Origin: Strigamia acuminata
Taxonomy: Eukaryota; Arthropoda; Chilopoda; Geophilomorpha; Linotaeniidae
Length of the DNA stretch: 64,000 nt
Direction of reading: 5' to 3'
Assembly: GCA_949358305.1 (NCBI GenBank)
Contig: OX442323.1
Location: forward strand, 1,796,001-1,860,000
Shown: in pieces, positions 1 to 64,000 of the stretch
Layout: the number at the start of each line of letters is the position of its first letter
Numbering within the stretch: the stretch's first letter is position 1
Translations under genes and position numbers: made by a program
Notes under the pieces: model-generated
Seen by the model: the letters and a program-made list of their open reading frames with translations, nothing else
Told to the model about the DNA's origin: nothing
The model's database searches: none

Positions 1-296
1 CGATCCATTTATGCTGCCCAAATTGCTGCATGTAGAAAACACACACTGAAAATACATTAAATTGTTCATTAAAAATACAGATTGTCACTTAAAAACCCAT
101 ACTCACTGGGATCTGCCTTGGAAAATACATCCGTGTCCTTTAGGTTGCTAAAAATGATAAGAAAATTGAAGAAAAAGTGACAAAATTTCCAAAATTCAAG
201 CGATTCTTACCGACAAGTAACCGACAACTCGACCATAGATGTTGGTGCAGCTGCCGACATTCCTTGAAAACTGTTCAACTGTGTTCCCGACGCCAT
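1..296 (-). CDS. Copine, 5' part only (copy 1; rest beyond left edge)
   Basis: These are the first exons of a copine, a Ca2+-dependent phospholipid-binding protein with two C2 domains and a vWA-like domain. Reading leftwards, the start codon is at 294-296. Exon 1 encodes a short leader ending MVELSVTCR and stops at a GTAAGA donor near 210. Exon 2 (about 105-150) encodes NLKDTDVFSKADP, the hallmark start of copine C2A. Exon 3 (about 1-47) encodes CVFYMQQFGQHKWI. The next gene, at 693-3471, has the same exon breaks and nearly the same residues, so the two are tandem head-to-tail duplicates. The family call is firm for this fragment, but nothing can be said about the C2B or vWA parts, which lie outside the window. 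Confidence 0.85.
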
Positions 297-692
297 AATT
301 CGCCGAAAAGGTTTCGCGATCGACAGAAAATAACGTTTAGATTCAAGTTAACTGCGACCCTGCGACTAAAGCACAAGATTAGGAAAGAGGCGTGTCGTCG
401 GCCCGACTACAACCCTACAACCGGACGCACAGACATTGAACGACGTCATTAGTTGCCACGTGTGATGTCATTGGGTGAATACTGTACTGTACGGAGGTCT
501 ACAGCAGACACACGAAAATGTATTGTTTATTTTTGAAAAAGAATTATTTACTTTATTTTGTGATTTTCGTAACAATTCAACAAAGCCATAAAATTTTCGA
601 ATACAAAATAACAAAAATTGGTACAAATTTAAGTTGTTGAGAAAAAAAAATAGATTTTTTGACACGATTAAGCATTTACGTCAAATCGAGTG

Positions 693-3471
<2,779 letters not shown>

Positions 3472-3832
3472 CGTTTTCGATCGAAACGGTCAAATTTTGT
3501 CGGTAACTCCTGATACTTTCTGTTTTAAGCGTGCACTCGGTGATTTTGGTTGAGAAATTCCCATGAAGGCGTGACAAGGATTTATCGGAACAATCGGGTC
3601 GAATTCCGATTTCCAATGACGCACGAAAGATTTCACCATGTGTTGTAATGATCATAAGTGATGCTGCGGGTAAATATTAGCGTTTGGTTCCGAGGGTCTA
3701 ATTCTGAATTTGTGTGACGTCACGTTGCTCTGCGTGATGTAATCAGTTGGCCATATTTTGTTCGGTAACTATACAAAGATCGCGGATAAAACGTGTCGAT
3801 TAATTAAAAGTTAAAGATTTTCTGTTTCAGAA
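3472..3832. promoter_or_regulatory. Shared divergent promoter region, copine-2 / FAM114A-like
   Basis: This 361-bp interval separates the start codons of two genes transcribed away from each other. It must hold both 5' UTRs and core promoters. No clear TATA box was seen, as is common for housekeeping genes. The call rests on geometry only. Confidence 0.5.
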
Positions 3833-7652
<3,820 letters not shown>

Positions 7653-7822
7653 TATTTGATTTTTTATTTTTTACAGTTTTTTTTTTTTTTTTTTTTTTAA
7701 AGTGCCTTAAAAAAAATACATATATTCTATTTAATAACTATTAAAATCTATTTTCTTAATAATTAAAAGAAATTTGAAAAAACACAGAGAAATGATAATT
7801 TATACACGAAAAATGATTGTTT

Positions 7823-10460
7823 TTAATTATTGTGAGCCACGCGCTTGCCACGTTTGCTTCCCTGAGGTGGTTTCTGTAACTGAAATGGCTGTTTTTGGCC
7901 CACGACTGTGGAATTCCAACTCGTCGAGCCTAAAACTGACGCTGGATCGTAAAAGCCTAATGTTGAGTGGGAAAAAACAAGAAAACAAAATGAAAACGTG
8001 ACAATATTTTGAATTTATCGATTTATTACGACGTTTTGAAGGCTTTTAATTTACAAATCGTTAATTTTTTTATTCAAAATGGGGCTGGAATAGAAAGAAA
8101 AAATACAAAAAAATCAATTTGTTTTAAAAATTTGAAATTTGATAAGATTTTTTTTTGGATTAATCAAATATTCATAAATTCAGTACAACCAATTTTTTTA
8201 TTTTTACTAAAAATATTAAAAATGCGGACAAAAAAAAAAAAAAAAAACCAAATTCTTACCGCTATTTACCTAGTGGTTTAATTGCTGAACTGCTGTTTGC
8301 CCCAAATCCAAGATTAGAACTGGATAGATTCAGGTTTGAACCGAATGACGATCCAATATCTAACAAAATATATCAACAAATTTAAATACGCTCATCTCAT
8401 TTATCGTGACTAAACACCCAATTTCAACCATTTTGTCTTAGAAAATACTGAAATAATTATTATTAGGCTATCTAAGCTAAATGTAGCTTAAAATGGATAT
8501 TTTAGGCCTTAGAAAATGAACGAAACAACGTTCAAATTGGATTTCTGAAGTAAAAAGCTTTCTCTCGAAACTTACTCAAACTCGAAGGATACAATGAACT
8601 CGAGGAACTGAAACCAAGTGTGGGTGGCGGCCCAGCTAGAAATTTAAAAAAAATATACATTCATTTACTTTCTCGAAAGCAAAACATCAAACAAAAAAAA
8701 ACAAAAAACCAACCAGTCGGTTGTTGCATCCGATTCACAGCCGACGCCATGGCGGCCGCTGTGGCATTGGACATGCCGGAAAATGGCGTCGGGCCGACGT
8801 TGAATTTAGTCCTGGGGTTTTCCAAGCCGTCTGCGAGCATCGGCGATTCCTTATCGCCGAACAAATTGCTCGCGTCGCCGTAAAAAACCTTGCGGTAGTT
8901 CAAATATTGTTCTTTTTGAGTCTATAAAACGGGAAAATATGAAATAAATATTTTTTTTATTATAGAAACGTACTTTGACAGCTTCGTGTATGATTTGTAA
9001 TTGCGCCGCTAGAGCGACGAAAGTTTCGTGTATTCGTTTCATCGCCAAAGACAACTCTGGAAGAATTAAAAATAAAATTAATAAGGAATTAAAAGAGAGA
9101 CTTTTTGTCGTTGTTCGCACCTTGGGGCGTGAGTGCTGTGCATTGCGACAAGCCCATTAAATGCCTTTCCATTTGGTCGATCTTTTGCCGGTACAACTGC
9201 ATGCGGTTTTCGAAAACCGCCACCAGGTTCTGGAAATATTCGGTCGGTGCCGTGTTCTCGTACTGCAGTCCGGGCGGCGTTTCTCTGGTTCGCTGAGCGA
9301 TTTCCGCGTTCTTTAGCTCCTGCGCGGTCTCCTGCTTCAATTTCTCCACGATGGCCACATTACGTTGAATTCCGTTGCTAACGACCGACAACAGGTGCTT
9401 CAACGACTCGGTCTCCTTTTGCACGGTGTGAAGCGGTTTCGATGAAATTCGGGAAATCTCTTCGCGGATATTCTTTTGATCCTTCACATATTTCCTTTAA
9501 AAAAATTTATAAATTGAATTAAAACCGTTTTTGTTTTTTATTCGAATTTTTTAATTACTTGACAACTTCAACCGTTGTGAGGATTTCGTTAGGAACTGCC
9601 ACCTCTTTGACGGCTTTATCCGGTTTGACTACAGTCGTGCTGCTCCCTAGAATAATCGAATTACGTGAAAAAATGATGAATAATTAATTTAAATTAAATT
9701 TATTAAAATTTTAAATCACCCGTGTCCGGGACCGATGTTTGGCTCATGCTAATTCCGCCGAGGCCGACGTTTGCGGGCGCTGTAGTGGTGGGAAGATTGG
9801 TTCCGAGACCCGTGAACGACGGAAGCGCCGTGTTGGACGTGAATGTGCTCGGCGTCGACATGAAGCCGAAATTTAAACCACCCGTCGTGGTGGTTGCCGG
9901 TGGATTGGTGGCGGCCCAGCCTGCAAAATAAACGTTTAGTCGGTTTTGTCAACGTTTAAATCGAGTTTTTCGCATACCGAAAGCCGTCGATGGCGCTAAA
10001 CTGGTCGACGTTGTGTTCAAACCCATCGGAAACGACGGTTTGGACGTCGTTGTCGAGCCGAAACCGGAAAACAGACTGGGTTGGGTCGTGGTCGACGGAA
10101 AGGAGGTCGTGCTAAACAGGGTGCCCGCACTGCCCAGTGTTAATCCGCCGGCCGTACTCGCTGCGTTTGCTGTAAATTATTCACAAATTTGTTCGTTACA
10201 GTTATTCTGTGCAATTAATCGTTGACTTACTTGTGCCAAAGCCGAGCGCTGTTGGGGCCGGTTGAGCTCCGAATGCGCCGCTTAATCCTCCCGTGTTTCT
10301 GTTAATTTAACGGAGGAAAAATTAATTCGTTTTTGAATTTTCAACGAGAGGAAAACGTGTCGATAACTCACGCGGGCATTGTGGATCCGAAATTGAAAGG
10401 CGCGCCAGGGGTTGATCCGAATGACGACGGATTCGAAGGGAAATTAAAACTCGAAGTCAT
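7823..10460 (-). CDS. Nucleoporin Nup58/p45-like, multi-exon
   Basis: This encodes an FG nucleoporin of the Nup62-Nup58-Nup54 central channel complex. The start codon is at 10458-10460 (MTSSFNFPSNPSSFGS). The first exons, down to about 9720, encode an FG/GFG-type low-complexity region rich in Ser, Thr, Gly and Phe. A structured part follows: KYVKDQKNIREEISRIS and the coiled-coil exon at about 9113-9495 (YFQNLVAVFENRMQLYRQKI), then AMKRIHETFVALAAQLQIIH and LNYRKVFYGDASNLF near 8880-9060. GPTPFSGMSNATAAAMA (about 8730-8800) is a clear family signature. A second FG tail follows, and the last exon (7823 to about 7940) ends in a basic patch, GSKRGKR. This last exon was added because an in-frame acceptor and stop fit; the alternative stop near 8268 would remove only that tail. 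Confidence 0.9.
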
Positions 10461-10932
10461 TGCAAAAATTGGGTGTTTACAAGTTAAAGAGTAGGAATCG
10501 AAATTATTGATAGAAAATCGCTCAACAAAAAGTTCATCTCAAGCCGCCATTACGAGTGATATTTTCAATCGTAGTCGTAAGTCTTAACGTCGCATCGATA
10601 CGATTCTTTGTCGATTTATGAGTATTTTTTATACACAAAATTTGATATGAATTTAAAAGAATTTTAGTAATTTATGTAATTAATTTTATAAATATTTGGA
10701 TAACGATTTTTATTAATCGAATCGATACGCTGTATCGATACGAAATCGTTTTGTGCTGAGTTTTGACGTCATATATGTGTATGACATAATGTAAGTAAAC
10801 ATGGCCGCGTTTTACTGCCCTGGTGGTGACGACAAATCGTTGTCACAGACAGCCTGGATATAACAGCTGTGACAAAACTTTATATTCAATTAACTCCTGT
10901 TCCAGACACAAAGGAAAAACATTCAAACCGAA
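10461..10932. promoter_or_regulatory. Divergent promoter, Nup58-like / MTMR-like, with DRE-like motif
   Basis: This 472-bp gap lies between two start codons pointing away from each other. It contains an exact TATCGATA palindrome (10733-10740), the consensus DNA replication-related element bound by DREF in insects. Two nearby partial copies read ATCGATACG (about 10594-10602 and 10721-10729). The motif is seen in the sequence; its use here is inferred. Confidence 0.55.
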
Positions 10933-13900
10933 ATGGAATTAATTAAAACACCAAAGGTAAGGACGCTACTTTATTTTCTCGGGTGTATCTTCGCTAACTG
11001 ATCGCATCGCGCTGATTGAAACGAGATTAAAAAATATTTGACCCCATGAACAAAATTTAAAAAACAATAAAACAAATTGAAAACGAAAATTTTATAAATC
11101 AAAACACAATCAATGTTCTCTTCGTGCATTAGAAAGGTGCAAATTGAAAAGGTGTGGTCCTCCCTGAACACCACAGTGAGACACACCGAAGATGTATTGA
11201 TTGGTGAAGTAATTACAAGTCGGGAAATCCAAGGCCGCGATTGGTTGTTCATTCACTCGTCCTAGTGGTGGTAGTTTGTACTCCGCACGGATTACTACTC
11301 TCCTGTATTTGCTCTATATTGTACCGTAGTGATTTTTTAAATTCAAATTTTGATTGGTGGAGGGAAAATTGAGGAATTTAAACGAGTTTAAATGTATATG
11401 TATGGCGTGCTTCGGTCTTGGTTTTTCGATGAACATCTTCCCCAGTGCGTTGCATTCCAAAATAGTTACGAATCGGCATTAAAAGAGGTATTTTTTATTT
11501 TTATTTTATATTTTATATTATTTTATTTTTTATTTTATTTGGTCGCTTTGTTCGATGTGACAGTAAGTAGCGATAAATTTTGAATCGGAGCCAAAAAAAT
11601 CGGTGAACCGGAAATTGACAAGTGATAAGATAAATTATTATGAGGTGTTGAGTGGGTTTTCGGATGAATTCCTTTGCGGGTGTATATCGCCGTAAATCGG
11701 TTTTAAATGTGCCCGATCCGAGCGTTAATTTACAACTACCGGTTGGGGTAAAACATTAAATGGATTTTATTTTAAAAAGTTTTTTTTTTAATTTTTTTTC
11801 TGGAAAATTTAGATCGAAAATGTGCGCATGTTGGATCGTTTCAATACGAAGCAGCCGTCAATGGGAACATTATACTTGACAACGACGCACCTGATCTTTG
11901 TCAATCCAGATGCGAAGAAGGAAACATGGGTTTGTTTTTTTGTTTGACGTTTTTTTTATTTTATTTTTGTTAAATTTTAAATTTTAAATTTAATTTTATT
12001 GGTGTTAGATACTGCACATGCACGTGGCATCGGTGGAGAAATTGTCGTTGACGACTGCCGGATCGCCGTTGATCATCAAATGCAAGACGTTTCTATGCGT
12101 CACGTTCATTATTCCAAAAGAGAGAGACTGCCACGAAATTTTTACTACGCTACTTCAGTTGTCACAACCCGGTAGAAGCAATTTTAGACGTTAAATTAGT
12201 TTGTTTTTGTCGGCAATTATTGTTTATCCTAGTTTGGTAATTGGTGGAGTGAGATTTTGCTGTTTTTATGTAATCGTAACATCAAAACAATCAAAATTGC
12301 GATATTAACTTGTTTGACAGCGTCTGGAACCGTAATTTTTATTTTTTTTTACAATTTTATTTTTTATAGTAAACATTGAGGATTTGTATTGCTTTAATTA
12401 CACGTCGTGCAATGAAGAAATGTCACGAAAAGTCGGTTGGAATTTCTTCGATTTACAAGCCGAATTTCAACGAATGGATGCGCCCAATAAATATTGGAGT
12501 TTAACTACTATAAATAAGGATTATGAGGTATTATTTAGAATAAAAATAAATAATTTTTATTTTTTTTTTCAAATTTTTTTTCTTTTCATTAATTTGTTTT
12601 TAGGTTTGCGATACCTATCCACGGTATTTATACGTTCCCAGCACCGTCACATCACCAATTTTACTCGGAAGTTCGAGATTTAGGAGTAAAGGCAGATTTC
12701 CCGTTCTTTCTTACCTTTATAAAAATAAAGTATTTGTATTTTATTTCACTAATTTTTTTTTTGGTGTTAATTTTTGTAAGTTTCTTTGTAGGCTGCAATC
12801 TGTAGGTGCAGTCAACCATTATCCGGTTTCAGCGCACGATGCGTCGAAGATGAGGACATGTTAAACTGCATTCTCGGGACGAATTCTTCGTCCGAGTTTA
12901 TGTATGTCGTCGACACACGGCCCCGAGTGAGTCGAATGTTGCAATTGATACATTTTTTTTATTTCTTTTAATCATCTACTTATCGTTTTAGATTAATGCG
13001 ATGGCTAATCGAGCCGCTGGCAAGGGGTACGAGAATATAAACTTTTATGAAAACATCAAATTTCATTTTCTGGGCATTGAAAACATTCATACAATGCGGA
13101 GTAGCCTGAATAAACTAATCGAAGGTAATGAATTGATTAAACAGCAGAAAATGACAAAAATAAATAAACGTAAACTTTGATAAAACGAAAATATAAACGA
13201 AAACGTGATGAATAAGTGAAAAATACGTAATAACGGAAAACTATTTTGTTATTACGGGTAAATTAAAGAGAAAAATGCGTTCGAAATCGTCCAAACATAG
13301 ACGCAAATGAATTTTTAAGCAGAAACAAAGGTTGATGCATAAAAAATTAATTTTTTTTGTTTAAATTTCAGCTTGTGAAATCAAAATCCCGTCGATGAAC
13401 GCTTTTTTGAACAGCCTCGAAAGCAGCGGATGGTTGAAACACATCAAAGCCATTCTCGACACCTCAGTTTTCATAGCGCAAGTAATTTGTTTCGTTCTTT
13501 AATTGTATGTTTCCATTCGATTAAATGGAGTCGTTTGTTTTCGTCAGGCAATCCGCGACGGAATCAGCGTGTTAGTTCATTGTTCGGACGGCTGGGATCG
13601 AACTGCGCAGACGTGTTCGCTCGCTTGCATCTTGCTGGACCCTTACTACAGAACCGTGCAGGGATTCCAGGCTCTGATCGAGAAAGAGTGGTTGGCGTTC
13701 GGTCACAAGTTCACGGATCGCTGCGGGTTCTTGCAGGGTGACCCGAAAGAGGTGTCGCCGGTTTTCACGCAGTTCATCGACAGCGTTTGGCAACTGTTGC
13801 AGCAATACCCGGCCGCGTTTCAATTTAACGAACGGTTTTTGCTGACGTTACACGATCACGTGTTTTCTTGCCAGTTCGGGACGTTCATCGGAAATTGCGA

Positions 13901-15628
13901 AAAGGATCGCGTAGATTTGAGGTTGGCAATTTTTGTAATTTTTTCTTTTTTTAATTACGTACTCATGAATTGATTTCTAATTTTTTTTCTTTTTCTCACA
14001 TTTTAGGCTCGATGAGCGCACCTATTCGTTGTGGGGCTACATGGCTCATCATATGCGGGAGTACATTAATCCTCATTATTCAGATGACGTCCAGACTTTT
14101 GAACTTTTCAAACCAAACCTCGCGCCTCAATGTTTGATGTAATGACTTTGTTAATTTAAACGATGGTGTTTTTTTTTGTAATTATCGATTAGTTAAAGAC
14201 AATTTGGTTAATTGGTCAATTACTTAATATAAATTTGATTAATTAGTCGATTATTTAATAGAAATTTCATTCATTAGTCGATTATTTAATAGAAATTTCA
14301 TTCATTAGTCGATTATTAAATAGAAATTCCGTTAGTTAGTCGATTTTCAATATAAAGTTTGAATCTTACCATCAATTAAATATAAAATTTGAACGTTACA
14401 ATTGATTAATGTGACTATAACTAATCAATTTTTACATTTTAAAATGTGGATTTAAATAAGCAAATCTGATTATTTCGATTAAATTGATATTTGAATTGAT
14501 ACATTTTAAGTTTAATTGATGAATTAATGTGAGCATTATTGCTGTTCAGATTCTGGCGCGGCATGTACAATCGATTTGAAAGTGGGGTGCACCCCCGAGA
14601 GCCCATCATGGACATTTTAAGTGCCACAAAAGACCACTCGTCTTCATTAGAAGATCACGTTGCTTTGCTTCAGAAGGTTGAAAATGGACAGATAAATGTT
14701 TAATAATTGTTTAATAACCATTGTTTATTTGTTTAGCGGATATCATTGTTGAAGGAATTGCTGGGTCACGCGGAGACGCCGAGCAAAGATGTGGATTCGG
14801 TGTTGAACGAAAGCGAAGTGGCGGACAACGAGAGCAACGACAACAATATGCTGATTAAAACGATCGCGGCGGACAATCGGTATTCTTGCGCCAGCAATAC
14901 GAGTGACACGGAATCGGGTTTCGTCGACGGCAATGAATTAGTTTCTCCCTCGAAGAACACGAACGCCATCACTGCGGACCAACTTGCGGAGGAACTTAGT
15001 TGCGTCGCCATCGACTGGAAAACCATTCGCCATGTCAGGGAATGCGTTTGTTCGACACCGTTCGACCATTTTAGCAGAAAGGTTGGTTGGTTGCGCGGCC
15101 AAGATCGGATATCTCAATAATTTAATCGTTTCAAATTGGAAAATTTAATAATTTGTTGTAATCGCGATTAATTTCAGGATTAAACGCGATTACGGCAAAT
15201 TATTGAATTTTCCGATTTAATCGATTCAAATATCCATTTCAATCAAGTTCAATCGAAATTTGTGCAATTAAATCGCACAGAATCAAAATTAAATGAGTTC
15301 AATCAATTTAGTAAATTAAAAGTTCAAAAGTATTCAATGAAAATCAGCAAATTTCTATATTTTAATCGATTATTTATTGTGATTATTACTATATACATTA
15401 TCCGACGTTTTCGATGCCAAAAATATTAATTTATTAATTAATTTTAATTTTAACTTTAATTTATTTTTGTTTTAACAGTATAATTGTTGGAAATGCGGCA
15501 GCGTTTTTTGCTCACGCTGCATCGATAAACACACTTCATTGCCCGGTCATCTAAGTCGCCGTTCAGTTCCTGTTTGCCGCCCATGTTACAAAGACGTCAG
15601 TCGCTCTTTGTCGGTCGACTCTCCATAG
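10933..15628 (+). CDS. Myotubularin-related phosphoinositide 3-phosphatase (MTMR6/7/8 type) with FYVE finger
   Basis: This enzyme should remove the 3-phosphate from PI3P and PI(3,5)P2 on endosomes. Exon 1 (10933-10956) encodes MELIKTPK and exon 2 begins at 11813 (IENVRMLDRFNTKQ). The PH-GRAM domain runs through HMHVASVEKLSLTTAGSPL. The catalytic part includes FRSKGRFPVLSYL, INAMANRAAGKGYEN and GIENIHTMRSSL. The active-site loop HCSDGWDRT (about 13578-13604) has an intact CX5R, so the protein is predicted to be active. GDPKEVSPVFTQF and YSLWGYMAHH follow, then a Ser/Asp-rich linker. The last exon (from about 15479) encodes a FYVE-like zinc finger with Cys pairs WKCGSVFCSRC and PVCRPC. Its basic RKHHCR-type motif is changed to RKYNCW, so PI3P binding may be weak. 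A likely polyadenylation signal AATAAA is at 15893-15898. Confidence 0.93.
14205..14350. repeat. 31-bp tandem repeat in an MTMR-like intron
   Basis: Four to five copies of a 31-bp AT-rich unit containing ATTAGTCGATTATTTAATAG follow one another; the clear copies start at 14242, 14273 and 14304. The outer copies are diverged. It lies between coding exons and has no evident coding role. Confidence 0.8.
15118..15234. repeat. Imperfect fold-back repeat in the intron before the FYVE exon
   Basis: Two arms of about 45 bases (15118-15166 and 15187-15234) are imperfect reverse complements, meeting at TAATCGCG / CGCGATTA around a loop of about 20 bases. This looks like a small fold-back element. No target duplication was confirmed. 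Confidence 0.6.
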
Positions 15629-16067
15629 ATTTCTCTTCTAGTTTAATTAGGGATTAAATTCCTAACTAATAAGGTCAAACATTATGCACATTCCTCACAT
15701 AACAATTAGCTGAATTAATATTTCATGTTTGTATTTAAAATATAATTGAAATGTGATACAATACAAATACAATACAATACAATACCAATACAAATAATTG
15801 CGCTTTCATTTTGCAGCGAATCCTTTTCTTTTTTTAAAAAAATTTTAAATCATTAAAAGCTGCGAATGTAATTTTCACGATTCAACCAACGGAATAAAAG
15901 ACCAAATATAATAATAATGAATTATGCAAATAAGTATTTAATCAACAAAAATTGTCATATTTTGGAATTTGTAAATATTGTTTCGTGTGATTATTTTTTC
16001 TAGTCTTAATTGTTGTTTGAATTAATTTGATTAAAAATAAAACGATTTTTTTTTCTTAATGTAGTAT

Positions 16068-16256
16068 TTATAACAGTTTTAACGAGCTTAGCGAAAATAT
16101 GTAAGTGCCAATAAACGCAATGAAATGAATTACCCATTTTTTCATCACGCCATCTGTTGAATACACGTGCAACCAGTATTCCTTTGTTTGAATGCGGGAA
16201 GCCACTATCTGGCTTTGGTACTTTACTCTGGCCTGACCATCTTGGGCCATTGACAA
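16068..16256 (-). CDS. Possible small membrane protein (uncertain)
   Basis: This short reading frame encodes 62 residues whose C-terminal third is hydrophobic (KKWVIHFIAFIGTYIFSLSS), as in a tail-anchored or single-pass protein. An alternative model starts at an ATG near 16323 (MWSQSPRNGS), splices at a GTAAGT donor over a 61-base intron and joins this frame before the stop. It lies on the strand opposite its neighbours, between the MTMR-like gene and the gene at 16818. I do not recognise the family, and the call rests only on frame, hydrophobicity and plausible splice sites. Confidence 0.25.
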   Translation of the reverse strand: MSMAQDGQARVKYQSQIVASRIQTKEYWLHVYSTDGVMKKWVIHFIAFIGTYIFSLSSLKLL

Positions 16257-16817
16257 TTAAGTGGTGCGTAATTAATGTTTTAATTACACTTACTGATCCA
16301 TTTCGAGGTGATTGGCTCCACATTTTTAGGAAAGGACAACGGATAATCAAAATTTGGGACAAAAAGTAGATAAAAACGGGTTTGTATTCATTAATTTAAA
16401 CATAACGTGTTAACGGAATCGCTACAACGCCAACGAGCATTGTGAGGACGGTACTGTCGCGCAGTTAACTTTTTTAACGACGCAATTGAAATTTGAAATT
16501 TGAAATTTCTAAAAATAGATAATGTAACGAATCAGAATATTGAACTGATGTTATTTATGGGTAAGCTGTGAGTTTTCTAGCAGGAAATTTAGGGATTTAT
16601 CGAACCAAATGGCGATTGTGGTGGTCTTGTGGAAAGTGGTGGCTATGGTAAACCGTGAGCTATAGTGACAACTTAAAAATTCAGCGTCAAATTTGATTGC
16701 TATAAAAACCAGAATTGTATTAAAATAATTAATACGTTCTAGATTTATGCTTACGAATGAAATTGTAATTGTTTTTCTCGTTTTTCTTTTAAAAGCAGGA
16801 AACCAACCAAATATAAA

Positions 16818-18221
16818 ATGGACGAGCCGAAGCCACAAACCGAAACGAGCAAACTGGAATTCGTGTTCAAATGGCCCGCGCTCGAACAACGAGCCGCCAT
16901 CCACACAGTGATCGGTCTATGGCACCAGAAAGACGTGCGAGAACTGCTTGAGAAATCCTGCATCCCGTTCAACCGTTTCAGGGAGGAAAAATGGCAGGAA
17001 ATCGTTGAAAAAGTGAAAAGAAACGCGCGCATGCTCGCACTGCCGCAGTTCCTCGAAATCACGCTGCTGAGCAAAATCTACCCGATCGGGCTCCAGATCC
17101 TCGACTGGATCGAATACCACCAAATCCTGTGCTCCACGGACACACTGCTGTCCGACAAATTCCTGTGGACGCCCCAAGGGACCGTGGACAAAAAGAAAAC
17201 GGCCCAAGTTCTAATCAAACAACAAACGCTCGACATCATCGGTCGATACAAACTCGCCTGCATCTATTGCTTGGAAGACGACATTCCCGTGTTGTGGGAG
17301 CAAATACCGAAAGAAAAGCGGAGTTTTTACGTGAACGCGGACCAACGGAACCCGGACAAACAGTCGCTGGTCGCCTATTGGTCGTACAAAGTGCAAGGGA
17401 AACTCAATCTATTCCAAAGTGTAATTAACCAGATCCAGCAGGACCTGACGCCGCACGAGTTTATTTTCCAGTGCGCGTGTCTGGGCCGGTACGAGACGGC
17501 GGCCAAGTATTTCCTCGCGCAGCTGAACGCGGACGAAAAAGCGAACATTCTCAGCAGCTGCGCCATCGCCACGGCGTTCGACGAGAATCGCAAGACGGAC
17601 ATTCTGTGTTTCCTGCTCTCGGCGATGGGCAAAGGGCAGCAGCAGGAGGTGTTCGAGACGTGTTGCGCCCGCGTTCTGCGCCACTTACTCGTGTGGCCGT
17701 GGCAGGAGTTCTTTCTGCGCACGGCGGAGTACGCGGAGCCGCACATCTCGCCGGACGGGTTTGCCGTCACGCTGTCGGTGATCGGCGACAAGATGCGCGG
17801 CACGGCGCCCAAGGACTACAACTATCGGAAGCTGTTCGCGCAGTTCTGGGATCGCAGTCCGGCGGGGCACAGGAATTGCGCGATCCAGCACGGAATTAAT
17901 TTGATCTTCGACCTGTTCAAGTCGGGAGACGAGGAGAACGTGAGGCTGATTTTTAAGGACGCGAGCGCGGAGGACAAGAAGAGGATTTACAAAGTGGAAG
18001 GGAAGGAGATTTGTGCCATGCTCATGTGTAGCAATCGCTGGGATTTGTTGAAGTTTTTCCTCGAGGAGTGTCTGTGGAGCGAGGAAGGAATGTTCGAACT
18101 CAAGAACGGCTTTAATCATTTCTCCACGGACGAGGAGCTGGAGATGCGCAATCGGTTTTTCCAGTTGTTGGACACTTTTATCGATAGGATCGGTAGTGTT
18201 GACCAGTCACAAGGAATGTGA
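16818..18221 (+). CDS. Uncharacterised 467-aa helical protein, single exon
   Basis: I do not recognise this family. It is a single uninterrupted frame of 467 codons, unlike the heavily split neighbours. It is distinctly GC-richer than the flanks, with a strong preference for C or G at third positions. The protein looks all-helical and soluble, with no signal peptide or membrane segment. Segments such as EFIFQCACLGRYETAAKYFLA and ICAMLMCSNRWDLLKFFLEE resemble degenerate ankyrin- or TPR-like helical hairpins. The start at 16818 is chosen because a pyrimidine tract and AG (about 16797) lie just upstream, suggesting a spliced 5' UTR exon. A possible AATAAA signal is at 18525-18530. It could be a retrogene or a member of an intronless lineage-specific family. 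Protein-coding status is likely, function unknown. Confidence 0.7.
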   Translation: MDEPKPQTETSKLEFVFKWPALEQRAAIHTVIGLWHQKDVRELLEKSCIPFNRFREEKWQEIVEKVKRNARMLALPQFLEITLLSKIYPIGLQILDWIEYHQILCSTDTLLSDKFLWTPQGTVDKKKTAQVLIKQQTLDIIGRYKLACIYCLEDDIPVLWEQIPKEKRSFYVNADQRNPDKQSLVAYWSYKVQGKLNLFQSVINQIQQDLTPHEFIFQCACLGRYETAAKYFLAQLNADEKANILSSCAIATAFDENRKTDILCFLLSAMGKGQQQEVFETCCARVLRHLLVWPWQEFFLRTAEYAEPHISPDGFAVTLSVIGDKMRGTAPKDYNYRKLFAQFWDRSPAGHRNCAIQHGINLIFDLFKSGDEENVRLIFKDASAEDKKRIYKVEGKEICAMLMCSNRWDLLKFFLEECLWSEEGMFELKNGFNHFSTDEELEMRNRFFQLLDTFIDRIGSVDQSQGM

Positions 18222-18539
18222 CAGCTGACAGGTACATGTTTATTGTATGAATAGAAGTATCGGTCTGACTAGGTTGCTTTATTTCTTCATAATTAAAATT
18301 GTGACCGCTTTTTTTTATTCATTTGAAGCCTGACTTGAAGTTTTTTGCATTTTTTTTCACTCATGAGGCCGTTTTGAGGAATTTCATTTTGTGTTGTTTT
18401 TATGTTTGTGATATAATGGGTAAAATTGTATAATTATTTTTGCAATGACTGGTCGCAATATAAAATATACATTTTTGAATTGGAAGAAACACTTTTCAGT
18501 GTTTATTTTGGTATTAAGTCGTAGAATAAAGATTACAGA

Positions 18540-21080
18540 TTTAGATTTTATTTGAATTTTTATGACTACAGCCTGCTATTTTTTCTTATTGTAGTAGCTG
18601 CATTCAAAAAGACATGTTTTTGGTGTTTGTGTATTTGTGTTTATTTTTTTTAACACTGTAAAGCAAATACACCATCCTCTAACATATTTGCAATTTTTGA
18701 ATGGTAGGTACGCGGTATATCTGGTTATAACCGATTGTGCAGCGTGGTCAGACAGTTGTTCATTCGGCCCATGGATCGCTCACACTACTGGGACTGGCAG
18801 ACCAGCCAAGTCCCTAAACATCTCCATGGTGAATAAGAGTGGAGAACAGCAAGGTGTGAACCAGAGCTGATCCTAAGTAACTCTGGGGCCTCAACAGGAT
18901 GATGGCCCTTTTACAATCCACTCTGGCACCATGGGTACAGGATTACCTTTTCCCATTGGTTGTGGGATTTGTGACCGGGTGTGATGTCATCTGCGTTACT
19001 ACTCCCCAACCGTCAACTCCAACTGATGGGTTGGGGTTAGACCGGGCCATACAGATTATGTGTTGCAGTGGTCGAGAATCGGCCACAATATAGTCCAATT
19101 ATTTTGCTCAACTTTAAGCAAGGAGTTGTGTCACTTATTTTCCTTAACTTATCTTAAGCAACAATGATGGGATTTGCTCATGCTGGTTAAACAATCATTC
19201 CGATCTCAGCAGCTGTACATTATGATATTAATGTCATGAAAGAGAATTCAATAATAAGTGGTTTATTTTACTTATTTACTTATTTTTATTCATATAAGCA
19301 AACTTTTAGTATTTGCTCAACCAATTTAGTTGGCTAAATCTGGAATGCATTGAGGTATTATAACTGTTGAATTATATTGGGTCAGATGGTCACCACTCAT
19401 CACAGGACATGATCTACAACCATACCCGATTGTAAATCTCACACCGGGTGCAGTCTTCTCCGATGGTAAACATCATCCATCATCGGACATGGTCTCCCAG
19501 TACACCGAACCCGATGGACCTAATTATCGCCGAGTACGATCTACAAATCTTTATCATGTCCGATGGCAAAGGCCCATTACCGGACACGATCTCCTCACGA
19601 CCGCATTATATCACCCATCTCCACGTCAAGTGTACGCCCTTGTAGGTTTTCATATGTCCACAGACTCACAGACGAAAGGTCTTAATCCCTTGGTCAAGTT
19701 GTACTAAATTCAAAGGAATTTACTATTTTTGGCCAATATGTTTTAATATCACAAAAACATTTGTTAATATGCATTAAACAATATTTCTGCTGATAAAATA
19801 ACATAAAACATGTATTTTATGTGTTTAGTCCATTTTTCTAGGGTTTTAGTCAAATCTACCGCCATTATGCATTATAGCTCAATCTAGTGGCAAATGTTGA
19901 CATTTATCTCCATATACACCGTAACCGTCACATAGTTTCAAATTTTAATTAGTTACAGAGTAATTACATTTTAAAAATCGTCAGCCTTTTCTGGTTCATC
20001 CTACACTGGTACTACTACTGTAGGGAGGGATAAGATGGTGCATTATTGTACGGGCTCACAGGTATGATCTCGCAACAGGTCGTACTATTTTTTCCGCAGA
20101 TGCTACTACGAAGGACCTGCTCCAGGCCTATGAGCTTCCTGTGCGGTTTTTTGAATGCTATTCGGTGAATTTTGGGCGCCCTAATTTTAAGTTGGTAATA
20201 TTTTTTGGTTTGATAAAGTAATTATTGCTTAATTTTTAATGTTTATAACTCAAAATTCCGTTTGAAACATCTACGATACACAGGGCTGACTTTGATATTG
20301 CGGGCCTCTAGGCAAAAAAATTTTAGAGGGCTCCAACCCTCCCCCCCCCCCCCCCCCAAAAAAAAGTTTAATTTTAAAAATCTAAAATAATCAACATTTT
20401 TTCGTGGGAAATGCAGATTTTTCCGGATTTTTTCCAGAAATGCGGATTCTCTTCCTGCGGCCCGAGGCCCCCGATGGGTGGGGGCCCTAAGCAACTGTTT
20501 ATTTTGCTTATATTTTGCTTATTATATGCTAAACCATAAGCGGGAAGTAACTTTGTGTGACACCATTTCCTGTGAACGGAACATGGGTAAGCCGTGAGGT
20601 TACACACAGGATGAAGAAGACGAATGCAGTAAGTAGGCCGGTGCTAGAAGTTTTTGCCACAGAAACAGTATCTCAATCAGACACATTAAACATTTACATA
20701 TTATTATCTTACATACATAGTAAAATTAAATGATGATAATGTAAAAAAATGTCCTTCATTCTGTTTTGCAAATAAACTCTTTAAAATAGTAGTAATTTTT
20801 ATTTTCTCTTACATTTGGGCATTCTTTATCTCTATGTATGTCTAGCTGATTGTAGCTATTCATAAATTCCTGTGTATCTAGCTGGATACATATTTATGAA
20901 TGCATTTTTTTATATTGTAACAGACATTTTACCAAAAAAATACATTAGAAATGCATTATTACATACGTAGGTAAAGTTAATTTTAAATTGCAATTAGTAA
21001 TACATGAAATAAAAGTGTTTATAATTTTTTTTAAAAGGTTTAAAAAAAATACATTAAACAAACATGAACGCATAAACACC
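18540..21080. other. Gene-poor repeat-bearing interval
   Basis: No gene could be supported here. It contains a fragment (about 18597-18632) resembling the termini of the MITE at 42856-42960. A non-coding segment of unknown origin with fairly balanced base composition follows (about 18700-19080), then a degenerate tandem repeat (about 19387-19610) and a homopolymer C run followed by A (about 20340-20367). The right end (about 20728 onward) belongs to a block duplicated at 22970-23555. Confidence 0.6.
19387..19612. repeat. Degenerate tandem repeat, about three units
   Basis: Three segments beginning GATGGTCACC, GATGGTAAAC and GATGGCAAAG each continue through a version of CATCA...GGACA(T/C)GATCT or GGACATGGTCTC. 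Units are uneven (about 75-100 bases) and strongly diverged. This is an old satellite-like array or an internal repeat of an unidentified mobile element. Confidence 0.45.
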
Positions 21081-21119
21081 AAAAGTAACGAAATTTATTT
21101 TATTTTTTCATGAATGTTT

Positions 21120-21257
21120 AACTATATGTAATATATGTTTGGCTCCAATTGGCTAGGACAGAGTAGATGAGTGGCAGAATGATCCTATTTAACGCGGAGA
21201 CATAGACAGAATATATTTTATTCCACAATTCACAAGAGCTCAACAACAGAAACATAG
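21120..21257 (+). promoter_or_regulatory. Promoter and non-coding first exon of the ICK peptide gene
   Basis: A conserved block contains GGCTCCAATTGGCTA and the TATA-like CCTATTTAAC (about 21184-21193). About 60 bases later comes a short non-coding exon ending at a GTAACT donor (exon end 21257). The matching acceptor is AG at 21632-21633. The same block recurs at 23401-23555 and, inverted, at about 50475-50630, which supports a functional unit that was copied. Confidence 0.6.
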
Positions 21258-21648
21258 GTAACTCCATCTTTTGTGTTTAAATGTTTCTTTTATAGAGTTC
21301 CACTATTGATAAGTCAACCCCTAAGTAAAATCAACTTTTACTTTGGGAGACCACACAAAGGGCCAAACTTATGCCGGAATTTTGTCTACAGTGGAGAGGG
21401 GTTATTACGTACCGTACATGACAAGCGTCTCTTGGCTCTTTTCCACTCATGTTCACCACAATGACGCTTAGGGAAAGGGCTGTTACGCTATTCCAATACC
21501 ATGAGCGTATCCATTCACCTTCAGTTTCATCAAATTTGGAGTGAAACTCTCTCACTCGGTTTTGCTTTTGACTTTTAAATGAATATTGCATTGCGCATTT
21601 TAATGTTTTATTTATTTTTAGTTTTTGTTATAGACAGTTGGCAAAAAC

Positions 21649-22112
21649 ATGGACAAGTGTCGAATTCTTCTGACGGTGATTGCATTTATGCTGCTTGCTC
21701 AGTTTGTTGTGGCAACACCATTAGCCGAACGAGGTAACTATTAGAAACAAACATTTTATTTATTTGCCGTAATTACAATTGGAATTTAATACATAAGCAG
21801 ACTACTCTGCACCCAAATCTCTATTTTGAAGCAAACCTTTGTTAAACCCTGTATAATAGCGGTCAAATTTGTAATGATTTTTCTATTTTTTTCCAAAAGA
21901 AATGGTGGACAATGAAGAGATGAATCGGTAAGTTTTAAAACATAGTAGCTTATTTATTTTTATTTTTTATTTATTCTTAATTTATTTTATTTAATTACCA
22001 TAGTCGGGCTTCTTGCGTAGGACGCGACCAGCGTTGTGGCGTTTTTGTTCATTGCTGTGCAGGTCTCACATGTCCTGAGGCTAACTGGCTTGGTATGTCT
22101 TTTTGCGAGTAA
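21649..22112 (+). CDS. Secreted cystine-knot (ICK/knottin) peptide precursor
   Basis: Three coding exons (21649-21733, 21900-21927, 22004-22112) encode a precursor of about 63 residues. Exon 1 gives a signal peptide with hydrophobic core LLTVIAFMLLAQFVVA. Exon 2 and the exon junction give an acidic propeptide ending in a dibasic RR site. Exon 3 gives a mature peptide of about 34 residues with six cysteines spaced C-x6-C-x5-CC-x4-C-x10-C. That is the inhibitor cystine knot pattern found in arthropod venom peptides, antifungal peptides and other defence peptides. The sequence alone does not decide between toxin and antimicrobial roles. All exons have consensus GT-AG borders and the frame is intact. 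A likely AATAAA signal is at 22178-22183. I do not recognise a named homologue. Confidence 0.75.
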
Positions 22113-22183
22113 TAACTACCGGTAAATGTCTTTGGCTTGCTATAAACAATGTATCCAACAAAAAATTAAAACAATGAAATAAA

Positions 22184-22969
22184 TGTAATGTAGCTTGAAA
22201 AGTATCAAATTAATACATTGACATTGACAGTAAAACCCCACTGGTGTTTATTTGTCATTTTAATCTACCGAGAATGGTAAGAATTTTGCATCATTATAGC
22301 TGTCTGCATTGCGCATCGTACTGCATCAGCCAGGTATTGAATAAAAATGTACAAAATCGCTACCCCGTACAAGCTTCACTACGGTACATCGCATCGTGCA
22401 ATCAAAGCGGCTCCTTCACACTTCACTGTCGTGCACGGCGCACAAGTGCGCACCAAGTTAAAACGAAGGTATGCATCACCAGTCTCATTTCAAACGGATT
22501 CGAATTAGTTGATGCAATTTACGTTCATTGGAATACAATATATGATGGCATCATGATTATTTTTAGTGAAACCCATTTGTTGGAAATTGTAAATGTACAG
22601 TGCATGGCAACCATTTTGGATTTTGTTGAAAAAACCAAAACCCGACATAAGCCGTGGGTTTTGTTTTTGCGGGTTTTGATGTTCATTCTGTTTGCAGGTA
22701 AAAAAAAAATTTGATCGCATCTAATGAAATTAAAACACAATAAACAAGTTTTCTGACTTTACTGCAAAAGATGAAAATAAACGCAATGTTGATTATTTTC
22801 GATCTGTTCACCCATCTTAATTGGTTTATAAACATGAATTACATCGAAGGTTTTTGTCTTAAGCACAGAAATCGTGTTAAATAAATACATACTAAGCTTA
22901 GGTCAATTGGTTTCCGAAAACAAAACAATTTTTCATATTTAGAATTCAAAACAAAGTCAAAATTTAGAA
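22184..22969. other. Interval downstream of the ICK gene, no supported gene
   Basis: An open frame at 22244-22714 encodes a Cys- and His-rich sequence without a signal peptide or recognisable domain and seems fortuitous. Nothing else could be supported. Confidence 0.4.
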
Positions 22970-23555
22970 ATGATAAAATAAGAAAATGTCCTATATTCTT
23001 TTTCCCAAATAAACTTGTCAAAATGGTAGTCATTTTTGTATTTACCCAAGATTTTGGCATTCTAACTAACTATTTATAGTTACCTGTTTGCCTAGGTGTT
23101 TATAGTTATTTGTAATTTTTTGTGTGTCTAGTTAGATACACATTTATGAAAGAAAATGCGTTTCTAATGTTATTTTTTTTTACATTTACTCTCAGAAGCA
23201 AAAAAATATATGTTAGAAATGCATTGCTAAATATTTAGGTGTACAGTAATTAGTTTAAAAAATTCATTAGATATAAATATATACCCTTAGTTTAAAAAAA
23301 TACATTAGATATAAATGTATAGCGTAGTTTAAAAAAATACATTAAAATATATAAACTTTAATACAGTAAGGAAAGTACAGTACAAGTAGTTTTATTTATA
23401 TTTCATGAATGTCGTTCGGCTCCAAGTGTTTGGCTCCAATTGGCTACGGCAGTTTAGACAAGTGGCAGAGTGATCCTATTTAAATGCAGAAAAATAGACA
23501 GAATTCATTTCATTCCACAAAGAATTCATAAGAGAACTCAACGACAGAAACAGGT
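22970..23555 (+). repeat. Duplicated ICK promoter block without coding exons (copy 2)
   Basis: This block is a diverged tandem copy of about 20728-21257. It shares upstream stretches (for example around AAATGTCC and TTTATGAA), the GGCTCCAATTGGCTA box, TATA-like CCTATTTAAA and the exon-end motif ACAGAAACA before GTAAC. No signal-peptide exon or cysteine-rich exon was found between it and element A. It is a promoter left by a partial duplication or a decayed paralogue. Confidence 0.65.
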
Positions 23556-24587
23556 AACGCAATCTTTTATGTCAAATTGTATTTTAATAGAATTTCACTA
23601 TGCTGCTGCTATAATATTGAGAACTAGATTTTAACATTTACTTAAATTTATACATTTACAGTAGATTTCAAAGTTAAAGAGCAGAAAATGTATATGTATA
23701 TAGATTCCAAATTCATTTAGGTGCATTCAAATGGGTTAAGCAAATACTTCAAGCTAATTAAAATGAATAAAAATACATGAAATAAAAAGTGAGAATAAAA
23801 TGATTTGTTATTGAGCCGAGATCAGAATAGGTGCGTTCAATCTTAAATGGATTTCCGAAATCCTGATTTCCTTAATTTTCAGAAATCAAGTAAATCTGAT
23901 TTCAACTTTGGATGACCAAAAATTTTCCCAAAATCTAACTGTTGCACATGCGCAATTTGAACTATTGTATCAACTTCTGTTTTACAATTTCTAATGTTGG
24001 ATCAACTTTCTGTTTTAAAATTCGTCACTGTTGTGTCAAACAGTTGAGCATGCGCAAATCGCGTCAATGTCGTTTAAGATAACTTAAATGATGGAAAAGT
24101 AAGTAGCACAATCCCATATTTAAGCTTGGACTAAGAGAGGAGGACTGGTCACTCAATCATTTTATTGTTTCAAATGCCATTGCCACCTGGTGCAGACAAA
24201 CAATACTCTGCAAACCTAGATACAACATATTGAAAGAACGTTATATTTTGGGTACAATGTTTGTGACGATGCCGATTTGGTATTGCTTTATTTTAAAACG
24301 ACACTAGGTATAATCTCACAAGAATGCGTCAGTCGACGCTAACTTAGTGAGATGGGCTGGTAATGAACATAAGAAACTTATTTTACATAACTATTCTCAA
24401 TTCAAGTATAATTTAAACCATATTGATATTAACTACATTCAGTAAAGCATCAAGCTGTGAAGAACTGTTTTAAGTGATTTTTATTTCATGGTATTGCGGC
24501 CAATAATTAGCCTACTAATAATTACTAATTTCTATTATGTTGAGCAATTAGCTGCAGGTGTACAGTTAATTGTTTTTTCTTTGTTTA
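23556..24587. other. Interval with short-element termini, no supported gene
   Basis: The sequence is AT-rich and no gene was found. Two copies of a motif GTGC(A/G)TTCAA (23721-23730 and 23831-23840) resemble the ends of small elements seen in the C-type lectin intron. Confidence 0.35.
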
Positions 24588-24617
24588 CTATATAGGCTCA
24601 AAACCTCACATTGATAC
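24588..24617 (+). promoter_or_regulatory. Probable core promoter of the C-type lectin gene, cut off by element A
   Basis: A TATA box (CTATATAG, about 24589-24596) is followed about 20-25 bases later by the element A insertion point. The flank resumes at 42465, only 28-32 bases before the lectin start codon. Before insertion the spacing of TATA to start codon would have been about 60 bases, a normal short 5' UTR. This is inferred from the target-site duplication and spacing. Confidence 0.6.
24614..24617. repeat. Target-site duplication ATAC, left of element A
   Basis: ATAC precedes the left LTR (TGTGAC...) and the same four bases follow the right LTR (...GTCACA) at 42465-42468. Four-base duplications are typical of some Ty3/gypsy integrases. 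Confidence 0.85.
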
Positions 24618-26267
24618 TGTGACAAATTAGCAATAGATGGCGCCACTAGTATTAGCGGCAAATTCAACCTCGAACTTACTATTTTCCATATAAATAGTTC
24701 ACAAACATATTATTATGTTTGATACGACTAAATGTGATTCACATCGATAATATAAAGATATATTATCAATACTTAAGAAGATAAAATGGGCGTTACTGCT
24801 TTATCACCGATACCTGACGAGAAACACGGTTTCGAAGGTATTTCCGTTCTGTGTATCCATTTCCTGTCCCCGGTATCCAGTTCCGGTTTGTGCTAAAAGA
24901 TTAGCATAATCCCAATTTGCATCTCCGTATCCACTTCCTGCGATACGAGATTGGTGGAACTTAATCCCACCGAGTATAAAACTCCCTGACAACAGGAAGT
25001 TAAGTTAGTTCTTGATTTCTGGTTATTTGGTATGTTCCGCATGTCAAATAACTGTTTCTTACTCAGGGCATGGTCCTACCGGTCCATGCATAGCATGGCT
25101 CTGCTGAGCCATGCAACCCCCGTCAACTGAAGGCGAAGTTCGGACTGTTCATGTTTCCGTCAAACGGTCTTGCCGAGGAGAAAGCCTCCCGCATAAGTAT
25201 CCTCGTGGTCGGACAATAGAATCACGTGTGATACCAAAGTATTTAGTAACCGTCAGTAGCACTGTTACTGCAAGAGATTGACTCCATCACCTGATGGTGC
25301 CAAAGCAGTCTGCATGCAGTTACCGCCAGTAGCACTATGTGTTTGGGAATGTTATATCTCTTCGGTGATGGTGCCAAAGCAGTCTACTTACGAGTAGTAT
25401 CTCGGGTGATTAATTCTGTTGTGCAGAACTGCGGGCTATATCCCCCTGAATACCAGTGCCGTCTCTCACCGCACTGTTATTTAGGGCACGCGCGATACTG
25501 TTCTGCTCAGCAAGGCGAACTTTGACGGCAATTGTGTGTTGCGATGTTTAACCTTTATTATATTTTGTAGTTGATAAATACACCCTAATTGTTTAAACTT
25601 GGCAACAAGTTAACAACCGAAGTAAGTCACGAGACTTATTTCACTGTATGACGAATCAAATTCGTAACAATAAATTGAATACAATTTATTGAGTTAATTT
25701 ATTAAACTCACAACATCCCGAATTAATTATAATTCAGAAGTGGAACCTTGAAGAATAAATAACTTCATTTATTCATTGCCAATTTCCAACCCTAGTTGTG
25801 GCGGTGCAGTTAAAAGTCAACCGCACCTCTCGGATCGAACCAAGAAGCATTACACGGACCATTACACGATACGAACCAGGAACGTGAAGGAACCAGTTCC
25901 ACGATTACGGAGCGCCGACGGAAGCCGCGAGGACACAGCCAGCCCGGCTACGCGTAGATGACATCTTTAAACTCGGTCGAGCGGGCGTTTTGCCGTTCCC
26001 GAACCCCGGATCACCAATAACCGTAATCATATTATTTTAGGGCTGTTTTACAGCCAATTTCATGTATAGTTTAACTTGTATTTAACTTGCCAAATGTCGG
26101 CATTAGAATTTGTATAACTTTTAGGATTGATTATATTGTTTAGTAACAATAAATGTCACGTTTTGAGAAACTTGTTGTCTTTATTTTATCTCGTATTTTA
26201 ATCACTTATTCACGCGACTTATACCCGGTACTATCATGCGATAGGAGTTGTGGTCGTCACCGTCACA
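24618..26267 (+). repeat. Element A 5' LTR (1650 bp)
   Basis: This direct repeat of 40806-42464 starts TGTGAC and ends GTCACA. It appears nearly identical to the right copy. The whole length difference of 9 bp is explained by one extra AAAACATGC-type segment in the right copy near 41505. Short frames inside it are present in both LTRs and show no domain; they are not annotated as genes. Confidence 0.95.
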
Positions 26268-26269
26268 CG

Positions 26270-26287
26270 TGGAGGTCCCACCGAGAT
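26270..26287 (+). other. Element A primer binding site, tRNA-Gln type
   Basis: TGGAGGTCCCACCGAGAT begins two bases after the 5' LTR. It is the reverse complement of the 3' end (with CCA) of animal tRNA-Gln(UUG) as I remember it, with 18 of 18 bases matching. Confidence 0.8.
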
Positions 26288-27060
26288 AGGTTGCAAAGTT
26301 TAAATTTACCGAATTTAGTAGAAAGTGAAAATTGAGATAATTAAAGATTATAACATTTTGAAACGAATTATATATTTCTACTTTTGCGAAGTAGGAAATT
26401 CTCTTTAAGAACGTTGGGATTCGTGAGAACTCTAACATTAAAGGGAAAGTTTCGTTGTGTTGAAAAAACACTTAAAATCGAAGTAAAATTAATTTTAATT
26501 TTCACGAAAAAAGGCTTGGTAAAAAATTTCAATGTTAGTTGAAATATCCAATCAATAACGAGATTGACCAGGCCAAAGTGCGGACGTAGTAGAAAACTAC
26601 TAATATAAAGGATTACTTTCCATTTTATCATTGGATAAAATAACTTTCCACCAATAAAGTGTCGAGGGATTAAAGGATTATCGATCCTCGATGCCACGCG
26701 GATCCAGACTACAGACGACCATTTGTATCCAGACCAGACCTGCAGACACGTGCTCCAGTAGCCATCTTGACCACGTCGTCCCGTTCAGTCCCGATTCGAA
26801 TTTTCCACGCCGTAAACCAGCGAAAGTTAAGTGTATTTCATCTATTATTTTAACAAATAGTTTAAAGCGCATTCTCACTCGACGCTAGTTTACTTGTAGT
26901 AGGATTCATTTGATTGTTTAAAGTTTGTCGATAGTTTAACACGTTTAACCACCACGTGGAGTTTAAGCTTAACCTTATCGAAGTGTATTGTTATTTTGAA
27001 GTGTATTTTTTATAAAGTGTGTTATCGTTCTTTAGTAATAAAGAATTTAAAACTTTTATC
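26288..27060 (+). other. Element A untranslated leader
   Basis: About 770 bases lie between the primer site and gag. No long sense frame was supported. It would hold packaging signals and possibly the splice donor for the ORF3 mRNA, but neither was identified. Confidence 0.5.
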
Positions 27061-29172
27061 ATGTCTGACGAAAACATTCATATGAATGAACGAGAAGTCG
27101 ATGACGGAAACTTGGAAAATAGTTACGTCCGACTCGAAGACCAAACGGATTTAATTCCGGACGATTTGACAGAGTATTGTCAACTCTATAATCTAAATCG
27201 GGCTGATTTCAAAACAATAACCGAAGCGGTTAATCATGTACGCGTACTTGAGAAAAGAAATCAGAGAATTAGACCCGATGAAGATGAAGATTCGGAGAAC
27301 GAAAGTCGGCATTCGCGGACTTTACACCGAACCCCGCGAAAAACGATTCCCACGAATCGTAAGCTGGACTTTCCCTCTCCTAAAAAGAGGTTGGGATATC
27401 AAGCCCGGATAGTGTCGACTCCACAGCCAAACGATAGAATGGTACGCAAACCATCGTTTAGCCGATCTCGTAGTCAACAAAGTTCTGGACAAAGAACACC
27501 CAGTTCTAATAGTCCTTTAAATCTAGCCAAACCAAGGTCTAGATCGACTAGTGTTAATCGAACGATTAACAATAGTAATTCGGGTTTTATCCCCCAAACT
27601 TCGGGGAATAGACAAAATATTTCCCAAAACTCGGGACATAGACAGTATGTCACTCCAACACTTGGAAATAGACATTATGTCCCCCCGACACTGGGGAAAG
27701 GACAGTTTGTCCCCCCAACGCAGTCAAAAAGAGTGTCAAATCGAACTCCAAGGAGATCCGATCCGATCTCACCATCCCCCGTTATTCAAAATTTACCGGC
27801 GGGAAAGACTCGTTCAAATCAGACACCCCCAGAACGTGTACAAAATAAAAGTAGTGTTCCACATGGACAACATGTACCATCTGACAATCATACACAGCAT
27901 GAGAATTATGTTCCTCCAAGGAAAGAAATCCCCCAGGACAATCAGGTCCCTAAGGGAAATCTGCCCAATTTTGAACAAAATTCTGGTTCGGCATCCTCGG
28001 CTGGTAGTTCATCTCAAGCGAGATTTTCTACCGACGACTTGGGAACCATCCTTACCTATGTGCGAAATATTCAAACTGATTGTGCACATCAAGTACAACA
28101 ATTTATGCAGAATAATGCACAGCAAAATAATAATGCAAACAATTCGAATAAAACCTTTTTCAAAGGTCAGGATATGCCTGTTTTCGATGGAAAACAGAAA
28201 GACGTGGCTAAATTTTTAGCTACAGCCAAAACAGTCGCTGTCGCTAAAGGTTTAACTCTGGATGAGATGGTAAAACGCGGAATACCAACTTATTTATCTG
28301 GTATAGCCCACGAATGGCATACCGATAACATCGACAAATTTGTTGACTGGAAAACTTTCGAAAAGTTGTTTTTGGCGGAGTTTGACATGATCCCTGTCAC
28401 TCGAGCCCGAAAGCTTCGAAATTTAATCCAGGGCCCAGAAGAGCCACTCTATACATTTCTTTTGAGATTTAAACAAGCTCAAGGATCTTATTCAAAAAGA
28501 GATGAAGCTCCCACTCTTCTCGAGAATTTGAACTTAGTGAGTTACAATCGAATAATCGATAGAGGTCTCTATGAAGAATCATTTAATGACATATTTCAAT
28601 TTGTCCGACAGAATAGGGCTCTTTTCGAAGCCCAAAACGCTAGTGTGGACACTATTGCCAATAAAGAGAACGAAACTGTCCCGTCAAATACTCAAAGAGG
28701 TAAAGACGCCAGGAGTTCGCGCCCACTCATACGATCTACTCAGACGTTGAACGCCGAACCAGAAGTTGTACCTATGGAATCTGACGAGACAGACAATCTT
28801 GAAAACGATGTTGGATTCAACAACATGGTATGTGCCCTATCGGAGAAAGCAACTGGAAAATGTTTCCATTGCAATCAACCAGGACACTTTAAACGGGAAT
28901 GTCCTTTGTTACAAAAAAGAAAATTTGTTCAGGACAAACCCCAAGGTACTGGTAATAATACCAATACCAATCCCGCCTCTGATCTTTTTAAACGACAGAG
29001 ACAAAATTGGGTAACCGCTGAATCTTTGGACCAAAAACTTGAAGACTTCAAAACTACTATGCAAACTAGTATGACAAAATCCATGTCGGATTTATTCACT
29101 AAATTTTTGGATCCAAAAAATGCAACCACTCCGCCTTTGGCGATTGAAGGTCCACCGGCCCCAAAAAACTAG
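27061..29172 (+). CDS. gag: Element A Gag
   Basis: This is the structural polyprotein of the retrotransposon particle, 703 residues from ATG at 27061; an in-frame upstream ATG at 27019 would add 14 residues. The N-terminal half is low-complexity and rich in Pro, Asn, Gln and Arg, with repeated GNRQ(N/Y)-type motifs at about residues 180-225. A capsid-like helical region follows at about residues 370-530 (PVFDGKQKDVAKFLATAKT, LRNLIQGPEEPLYTFLLRF). One CCHC zinc knuckle, CFHCNQPGHFKREC, is at about residues 601-614. The frame ends in TAG at 29170-29172, directly after the AAAAAAC slippery site. Gag is intact. Confidence 0.93.
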   Translation: MSDENIHMNEREVDDGNLENSYVRLEDQTDLIPDDLTEYCQLYNLNRADFKTITEAVNHVRVLEKRNQRIRPDEDEDSENESRHSRTLHRTPRKTIPTNRKLDFPSPKKRLGYQARIVSTPQPNDRMVRKPSFSRSRSQQSSGQRTPSSNSPLNLAKPRSRSTSVNRTINNSNSGFIPQTSGNRQNISQNSGHRQYVTPTLGNRHYVPPTLGKGQFVPPTQSKRVSNRTPRRSDPISPSPVIQNLPAGKTRSNQTPPERVQNKSSVPHGQHVPSDNHTQHENYVPPRKEIPQDNQVPKGNLPNFEQNSGSASSAGSSSQARFSTDDLGTILTYVRNIQTDCAHQVQQFMQNNAQQNNNANNSNKTFFKGQDMPVFDGKQKDVAKFLATAKTVAVAKGLTLDEMVKRGIPTYLSGIAHEWHTDNIDKFVDWKTFEKLFLAEFDMIPVTRARKLRNLIQGPEEPLYTFLLRFKQAQGSYSKRDEAPTLLENLNLVSYNRIIDRGLYEESFNDIFQFVRQNRALFEAQNASVDTIANKENETVPSNTQRGKDARSSRPLIRSTQTLNAEPEVVPMESDETDNLENDVGFNNMVCALSEKATGKCFHCNQPGHFKRECPLLQKRKFVQDKPQGTGNNTNTNPASDLFKRQRQNWVTAESLDQKLEDFKTTMQTSMTKSMSDLFTKFLDPKNATTPPLAIEGPPAPKN

Positions 29173-29197
29173 TAGAGGGGGTTATCAAAAACCCCCT
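29163..29197 (+). promoter_or_regulatory. Element A gag-pol -1 ribosomal frameshift signal
   Basis: The heptamer A AAA AAC (29163-29169) is in the gag frame immediately before the gag stop TAG. After a 6-base spacer, AGGGGG (29176-29181) can pair with CCCCCT (29192-29197) across a 10-base loop. The pol frame is -1 relative to gag and open through this site, with no stop between the heptamer and pol. This is the classical slippery-site plus stem arrangement. Use is inferred, not tested. Confidence 0.85.
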
Positions 29198-31367
29198 AAA
29201 AGACCAGAGTAGTACATTGTCCTCTGAAATAGAAAATGTTCTAAACGAAACTCTGAATAAGTTAGTAATTCAAGATGAGGAAATTAAACGACCCAATCGT
29301 AAAACTAGGAAAAGAAATCCTAAGTATGTATTCAAGGAACCTTATCCGAACACTCCTTTTTCATTAGAGGAAACAGAAAATCCGTTCACATCATTTAGTG
29401 ATGACCTCTTTCCTACCGATAAGGGGGACGAATCTTGGCGAGAGTCCTTGAATGCACTAATCAAAGACGCTACAAATCCTCCTGTTCGAGAGGAAACCAC
29501 TAGTTCTAGTGGAGGAGTATGCGAAAGTTTGGAGGCAATGATGGAAAATTTAGATATCTCCTCAAAATTATCTAGACATCATAGACTTCGTAAATATGTC
29601 AAAGAACATCAGCTCAAGAGAGCTGAAGTAGTTGAACACATCAAACGTTTGGGAAACAGTATCGACGACCCCCGAATGAAAGTAACAATAGGCGGACTCA
29701 CCTATAATGCTTTAATGGATTCAGGAGCCACCCAATGTTTTATTGGATTACAATTACTTGACAGTACTTGTGCCTCCCCTGACTTCATTCAAGATTGCCC
29801 CCGAAATATGAAAGTTTGTGCCGTCGGCATAACTCATATCCCGCTAGGGCAAATAACCCTTTGTGTTCAATGGGCGGATGGAGTAGAATTCACTCCAATG
29901 AATTTTATCATTTTAGACCGAAATGTGTGTGGCCTAATTTTAGGACACAATTTTATGCGTCGTACCACAATCAATTTAAATCCAGCACGAGCTGTATTTG
30001 ATTGTGACAACAAACCTGGTTGGACTGCGCCTTACGTAGATAACGAATTTAATGACAGTCTAGCGAGGTTACGCACAATAAAAGACGACGGAACAGTCAC
30101 TCATACACCCGACAATTGGGAAGAATTGTTGGTGAAAGATTGTGATTGCTCCGACGAGGAAAAGACCAAATTACTAGAAGTAATTTCCGGAATCAAGCAC
30201 GTCTTTCGGGACAAAGTTGGTTGTACGAACCTTGCTAAACATAAAATTACGTTTAAAAAGGACGGGAAATGGAAAAAACAACCGTTTCGCATGTACAATC
30301 CAGCTAAAATTGCTATCATGACCAAACTAGTTGAAGAGCTAGAAGCAGAGAATCTCATTGAGAAATCCACGGGACCTTACATAAGTCATCCTGTAATAGT
30401 TGCCAAACCAAATGGCACATATAGGTTATGTATTGATTACAGATGGCTAAATGCGATCACCGAAATCAATGCAATCCAAATGCCCAGTATTGATTTGCTC
30501 ATGCACAATACTAATCAGGCAAAATACTTCACCTCACTTGACCTTACAAAAGGATATTATCAAGTAGAGATGGAAGACGAAGATAAGCAGAAAACTGCTT
30601 TCTATACTCCAAAAGGCAACTATCAATTTGTACGTATGCCATTTGGGTTATGTAACGCGCCTTGTACATTTCAAGCTCTAATGGAACAAGTTATGGGTGA
30701 CGCGTTATATAAACATGCATTAGTCTATTTAGACGATGTAATTATCTTTTCTCAGACCTGGGACCAACATCTCGGTCACATTAAAGATGTCTTAGAACGA
30801 CTAGACAAAGCAAACTTGTCCGTAAATAAAGAAAAGTCTAAGTTCGGCAGAACTACACTAAAATTTCTGGGACACCTAATCACGCCAAATGGATTGGCCC
30901 CGGATCCTGACAAAATCGCGTCAGTACGAAAATTTCCAACCCCAAAAACATCGAAAGATGTTCAAAGGTTTCACGGGTTGGCAAATTTCTTTAGGAAGTT
31001 TATTCCTAACCACGGTGAAATTGCTACTCCACTGACTAGCATTATACATGAGAAAGCAACCTTTGTCTGGGGACAAGAGCAAATAGACGCTTTCGAAAGA
31101 ATTAAAGACATCTTATGCGACGAAACTCAAGTTTTATTAATGCCTAACATGCTCGAACCCTTTGTGATTCTAACAGACGCTTCACATTCAGGATTGGGAG
31201 CAGTGTTATGCCAAGATGTGGATTTTCTTGACAAAAACAAGGACAAATGGATTAAAACTCCAAGACCCGTAGCTTACGCTAGTCGCGTACTTCGAGGAGC
31301 CGAGCAACGTTACACTACTCCCGAACTAGAATGTCTAGCGGTGGTATGGGCTGTAGAACGTTTCCGC
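29169..31367 (+). CDS. pol: Element A Pol, 5' part (protease, RT, start of RNase H), interrupted
   Basis: Pol is entered by frameshift, so no start codon is needed. After an acidic linker, the aspartic protease motif is MDSGATQCF (about 29717-29742). The reverse transcriptase follows, with LIEKSTGPYISHPV, LCIDYRWLNAI, FTSLDLTKGYYQVEM, MPFGLCNAPCTFQ and the catalytic YLDD (about 30727-30738). The RNase H domain starts with FVILTDASHSGLGAVL and ELECLAVVWAV. It is cut at 31367 by the copia insertion, which places a stop soon after. The frame resumes unchanged at 36123. All catalytic motifs visible in this part are intact. Confidence 0.93.
31363..31367. repeat. Copia target-site duplication TCCGC (left)
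   Basis: TCCGC precedes TGTAGG at the left LTR and recurs at 36118-36122 after the right LTR. Five-base duplications are typical of Ty1/copia integration. Confidence 0.9.
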
Positions 31368-31568
31368 TGTAGGTTCCACTAAGGTTCCTTGAAGATTTCG
31401 AATGTCCAAGATGAGTTGAAATCAGCACACAAAAACGGATGAAACATAAACACGTCTTTACTTTGCGAAAGTTTTAACAACAATGCCACTGCACGTGCAT
31501 AACGTGCATGCAACGTTCAAATACATAAAAACCTTTTGATAATTTGTAACAATTGATTAAATCTAACA
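31368..31568 (-). repeat. Copia LTR (3' LTR relative to the element)
   Basis: 201 bp, apparently identical to 35917-36117. On the minus strand a purine tract (AAGGAGGGTT, about 31569-31578) lies just outside it, serving as the polypurine tract. Confidence 0.93.
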
Positions 31569-31689
31569 AACCCTCCTTACAAATTCTTATAAGTTTTTAA
31601 ATGAATTAAGAAAAACTAAAACTAACATTCAATGAAAATTCGAAAACAAAAACAAAAAACATGAATAAAATATTATTTCGAACTTAAAA

Positions 31690-34600
31690 CTATTTGTCTT
31701 CGTCTTCGTTCTTCTCTTCGTCTTCGTTTATCTTAACTTCTCCTCTCAGACTCACGCCGTCGCGTCCCTCCATGAATTTGTCTTTCGCGACCGCCTTCGT
31801 CAGGAAATCAGCAATCATGTCACCTGTTGGTAAATGGATTAATTCAATGTTGCCAAGTTTTATCTCGTCCCTTATGAACATCAAGTGTCGGTTCATATGT
31901 TTAGTTCTTCCAAATTGGTTCGAACCGCACAAAATCTGCATTGCTGGTTGACTGTCCGTGAAGATTGGTACTTTTCTCTGCACACAGCTTCCTTCGCCCA
32001 CTTCACTCAAAAAGTCTCGCGCCCATTTTATGGATTTCAGTAATTCGCAGATGGCCAAAATCTCGCTTTCCGTCGATGACATCGCGACTAATCGTTGTTT
32101 TTTGGTTTTCCACGTTATTGTTGTTGATCCAATTTTTACTATCATCCCTGTATGTGATTTTGCATCTTGGGTGACGTTCCAGCTTGCGTCCGCAAATCCT
32201 TGTAATTTCCCCTCCTCATTTGAGAAAAACAATCGCATCTCAATCGTCTTCTTCAGATATCGCATCACTCGTTTGACCGCTCTGAAGTGTAATTGGCGCG
32301 GGTCTCTTGAATATGCTGACAACGCACTTATTGCGAATGATATGTCCGGTCGTGATATTATCATCACGTGCATCAGCGATCCTATCATTTGCTGATAAAG
32401 TTGCTGGTCGACTCTTTTCGATTTCTCAAAATCATCTAAGTCTTGTCCAGTAGCCATTGGTGTGTTTGCAGTGACTCCGTCCATCAGCTCGTATCTCTTC
32501 AAAACATCGTTTATGTATTTTTGTTGACCAATTAGAATTCCGTTGTCCATTATCGAAATTTCCATTCCCAATAGGAAATGTACTTCTCCCAAATCAACAA
32601 TTTCAAAAACTCTTTTTATCTTCTTTAGAATCCGGTCCAATATCTTTTGACTAGTAAACGCTGCCAAAATGTCATCTACGTACACCCCCAGAATAATAAA
32701 GTCATTTTTTCTCTTGTAAATATACACACACCTGTCGTTAATCAGTGGTTTCAGGCCAATCTTCTGCAATTCTGTGTCGAGTCTCTCGTTCCAACATCTA
32801 CCTGATTGTCTCAGGCCATAAAGGCTTCGTTCAAGTCTGCAAATCAAGTCCTTCTGTTCATATCCCTCCGGCTGCTCCATGAAAATCGTTTCATCAATCA
32901 GGCCGTACAGGTAAGCTGTTTTTATGTCAAATTGACGCGTCATCAATTTGTGTTTGGCCACCATGGATAAAATGATGCGGAGTGATTCGACTCTTACAAC
33001 TGGCGAGAAAGTTTCCGTGTAATCAATGCCTGCTCTCTGGGAATACCCCACTGCCACCAATCTTGCCTTGTATTTATTTACACTCCTGTCCACGTTGAGT
33101 TTTATCCGATAAATCCATTTGCTCTTTATCGTAGTCATTTGTTTTTCCTTCTTCACCAATGTCCAAACATTGTTCACGTGCAATGAGTCTATTTCACTAT
33201 CCATCGCCGTTTTCCATTTTTCTTTTTCGTCGCAATTTATTGCTTGCTCGTATGTTTCCGGTGTAAACAAGTCGTCAACGCCCTCAAATGCTGCGTTCGC
33301 TGCTTCAACCGCTGCGTTCACCGCCTCATGTTGTGCTGCTATGCGTTGTGATCGTCGTACACCTTCTTGTTGCAATTGTCGTTCCCGCTCCTCGATTTGT
33401 TCTGCGTGTCGCTGTTCGAGCACGGCCTTCGTTGATCCTCGAGGTCTGCCAATCTGCGCCGGTTGTACCTGTCGTGGATTCGGCTGCGCGTCTTCAACAA
33501 TCACTGCAGGTTGTTGAGCATTGTCGTCATCGTTATCATTTGCTTCTACAATTGCCTCGTCTTCGTATTCTTGACAAAAACGCCTATTTTCGTCCGGTTT
33601 TGCCAAATTAAAGATGTCCGCCCCCCGAATTTCTTCATTAAATTCGACTGTTCTACCTTCTTGTATTTTCTTTTCTGCTGGGACGTAAATCCTAAATGCC
33701 TTTCTGTCCGCCGAATATCCCACAAAAATTCCGCGTTTCGCTTTTTGATCAAGTTTTTGTCTCTTCTCTACTGGGATGTGCAGGAAAGCTTCACAACCAA
33801 AAACTCGAAGATGTTTTATTGATTGTTTGCGCTTCATCCACATTTCTTCTGGAACTAAATCCCCATTTGGTTTCGTCAAAGTTCGATTTTTTACGTGTAT
33901 CGACGTTGAAAATGCTTCGGCCCAAAATATTTGCGGTAGGCCCGATTCCAAAAGTAATGTTCGTGTCGCCTCTACGAGCGTTCGATTTGTACGCTCCGCA
34001 ATGCCGTTGCTGGCTGCATTGAATGGCACTGTGAGCTCGTGCAATATGCCTTCATCGTTGCATAAACGTTTAAAATTCTCGTTGACAAACTCGCCTCCGT
34101 TGTCGCTTCTAATACGCTTTAATTTGTTCCCCGTTTGCTTTTCCGCCATTGCTTTAAATGACTTGAAGAAATCAAATGTTTGAGATTTCTCGCTCATGAA
34201 ATAAGCAAACTTCTTGCGTGTAAAGTCTTCAGTAATTACAAAAGCGTACCTGCTTCCTCCCATTGACGGTGTCTTGAATGGTCCAATCAAATCCATGTGT
34301 ATTAGTTGCAAAACATCATCCGACTGCTTCTCGTTTATTCGTTTGTACGGGCTCTTCGTCATTTTTCCGAGTATGCACGCGGTGCATTTGTCCAATGGTG
34401 CATTGTTGTACTCCAACCCGTAAACCAATTCTTTGTTGGTCATCTTGTCCATTGTTCGCTCGTTTGCATGACACAATCGTTTATGCCATATTTTCTTGGT
34501 TTCTTTAGTTGTCGTGGCAACCGCATTCGCTTGCTCTTCCTTTTTCAGTTGCAATAAATACATGGTGCCACACTTTGCTCCCTTTCCAATCGTCTCTCCA

Positions 34601-35790
34601 ATTGGACTATTAATGTCCGCCCAGTTTCCCCTGAATTGCACGGTGTAATTCTTTGCCGTCAAGCGCGGAATTGAGAGCAAGTTCCCCTTCAGCTCTGGAA
34701 CAAAGAGCACGTCTTGTAGCAAAATTTTCATTGTTGCCTCTCCATCGAGTTGACAATTCAAAATTATGCTTCCTTTTCCCGTCGCTATAAGCTTCACACC
34801 TTTCTTGGCTGTGGTTATTGTTGTCTCCATCTCAACAAAACAATGAAAAAGTTCCCGCTTGCTCGACATATGCACAGATGCGCCTGAGTCTAAAATCCAG
34901 TCGTCAAGGTGATCGCTCGATTCTAATTCAACCACTAGCGCGTGCTGTATTGTTGCAAATTCCACTTCTGCCTGCGCCATTTTTGCCGCCTCTTTTGGTC
35001 TTTGTGCCATTTTCGTGGGGCGCTTCTCTGGATGGCGCTGCCAACAGTCTTTGGCAATATGGCCGCTTTTGCCACACTCATAACAAACAAATTTTGTCCC
35101 ACCTTTTGTTTTCCTGCCTCCCGAATTTCTTCCGACTTGTGCCTTGAACGCCACTGTCCCGCTTTCCGTCGCCGCTCCTTTCGAATTGAATGTTGACCAT
35201 TGGTCTTCCATTTTCAGTTCACGTCGTAATTCTTCGATTGTTGCGGTTGCATTTGAACGAAAATTCCTTGCAATGTGGGAAAATCTCGTCACGAGACCAC
35301 GCGTCACGTACATCATCAATTCGCGATCTTTAATGTCACGTCCGACTGCCTTGGCTCTCGATTGAATTGACTTTGCCCTGTTTAAGTAGCTGTCCACTGC
35401 TTCGTCGTGTCTCATACGTAATTCGCACAATTCGGCCGCCGCGTCGATTTGACGTTCCTCCGTCGTTCCGGCGTACAGCGCTTTTAACGCATCCCAAACT
35501 TCTTTTGCACTGGTTTTCCCCATGCAATTCGTCGCTTCCTCGTTCGAAACGGTCAAAATAATGATGCCGAGTGCCTCGTTGTTGTTTTTCACCCAAGTGT
35601 TATATTTTACGAGATTATCTGCGTAATCCGCAGAGCCCACCACCGGTTCCACCACCGCTGGGTCCGTGATCATATTTTTCAAACTTTTAGCTGCTAATAA
35701 AGTTCCAACCTTAAACTGCCAGATGAAATAGTTCTCCGGTGTAAGAAGATCAATCCGATTCAATGAACTGCCCGAAATCGCATCCGCCAT
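31690..35790 (-). CDS. gag-pol: Copia Gag-Pol polyprotein, 1366 aa, intact
   Basis: This single frame encodes all copia functions. The N-terminal Gag begins with LLTPENYFIWQFKVGTLL, a UBN2/DUF4219-like region. The zinc knuckle CYECGKSGHIAKDC is at about residues 236-249. The aspartic protease motif is WILDSGASVHMS, near residue 300. Integrase follows, with HKRLCHANERTMDKM and CTACILGKMTKSPY (zinc-binding HHCC) and the catalytic region DLIGPFKTPS, SDNGGEF and NAASNGIAERTNRT. Reverse transcriptase has ETFSPVVRVESLRIIL and YVDDILAAF. RNase H has GFADASWNVTQDAKSHTG and SSTESEILAI. No stop or frameshift interrupts it and all key motifs are present, so it is predicted to be competent. The start at 35788-35790 is the first ATG after the leader. 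Confidence 0.97.
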   Translation of the reverse strand: MADAISGSSLNRIDLLTPENYFIWQFKVGTLLAAKSLKNMITDPAVVEPVVGSADYADNLVKYNTWVKNNNEALGIIILTVSNEEATNCMGKTSAKEVWDALKALYAGTTEERQIDAAAELCELRMRHDEAVDSYLNRAKSIQSRAKAVGRDIKDRELMMYVTRGLVTRFSHIARNFRSNATATIEELRRELKMEDQWSTFNSKGAATESGTVAFKAQVGRNSGGRKTKGGTKFVCYECGKSGHIAKDCWQRHPEKRPTKMAQRPKEAAKMAQAEVEFATIQHALVVELESSDHLDDWILDSGASVHMSSKRELFHCFVEMETTITTAKKGVKLIATGKGSIILNCQLDGEATMKILLQDVLFVPELKGNLLSIPRLTAKNYTVQFRGNWADINSPIGETIGKGAKCGTMYLLQLKKEEQANAVATTTKETKKIWHKRLCHANERTMDKMTNKELVYGLEYNNAPLDKCTACILGKMTKSPYKRINEKQSDDVLQLIHMDLIGPFKTPSMGGSRYAFVITEDFTRKKFAYFMSEKSQTFDFFKSFKAMAEKQTGNKLKRIRSDNGGEFVNENFKRLCNDEGILHELTVPFNAASNGIAERTNRTLVEATRTLLLESGLPQIFWAEAFSTSIHVKNRTLTKPNGDLVPEEMWMKRKQSIKHLRVFGCEAFLHIPVEKRQKLDQKAKRGIFVGYSADRKAFRIYVPAEKKIQEGRTVEFNEEIRGADIFNLAKPDENRRFCQEYEDEAIVEANDNDDDNAQQPAVIVEDAQPNPRQVQPAQIGRPRGSTKAVLEQRHAEQIEERERQLQQEGVRRSQRIAAQHEAVNAAVEAANAAFEGVDDLFTPETYEQAINCDEKEKWKTAMDSEIDSLHVNNVWTLVKKEKQMTTIKSKWIYRIKLNVDRSVNKYKARLVAVGYSQRAGIDYTETFSPVVRVESLRIILSMVAKHKLMTRQFDIKTAYLYGLIDETIFMEQPEGYEQKDLICRLERSLYGLRQSGRCWNERLDTELQKIGLKPLINDRCVYIYKRKNDFIILGVYVDDILAAFTSQKILDRILKKIKRVFEIVDLGEVHFLLGMEISIMDNGILIGQQKYINDVLKRYELMDGVTANTPMATGQDLDDFEKSKRVDQQLYQQMIGSLMHVMIISRPDISFAISALSAYSRDPRQLHFRAVKRVMRYLKKTIEMRLFFSNEEGKLQGFADASWNVTQDAKSHTGMIVKIGSTTITWKTKKQRLVAMSSTESEILAICELLKSIKWARDFLSEVGEGSCVQRKVPIFTDSQPAMQILCGSNQFGRTKHMNRHLMFIRDEIKLGNIELIHLPTGDMIADFLTKAVAKDKFMEGRDGVSLRGEVKINEDEEKNEDEDK

Positions 35791-35905
35791 TTTTCACGAC
35801 GTTCGATTTTTGAATTCCGTCACGTGCGCACTTCGTTCTCACTCGAAACTTCGAAAAATGTCGTCTGAGTGCCGTGGATACTTCTTTTCGAAGAAAACCG
35901 GCCTA

Positions 35906-35914
35906 CTGCTACCA
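35906..35914 (-). other. Copia primer binding site, initiator tRNA-Met type
   Basis: On the minus strand TGGTAGCAG lies two bases after the 5' LTR. It matches the complement of the 3' end (CTGCTACCA) of eukaryotic initiator tRNA-Met over nine bases, then diverges. Confidence 0.6.
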
Positions 35915-35916
35915 CT

Positions 35917-36117
35917 TGTAGGTTCCACTAAGGTTCCTTGAAGATTTCGAATGTCCAAGATGAGTTGAAATCAGCACACAAAAACGGATGAAACATAAAC
36001 ACGTCTTTACTTTGCGAAAGTTTTAACAACAATGCCACTGCACGTGCATAACGTGCATGCAACGTTCAAATACATAAAAACCTTTTGATAATTTGTAACA
36101 ATTGATTAAATCTAACA
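35917..36117 (-). repeat. Copia LTR (5' LTR relative to the element)
   Basis: 201 bp, starting TGTAGG and ending TAACA on the plus strand. It appears identical to 31368-31568. TCCGC follows at 36118-36122. Confidence 0.93.
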
Positions 36118-36122
36118 TCCGC

Positions 36123-38249
36123 CCCTACATAGAATACACGTCTTTCACCCTAGAGTCAGATGCAGAAGCCTTAAAATGGCTAATGGGAACGCCAGAACCT
36201 TCTGGTCGTTTTGGCCGATGGGCGATTAAACTGCAATGCGGCGCCTTTAAAATTAAGTATCGTCGTGGTACTCAAAATCAAGTCGCAGACGCATTTTCAA
36301 GAGCTCCTTTGAGTATTGAAGACATTCCGAAGGATGATTATATCGAACCCACGGAAATAACTCAATTCTGGCCCGAGTGGGACGGAAATAAAGAAGTTAC
36401 TCGTAGAGAAGAACCAAAACCCTGTCAGTTCTTAACAAACGTGTCAATAAAGTTTGATTATTCCAAAAAATTAGATAATTCTTTGGAAAAGGGGGAGAAA
36501 GGTCATGTAGAACCAGAAACTTTATTTAGTGCTTTAACCGAAGTACTAAGTATAGTTCCTCCTACCAGAGCAGAAATCATCGAAGCTCAGCTCAAAGATT
36601 ACGAATGTAGAAAAATAATAACTCATCTAAAATTAGATGAAGTTGAGCAAAAGAAAAATAAGAAAACTAAGCGATGGATGAAAGACATCAAAGGCTACCA
36701 ACTAGATTTCAAAGAAAATCATGATAATGAAGATGAGAATAGTAATGATTCTGAAATGTTAATCTTCTTCAAACCAACATTTGAAGAAGAATTAAATGAT
36801 TCCGGCAACGGATTTAAAGCGGTGATTCCACCCTCTTTAGTGCGACGAGTGTTGTTCGCATGTCACGGACATCCGTTAAGTGGACACGCGGGGATGAGTA
36901 AAACGCTCGAACGAGCGAAACTCATCTATTATTGGCCTAAAATGAGCAAAGACACGTGTAATTATGTTCGTAGTTGTGTTCATTGCCAACAATACAAACC
37001 TAGTCAACACCGCAAACACAGAGCGAGTTATACTCCTCACAATATGGCACAGCCATGGGAAGTTCTTTGTTTAGACTTCATGGGTCCCAAACCCGCTGGT
37101 CAATACCAACATAAATATATTTTAGTAGGAATCGATCAATGTACTAAATGGGTAGAATTAGCCCCATTAAGCAAAGCTTCAAGTGAAGCAATTATAACAA
37201 AGTTAGGTGATATCGTACATAGATGGGGATACCCCAGGAAAATTATCAGTGATAATGGAAAACAGTTCGCATCCACCATCTATGAGGGTTTTTGTAAAAG
37301 GCACAACATTAAAATGACTCATATAAGTCCTTATCATGCTCAGGCCAACCCCACAGAACGGGCAAACAGAGATATCAAAATAATGCTTGCAATTTATTCT
37401 GATGTGCACTCTCACTGGCCACGTTTTCTGAATGAATTTGCATTTGCATCCAGAACGGCAAAATCCGAAGCAACCGGATCGACGCCATTTTTATTAAATA
37501 CGGGAAGAATAGTAACACTACCTTTCGACCCGCGAATTATTCAACACGCGAATAAATTCGATAAAAATAACCCTGAAGAATTCGTGTTTAATTTACTCGG
37601 GATTTTACGGAGAGCACACCAAGAAATGCACCGGAGAATCCAACTAAATTACGAGAAACACGACAGAATCCACCGCAATAAATTTCATATTTGCAAATAT
37701 GAAGTAGGTGATTTAGTCTGGAAGAATACACATATTCTTTCCAATCAAGACAAAGGTATTACTAAAGGATTTGCAGAAAAACGAGACGGACCGTGGGAAA
37801 TCACGGCCGTATTAACAGGAGGTGCATACGCCTTACGAAAATTATTAGATGATTCAATTGAACCATCAATAAATACGGATGATCTCACCCCGTATATCCC
37901 TTCATACCCGATTGAGACATGGACTCTGGGTCAGAAAAAAGGAAAACTGGAAGATCATCCAAACCCTGATTGGATGTCGTCAAATTCCGAATTTAACGAA
38001 TCTAATTCACAAGAATTAGATAATCAAGATATGGAAGAACTTCCTCAAGAAAGTCTTGAACAAGAAGAAGGAATAATTCCTACCTCAAATGAAAATGGAA
38101 ACGAGATTATCGATCCACGAAGTAATAACTCAAATAAACGGAAGCGAACAGCTGACCTTCCGGAGATAATCTCGAGACCGAAAAGAACTTCGAAGCCAAA
38201 CCCGAAATATACAACGGATTTTGTGCAGATGATTCAAGAACGTCGTTAA
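36123..38249 (+). CDS. pol: Element A Pol, 3' part (rest of RNase H, integrase)
   Basis: The pol frame resumes after the copia insertion in the same phase. It completes RNase H (FTLESDAEALKWLMGT, YRRGTQNQVADAFSRAPL). After a linker comes the integrase zinc domain (HGHPLSGHAGMSKTL with CVHCQQ, HHCC) and the catalytic core, with LDFMGPKP, SDNGKQFA and SPYHAQANPTERANRDI supplying the D,D,E residues. A C-terminal GPY/F-like region contains KRDGPWEI near 37784. The end is a Ser/Asn/Glu-rich tail with a basic cluster (NKRKRTADLP). Without the nested element this would be an intact pol. Confidence 0.93.
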   Translation, partial: PYIEYTSFTLESDAEALKWLMGTPEPSGRFGRWAIKLQCGAFKIKYRRGTQNQVADAFSRAPLSIEDIPKDDYIEPTEITQFWPEWDGNKEVTRREEPKPCQFLTNVSIKFDYSKKLDNSLEKGEKGHVEPETLFSALTEVLSIVPPTRAEIIEAQLKDYECRKIITHLKLDEVEQKKNKKTKRWMKDIKGYQLDFKENHDNEDENSNDSEMLIFFKPTFEEELNDSGNGFKAVIPPSLVRRVLFACHGHPLSGHAGMSKTLERAKLIYYWPKMSKDTCNYVRSCVHCQQYKPSQHRKHRASYTPHNMAQPWEVLCLDFMGPKPAGQYQHKYILVGIDQCTKWVELAPLSKASSEAIITKLGDIVHRWGYPRKIISDNGKQFASTIYEGFCKRHNIKMTHISPYHAQANPTERANRDIKIMLAIYSDVHSHWPRFLNEFAFASRTAKSEATGSTPFLLNTGRIVTLPFDPRIIQHANKFDKNNPEEFVFNLLGILRRAHQEMHRRIQLNYEKHDRIHRNKFHICKYEVGDLVWKNTHILSNQDKGITKGFAEKRDGPWEITAVLTGGAYALRKLLDDSIEPSINTDDLTPYIPSYPIETWTLGQKKGKLEDHPNPDWMSSNSEFNESNSQELDNQDMEELPQESLEQEEGIIPTSNENGNEIIDPRSNNSNKRKRTADLPEIISRPKRTSKPNPKYTTDFVQMIQERR

Positions 38250-38835
38250 AAGATTCTAAATATGAAAAGAATATTCTAAAAGATATTGATTCAAATCAGT
38301 TATTGAATATTCAAATCGAAATTCGCGAAGTCACCTGATAAATTATGACCCCGGGTGGAGAATAAAAGATTCGTTCTATATTCAGTCTTCTAACACACAC
38401 GTGAGAGAAGAAGAACTTCGTCGAGTTCAACAAAAATCACGGTCAAACGCGTTGACATTGTTAGCTATTAATCAACGAATACAGGTATTATGATTATACA
38501 TATAAAGTTATATATATATATCATGAAATTTCTTTGAATATTCGAAGAAATACGAACCAGCGGAATTCGTTTATTAGCGGTGGAGGATTTGAAAGCCACG
38601 TGCTCTAAACTCCAAGTTGTCGTCGAGGCGACTACACTCATAATTCCACAAGATACGCTTCTAAAGGAAGCAGGACATTTTCGTAAGTTCGATAAAATTA
38701 TCAATACACGAAAATATAAAATTGTAACGAATTATAATTATAAAATTCGTAAATTCAGTTACGCGTTTTCTCAATAGAGGGCGCACGCATACAAAAGTAT
38801 TGCAAATAAAACTAAAACGTTTTCTATATTTGTAG
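38250..38835 (+). other. Element A pol-ORF3 spacer ending in a splice acceptor
   Basis: About 590 non-coding bases contain a short TATATA-rich stretch near 38510. The end, TTTTCTATATTTGTAG (AG at 38834-38835), is a good splice acceptor four bases before the ORF3 start codon. This suggests ORF3 is expressed from a spliced subgenomic mRNA, as env is in retroviruses. No donor was identified. Confidence 0.55.
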
Positions 38836-38839
38836 AATT

Positions 38840-40444
38840 ATGGTCAAGAAGATACCGATTAAAAAGCGGCGAATTGTGATTCAGTCGAGCTCTTCAGAGG
38901 AAGACAATACGCCCACGGTCAACCCGACCATCGTAACGATCCCAGGAGCACCAAACACTCCTATTGTGCTCGACCAAAAAGGATGGGACATATTAACCTG
39001 GGCCCGAAACAACCCAGATGCTCTCCCAAAGGAAATTCGCCCAAAAACGGCTGTACCCAAAACGGCGATGGAGGTTACCCAAGAAACCTTCATTATACCA
39101 AAAAAGGACAGTTTCTCCAAAAGCCATCCGTTACAGCCGATCCATAAACCAAGTACGAGTCGAATGGAAGATTCGTCGACCTCTCATGAGAGAAGTCTGG
39201 ACGAGATTGTCAAATTAGAGGCGAATCGAAATCCCGAGGGAAATCGCCACCAAGACAACAAACAGCGAGAGTACGTTCATTACGACTCGCCGCCACCCAC
39301 GACTTCGCGCGAAGTAGTGTATACCCCTAGATATAATACGGCTAGAGGGAAACGTACGTTTGTGTCCACCAGAGCCCCCAAACTGCAGCCGATGACTGCT
39401 CAACAAAGAGCAGCTAGTAAGCAAGAAAAGGCATTACGTCGAAAAGCCGCCTGCGATCGTGACCTGGAATTGGGAATTCCACACGACAATTTGGAGCTCG
39501 CGAAGGGCGAAATACCGTGCCCTTTCTGTTTCGGGGTCGGCTGGATGTCCGGCTCCGGGACCGGATGCCATTTGGCATCGTGCGGGAATTGTCTCGGAAC
39601 GAAACGACGATTAAAAATTCAACCTTGGAACCCTAAGTTTGTTTCGTACGTGATTAAAGGGTTGTTCGATCCAGAACCCCGAAAATGGGCAACCTGCCAC
39701 CTTTGTAAAGCTTTATTGTCCAACGATGGCAAAGCTGTATACGAGGATCCTGAATTTATGAATTCGCGAAGAACGCCCCTTGGCCTTCAAATGGGTCTGG
39801 AAAAAATGCCAAGTATTGTCTGTGTAGATAATGTGACTCAAACGGACGAAGCCGCACTAGTCCCCATGCCAAACGTTGTGGAGCATGGAATTTCGAACGA
39901 GTTCTTAATTGAACCTTACCAAGTTCCTCCGAACACCAAGATAGGACAGTTATTTGTTTGGGAGGTTGAATACTACTACCCCATCGTGGCTCGACTTGCA
40001 ATTATCATTTCTCGTCAATTGGTTACGGGTCTACCCGATCAAATAACAGTAGGATATGTGACCAGGATCATGCAAATGATCTTGAATCCACGTCGCGTTG
40101 AGGGCTTCAACATTTTGGAGCATCTTTGGAATCTGCTCGTGGGAAAAATCGCAGATGAACTGAAAAACCAAATATGTGAAGGCTGGATTTTGGTTTTGCC
40201 CCCGGTGATTGACATCTACGAAGATCTCAAAAAGATGATCAATGAAGAAGACGGATCGACTGATCAGCCTGAAGCAGGGGATAAAGCACCCGAGACTCCC
40301 ATCGCCACGGAAGTTGTTGCGACCACTGCATTTTTCATAGATCGGCAACCGGAAGAACCTCTTCCCGCCAAGAAACGTGGCAAAGGTTCCTCTTCGAAGG
40401 ATAGGCAAAAGCCCGCCACGGAGACCGAAAAAGGTCAAGATTAA
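38840..40444 (+). CDS. Element A ORF3: non-env accessory protein, 534 aa, unknown function
   Basis: This intact frame sits between pol and the 3' LTR, where env would be. It has no signal peptide, no convincing fusion peptide and no anchor segment, so it is not a typical envelope protein. The N-terminus is basic (VKKIPIKKRR). Residues 50-70 read DILTW...RPKT, and residues 194-214 run PMT...GIP. A cysteine-rich stretch at about residues 227-289 contains CPFCFGVGW, CHLASCGNCLG and CHLCKA, reminiscent of DnaJ-type CxxCxGxG zinc clusters. Residues about 360-460 look helical and hydrophobic (VTRIMQMILNP, EGWILVLPP). The tail is charged, with KKRGKG. Three blocks match ORF3 of element B by eye. I do not recognise a known family. 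Coding status is well supported by length and position. Confidence 0.85.
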   Translation: MVKKIPIKKRRIVIQSSSSEEDNTPTVNPTIVTIPGAPNTPIVLDQKGWDILTWARNNPDALPKEIRPKTAVPKTAMEVTQETFIIPKKDSFSKSHPLQPIHKPSTSRMEDSSTSHERSLDEIVKLEANRNPEGNRHQDNKQREYVHYDSPPPTTSREVVYTPRYNTARGKRTFVSTRAPKLQPMTAQQRAASKQEKALRRKAACDRDLELGIPHDNLELAKGEIPCPFCFGVGWMSGSGTGCHLASCGNCLGTKRRLKIQPWNPKFVSYVIKGLFDPEPRKWATCHLCKALLSNDGKAVYEDPEFMNSRRTPLGLQMGLEKMPSIVCVDNVTQTDEAALVPMPNVVEHGISNEFLIEPYQVPPNTKIGQLFVWEVEYYYPIVARLAIIISRQLVTGLPDQITVGYVTRIMQMILNPRRVEGFNILEHLWNLLVGKIADELKNQICEGWILVLPPVIDIYEDLKKMINEEDGSTDQPEAGDKAPETPIATEVVATTAFFIDRQPEEPLPAKKRGKGSSSKDRQKPATETEKGQD

Positions 40445-40795
40445 GCCATGTTCGAATTTAAAAACAATTAGCAGTTTGTTTGTGTGTTCTGTGATAAAAG
40501 AATATAATATGTAACCGAAAATTCTTTAACTAAGATTTTTGTAAGAAGTACTTCTTCGTTATACGAGAATGACTTCATGTTTATTTTTTTAATAACCAAA
40601 TTATTTTTATAACCGTCTCTGAAAAGAGAAAATAAAAACAATTTTTGAGCATCCTAAGGATAAGAACATGTTTATTAAAAACACTCAGGGGCCTTATAAA
40701 TATTGGAAATAAAATATTTATTAATATGGATGAATTTGACACAAATGATATTCCTAAAGAATAACATAAAATATAAGAGTATATGTTTAGTTATT

Positions 40796-40805
40796 AAGGG
40801 GGATG
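40796..40805 (+). other. Element A polypurine tract
   Basis: AAGGGGGATG lies directly before the 3' LTR, the expected place for the plus-strand primer. Confidence 0.75.
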
Positions 40806-42464
40806 TGTGACAAATTAGCAATAGATGGCGCCACTAGTATTAGCGGCAAATTCAACCTCGAACTTACTATTTTCCATATAAATAGTTCACAAACATATTA
40901 TTATGTTTGATACGACTAAATGTGATTCACATCGATAATATAAAGATATATTATCAATACTTAAGAAGATAAAATGGGCGTTACTGCTTTATCACCGATA
41001 CCTGACGAGAAACACGGTTTCGAAGGTATTTCCGTTCTGTGTATCCATTTCCTGTCCCCGGTATCCAGTTCCGGTTTGTGCTAAAAGATTAGCATAATCC
41101 CAATTTGCATCTCCGTATCCACTTCCTGCGATACGAGATTGGTGGAACTTAATCCCACCGAGTATAAAACTCCCTGACAACAGGAAGTTAAGTTAGTTCT
41201 TGATTTCTGGTTATTTGGTATGTTCCGCATGTCAAATAACTGTTTCTTACTCAGGGCATGGTCCTACCGGTCCATGCATAGCATGGCTCTGCTGAGCCAT
41301 GCAACCCCCGTCAACTGAAGGCGAAGTTCGGACTGTTCATGTTTCCGTCAAACGGTCTTGCCGAGGAGAAAGCCTCCCGCATAAGTATCCTCGTGGTCGG
41401 ACAATAGAATCACGTGTGATACCAAAGTATTTAGTAACCGTCAGTAGCACTGTTACTGCAAGAGATTGACTCCATCACCTGATGGTGCCAAAGCAGTCTG
41501 CATGCAAAACATGCAGTTACCGCCAGTAGCACTATGTGTTTGGGAATGTTATATCTCTTCGGTGATGGTGCCAAAGCAGTCTACTTACGAGTAGTATCTC
41601 GGGTGATTAATTCTGTTGTGCAGAACTGCGGGCTATATCCCCCTGAATACCAGTGCCGTCTCTCACCGCACTGTTATTTAGGGCACGCGCGATACTGTTC
41701 TGCTCAGCAAGGCGAACTTTGACGGCAATTGTGTGTTGCGATGTTTAACCTTTATTATATTTTGTAGTTGATAAATACACCCTAATTGTTTAAACTTGGC
41801 AACAAGTTAACAACCGAAGTAAGTCACGAGACTTATTTCACTGTATGACGAATCAAATTCGTAACAATAAATTGAATACAATTTATTGAGTTAATTTATT
41901 AAACTCACAACATCCCGAATTAATTATAATTCAGAAGTGGAACCTTGAAGAATAAATAACTTCATTTATTCATTGCCAATTTCCAACCCTAGTTGTGGCG
42001 GTGCAGTTAAAAGTCAACCGCACCTCTCGGATCGAACCAAGAAGCATTACACGGACCATTACACGATACGAACCAGGAACGTGAAGGAACCAGTTCCACG
42101 ATTACGGAGCGCCGACGGAAGCCGCGAGGACACAGCCAGCCCGGCTACGCGTAGATGACATCTTTAAACTCGGTCGAGCGGGCGTTTTGCCGTTCCCGAA
42201 CCCCGGATCACCAATAACCGTAATCATATTATTTTAGGGCTGTTTTACAGCCAATTTCATGTATAGTTTAACTTGTATTTAACTTGCCAAATGTCGGCAT
42301 TAGAATTTGTATAACTTTTAGGATTGATTATATTGTTTAGTAACAATAAATGTCACGTTTTGAGAAACTTGTTGTCTTTATTTTATCTCGTATTTTAATC
42401 ACTTATTCACGCGACTTATACCCGGTACTATCATGCGATAGGAGTTGTGGTCGTCACCGTCACA
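40806..42464 (+). repeat. Element A 3' LTR (1659 bp)
   Basis: Direct repeat of 24618-26267, differing visibly by a 9-bp insertion near 41505 and otherwise almost identical on reading. It is followed by the ATAC duplication (42465-42468). Confidence 0.95.
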
Positions 42465-42496
42465 ATACTTTGCTACAAGTGACTAAACAGTAGAAG

Positions 42497-43751
42497 ATGT
42501 TTTTCCAAAAAGCAGGAAGTGGTTGGTTTTTCCTGGTCTTACAGCTTTCAGGTAAATATTTCAGATTGAGACAAAGAAGAATTCTTGTTTGAATTGTTAG
42601 AATCACTAGAACAACTAGGTGTATTCAATTTTCAAAAGTCGAATTTTTTTCTCCTAATATCACTTAAAGAAGTGACTTAAACAAGTACGTACATTCTCGA
42701 TTGAACACACGAAAAACTGAACTGAACCAAAAAGATGGCTAACTACGTACAACATGTGGTAACATTAGCCAATAGGAGGAGCAGAAGTGATTTCAATGTC
42801 ACTTAATAGTGCCTGTTTTGCAATAAATTGGTTTTTTATTCTATTTTGTACAACACTAGCTGCATTCAAAAACTCTAAAACGCATGCAAAACTCGTTTTG
42901 TGTTTGTACGTGACGTCATTCCCATTGAACAACATTGGCATGTTTTTGAATGCAGCTAGTGAAAAGTATTCTGTATTCTCGGAACAACAACAAACATCGC
43001 ATAACAATCGGTTACATTTAGTGTTAAAATTCACCACTACAGAAAAGACATAATAATTATATAGTGTAAGTTGATCTTTATTTTTTTTATTTGAACATTT
43101 CAGTGGTCATCATTGGCTGCATGATTGGTGTCTCTGCCACTGATTGCCCAAGTGGTTTCGTAAAGCTGGGTGATGATTGTTACCATTTTTCAACACAGAC
43201 TGGTAGTTTTTTTGATGGACTTGTATATTGTGAAGGCCTAAAAGCGCAGCTTGTAAGCATCGACTCACAACACAAATCTGAAGCTATTAATGCTTATATG
43301 TCCGAACAACCCAGCGATCGTAAGCGATGTGTAGAATTTGTGCACAAAATATGCAAAAGCATTAATATTAGTTACCGGTTATTATAAAGAAATCAGCTTT
43401 TTCTTTTTATGTGCAGATTTTCTATACAAATTATCCACAAACGAGTACGCAGTAATAAATAAATATGTTTTTTGTTTACTACTTTCAGCGCATCTATATT
43501 ATTGGACCAGTGGTTTTGATTTAGACCGAACCCAAAATCGCAAGTTTTATTGGTTTTCCGCAAGAAAAGACTTGACTGTAACAAATTGGTGCGCAGGCGA
43601 GCCAAACAACGCTGGGATTGGGAATTCAGAAGGTTGTATTCACCTTCTAAGAGTAGATGGACAACCTTGTTGGAATGACATTGATTGTAACACAAAAATA
43701 GCACACATACATGGTTTTGTACCGATGCGATTTTTATGTGAATACCATTGA
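42497..43751 (+). CDS. Secreted C-type lectin, single carbohydrate-recognition domain
   Basis: Three exons (42497-42551, 43104-43319, 43499-43751) encode a secreted C-type lectin, probably a pattern-recognition or gut protein. Exon 1 and the start of exon 2 give a signal peptide (GWFFLVLQLS, then VVIIGCMIGVSATD). The domain starts DCPSGFVKLGDDCYHF and continues AQLVSIDSQHKSEAI, YYWTSGFDL and FYWFSARK. GEPNNAG carries the EPN motif of mannose-type binders, CWNDIDC carries WND, and FLCEYH closes the domain. All conserved cysteines appear present. A polyadenylation signal AATAAA is at 43770-43775. Element A lies about 30 bases upstream of the start codon, so the gene may have lost its own promoter or gained the LTR's. 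Intron 1 (552 bp) carries small mobile elements. Confidence 0.92.
42616..42712. repeat. Small inverted-repeat element in lectin intron 1
   Basis: GTGTATTCAA (about 42620) and TTGAACACAC (42701-42710) form short imperfect inverted termini around about 75 bases. Similar GTGC(A/G)TTCAA termini occur at 23721 and 23831. It may be a very short MITE. Confidence 0.4.
42856..42960. repeat. MITE, 105 bp, with perfect 19-bp terminal inverted repeats
   Basis: ACTAGCTGCATTCAAAAAC at 42856-42874 is the exact reverse complement of 42942-42960. The inside contains a CGTGACGTCA palindrome-like stretch. A related fragment with both ends and a deleted middle is at about 18597-18632. It is probably a non-autonomous DNA transposon; the superfamily was not determined. 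Confidence 0.8.
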
Positions 43752-44004
43752 GATTTATTTGTAAGATGAAATAAATGAAACGACTATACCGTATCATTGT
43801 TATTTTTGCTGAATCTTACTTGCGAGATTTTAACCTATTACTACATTCCAACTTCACATACTCAATATGTATCTATTTTGGGTATATTTTATGACCAATT
43901 TTTGTGAAAAATCCATTGCAAATTTAGATTGTACTCACAACTCGATATCTGGCTAAATATGTAGTTGGAATTGAATCTGATTGAAAAAAGAAATACTTTC
44001 TTAC

Positions 44005-44127
44005 CGTAGAAGATTGTGATGCAAGTGTTCTGTTTGTTCTGAACCATACTTCGATTGGTTTATGTTTCTTATTTTCTAAATGTTGCCACAACACGATTTT
44101 CACATCATCGTGCAGTTCAACCGCCAT
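44005..44127 (-). CDS. Possible first exon of an unidentified gene (uncertain)
   Basis: A 41-codon open segment starts with ATG at 44125-44127 (MAVELHDDVKIVLWQHLENK) and ends in phase 0 at a GTAAGA donor. The composition looks protein-like and no transposon similarity was noticed. No convincing second exon was found before the lectin gene's 3' end. It may be a remnant or a small gene. I do not recognise the family. Confidence 0.25.
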
Positions 44128-44707
44128 ATTGCTCGAATTACAAAAATTAAAGTAATACAGAATTTTAAATTCCGGATAGTAATAACAGTTATTACGTTTT
44201 ATTTTTCTATTCCTTTAAAAATAGTATAGCGAAAAACGTGAATTCTATTTGAAAAATTGAACATTGAATTGAAAGTTCCCGCGGTATTTTGACGGTTGAA
44301 TCCATTTTGATGCGAGTTTCAACCTATCACCTTCACATCGTGGGTTTAGATATTGTGTGACATCATTTAATGTCAATTTGTCACAACTTATCAGTGAGTT
44401 TTTGCACTACCTGGTGGATACAGCCGAAAACGATCATTCTGCAGGTGAGCTTCACGCTGGACTGGGACGATTTTTATGTCAAAGGCTGTACGTCGGATAG
44501 GAAGGAAACTCCTCATGACGCTCTGGCACCTCGCGGCGACTACTTTCATTCTTAGTTATTTACGATGGCCTGCTCGCAAATTCGATGAGAAATAGAAATA
44601 AAATAGAAATTTCAATTTGAGATGAAGTCGCCATTTTGCCAAATGGAAAGTGAACAAAGAGAACACATTAAAAATTCAAGGTTAAACGATTAAAACAATC
44701 AAATTCG

Positions 44708-45150
44708 ATCCCGGACGGGCCCCCAAGTGCGGCAATCCGGGTTTTACTTAATATTTCACTAAGAATAATTAAGAAAATCGTCATTGAGATGCCATATGGG
44801 ACTTCTAATCAGTGGCTTTAGTTTGTCTAGGGGAATAATACAACTTACACAACACTTAAAATAAAATAAGAAAAGTTTTAATCGAGTTAAATAAGGTCAC
44901 AAAACTAATAAATACAAAAAAAAGATAAATATGAATTGGCGGAAAATGTCTTCTCCGCTTTGGCGTCACATACTCACGGTTGCTGTCCTACGATGACAAC
45001 GCGTGAAAACCGATTTATGTGGAGCATGCTCGACACAGAAATCCTCTCAAAACACACAAAAGAGGTTTCGATTACTTTTTAGTAATCAAAGCAAGGAGCG
45101 CTACTCTGTAAAATGAATACAGATTAGCAGTGAGTCTCAATCCTCCCAAT
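44708..45150 (-). mobile_element. Relict LTR plus primer site of a Ty3/gypsy element
   Basis: On the minus strand TGGGGGCCCGTCCGGGAT (44708-44725) matches a tRNA-Pro-type primer site and is very close to that of element B. Two bases away, TGCGGC (from 44728) begins what would be the inner end of a 5' LTR lying to the right. The LTR sequence does not resemble that of element B. The right boundary near 45150 is a guess, and no gag or pol was found to the left, so this is a fragment. Confidence 0.5.
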
Positions 45151-45773
45151 ACTACGGATCCCACTTAGCGAAATTTGAGCATATGTTTGAACACAGTTTG
45201 AAGTAGTTGGAAGCAAGATCAAGAGTGATTAGAGTGCGCCAAAACGGTTTGGCCCACCCTAGATTCTGCTCAGACAGCCTGCGCAGAACAGTAAAATAAG
45301 CTAATTGCATGCAAACCTCAGGACAAGCACGAGCAAAGGAAAGGAAAACTCCTCCCATAATCTGCACTAAGTTGCGACATCAAAAGATGCGCCTTACAGC
45401 ACAAGTGTTAGAAACATCTGGCGCTGTGTCAAGGGATATATTCCGACTTCAAGTAAATAAAATGTAATTTTACAGAGATAATATTTTATTCCTCCAAGAG
45501 TTAAATTAGAAGCATGGTGAGCACTCAAAGGTATACTTTTGAGGTCACCAAAATTCCAACAATTTATCACAATCTTTTCCATCCAAATGCAACAGAAAAT
45601 ATTGTTGCTGCACTTTGATACACACATTGTCAAGTGTAGACTGATAATTTTTTACTTGGCAAAAACATGAATTTTTTTTTATTAGCGAAACACTTGAGGA
45701 ATTTTTTCATTGAAAAATGATAAGTAATCAATCAAAGTGTATTTGTTTAAGATATCATTACATTTCGACAAAG

Positions 45774-45829
45774 TATAAAAACACTCAATTGCTCACGCTT
45801 AAACACTTCAATTTTTAGCACAAGTCGAG
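45774..45829 (+). promoter_or_regulatory. TATA promoter and non-coding first exon of the allergen-repeat gene
   Basis: TATAAAA (45774-45780) is followed about 25-30 bases later by CACTTCAAT, a plausible initiator. A short non-coding exon ends at a GTAAG donor (exon end 45829). The acceptor (GATAG, AG at 45904-45905) is just before the start codon at 45914. Confidence 0.65.
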
Positions 45830-45913
45830 GTAAGACTCAATAGAAATACTGTATACCGGTACTAAAAACTTGTTCTTGATTTTAATAATTTTTTTTTTTG
45901 GATAGCCAACATA

Positions 45914-48900
45914 ATGAAGATCTTGATTTTGTTACTTTTAGTTGCAGCAGCTACAGCAGCTCCATCAGGTATATTTTAAACAGATATAAATTGCAATTAC
46001 AATTATCTTTGCATCAGAAATTAGAAAAAAATAGCAACTTACTTCCACAAATTCGAAATTACTACCGTAATCAGAATCAAATTGTTACAGTAAAAAGAAG
46101 AAAAGAACTTAAAATTAAGTTGGCTATTTTTTTTATAACTTTTATACTGATTAGGTATGATTGTAAATGGCAAGAGCATTAAGGTTTTTCATGCATACTT
46201 AAATTCATCCTGTAAGTGTTATTTAAAGCAAACTGCTGCATCAATTATTGCCTTGCATGTATAATGTTACAAAGAATAAGACCTGCAGCTACTCGCTGTG
46301 TAAGATCAAGTTTTTAAAAAAAGTTAAGCATAAACCTTACAGTTTAGTCCAGTGAGAATTGGTGGTGAACTGACACTGATCTTAGATTCAGCAAGTTCCT
46401 GTGTTGGAATGAATTAAGGTAGATCGTTTAGAACATTCCTTAGAATAGCACATACGAGTTGCCCATAAATTTTTAATTCAGTAAGGGGAATCAGAAAAGA
46501 AATTTAAGTACTTAACTGGTCAAGTACTTAAGTGTGGATATGCAACTGAGCATGCCCAGAACATTTTTAAAGTTTGTTTTTACACACTGGGCATGCTCAG
46601 TTGCATATCCACACTTAAGTACTTGACCAGTTAAGTACTTAAATTTCTTTTCTGATTCCCCTTAAAGTTCTTAATTGTGCTTAAGTGCTTAAGTGCTTAA
46701 GTGCTTGAGTGCTTTCTTAGAAATTAGAAAGGTCATTCAGTCCCAAGAATACATTAATTAGGTGAACAGTAAAACTGTCCTTTGTGTATGCAAAAATGAA
46801 CAAGAAGAAAAAATTATTTTTATAATGGAAAAATGAGCCAACAACAAAGTGATCAGTTTTGAATTATTCTCACTTCTGAATTCGAATTTAAAAGAACAAA
46901 TTGCACGACATTTTTTAGTGATTATTTTGTTCGTCTAGTGATTGCACAAGTAAAAAAAAAAGAGTCGCGTTCAAGCGTTGATTAGTAATAACCTTGATTT
47001 GTAATACAGTATTACACAATCAGATAAAATAAATGTATGTCACATTTTCATAATTGTCTAGCGCTGCAGCACAGAGAAAGAAGAAATGTGAAAAATTTGA
47101 TCGACTCCCTAATAAAAGAAGCTGGTGTGTTAAACTTGTTGCCATGGATTCAAGAAAAAGTAAATAAGAAACAAAAGATTGCAAATTGGCCACTAATTGA
47201 CCATATTTATTTCGCTTTGATTTTTTAACAGATAAGAGATGATCCTGACTCCGAAAGAGTTATTGAATTTTTTCAAAAAGAACAGTGGGATAACATCAAA
47301 AAAGACTTAAAAGAATGTCCAACATACGAAACCGTGAGACAACTAAGCTTATAAATATGCCAATGTTGGTATTTGGTGCAGAGATGTGTATTAAATTTAT
47401 TTTTCTTAATTTCAGATAAATGCTAAACTGCAATTAGAAGGCATTGATCTCGTCGAAATCCTCGAAAATGTCAAACAGTTTGTGACAGGAGGCAGCAGAA
47501 AATTCCAAGCTCGTCGTCCATTAGGTGAACATGTCAACGAATTTATTGAGAAGCTGGACTTGGAAAACATCATGGCCATCATTCAGGACAAAGTAGTCCA
47601 TCACATAGAAATTTAATCTTGCAATTGGCCAAATAATACCGATATGATTACGGTTTAGGTTGATTCAGATCCGGATATGAAGAAAATCATTGAGTTCATG
47701 GACAGCGACGATGCGAAGGCACTTGAAGCGTGCATGCGCGAAAGCGATGATGTCAAAGACGTGAGTCTGATCATACAAAGTTAGACCCAATGGCGTATCT
47801 ATGAAATATTAACAATGCTTTAAAAAAACATACCAAAACAAAACAAAATCAAATACCCTACCTATTTTAATCGTATAATCGTTTAATCGTGGTTAAGCTA
47901 TTTGTATAAACATTCTTACATTTTCTTTAAATCGTAGTTGTTGGACGAACTTTACAGGGAAGAAATAGATGTGGCGAAACTAGTGGAAATGTTTCGCGCG
48001 CTCTTCGGACTTTCGACTTATTACAACGAAGCGAGAAATGTCAAAGACTTCATTGACGAACTAGTGAAAGAAGCTGGCCTCCTTGATTTATTACCGTGGA
48101 TTCAAGAAAAGGTAGAGTTTTATCATTAACTTAGGTAAACGCTTACATTTTTCTGCTTGTAAATTCAGATTCAATCAGATCCTGATACTGAACGTGTGAT
48201 CGATTTTTTCAAAAGTCCTAGCTGGAACAATATAAAGGAAGCTCTGAAAAGTTGTCCAGGTTACGAATCGGTAGTGAAAATTAAATAGTTAAATCGTTTT
48301 GTTTTTCTTTCCAAACTGCTATTGCAGTGTTTTTAACTTGCAGATGAACACTAAACTTAAAGCAGAAGGCATAGATCTTCTCAAACTGCTAGAAGAGGTC
48401 AAGCAATTTGTCGTCGGAGGCACCAAGTTCCAAGCGAGGCGTCCATTGGGCGAACATTTGAACGAATTTCTTGAGAAAATCGACTTGGAGAATATAATGG
48501 TGCTTGTTCAGGAAAAGGTGTTTTGTCGATTCCTAATTCCTCGTTTGCTTTTGCACGAATAAGAAACATTAATTTTGCAATTGCAGCTCGATACCGATCC
48601 AAACATGCAAAAACTGATTAATTTCCTGAACAGTGAAGAAAACAAAGGGATTGAAACTTGTATGAAAGGCAATGAAGACGTCAAAGATGTTGGTTTAAAT
48701 AAGTTATTTCTACACATTTTTCACAATACAAAATAATACGCACTCTTCTTAATTTTAGTTGATTGAGAAATTGTACGAAGAGGGCATTGATGTTGAAAAA
48801 CTTACGGATATGTTTAAGGCAATGTTCGGCGTTTCTCGTTATTACAATCAAGGTCAAGGAAGAAGTGTTAAAGACATGCTTGAAAATTTGGTCCACGAAA

Positions 48901-49694
48901 CCGGTCTTGACAACTTATTATCATGGCTTCAGCAAATGGTAATTAAAACCAACGAACTTAGTAAAATAAATAAAAATAAAACAAAATAAAATATTAAAAA
49001 AAACTGTTCGATTTCCTAGATTGCGAGTGATCCAGATGTAAAACGAATTGTGGATTTCTTCAAGGGTGACGACTGGAAAACATTGAAAACACAACTGCAA
49101 CATTGTCCAAATTATCCAAAGGTTATCAAAGTTAACAAAACCGTAGCGTTTCTGCCGTTTCGTTTCAAACGCACCTACTAGTATTGTTTTCTGCTTTATA
49201 GATCAAAGACAAATTGAAGGGAGAAGGCATTGACGTGAATGAAATTTTGGACGGCATCAAGAATTTTGTTACAGGAGGAAATTCACTTCGTTTTTCAAGC
49301 AGACGAAGCCTGGGTGAACTGCTAAACGAAGTTCTCGGCAAACTTGATATTGACACAATCATGCTTGCAATTACGGACAAAGTAAAGAATTTCATATAAT
49401 TTAGAGATTGCAATAAATTAATAGCTATTGAATGCTGCAGCTGGACCACGATCCTGAAATGAAGAAACTTGTGGATTTTCTCAAGGGAGAAGACTTCAAA
49501 GCCGTTGTTGAATGCATGCGTCAAAGTGAACAAGTTCAAGATGTACAATTTTATTTCATACATTTATATCGCTTAAAAACCAATTTTTACTATCTCAACT
49601 CTTATTTCCATAGCTTATTGCCAAGCTGAAGGATGAAGGCATCGATGTTATTCGTTTAGTGCATGTGCTCAAAGCACTTTTTGGAGACGACTAA
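45914..49694 (+). CDS. Secreted insect-allergen-repeat protein (Bla g 1 / Per a 1 type), 14 coding exons
   Basis: Exon 1 (45914-45968) is a signal peptide (MKILILLLLVAAATAAPS). Thirteen exons follow, at 47062-47159, 47232-47333, 47416-47592, 47659-47760, 47938-48111, 48169-48270, 48344-48517, 48587-48688, 48759-48938, 49020-49121, 49202-49381, 49441-49542 and 49614-49694. They make three tandem units of four exons each. The unit pattern is LLPWIQEK, then SDPD..R(V/I)..FF, then the GIDLxxxLexVKQFV block with RRPLGEHxNEFxEK, then DPxMKKxxxF. All internal introns are phase 0, so units can duplicate cleanly. Each unit corresponds to the ~190-residue duplex of the insect-allergen repeat family, midgut proteins that in cockroach bind lipids. 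The array is circularly permuted: exon 2 lacks the start of unit 1, and exon 14 supplies only that start. The gene ends at TAA 49692-49694, and AATAAA is at 49766-49771. Confidence 0.92.
46482..46664. repeat. Long perfect-looking hairpin element in intron 1 of the allergen-repeat gene
   Basis: Arms 46482-46558 and 46588-46664 (77 bases each) are apparently perfect reverse complements, with a 29-base loop. Within the arms, AAGTACTTAA motifs make smaller palindromes. The high arm identity means a recent fold-back element or recent arm conversion. Confidence 0.85.
46674..46718. repeat. Short tandem repeat of AAGTGCTT-type units
   Basis: About four to five copies of TTAAGTGC(TT) follow the hairpin at a distance of about 10 bases. 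They resemble the AAGTACTT core of the hairpin arms. Confidence 0.6.
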
Positions 49695-49899
49695 CTTGTA
49701 GCAACTTATTCACGTGAAATATTTTGCTAATACATTGTCACAAAAACAAAAACTGCTTTATGAGAAATAAATTTTAACCCAAACAATCAAATGTTTCTTA
49801 TTCTTTCAATTATTTTTTTTTCAAATTAACTTGCATGTGACCTAATCTAGGTCACAACTGACAACTACTGGCAACTCAGAATGTTTCATTAACAGTTTC

Positions 49900-50050
49900 C
49901 TGTTTGGTTCCAAAAACCCTCGAATAGTATCCGCGGCTACTACTTGAGGGCGGCTCTTATTTCAAACCACCTCTCTGAGGCGCGGCTACTATAAGAAGGC
50001 GGCTACAAAACGAGGGCGACTCTTAATCGGTAAAATATGGTAAATACCGT
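49900..50050. repeat. GGCGGCTACTA-type repeat fragment
   Basis: Several short CGGCTACTA, GGGCGGCTCTTA and GAGGGCGACTCTTA segments end at TACCGTAG. Such CGGCTACTAT...GAGGGCGGCT strings recur in the ends of DNA transposons in several invertebrates, from memory. Classification is not possible here. Confidence 0.4.
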
Positions 50051-50097
50051 AGTTTAAAAAAATACATTAGACATAAACAAAAAAAAATAAATAAATA

Positions 50098-50630
50098 AAA
50101 CATTAAAATGCGCAATGCAATTTTCATTTAAAAGTCAAAAGCTTTTTCCGAGTGCGAGAGTTTCACTCAAAATTTGATGAAACTGAAGGGAGCCCATGTG
50201 TCGCTCATGGTATCGGAATAGCGTAACAGCCCTTTCCCTTAGCGTCATCTTGGTGAACATGAATGGAAAAGAGCCAAGAAGCGCTTGTCTTGTAATGACC
50301 AATCGCCACTGGGTCTCCGGCATAAGTTTGGCCCTTTGCATGGTCCGCTCTTGCACCATTCTGCAAGTCTCCCAAAGTAAAAGTTGATTTTACTTAGGGG
50401 TTGACTATCAATAGTGGAACTTTATAAAAGAAACAATTAAACACAAAAGATGGTGTTACCTATGTTTCTACTGTTGAGCTCTTGAGAATTGTGGAATAAA
50501 ATATATTCTGTCTATGTCGCCGCGTTAAATAGGATCATTCTGCCACTCTTCTACACCGTCCTAGCCAATTGGAGCCAAACATATATTACATATAGTTAAA
50601 CATTCATGAAAAATAAAATAAATTTTATTA
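50098..50630 (-). repeat. Inverted ICK promoter/5' UTR intron copy without coding exons (copy 3)
   Basis: Read on the minus strand, this matches about 21090-21620 closely, including the GGCTCCAATTGGCTA box, TATA-like CCTATTTAACGCGG, the non-coding exon ending AACATAG/GTAAC and most of the 5' UTR intron. Similarity stops near the splice acceptor, before the signal-peptide exon. The promoter end abuts element B. Confidence 0.8.
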
Positions 50631-50637
50631 CTATGGT

Positions 50638-51632
50638 TGTCGCGCTCAACTCGATCTGTCGCTAATACGTGGTATGAGTCACTCTCTAATCTCGCAATAC
50701 CGCTTTACTCAAGCGGTTACCCAAATAATGTAACACGGCAAGACAATGTAAAAGGTAAATATAATAAATGTATTTATTATACGGGAATATACAGTTAAAA
50801 GGGAATAAAATATGTAAGGGAATAAAAAGGTAAGAGGAAAGGGGTGTGAAGTTGGCGGGAAACTGGTCGAGGTCGTCCTTTGTCGCTGTGGATCCAAGAT
50901 GGCGTCCGCGTGGCAACGTGGTGTCGTCTTGGGCCGGCGTGGCAATGAATGGCGTCCTCGTCTCACGTTTCTCGTTCGGTCCTTCGGGCTCACGCTGGTC
51001 GGGCGCGAGTGAATGCCTGAAAGGTCTTACTTCTGGTCTGTTGTCTAGGTTTAGGGTTTTTTGTAGGTGTCCGGCGATCACACAGCGGCGGACGCTTGGT
51101 GGTTCCCGGCGATACACACAGCGGCGGGAACGCTCGTCGTGGTTACTGCAATTTAGGCTTGTGCGACCGTTTGTCTGCACAACTCGCTAAATTGGAGTAG
51201 GTTTACTATTTCTAGCTGGCTTGCTAAAATAGTGTGGTAATCTTGTTTCGCAGGTTACTCTGCGGAGGTTAACACAAATCAATCGTACTCACGTTGAAAG
51301 TCCCTTGTCCTAGGTCACTCCTGAAGTCTTTGTACTTAGGCTTGATCGTTTTAGGACGTTTGGCTTTTACGTGTATCTTGGTTGATTTTTGTGTTGGTTC
51401 TGCCCGCTCAGTGCAAGGCGAATTCCTTTGCACAAAGCGGGGGTGACAGGTGACTAAAGCCACCCAATAGTGGAGAAGACGAATCTCCCCCACTCCCCCA
51501 GGGCAGACGCCCGTCCATTGACTGGATGTCAATGCTCTGAGGGAAGGGAGGCGCGCGTGCGACTCCCCTTCTTTACCCGTATGTAGGCCACGAGAGAAAC
51601 TCTTCGTGCCCCACCCCAGTCGGGTCACCACA
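50638..51632 (-). repeat. Element B 3' LTR (995 bp)
   Basis: It matches 63158-64000 over the whole 843 bp visible there, with no difference noticed. Plus-strand ends are TGTCGCGC and CACCACA. Three short frames inside occur in both copies and are not considered genes. Confidence 0.93.
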
Positions 51633-51649
51633 CGTCCCCCTCCCAGCTC
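51633..51649 (-). other. Element B polypurine tract
   Basis: On the minus strand GAGCTGGGAGGGGGACG directly precedes the 3' LTR. Confidence 0.7.
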
Positions 51650-51671
51650 TGACCGCCGGTGTTCGGAGCGA

Positions 51672-54539
51672 TCAATCCTTCTTGCTGGGACCCGACGCTG
51701 GATCCATCGCCTGGGCGAAACTCACTCCAGGGACGGGCGGCTCAGCGCCGGGCGGCACAACGCCGGGCGGCAAAACCAGATCTCCAACCAAGGCTGAAGA
51801 CTGGTCGCGGGGGTCCTCGTGCTCGGAAATGAAGCACAATGCGTGGCCGCCGGCTGGCTCGTACGGGGCACGTCTCCTCTCATGCAGCCAAACCCGCGGA
51901 ATGAACGCCGAAAACCCGGAATTGGTGTGCCGGATCGCGTTCGCCTCCGCGGCCGTTCGAGGCGCACGGTGGGCCCTCAGCAAACGCTGATGGAGGATCA
52001 AATCGGTGGTCTGGCGCACCTGGTTGTGTAGCCAAACGAATACCGATTTCCCCTTGTCTCTCTGCGCGAGGATGAATTTGCGCGTCGCCGTCGTCATCGA
52101 CAGCTGAGAGAACTCGTCACACAACTTCTCATAATAGTTCGTCTGAAGCTTCGCCGCTTTCGCTGGCTTGGCGCTCTTCGGAACTACCGCTTGTTGGACA
52201 GTCTCTTCCCGCGCTTGTTGGGCTGCGGGAGGCGTCAGGCTCTGGCGAGCGGCGGACATCGTTGGTGGCGTCCGACATAACAAGCGTCTGGGCTTACCCG
52301 CCGCATTTGATAGGACGGGTGTCTGTGGTGTCGCCGCTGGTGGCATCGGTGGCGGCGGCGGAGGTGGAGTTGGGGCTCCACGTGAAGCAGTCGAAGAGGC
52401 GGCGTCGCTCTCCATCGGCTCTTCACTCGTGACCATCATTGCGTGTGACTGCGCTGACGGTGTTGGCTCCCACGTGGTAACGGCGTGGCGGAAGGCCATG
52501 CTCCGCAACTTATACCCCTCCCATTCGGGGTTCACCACGTCCCGGGTCAGCTCGAAGCGAGTCATCGCCGGGTTGGGGAGAATGGCGCTCCATTCCCCAA
52601 CGAGTGCGCGAGGTATCTGCACACCCTCTCTGTCGACTACGGACCAACAGGCCATCGCCTGTCGTCCGACCCCAAAGAGCGAGGGGGTCAATAACTGGAC
52701 CATGATTTTCGTCAAAGCCAGCTGTAGACTGCGCCGATTTACAGGGTTGCTGCGATCAGGATCTGCAGCGAACGCGCGCGAGTGGTGCCGCATCATCGAA
52801 ATCCCCCACTCGATGAAATGGCGCTGAGTGACGTCGGCGCCCTGCAGAGCAGCGGCGGCGGCCCTCGGGTCCTCCATCACAAATGCGAAGGCCAAGAGCT
52901 CTTCGATCGATGGATTGGCTGCCTCTCGAGCCAGCCGTGCGTTTTCGTCACGCTGTTCATACCACATCGCGGTGCGGTCGTGTCTTGCCTTGCTCGGGTA
53001 ATATTCTCCGAATCGGGCGTTATGGCATTCCCGCGCAATGCTCTGGTGAACGGGCAACATCACCGAGTCGTCGACGGCCAAGTTCGGCGTAGTGCTCGAA
53101 CCCGGCATCGGCGGCGGCGGCGGCGGGGGCTGCGTCGGCGGCGGCAGCGGCTGTGTCGGCGGCGGCAGCGTCAGGGACTGCTGTGCTGGCAACGGTTGCG
53201 ACGTTGATGACTGCGTCGGCAACAGCAACGTCAAAGACTGTTGTGTTGGCGGTGGCAGCGTCGCTTGCACTCCAGTCGGCGTGACTTGGAGTGCCGGGAG
53301 CTGGCTTACAGTACTCGTCGGTGGAACGACGGCCGTAGGCGCGTTTTCTACACGCGGTCGCGAATTGACATATTCGCTTAACCACCGTGCCACTTCGTGT
53401 GGAATCACGGTACCATGCTCGACGACGCCCATCTTGCGAGCGAACTGCATCGCGGGGTCGAAACGCGACAATTTCTTGCGTTTCATCTGGGTGATGATCT
53501 CGCGAAGGTCCCGCGTGTCTGGCGCTAGGACGCGACGCTCCCCGGAAGATCGGCCACTCGACTTCGATCGTGCCTCTCTCGCTTCCTTCGCTTCGATTGC
53601 TTTGAGAGCGTGTTCGGGAAGGGGAATTCCCCGCGCCTCGCAGCGAGCGAAATACCGCTCTTTGCGGTCTCGTTTCCGCTGCTCACGGTGAGTCAGCGGA
53701 TGTCTGCCGACACGGGGACGAGAGACTCGCTCTTCGTCACCCGAAATCCAGACTTCTCGAGTCTCTTTACCGTCTTTCATCTGACGGTTGACGAACACCC
53801 TTGGTCTGGTGTAATTTGCGGGGTCGCGCGGTGGCTGCGCTGACGTTCCCGCTCCGTCGTTGACGGTCGAGTGCTGTTCGACGCACTGTTTCTTCGACCG
53901 TCCCGGGGAGCGCGATTCGCTGCCCCCGGTTCCCTTGGAGCGCTTGCGCTTCCTTGGGAAATTATATTTGGGGCCGAGAATTCCCAAATAGTGGAGTTGC
54001 CACATTTCAGCTTGTGACGTGAGAATCCCCATTCTCGGTCGCCACTGTGGCGTAACTTCTCCCTGCCGAATCTGCTCGCACCACAGATGTATATCGGCGG
54101 TGCTCATTCCGTCGTCTTGCAAAATCCGCTCTGCAACCGCCGGCGCAGTGTCGATTAGCTGCTGGCGGTAGTGTTGATACACTTCTTCGCGGGCCTCCTC
54201 GGTCTCGGCCGCTTGCCACGCGAACAACACATGCTCCTCCGCCGGCCTGCCGGAGTATTGGCTCGACAGGGCCGGGTGGAAGATTGGTGACTTCGGGTCA
54301 TCGATGCGAGCGAGCTCTGCAGCGACGACGTTTCGCACCGACTCCGGGAACGCGTCCAGGAGTGTACAATCGTTAACCCAACGCTTGGCGAGGGCGCGCG
54401 AAAATAATACGCGCAGGCGGTATGGCTTCGCATCTTCGCCAAAGCAGCGGCGCAGAAAATCGGGCAGTACGCCTCGATATATGCCCGCTCGCACTATGCA
54501 TGCGGGGCTGAGCGCTCCCCATGTGTCTCGGAGCTCCAT
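51672..54539 (-). CDS. Element B ORF3: large non-env accessory protein, about 955 aa, unknown function
   Basis: This open frame fills the env position. The start chosen is ATG at 54537-54539 (MELRDTWG), because it follows directly on a strong acceptor (pyrimidine tract plus TTGCAG). The frame stays open upstream to 54926, with another ATG at 54699-54701 also preceded by CAG. Residues about 149-169 read DIHLW...RPRM. Residues 190-330 are very basic (KRKRSKG, REQRKRDRKER) and contain PLT...GIP. Residues 400-480 are Pro/Thr/Gln repeats (LTLPPPTQP). Residues about 570-660 hold a helical block with LTKIMVQLLTP and GEWSAILPNP. A second proline-rich stretch and a conserved-looking domain (NYYEKLCDEFSQLS, FVWLHNQVRQT) follow. 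No signal peptide, fusion peptide or anchor was found. No family was recognised except ORF3 of element A. Confidence 0.8.
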   Translation of the reverse strand: MELRDTWGALSPACIVRAGIYRGVLPDFLRRCFGEDAKPYRLRVLFSRALAKRWVNDCTLLDAFPESVRNVVAAELARIDDPKSPIFHPALSSQYSGRPAEEHVLFAWQAAETEEAREEVYQHYRQQLIDTAPAVAERILQDDGMSTADIHLWCEQIRQGEVTPQWRPRMGILTSQAEMWQLHYLGILGPKYNFPRKRKRSKGTGGSESRSPGRSKKQCVEQHSTVNDGAGTSAQPPRDPANYTRPRVFVNRQMKDGKETREVWISGDEERVSRPRVGRHPLTHREQRKRDRKERYFARCEARGIPLPEHALKAIEAKEAREARSKSSGRSSGERRVLAPDTRDLREIITQMKRKKLSRFDPAMQFARKMGVVEHGTVIPHEVARWLSEYVNSRPRVENAPTAVVPPTSTVSQLPALQVTPTGVQATLPPPTQQSLTLLLPTQSSTSQPLPAQQSLTLPPPTQPLPPPTQPPPPPPPMPGSSTTPNLAVDDSVMLPVHQSIARECHNARFGEYYPSKARHDRTAMWYEQRDENARLAREAANPSIEELLAFAFVMEDPRAAAAALQGADVTQRHFIEWGISMMRHHSRAFAADPDRSNPVNRRSLQLALTKIMVQLLTPSLFGVGRQAMACWSVVDREGVQIPRALVGEWSAILPNPAMTRFELTRDVVNPEWEGYKLRSMAFRHAVTTWEPTPSAQSHAMMVTSEEPMESDAASSTASRGAPTPPPPPPPMPPAATPQTPVLSNAAGKPRRLLCRTPPTMSAARQSLTPPAAQQAREETVQQAVVPKSAKPAKAAKLQTNYYEKLCDEFSQLSMTTATRKFILAQRDKGKSVFVWLHNQVRQTTDLILHQRLLRAHRAPRTAAEANAIRHTNSGFSAFIPRVWLHERRRAPYEPAGGHALCFISEHEDPRDQSSALVGDLVLPPGVVPPGAEPPVPGVSFAQAMDPASGPSKKD

Positions 54540-55914
54540 CTGCAATGATGGAAACAAAATAATTAATGAAATCGCCAATAACACGGAGATAAATAGGGGG
54601 TGGGCTCGAGGAACGTCGCTGAAACGTGCGACCGCTCGTCGAGTCCTATTCCTGTTCATTGATTCGTCCTTGTCAGGAAGAAAAGAGTCTTCTTGGCACA
54701 TCTGGTTCACGTCCAATGATAACCACGAGACGGAATCGAGCGTATTAATCCGGAAATTTTTCTTCGGATTGTTTAATTTAAAATTAAACTGTAAATTTGT
54801 ATTTAAACCAATAAATTCGCGAAATCGTTCGTGAAAATCTCCAATAACAATTTTAGAACATGTAAACAAATGTTCTTGTCGTGAATTAACTTGTAAAGAA
54901 ATAAATTTGTCTAATAATAACTCCAAAAATTCGGAGTTAAAGTCGAGTTAAAAACGAATCTATAATAAATTAGTGTCATCGGGAAAAAATTCGCAAATAA
55001 AATAGCAAATAAAAATAGAAACAACGTTCTATAAATTCTTTCAAAATCCATCCAATAAATTATTCCCATTTCTGGAATATAAAAAGAAAGCTCGTTTCCT
55101 TTGTCTCGTTCGTGTCAATTGTCGTGAGTCATCTTCAAGGAGCGAGGCGACAGTTTGTCTGCTATCGCGTCCTTGAAGACAAATAATAGGAGAAAATACA
55201 ATCGCTCTCGCGATCGTGGATATTAGTATAATAATTATACACTATTTCGAACGCAGAGCGTTCATGTCAAGTATTAGTCAAGTGTATCTTTAATTCGACC
55301 GCACGGAGCTAAATCTCGTGCGGCGATGCCGACTACTACCTGATCGGGTGGAACTACGTTTATGTCCGGGTCCCAATTCTCGTCATGATGCTGTATTTCA
55401 AGCATTTCCTCGTCCCCTCCTTCCTCATCCATCGTGAGGATTGCGCGTTCAGTCAGACCACGATTAAAAAACTTGAAAACTTCTCGTAAAATGGATCAAA
55501 AACTTGGTTAAAAATGCACTCGCTGTGTATCACGTGCGGACGACGATCAGCTGATTTTAGCGGAAGTCCGGGTGAAAACGAGGCAATCGTGGTGGGTTCT
55601 GGGTAATTTTACTCCAGAACCAGGTGTTTATGACTGTGCGCAACAGCCCGTGCGCATGTTACGCTACGGGGCTCCTTTGTTTCTACGCCCGTGCGCGATC
55701 GCTGCTACGGGGTCTTTTGCACGCGGTATCCGACCCGTGCCGATAATTTTGCTACGGGTCCCGCGTTTCCACGCCATCTCGTGACGCGAATTCGACCGAT
55801 ATCCGCTTCGTTGGACTTAGCGAAATTTTCAGAGTCTCGGATTTTGATGGCTAGCGCTGTCGATCGGTCAATTTTTTTTGTTTTTTCAGCGTCGCCATCG
55901 ACTCGTAACGTTTT
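54540..55914 (-). other. Element B pol-ORF3 spacer with splice acceptors
   Basis: About 1.37 kb separate the pol stop from the chosen ORF3 start. The last part is open in the ORF3 frame only by chance, in my view. Its translation includes a hydrophobic run (FISVLLAISLIILFPSLQ) that is exactly the pyrimidine-rich tract before the acceptor at about 54540-54542. Confidence 0.5.
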
Positions 55915-58900
55915 CTACTCCTTTCCTACGACCTTTCCGTCTTTTATAAACGGATTACTTCCACGGGGCCGCAGGTGATGAGTCGAGACAGGTACGATAT
56001 TTTTTGTTGTTTTTTGTGTCTGTACCTCCTCATTATTGTTTTCTTTTTTATCCGTGTTTTTTGTGTTTGTTTCAGGAGTTTCTCCTGTTTCCCCCCCGAC
56101 CAAAATTGGATCCGGAACGGATTCAACTATCTCGTTTACCGGTGGTGAAGGGGCGTCGAAATACTCCTCGTTGTCACTTGGCGGTGCTTTTTCCGACTCG
56201 CCAGCGAACATATCGACGATTTGGCCGTCAGTTTTTGACTTGACTTGGCCCTTGGCCCACATTTCTTGCGGGAATTCCGGAATGTACGGAGTTAACTCTC
56301 GTACCTGGATCGATTTGTGCTCGGTATTGTCCTCGAGCTTACGTAATTTATACGCGTTACCGCCATGCTTGCCGATGATCACATACGGACCGTCTCTTTT
56401 GTCGGCCAAGCTGGCGGTGATTCCTCGCGCTGCATTTGAGAGGATGTGTGTGTCCTTCCACACTAAATCATTAATCTCGAAATTCACGAATTTTCCACCG
56501 CTTTTATCTTGTAAAATGCGGTCGCGCATGTTAAAAATGTGCGCCATCATGTGCTTGTACGTGTTGGAGATGGTTTGCTCCAATTTATACACGTACTCAT
56601 GTGGTTTCTCAGGGTCCACCACATTTACCGACTCTGCCACTCGTGGGTCCCAAGGCACTCGTAGCTCCCGGGCGAAGTTGAGGTAGGCCGGAGAAAAATC
56701 TCTCGTCCTCGAGACTGTTGTTCGTATGCTGAACGCGATCTCCCTCAAGTATTCATCCCACTTATTGTGGATGTCAGTGAATATACTTAGTGCATATTTA
56801 ATGTCCCTGTTGAGTCGCTCAACGGGATTTGTTCTGGGATTGTAGGTCGAAGTATGTGACGCCACAATCCCGAATTTCTCACAAAACTTACCCCAAATTT
56901 TCGAGATAAATTGGGGTCCGTTGTCGGATATCATTTTACGTGGAAATCCGTAACGTAACGCTACGTCGTAGATACATTCAACGATTTTTTCTGCTGAAGG
57001 TCTAGCGACGGCGTACAACTCGGGCCAACGAGTCGCCACGTCCATTATAACGATAATGTACGCATTTTTATTTCCCGTAACGGGTTTTGGGCCCATCACA
57101 TCGACACTTAAACAATCAAAAGGCGCGTAAGGCCCTAAGAAAATAGTTTCGAATGGTGATTTACTCCTCGGCTTGCACGCTTGACATCGCTGACATTGGT
57201 GGACAAAAAGAGCAATATCTTTTTTCATCCCTGTCCAGTGAAAAAGCTGTGTAGCACGATAGAGTGTTCTGCTTACTCCCGCATGGCTCGCAAGCGGGTG
57301 CCCGTGTAACAACCACAGCACGCGACCGATTAAGGAAGCAGGTATTACTACCTTTACTGCGGTGTCCGATTCACTCAAGTCATCTTGGTGATTTGGGTGA
57401 TGTTTCACCAAAAGGCCGTCATCCAATAGGTAATCTATGGATTCGTGTGCATAACGACGCTTCTGCCTTCTGGTTAAGTTGGGCGGATATTTTCCTGTCA
57501 GTACGAATCTAGCTCTGTCCTGACATTTTTTGTCTAATTTTTGTTGCACAATTATTTCCTCCCTTGTCGGGGGATTGCTTCGCATTTGCTTGCCGACATG
57601 AGCGTGGAAGGCGCTTAGAAGCGGGTCATTTATTCTCCGCTCTAGCTTAAATTCCTTCTTTGCATTTGGGTAATTGTCAGCAGCTGGTTGGTATAACCGC
57701 GTCCAGAATCCACAGAATTTTACATCTGCTGGAGACGCGGTGGGAATTTCATTTATTTTCCTTAAATCCCAACGGTGACAACTCGTCGGGCAGTAAATGA
57801 TGCGGGAATCATCCTCGCCATCATCGTCAGCGTCGATAGGATCTGACACTGGTGCCCTTGATAGAGCGTCAGCCACGACGTTATATTTGCCGGGCTTGTA
57901 TTGAATGGTCAAGTCGCATGCCATCAGTTCTAACTGCCATCTGGCTAGTCGACCGGCTGGCTCCTTTAATTTCATCAGCCATTGTAACGCTTGATGATCT
58001 GTGTGGACTACAAATTTGGTATATTCGAGATAATCTCTGAATTTCCTTATAGCCCACACAACTGCCAAACACTCCAACTCTGTGGCGTTGTAATTTTTTT
58101 CAGCGCCTTGGAGTTTGCGACTTATAAACATGCACGGCAGGTCTTGTTCGACTCCGTCGCGCACGTGTGTTTGGAGCAACGCCGCTCCTAACCCAACTCT
58201 GCTGGCGTCCGTATGTAATATGAACGGCCGGTTTAAGTCGGGTAGAGGCATTACGCCGACTTCCGTCAGCATCCTCTTTATCGCATTAAATGGAATGTTG
58301 CACTCATTTGACCATACAAATTCGTTTTCATTCTTCAGGAGGTCGGTAACTGGGGCTGCCACTTCAGCTAGACCCGGTAGCAACCTGCCGAAGAAGTTTA
58401 TCATTCCCATAAACCGTTGGACACCTTTAACGTCCTCGGGTGGTGGGAAACGATTAATCGCATCGATTTTTTCGGGGCCAATAGCTAAACCGTTGACTCC
58501 AATGCGATAACCCAGGAAGGCAAGCTCCTTTCGGCAGAACTTGCTCTTGCCCGGATGAACGTGTAACCCAGCTTTCGCCAGCCGGGTGAGCACTTGGTCG
58601 ATGTGCTCAATGTGCTCTTCGAATGTTTTAGAGGCAATAACTATGTCATCTAGGTATGCCCACACGAACTGATGCAGGATATCACCCAATACGCTTTCGA
58701 TTAGTCTCTGAAAGGTACTGGGAGCATTCACTAAACCAAACGGCATGACGTTGAACATCAACCGTCCAATTGGCGAGTAAAATGCTGTTTTTAGCTTATC
58801 CTCTGGCCTCATCTCAACTTGCCAGTATCCCTTCGACAGATCCATCGTCGTAACCCAAGAAAAGGGGCTAAGCTCTCTCAAAATGGATTCGATAGACGGC

Positions 58901-60035
58901 ATCTGTATGGGATCTATCTCTGTCACCGCGTTTAATGGGCGGTAATCAATGCATAGGCGTGGGTCCGAGCCCGGGCGCATCACGAGCACAACTCGCGTCG
59001 CGTATTCTCCCTGGGCCTCGGAGACAATGCCACTGTCTAGCATTTCTTGGCACATTTTTTGTACTATTTCACGTTTTTGCGGGTTCATTCCCTTATACGC
59101 AACTCGTATAGGTTTATTATCCGTCAATTTAATTTCGTGAATAGCCCTATTCGTTCGGCCCGGTTTTTTCGACAGGATCCCCTCATATTTAAGTAGGACC
59201 CTTCGTAGGGCTGCCGCTTCGTTTAATTCTAAAGCGGCGTCGGCGACAAGCGTTTCCACTACATTGTCCCGTTGCAATTCTGTTACGAATGCTTTAAAAT
59301 CGTAGTCTTGAACGAATTTCTTTAGGCCTTTCTCCCACTGTGTCTTGTCGGCCGCTTCTTTGATAAGAGCTGGTGGCACGACAATTGCGGGTCTTTCTCT
59401 ATCATTTCTGATATAATTCCAAGATTTCGTTATTGGATTTGGTTGTATTTCCATTGACGCCATGAGGTCTAAGCCCAACAGAAAAATTCTGTCGCACGTG
59501 GGCAGGACCAGGAAAGGGTGCTGTTCTACCCCTCCGAGCCACTCCATGGTCAATAATATAACTCCTTTTGGACGCGCCATTCCGTTGGCGGTTTTTAGAC
59601 GTACATTTTTATTAACGCCTTTTATCTTATCGGTGAGACCCAATGATGCTACTATGTCTTCGGAAACGAACGAGCGATCTGCTCCCGAGTCTAGCAGTCC
59701 CATAATTTTTTCGCGTTCTATTGTCATGGGCAGCATACATAGGCGGCTGGTATATTCGACCGCCACGTTGCACATGAAAACACGAAATTCTTCTGTGTCT
59801 TCGACTACTTGAGGTACTTCTTCAAGCAGTAGGTTTGGTTCTTCCGCCTCAGCCTCAGCGTTTGCGGTAATTACCTGCAAAGCGTTGTTGGCCCTGTCTT
59901 GGATCTGGGCGTTAGCTATGTCACTACCCATTTCTTTGACTGGTGGCGGTTTATCGAACCCTTTGTTAAACCCCTTCTTCTTCATGAATGGCGCAGACGG
60001 TCGAGAAGTTATTTCTTCGCCGCCTGCGCTGACTC
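55915..60035 (-). CDS. pol: Element B Pol (protease, RT, RNase H, integrase), intact
   Basis: Pol is entered by -1 frameshift from gag. The first in-frame ATG (59983-59985) is not needed. The protease motif is GLLDSGADRSFV. Reverse transcriptase has LCIDYRPLNAVTEI, VTTMDLSKGYWQVEM, MPFGLVNAPSTFQ and catalytic YLDDIVIAS. RNase H has FILHTDASRVGLGAAL, ELECLAVVWAIRKFR and ADALSRAPV. Integrase has the zinc domain HGHPLASHAGVSRTL with CQRCQACKP and the core DVMGPKPV, SDNGPQF and STYNPRTNPVERLNRDI. KRDGPYVI is the GPY-type C-terminal motif. A Glu/Thr/Asn-rich tail ends at 55915. No interruption is present. Many motifs match element A pol, but overall identity is modest, so these are distinct lineages. 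Confidence 0.95.
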
Positions 60036-60054
60036 GTTTTTTGACTCGTTTTTT
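59991..60054 (-). promoter_or_regulatory. Element B -1 frameshift signal with two tandem slippery heptamers and a stem
   Basis: On the minus strand two in-frame A AAA AAC heptamers lie 12 bases apart (60048-60054 and 60036-60042), inside a repeated KNES codon string. Six bases after the second, GCGCAGGCGG (60020-60029) can pair with CCGTCTGCGC (59991-60000), ten pairs with one G-U. A smaller stem, GAAG/CTTC, sits inside the loop. The gag stop lies in the loop. The -1 frame is open from the heptamers into pol. Confidence 0.85.
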
Positions 60055-63000
60055 GCCATGGCGAGTTTAATCTCTGCCATCTGCTTCATTATCGCGTCAA
60101 ACTTAGCGTCTTCTTTCGCTGTTCTTGGGCACTCATTGGAATAGTGACCCGGTTGGTTACACTTAAAACAACGAATATTTGATTTGTCTCTTGGGGCTTC
60201 AATCGATTTCTTTTTTTCAGGGTCTACTTTCGACGGTGGCGTGTAATTTTTTCGAAAATACTTCGGAATTCGGCCGGCATTTGGTTTTAACCTGGCGCGA
60301 AATTCTTCTACCGCTCTATCTCGATGGATGAGATGTACTAGCGGTCCTTCCTCATCGCAACCCGTTGATAAGGTATCGCGATAGCTTCGTATTTCTTCGT
60401 CCGTCGAATAATCGTCTTTTTCTTCTTTTTCGTCTGATTTTCCGACATTTTGTTCGGCTTCCTCCCCCTCCTTGACCTCCTCCAGTGTCGCTTGCATGGC
60501 TGACGCTGTCGGTGCCTTTTTAGGGGCGGCCAATGGGTTGGAAGGCAGCGTGGATGTCAGTTTATTTTTTATTTGTAAACCAACGCTAGCTTCTGCCAGC
60601 TCCATTATACCGCTAAGATATTCAGTAGGGCGCATGATTTTGTCTGTCGCCCCATATCTTTCCGCACTCAACTTGAGACGTTTAGCGGTTGCTGCTTTCT
60701 CCGCTTCTGGTAAAGCGGAATAATATCTCTTCTCGATATCTATCGTGTTCTCGAACAGGAAGGCGCTCATTTCTTCGTAGCTGCCTCCTGTCGGTGCCCT
60801 TTCTTCAAGTAGCACCCGTTGCGAGTATTCCGACAAACCGCCGAGAAAGAAAAGGTTGAATCCCGTGGCATGAAATTCCATCGGGGCCTTTTCGAACAAC
60901 AATCTGGCGCGAATGTCGTAATCCATTATGGTTTCACCAGGCATCTGGCGAAGACCTCGCATCTTTCGGCTCACCTCTTCGGGTGTCTCGCCGTAGCGCA
61001 GGTCGAATCTCATTAAAAAGTCGTCCCAATTGACGCCTTTCAATCCTTGGTACCACTCACGTGCCGAGCCTGTCATTAGCTCGACAATACCGTGGGTGAG
61101 CATGTCTCCTACGGTGGCTTTAGTGGCAGTCTTAATTCGAATTACTTCGTCAAGGAAGCGATCTCCCGCTTTCCATGACCCGTCGAAACGGTTCTGAATA
61201 TAAAATTGCCACCTAATATTCCCGGTAACACTCATGGTGTCACGTCGGGAGACAGCGTATTTTTTCTTTACGCGGTCACCAGTGTTACGATTACGATCAT
61301 TTCGTTTGCTCAGATCGATTCCTTCGGCTTTTAACGAGCCAAGCAGGGCTCTTCCAAGCTCTCCCATCGTATACTGCCGACCCGTCGAATCGGTAAACGC
61401 GCTTTGTCGGGGAAGGTCCTGAAACTCCTCCCGTCGGTGGCCGCTATTTTCCGATCGACGTCGTTTCTCTTTATCGCGCGGAGAGTTGGACCTCTTCCGG
61501 CGATTACTGGATTTATCATTTCGTCTGTCGTCGTCGGACGAGGGGTCGGAGCTGGGGTCGGGAGACGGTGAGTGGCGTGGCAGGTCGCGCCGTGAAGAGC
61601 TTGACTCTTTCCGGCCTCTACGACGGTCGTCACGTTCCCGTTCCCTGCGTTCGTCGCGTTCTCTCTCCCTTCGTCTTTCTCCGGAACCTCTCTCCGAATC
61701 GTGATGACTGGGTGCATTCGACTCCAGTTCATCCGACGACGAATCACTGTTTCCGTAGTGATACTGTTGCTGCCCTCTCTCGCGTTGACGTTCCTCTCGT
61801 GACGAGGTGCGGTCTTCGGAATGTTTTCTCGAAGGTCCGTCGTCTTTGAGGATGGGTACCGGCTGTTGCCAGTCGTTACCCCGCGGGTCGTCGCGTTGTC
61901 GGCTCGTGTGAGTCTGTTCTTCGTTACGACGCGCGTTGTTCGCATTTATTAATCGGTTGATAGCGTTGTTAGTGTTATCGTCTAACGCCATCATGCGAGG
62001 TCGAACGCGTTGTTCGGTCGAGACTTCCCGTTTGCGTGGAGTGACTGGCACTTCCTTTTTTCGCTCGGGTTTGGGGCTGACCTTCGGCGTGCGCTTCGGG
62101 TCGCCTTCTACGCTCTCGTCGGACAATTCGGACGAGCTAACTTCTGGCTTGCGAACGGATTTTGGTTTGTCTCGTTGCAGCCTAGTCATGAAAGCTTGTT
62201 CAGCTTCTTGTTGAGAACGGAATGCATAACGATGTGCATGTAAGGCTCGATCAACTATTTCGACTTCTTCTGGAGTAGTCGGAACGCGCTGGGATTTGCC
62301 GTACTCGAGAGCTCGCGCTTCTCTTTCCGCCAGCTTCCGCTTTCTCTCGCGGATGGCTTGTCGGGCCTCATTCTCGGCATCCGCTTCGAATTGAGCGGAG
62401 TCTCCCATTTGTTGAGCGTATGCGTCTTCAACAACGGTGATTTCTGGGGATAACCTGTGCGCTCTTAAAGCTGCACGTACGATTTGTAATGTTTCGTACA
62501 CAGTTATTTTTCCCGTTGGCAGAGTGTATCGTACACCTTCTGCCTGTGCCAACTGCATCGTGTCAACCAATGTGGCCGAGACGCTGTAAGGCTGGCTCGG
62601 AACACGCTCAGTTTTTGACGCATTGGACTTGTGTCCTTCGGACCTGACCGAAGCTGGGCGGCTTTGCGTAATTGGCGTGTTTAGTGCCGAATTAGCTGTC
62701 GTGTTTGAGGCCGTCTTTTGTATCGGAGACGCCGCTTTCGGACTGCCCACCTCGGTGTCGTGCGTTAGACGAGGCGATGGGTTACGGGATAAAACCTCGT
62801 TTCCGCTCGTCTCGCCGTCACGGTTAGAACGCGGCAGTTTGGAGTGAGATTGCTCTTCACCCCGCTCTGTCTCGTCCAATCGCTGCCTCGTCTCGGAACG
62901 AGACGGGTGCGATGCCTCTGATGCGCTTCTGCGATCGGGTTTAGGCTTGCGCCGTTTTTGCCTCGCTTCGTGCGCTGAGGCTTTGGGTAAGGGACCTCCA

Positions 63001-63089
63001 GATCGCAAGTGATAGTCGGCGCCTTTACGACTGCCGGCTCTCTTGTTTGCGTCGGAGTCGGAATCCGTTACTCGGATATTGTCTGCCAT
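60009..63089 (-). CDS. gag: Element B Gag
   Basis: This is the structural polyprotein, 1026 residues from ATG at 63087-63089; an in-frame ATG at 63111-63113 would add 8 residues. The first 600 residues are highly charged and low in complexity, with Arg/Ser/Glu/Asp repeats (RRERERDERRERERDDRRRGRK), an unusually long basic-acidic region for a Gag. A capsid-like region follows (GSARERYQGLKG-like stretch, DFLMRFDLRYGETPEEV, LRQMPGETIMDYDIRARLL). One CCHC zinc knuckle, CFKCNQPGHYSNEC, is near the C-terminus. The frame ends at 60009, inside the frameshift hairpin region. It is intact, with strong G/C third-position preference. Confidence 0.92.
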   Translation of the reverse strand: MADNIRVTDSDSDANKRAGSRKGADYHLRSGGPLPKASAHEARQKRRKPKPDRRSASEASHPSRSETRQRLDETERGEEQSHSKLPRSNRDGETSGNEVLSRNPSPRLTHDTEVGSPKAASPIQKTASNTTANSALNTPITQSRPASVRSEGHKSNASKTERVPSQPYSVSATLVDTMQLAQAEGVRYTLPTGKITVYETLQIVRAALRAHRLSPEITVVEDAYAQQMGDSAQFEADAENEARQAIRERKRKLAEREARALEYGKSQRVPTTPEEVEIVDRALHAHRYAFRSQQEAEQAFMTRLQRDKPKSVRKPEVSSSELSDESVEGDPKRTPKVSPKPERKKEVPVTPRKREVSTEQRVRPRMMALDDNTNNAINRLINANNARRNEEQTHTSRQRDDPRGNDWQQPVPILKDDGPSRKHSEDRTSSREERQRERGQQQYHYGNSDSSSDELESNAPSHHDSERGSGERRRERERDERRERERDDRRRGRKESSSSRRDLPRHSPSPDPSSDPSSDDDRRNDKSSNRRKRSNSPRDKEKRRRSENSGHRREEFQDLPRQSAFTDSTGRQYTMGELGRALLGSLKAEGIDLSKRNDRNRNTGDRVKKKYAVSRRDTMSVTGNIRWQFYIQNRFDGSWKAGDRFLDEVIRIKTATKATVGDMLTHGIVELMTGSAREWYQGLKGVNWDDFLMRFDLRYGETPEEVSRKMRGLRQMPGETIMDYDIRARLLFEKAPMEFHATGFNLFFLGGLSEYSQRVLLEERAPTGGSYEEMSAFLFENTIDIEKRYYSALPEAEKAATAKRLKLSAERYGATDKIMRPTEYLSGIMELAEASVGLQIKNKLTSTLPSNPLAAPKKAPTASAMQATLEEVKEGEEAEQNVGKSDEKEEKDDYSTDEEIRSYRDTLSTGCDEEGPLVHLIHRDRAVEEFRARLKPNAGRIPKYFRKNYTPPSKVDPEKKKSIEAPRDKSNIRCFKCNQPGHYSNECPRTAKEDAKFDAIMKQMAEIKLAMAKNESKNESAQAAKK

Positions 63090-63137
63090 TTTTGGGTATG
63101 AAAATGATCTCAAGTTCTATTCGAGTCGTTTAAATCG

Positions 63138-63155
63138 ATCCCGGACAGGCCCCCA
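63138..63155 (-). other. Element B primer binding site, tRNA-Pro type
   Basis: On the minus strand TGGGGGCCTGTCCGGGAT begins two bases after the 5' LTR. It differs by two bases from the well-known tRNA-Pro primer site TGGGGGCTCGTCCGGGAT. Confidence 0.7.
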
Positions 63156-63157
63156 CG

Positions 63158-64000
63158 TGTCGCGCTCAACTCGATCTGTCGCTAATACGTGGTATGAGTC
63201 ACTCTCTAATCTCGCAATACCGCTTTACTCAAGCGGTTACCCAAATAATGTAACACGGCAAGACAATGTAAAAGGTAAATATAATAAATGTATTTATTAT
63301 ACGGGAATATACAGTTAAAAGGGAATAAAATATGTAAGGGAATAAAAAGGTAAGAGGAAAGGGGTGTGAAGTTGGCGGGAAACTGGTCGAGGTCGTCCTT
63401 TGTCGCTGTGGATCCAAGATGGCGTCCGCGTGGCAACGTGGTGTCGTCTTGGGCCGGCGTGGCAATGAATGGCGTCCTCGTCTCACGTTTCTCGTTCGGT
63501 CCTTCGGGCTCACGCTGGTCGGGCGCGAGTGAATGCCTGAAAGGTCTTACTTCTGGTCTGTTGTCTAGGTTTAGGGTTTTTTGTAGGTGTCCGGCGATCA
63601 CACAGCGGCGGACGCTTGGTGGTTCCCGGCGATACACACAGCGGCGGGAACGCTCGTCGTGGTTACTGCAATTTAGGCTTGTGCGACCGTTTGTCTGCAC
63701 AACTCGCTAAATTGGAGTAGGTTTACTATTTCTAGCTGGCTTGCTAAAATAGTGTGGTAATCTTGTTTCGCAGGTTACTCTGCGGAGGTTAACACAAATC
63801 AATCGTACTCACGTTGAAAGTCCCTTGTCCTAGGTCACTCCTGAAGTCTTTGTACTTAGGCTTGATCGTTTTAGGACGTTTGGCTTTTACGTGTATCTTG
63901 GTTGATTTTTGTGTTGGTTCTGCCCGCTCAGTGCAAGGCGAATTCCTTTGCACAAAGCGGGGGTGACAGGTGACTAAAGCCACCCAATAGTGGAGAAGAC
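63158..64000 (-). repeat. Element B 5' LTR, truncated by window end
   Basis: The visible 843 bases match 50638-51480 with no difference noticed. About 152 further bases are expected beyond the window. Confidence 0.93.

Follow-up and report, generated by a model that had tools for sequence, protein, structure and literature searches.

Two Ty3/gypsy elements in the window (the whole stretch of 64,000 nucleotides that was analyzed) each carry a long third open reading frame (ORF3), and dN/dS between genomic copies is low for the pairs measured (0.06-0.28); therefore the A-type and B-type ORF3 genes are under purifying selection. The A-type ORF3 of element A is present in at least three families (A, A' and A'') and the B-type ORF3 of element B in two (B and B'), and most of the scored copies are open. 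This bears out part of an earlier sequence-only reading of the window, which had seen a non-env accessory gene maintained across lineages and had named dN/dS between copies as a check. Tentatively, and at somewhat less than an even chance, we propose that the ORF3s are accessory genes on a predicted spliced subgenomic mRNA and act in the nucleus on the unspliced RNA of their own element, by analogy with CERV of the gypsy-type element Cer1.

Two elements with a separate third gene

Element A lies on the plus strand. Its 5' LTR (24618-26267) matches the 3' LTR (40806-42464, from the comparison of the LTR pair) save one 9-base gap over about 1650 bases, and is followed by a tRNA-Gln-like primer-binding site (26270-26287; we take the tRNA to be tRNA-Gln). 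Gag (27061-29172) has a zinc knuckle (2e-06) and a Retrotrans_gag match just under the cut-off (6.4e-05). Pol is split into a first part with protease, RT and part of RNase H (29217-31382, Pfam) and a second part with the RNase H end and integrase (36102-38249, Pfam and BLASTP to element B pol), and the open frame of the 534-aa ORF3 follows at 38840-40444. The interruption of pol is a nested copia-type element on the minus strand (31368-36117), with a single 1366-aa ORF and identical 201-base end repeats.

Element B is on the minus strand and its 5' LTR (63158-64000) runs off the end of the window; the 843 bases in view are 100% identical to 50638-51480, within the 995-base 3' LTR (50638-51632, likewise from the LTR pair). 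The primer-binding site (63138-63155) is tRNA-Pro-like with two mismatches, the tRNA presumably being tRNA-Pro. Gag is found at 60009-63089 (zf-CCHC 3.8e-06, Retrotrans_gag 2.2e-05), pol with protease, RT, RNase H and integrase at 55915-59985 (Pfam), and the 955-aa open frame of ORF3 at 51672-54539, with its ATG at 54539.

Gag, pol and the third ORF are thus each separate in both elements, and the order protease-RT-RNase H-integrase between LTRs, together with a primer site, places both in Ty3/gypsy (Metaviridae). The pol proteins of A and B are 34-38% identical, and the gag proteins have a capsid region (E 1.6e-10) and the zinc knuckle in common. As the sequence-only reading had stated, a long ORF, open in each case, stands between integrase and the 3' LTR, and the two elements differ in their LTRs and, with the tRNA identities given above, in their primers. 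Elsewhere in the window there are host exons of nucleoporin (5.8e-47), myotubularin (3.7e-65) and C-type lectin (9.7e-05) type at 9089-9493, 13503-13970 and 43070-43748, which show that the host is an animal. Tandemly similar host exons (KEAGLLDLLPWIQEKV-type) lie at 47028-48562, and for these a Pfam scan gave no match above cut-off.

ORF3 copies in the genome are mostly open and under purifying selection

The longest stop-free runs are 542 codons for A ORF3 and 1091 for B ORF3, whereas the longest among 500 simulated sequences per ORF were 259 and 488, and the codon usage of gag-pol fits frame +1 of ORF3 best in both elements, though weakly. In each of the two elements, GC3 of ORF3 exceeds that of gag/pol by 0.14-0.18.

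The genome (237.5 Mb, 157 contigs) was searched for relatives. With A ORF3 as query, the best 81 of 689 candidates comprised at least 68 near matches, fragments included, at 83-100% identity and at least 13 rows of the second family, A', at 37-38%; six of the 81 rows had an internal stop. A query with A' separated A' subgroups at 71-75% (best 82 of 1327), and the cysteine region of A' matched at least 32 rows of the third family, A'', at 46-49%, as well as a few short fragments intermediate between families (best 150 of 594). B ORF3 found at least 48 rows at 98-100% identity, one with a stop (best 48 of 2815), and its residues 490-730 found at least 108 rows at 77-100% and at least 42 of a second B-type family, B', at 62-63% (best 150 of 836). 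A motif pattern (115 matches, none when reversed) also brought up locus L064, which was rejected as an ORF3 relative; its one ORF of more than 150 aa reads, as judged by eye, like a gag protein.

The dN/dS of A ORF3 against the copy L008 was 0.06, six A' pairs gave 0.09-0.28, four A'' pairs 0.06-0.14 and eleven B-type pairs 0.10-0.24, while four A-type pairs were saturated and yielded no value. Between B and the B' copy L039 the ratio was 0.15 at a dS of 1.67, and regionally it reached 0.39-0.42 in the B linkers.

Features of the ORF3 proteins

The claim that neither ORF3 looks like an envelope agrees with hydropathy and motif strings. The hydropathy maximum over 19 residues is 1.27 in A ORF3 and 1.39 in B ORF3 (B taken from its acceptor), without a transmembrane peak, and within these two kinds of data the transmembrane domain, signal peptide and furin site of errantivirus Env-F were not found. 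There is one N-glycosylation motif in each ORF3, one furin-like string (RGKR) in A and none in B. Basic clusters are KKIPIKKRR in A ORF3 and RKRKR and KRKK in B ORF3.

A-type ORF3s have a basic, serine-rich start and a zinc-like cysteine cluster of CxxC pattern (residues 227-289, at 39518-39706 on the plus strand) that is largely kept in A' and A''. B-type ORF3s carry patches of basic residues, an extended proline-rich linker and a stretch for which helices are predicted at low confidence, and the cluster is absent from them, just as the sequence-only reading had observed for A and B. The conserved A-type core consists of block 1 (GWDILxWARxxPxxLP; in A'' LNWxxxHPxxxP), block 2 (roughly RxxxC.RD...G.P) and the cysteine cluster; the A'' copies (L067-L071) retain the start and the cluster, with a C-terminal part unlike that of A and A'. 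Judged from its sequence, the A-type cluster could bind zinc and RNA, and the nucleic-acid-binding role suggested earlier is therefore plausible for A-type ORF3s, where the cluster is kept in all three families, and unproven for B-type ones.

Protein database searches gave no match at threshold with A and B ORF3 (7995 and 7992 candidates scored) and none at E 1 with residues 200-480 of A (952 candidates). Pfam, PHROGs and PDB sequence searches gave no significant match, GDSL or DEDDy domains as in rotifer ORF3s were absent from the Pfam scans, and the one weak match worth noting was to ZNF512_C2HC, from A' members (E 0.0014-0.0015; 18.7 bits, where the cut-off is 27). Scanning IMG/VR, a poor source for animal elements, with ORF3 and with pol gave no result. 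Single-sequence AlphaFold predictions were poor for A ORF3 (mean pLDDT 36) and gave helices over residues 496-617 for residues 490-730 of B ORF3 (mean pLDDT 50), and the predicted structures had no PDB fold match at E 0.001 or better.

Predicted splicing and a possible nuclear role

AG sites were scored with a splice-acceptor matrix. The predicted acceptor just before A ORF3 (38816-38835, plus) ranks first of 285 AG sites in 36127-40805, and two of the 308 sites in 26268-31367 (30756 and 28612) outscore it. In element B the ORF3 ATG directly follows the AG, and this predicted acceptor (54540-54560, minus) ranks second of 780, after 55071. A predicted acceptor lies 0-5 nt before the ORF3 start in the copies read from all five families: the site before the ATG is TTTTCTCTAG in A', CATCCTTCCAG in B' and, in A'', CGTCTGCAG (L069, L070) or TATTTTAG (L071). 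No matching splice donor was identified for these acceptors. Between B pol and ORF3 there is a small acidic ORF (55274-55432) with, by eye, a possible in-frame donor (CAG|GTAGTA), and this ORF could be an upstream exon.

We rejected an upstream start of B ORF3 at the ATG at 54701, with the hydrophobic stretch that follows; the frame there crosses a polypyrimidine tract and the AG, and in eight of the nine diverged B-type copies with the start read (L039-L042, L044-L046 and L048; the exception is L047) the frame is open for just 8 residues ahead of the ORF3 ATG. Against this rejection, near copies of B retain the longer frame, mostly of 1091-1093 aa.

CERV of the C. elegans LTR retrotransposon Cer1 is described, in the part of the report used here, as a spliced nuclear protein that is needed for nuclear export of the genomic RNA and whose cysteine-rich loop is required for function (PMC10309623). 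If ORF3 is reached by splicing, the genomic RNA would retain an intron, which is the problem that CERV solves. The predicted splicing, the basic clusters, the lack of membrane features and the CERV precedent lead us tentatively to favor a nuclear RNA role: ORF3 would be translated from a spliced subgenomic mRNA and in the nucleus would act on the unspliced RNA of the element, most likely aiding its export or stability. The recurring acceptors, the low dN/dS, the basic clusters, the A-type cysteine cluster and a layout of the pol-ORF3 fusions that resembles Cer1 exon 5 support this role. Against it we count the missing donor, the higher-scoring AG sites, the lack of the cluster in B-type ORF3s, the different cysteine spacing of CERV, the absence of a fold or sequence match and the loss of the ORF3 start and acceptor in the fusions.

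Pol-ORF3 fusions in both lineages

Some copies have pol joined to a C-terminal portion of ORF3, with the ORF3 start and the acceptor lost. In the B lineage, L065 follows pol through residue 1340 and then enters B'-type ORF3, in frame, at about residue 480, and in L050 and L051 pol 1351-1352 is joined to ORF3 from about residue 241. The 1838-aa frame length of the L065 kind is found in 11 of the 150 listed pol rows, L065 being the one that was read. In the A lineage, A-type pol is joined in L061 to A' ORF3 from residue 210; its frame length of 1370 aa recurs at a second place (L061 was the copy read).

Such fusions in both lineages, and one type recurring by frame length in 11 of 150 listed pol rows, are what would be expected if ORF3 were an integration-targeting or virion protein working beside integrase or Gag. 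We consider this unlikely, though not strongly so: the separate ORF3 is the common form, the L061 junction precedes and removes the GPY/F end of integrase, and the fusion copies may be trans-mobilised by-products. As the fusion copies have lost the ORF3 start and acceptor and the 1838-aa frame length nevertheless recurs in 11 of 150 pol rows, a complete ORF3 is apparently not needed in cis, which counts against the nuclear RNA role.

Relationship between A-type and B-type ORF3

The sequence-only reading had held that A and B ORF3 are kin through three collinear blocks. The motif strings of the blocks are present, with limits slightly off (block 2 of A is residues 184-214, not 194-214), and so is the last motif of block 3, with a length of 7 residues (GWILVLP in A, EWSAILP in B) instead of 8. 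The kinship itself found no support. BLASTP of A against B ORF3 gave E 0.47 and, in another run, no match at E 1. The best A-B local score was attained by 4-21% of whole-protein shuffles depending on the matrix, with 16 (full) and 25 (windowed) of 400 for BLOSUM62 and 67 and 85 of 400 for BLOSUM45; with cheap long gaps the counts were 43 and 20, and 47 and 24, of 400, and a separate run gave 50 of 1000. A collinear chain of ungapped segments was attained by 40 of 150 shuffles, and both the reversed B protein and B gag scored higher than the A-B block chain. Taken one by one, in regions picked after being seen, the blocks were equalled in 685 (block 1), 603 (block 2) and 11 (block 3 region) of 1000 shuffles. 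By pairwise statistics, blocks 1 and 2 are not above chance and block 3 is marginal.

Profiles were built from 13 A-type loci and window A and from 9 B-type loci and window B. Near duplicates, fragments and fusions (L001-L007, L010, L011, L014-L018, L040, L049-L051, L054, L060, L061) were excluded, as were the near-identical L019-L038; the fragment L043 was removed from later rounds, and five A'' copies joined in the last hhalign round. These same-genome profiles gave no significant hhalign match in any of the three blocks, also after A'' was added, which is the outcome that the sequence-only reading had named as refuting its shared family. With single sequences the alignment fell outside the blocks (P 0.37). 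The best whole-profile alignment paired A 32-97 with B 732-797 (E 0.016; in a repeat A 23-97, E 0.014, 0 of 40 shuffles as good) and weakened to E 0.28 (equalled by 5 of 30 shuffles) when A'' joined. This match is non-collinear with the blocks and lies in a proline-rich part, and, given its weakening with A'', we judged it to be composition and not homology. Within the families, A' has altered the block 3 string of A (VTRIMQMILNP becomes AVHVMKLIFNANR or similar), and none of the five A'' copies read has the block 3 domain; in B' the three strings largely persist (GIP becomes GRP).

One homologous family with three common blocks would fit the same position of both ORF3s behind a predicted acceptor, the GC3 excess of 0.14-0.18 over gag/pol in both elements, the retention of the ORF3 C-terminal part in pol fusions of both lineages, the 11 of 1000 shuffles for the afterwards chosen block 3 region, and a profile pair cut around block 1 that aligns in the block 1 register, as 21 of 60 shuffles do equally. 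With no significant block match between the profiles of relatives, and with block 3 changed in A' and missing from A'', we find it improbable. The test is low in power, as fast ORF3 divergence could hide true homology. The A' copy L061 has 81-83% pol identity to A, and the ORF3s of A and A' are 35-36% identical; A'' and A share 54-55% in pol and only about 22% in ORF3, so at the 34-38% pol identity of A and B a homology of their ORF3s could be undetectable. Pol of A'' (two copies) resembles that of A at 54-55% and that of B at 35%, and therefore the A-type ORF3 tracks the A pol lineage. Judged from these comparisons, A and B ORF3 either belong to separate protein families or are members of a single family that has diverged beyond sequence detection.

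Probable exchange of the 3' module in the B lineage

The gag and pol pieces of B' are nearly identical to those of B, beside a 3' module (intergenic region, ORF3 and LTR) that is 67-74% alike in DNA. Judging adjacency by coordinates from the match lists, 17 of the 42 listed B' ORF3 rows adjoin, in one case as a fusion, a pol row that matches at 99-100% over 200 aa, 29 adjoin a gag row that matches at 100% over 200 aa, and 35 adjoin one or the other. L039, L041 and L042 are 67-72% identical to B over the intergenic region, ORF3 and LTR start, with short stretches up to 84%, and L065 is 74% identical over ORF3 and more of the LTR. Compared per 100 bases, the identity of the B' copy L066 to B stays at 95-99% as far as about 55700, roughly 200 bases past the stop codon of pol, and from there on is 42-79%, which places the switch at approximately 55650-55750 (minus strand). 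Uncorrected synonymous divergence over 380 pol codons is 0.11 and 0.13 in two B'-type fusion copies, against an ORF3 dS of 1.67 in L039 (different loci). All 150 listed gag rows (best 150 of 1863) are 100% identical over 200 aa, and by this measure B/B' gag-pol seems to have gone through a recent burst.

Selection at the protein level is, by itself, a poor explanation for the contrast between gag-pol and ORF3. Near-identical gag-pol beside a diverged 3' module points instead to exchange of the module or to conversion of gag-pol, either of which would yield it. In the explanation that we propose, each ORF3 is passed on as a 3' module along with its LTR, and the B lineage would have kept gag and pol and swapped the module, probably by template switching in reverse transcription.

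Such an exchange resembles env exchange, and a role of ORF3 in cell-to-cell transmission, as an envelope or small fusogen, could also draw on the position and predicted splicing shared with insect errantivirus env (PMC12992720, in the part of the source used) and on the single RGKR string of A ORF3, but it is very improbable given no transmembrane peak, low hydropathy at the ORF3 start, one N-glycosylation motif per ORF3 and no furin-like string in B.

Comparison with known systems

The comparisons drawn here use parts of the cited papers, and CERV is compared by description only. CERV (517 aa) is similar in size to the A-type ORF3 (534 aa), and both it and the ORF3s are non-env, have a basic NLS-like motif and diverge fast (PMC10309623). 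The A-type cysteine cluster may correspond to the cysteine-rich, zinc-finger-like region of CERV, although the spacing of the CERV cysteines (C193, C195, C200, C269) is unlike the CxxC pattern of the A-type; B-type ORF3s are without the cluster. Splicing is reported for CERV and predicted for the ORF3s. Unlike the ORF3s, CERV has five exons and shares exons with gag (PMC10309623); its last exon, exon 5, is in the Cer1 polyprotein reading frame (PMC10309623, S1 Fig legend), comparable to the in-frame C-terminal fusions of ORF3 to pol in both lineages here.

Insect errantivirus Env-F is, in the part of the source used, likewise a third ORF behind a splice acceptor (predicted for the ORF3s), but its transmembrane, signal and fusion features were not seen in the ORF3s (PMC12992720). 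Bdelloid rotifer LTR elements also have non-env third ORFs in several lineages (PMC5408684); as described there, these are recognisable enzymes (GDSL, DEDDy), whereas in the libraries searched the ORF3s matched no known family. Plant elements have additional ORFs between pol and the 3' LTR that, by description, are accessory and of unknown function, as the ORF3s are, and in some cases nuclear (PMC7264820). In the open-access literature we noticed no reports of such ORF3 families or of such a module exchange.

To our knowledge, non-env third genes of animal Ty3 elements are mostly orphans. A more specific version of the nuclear RNA role, to which we give a low probability, is that the 3' module would be a matched pair of an RNA-export factor (ORF3) and its RNA target in the intergenic intron or LTR, so that gag-pol would be kept, the pair swapped and the fusions mobilised in trans. 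If true, Rev/CERV-like export control would be a general feature of animal Ty3 elements, in the form of an exchangeable cassette. Five ORF3 families, many open copies, an ORF3-LTR module exchange beside near-identical gag-pol and natural fusions are found together in one genome, and such material makes the function of non-env ORF3s and the recognition of their own RNA directly testable.
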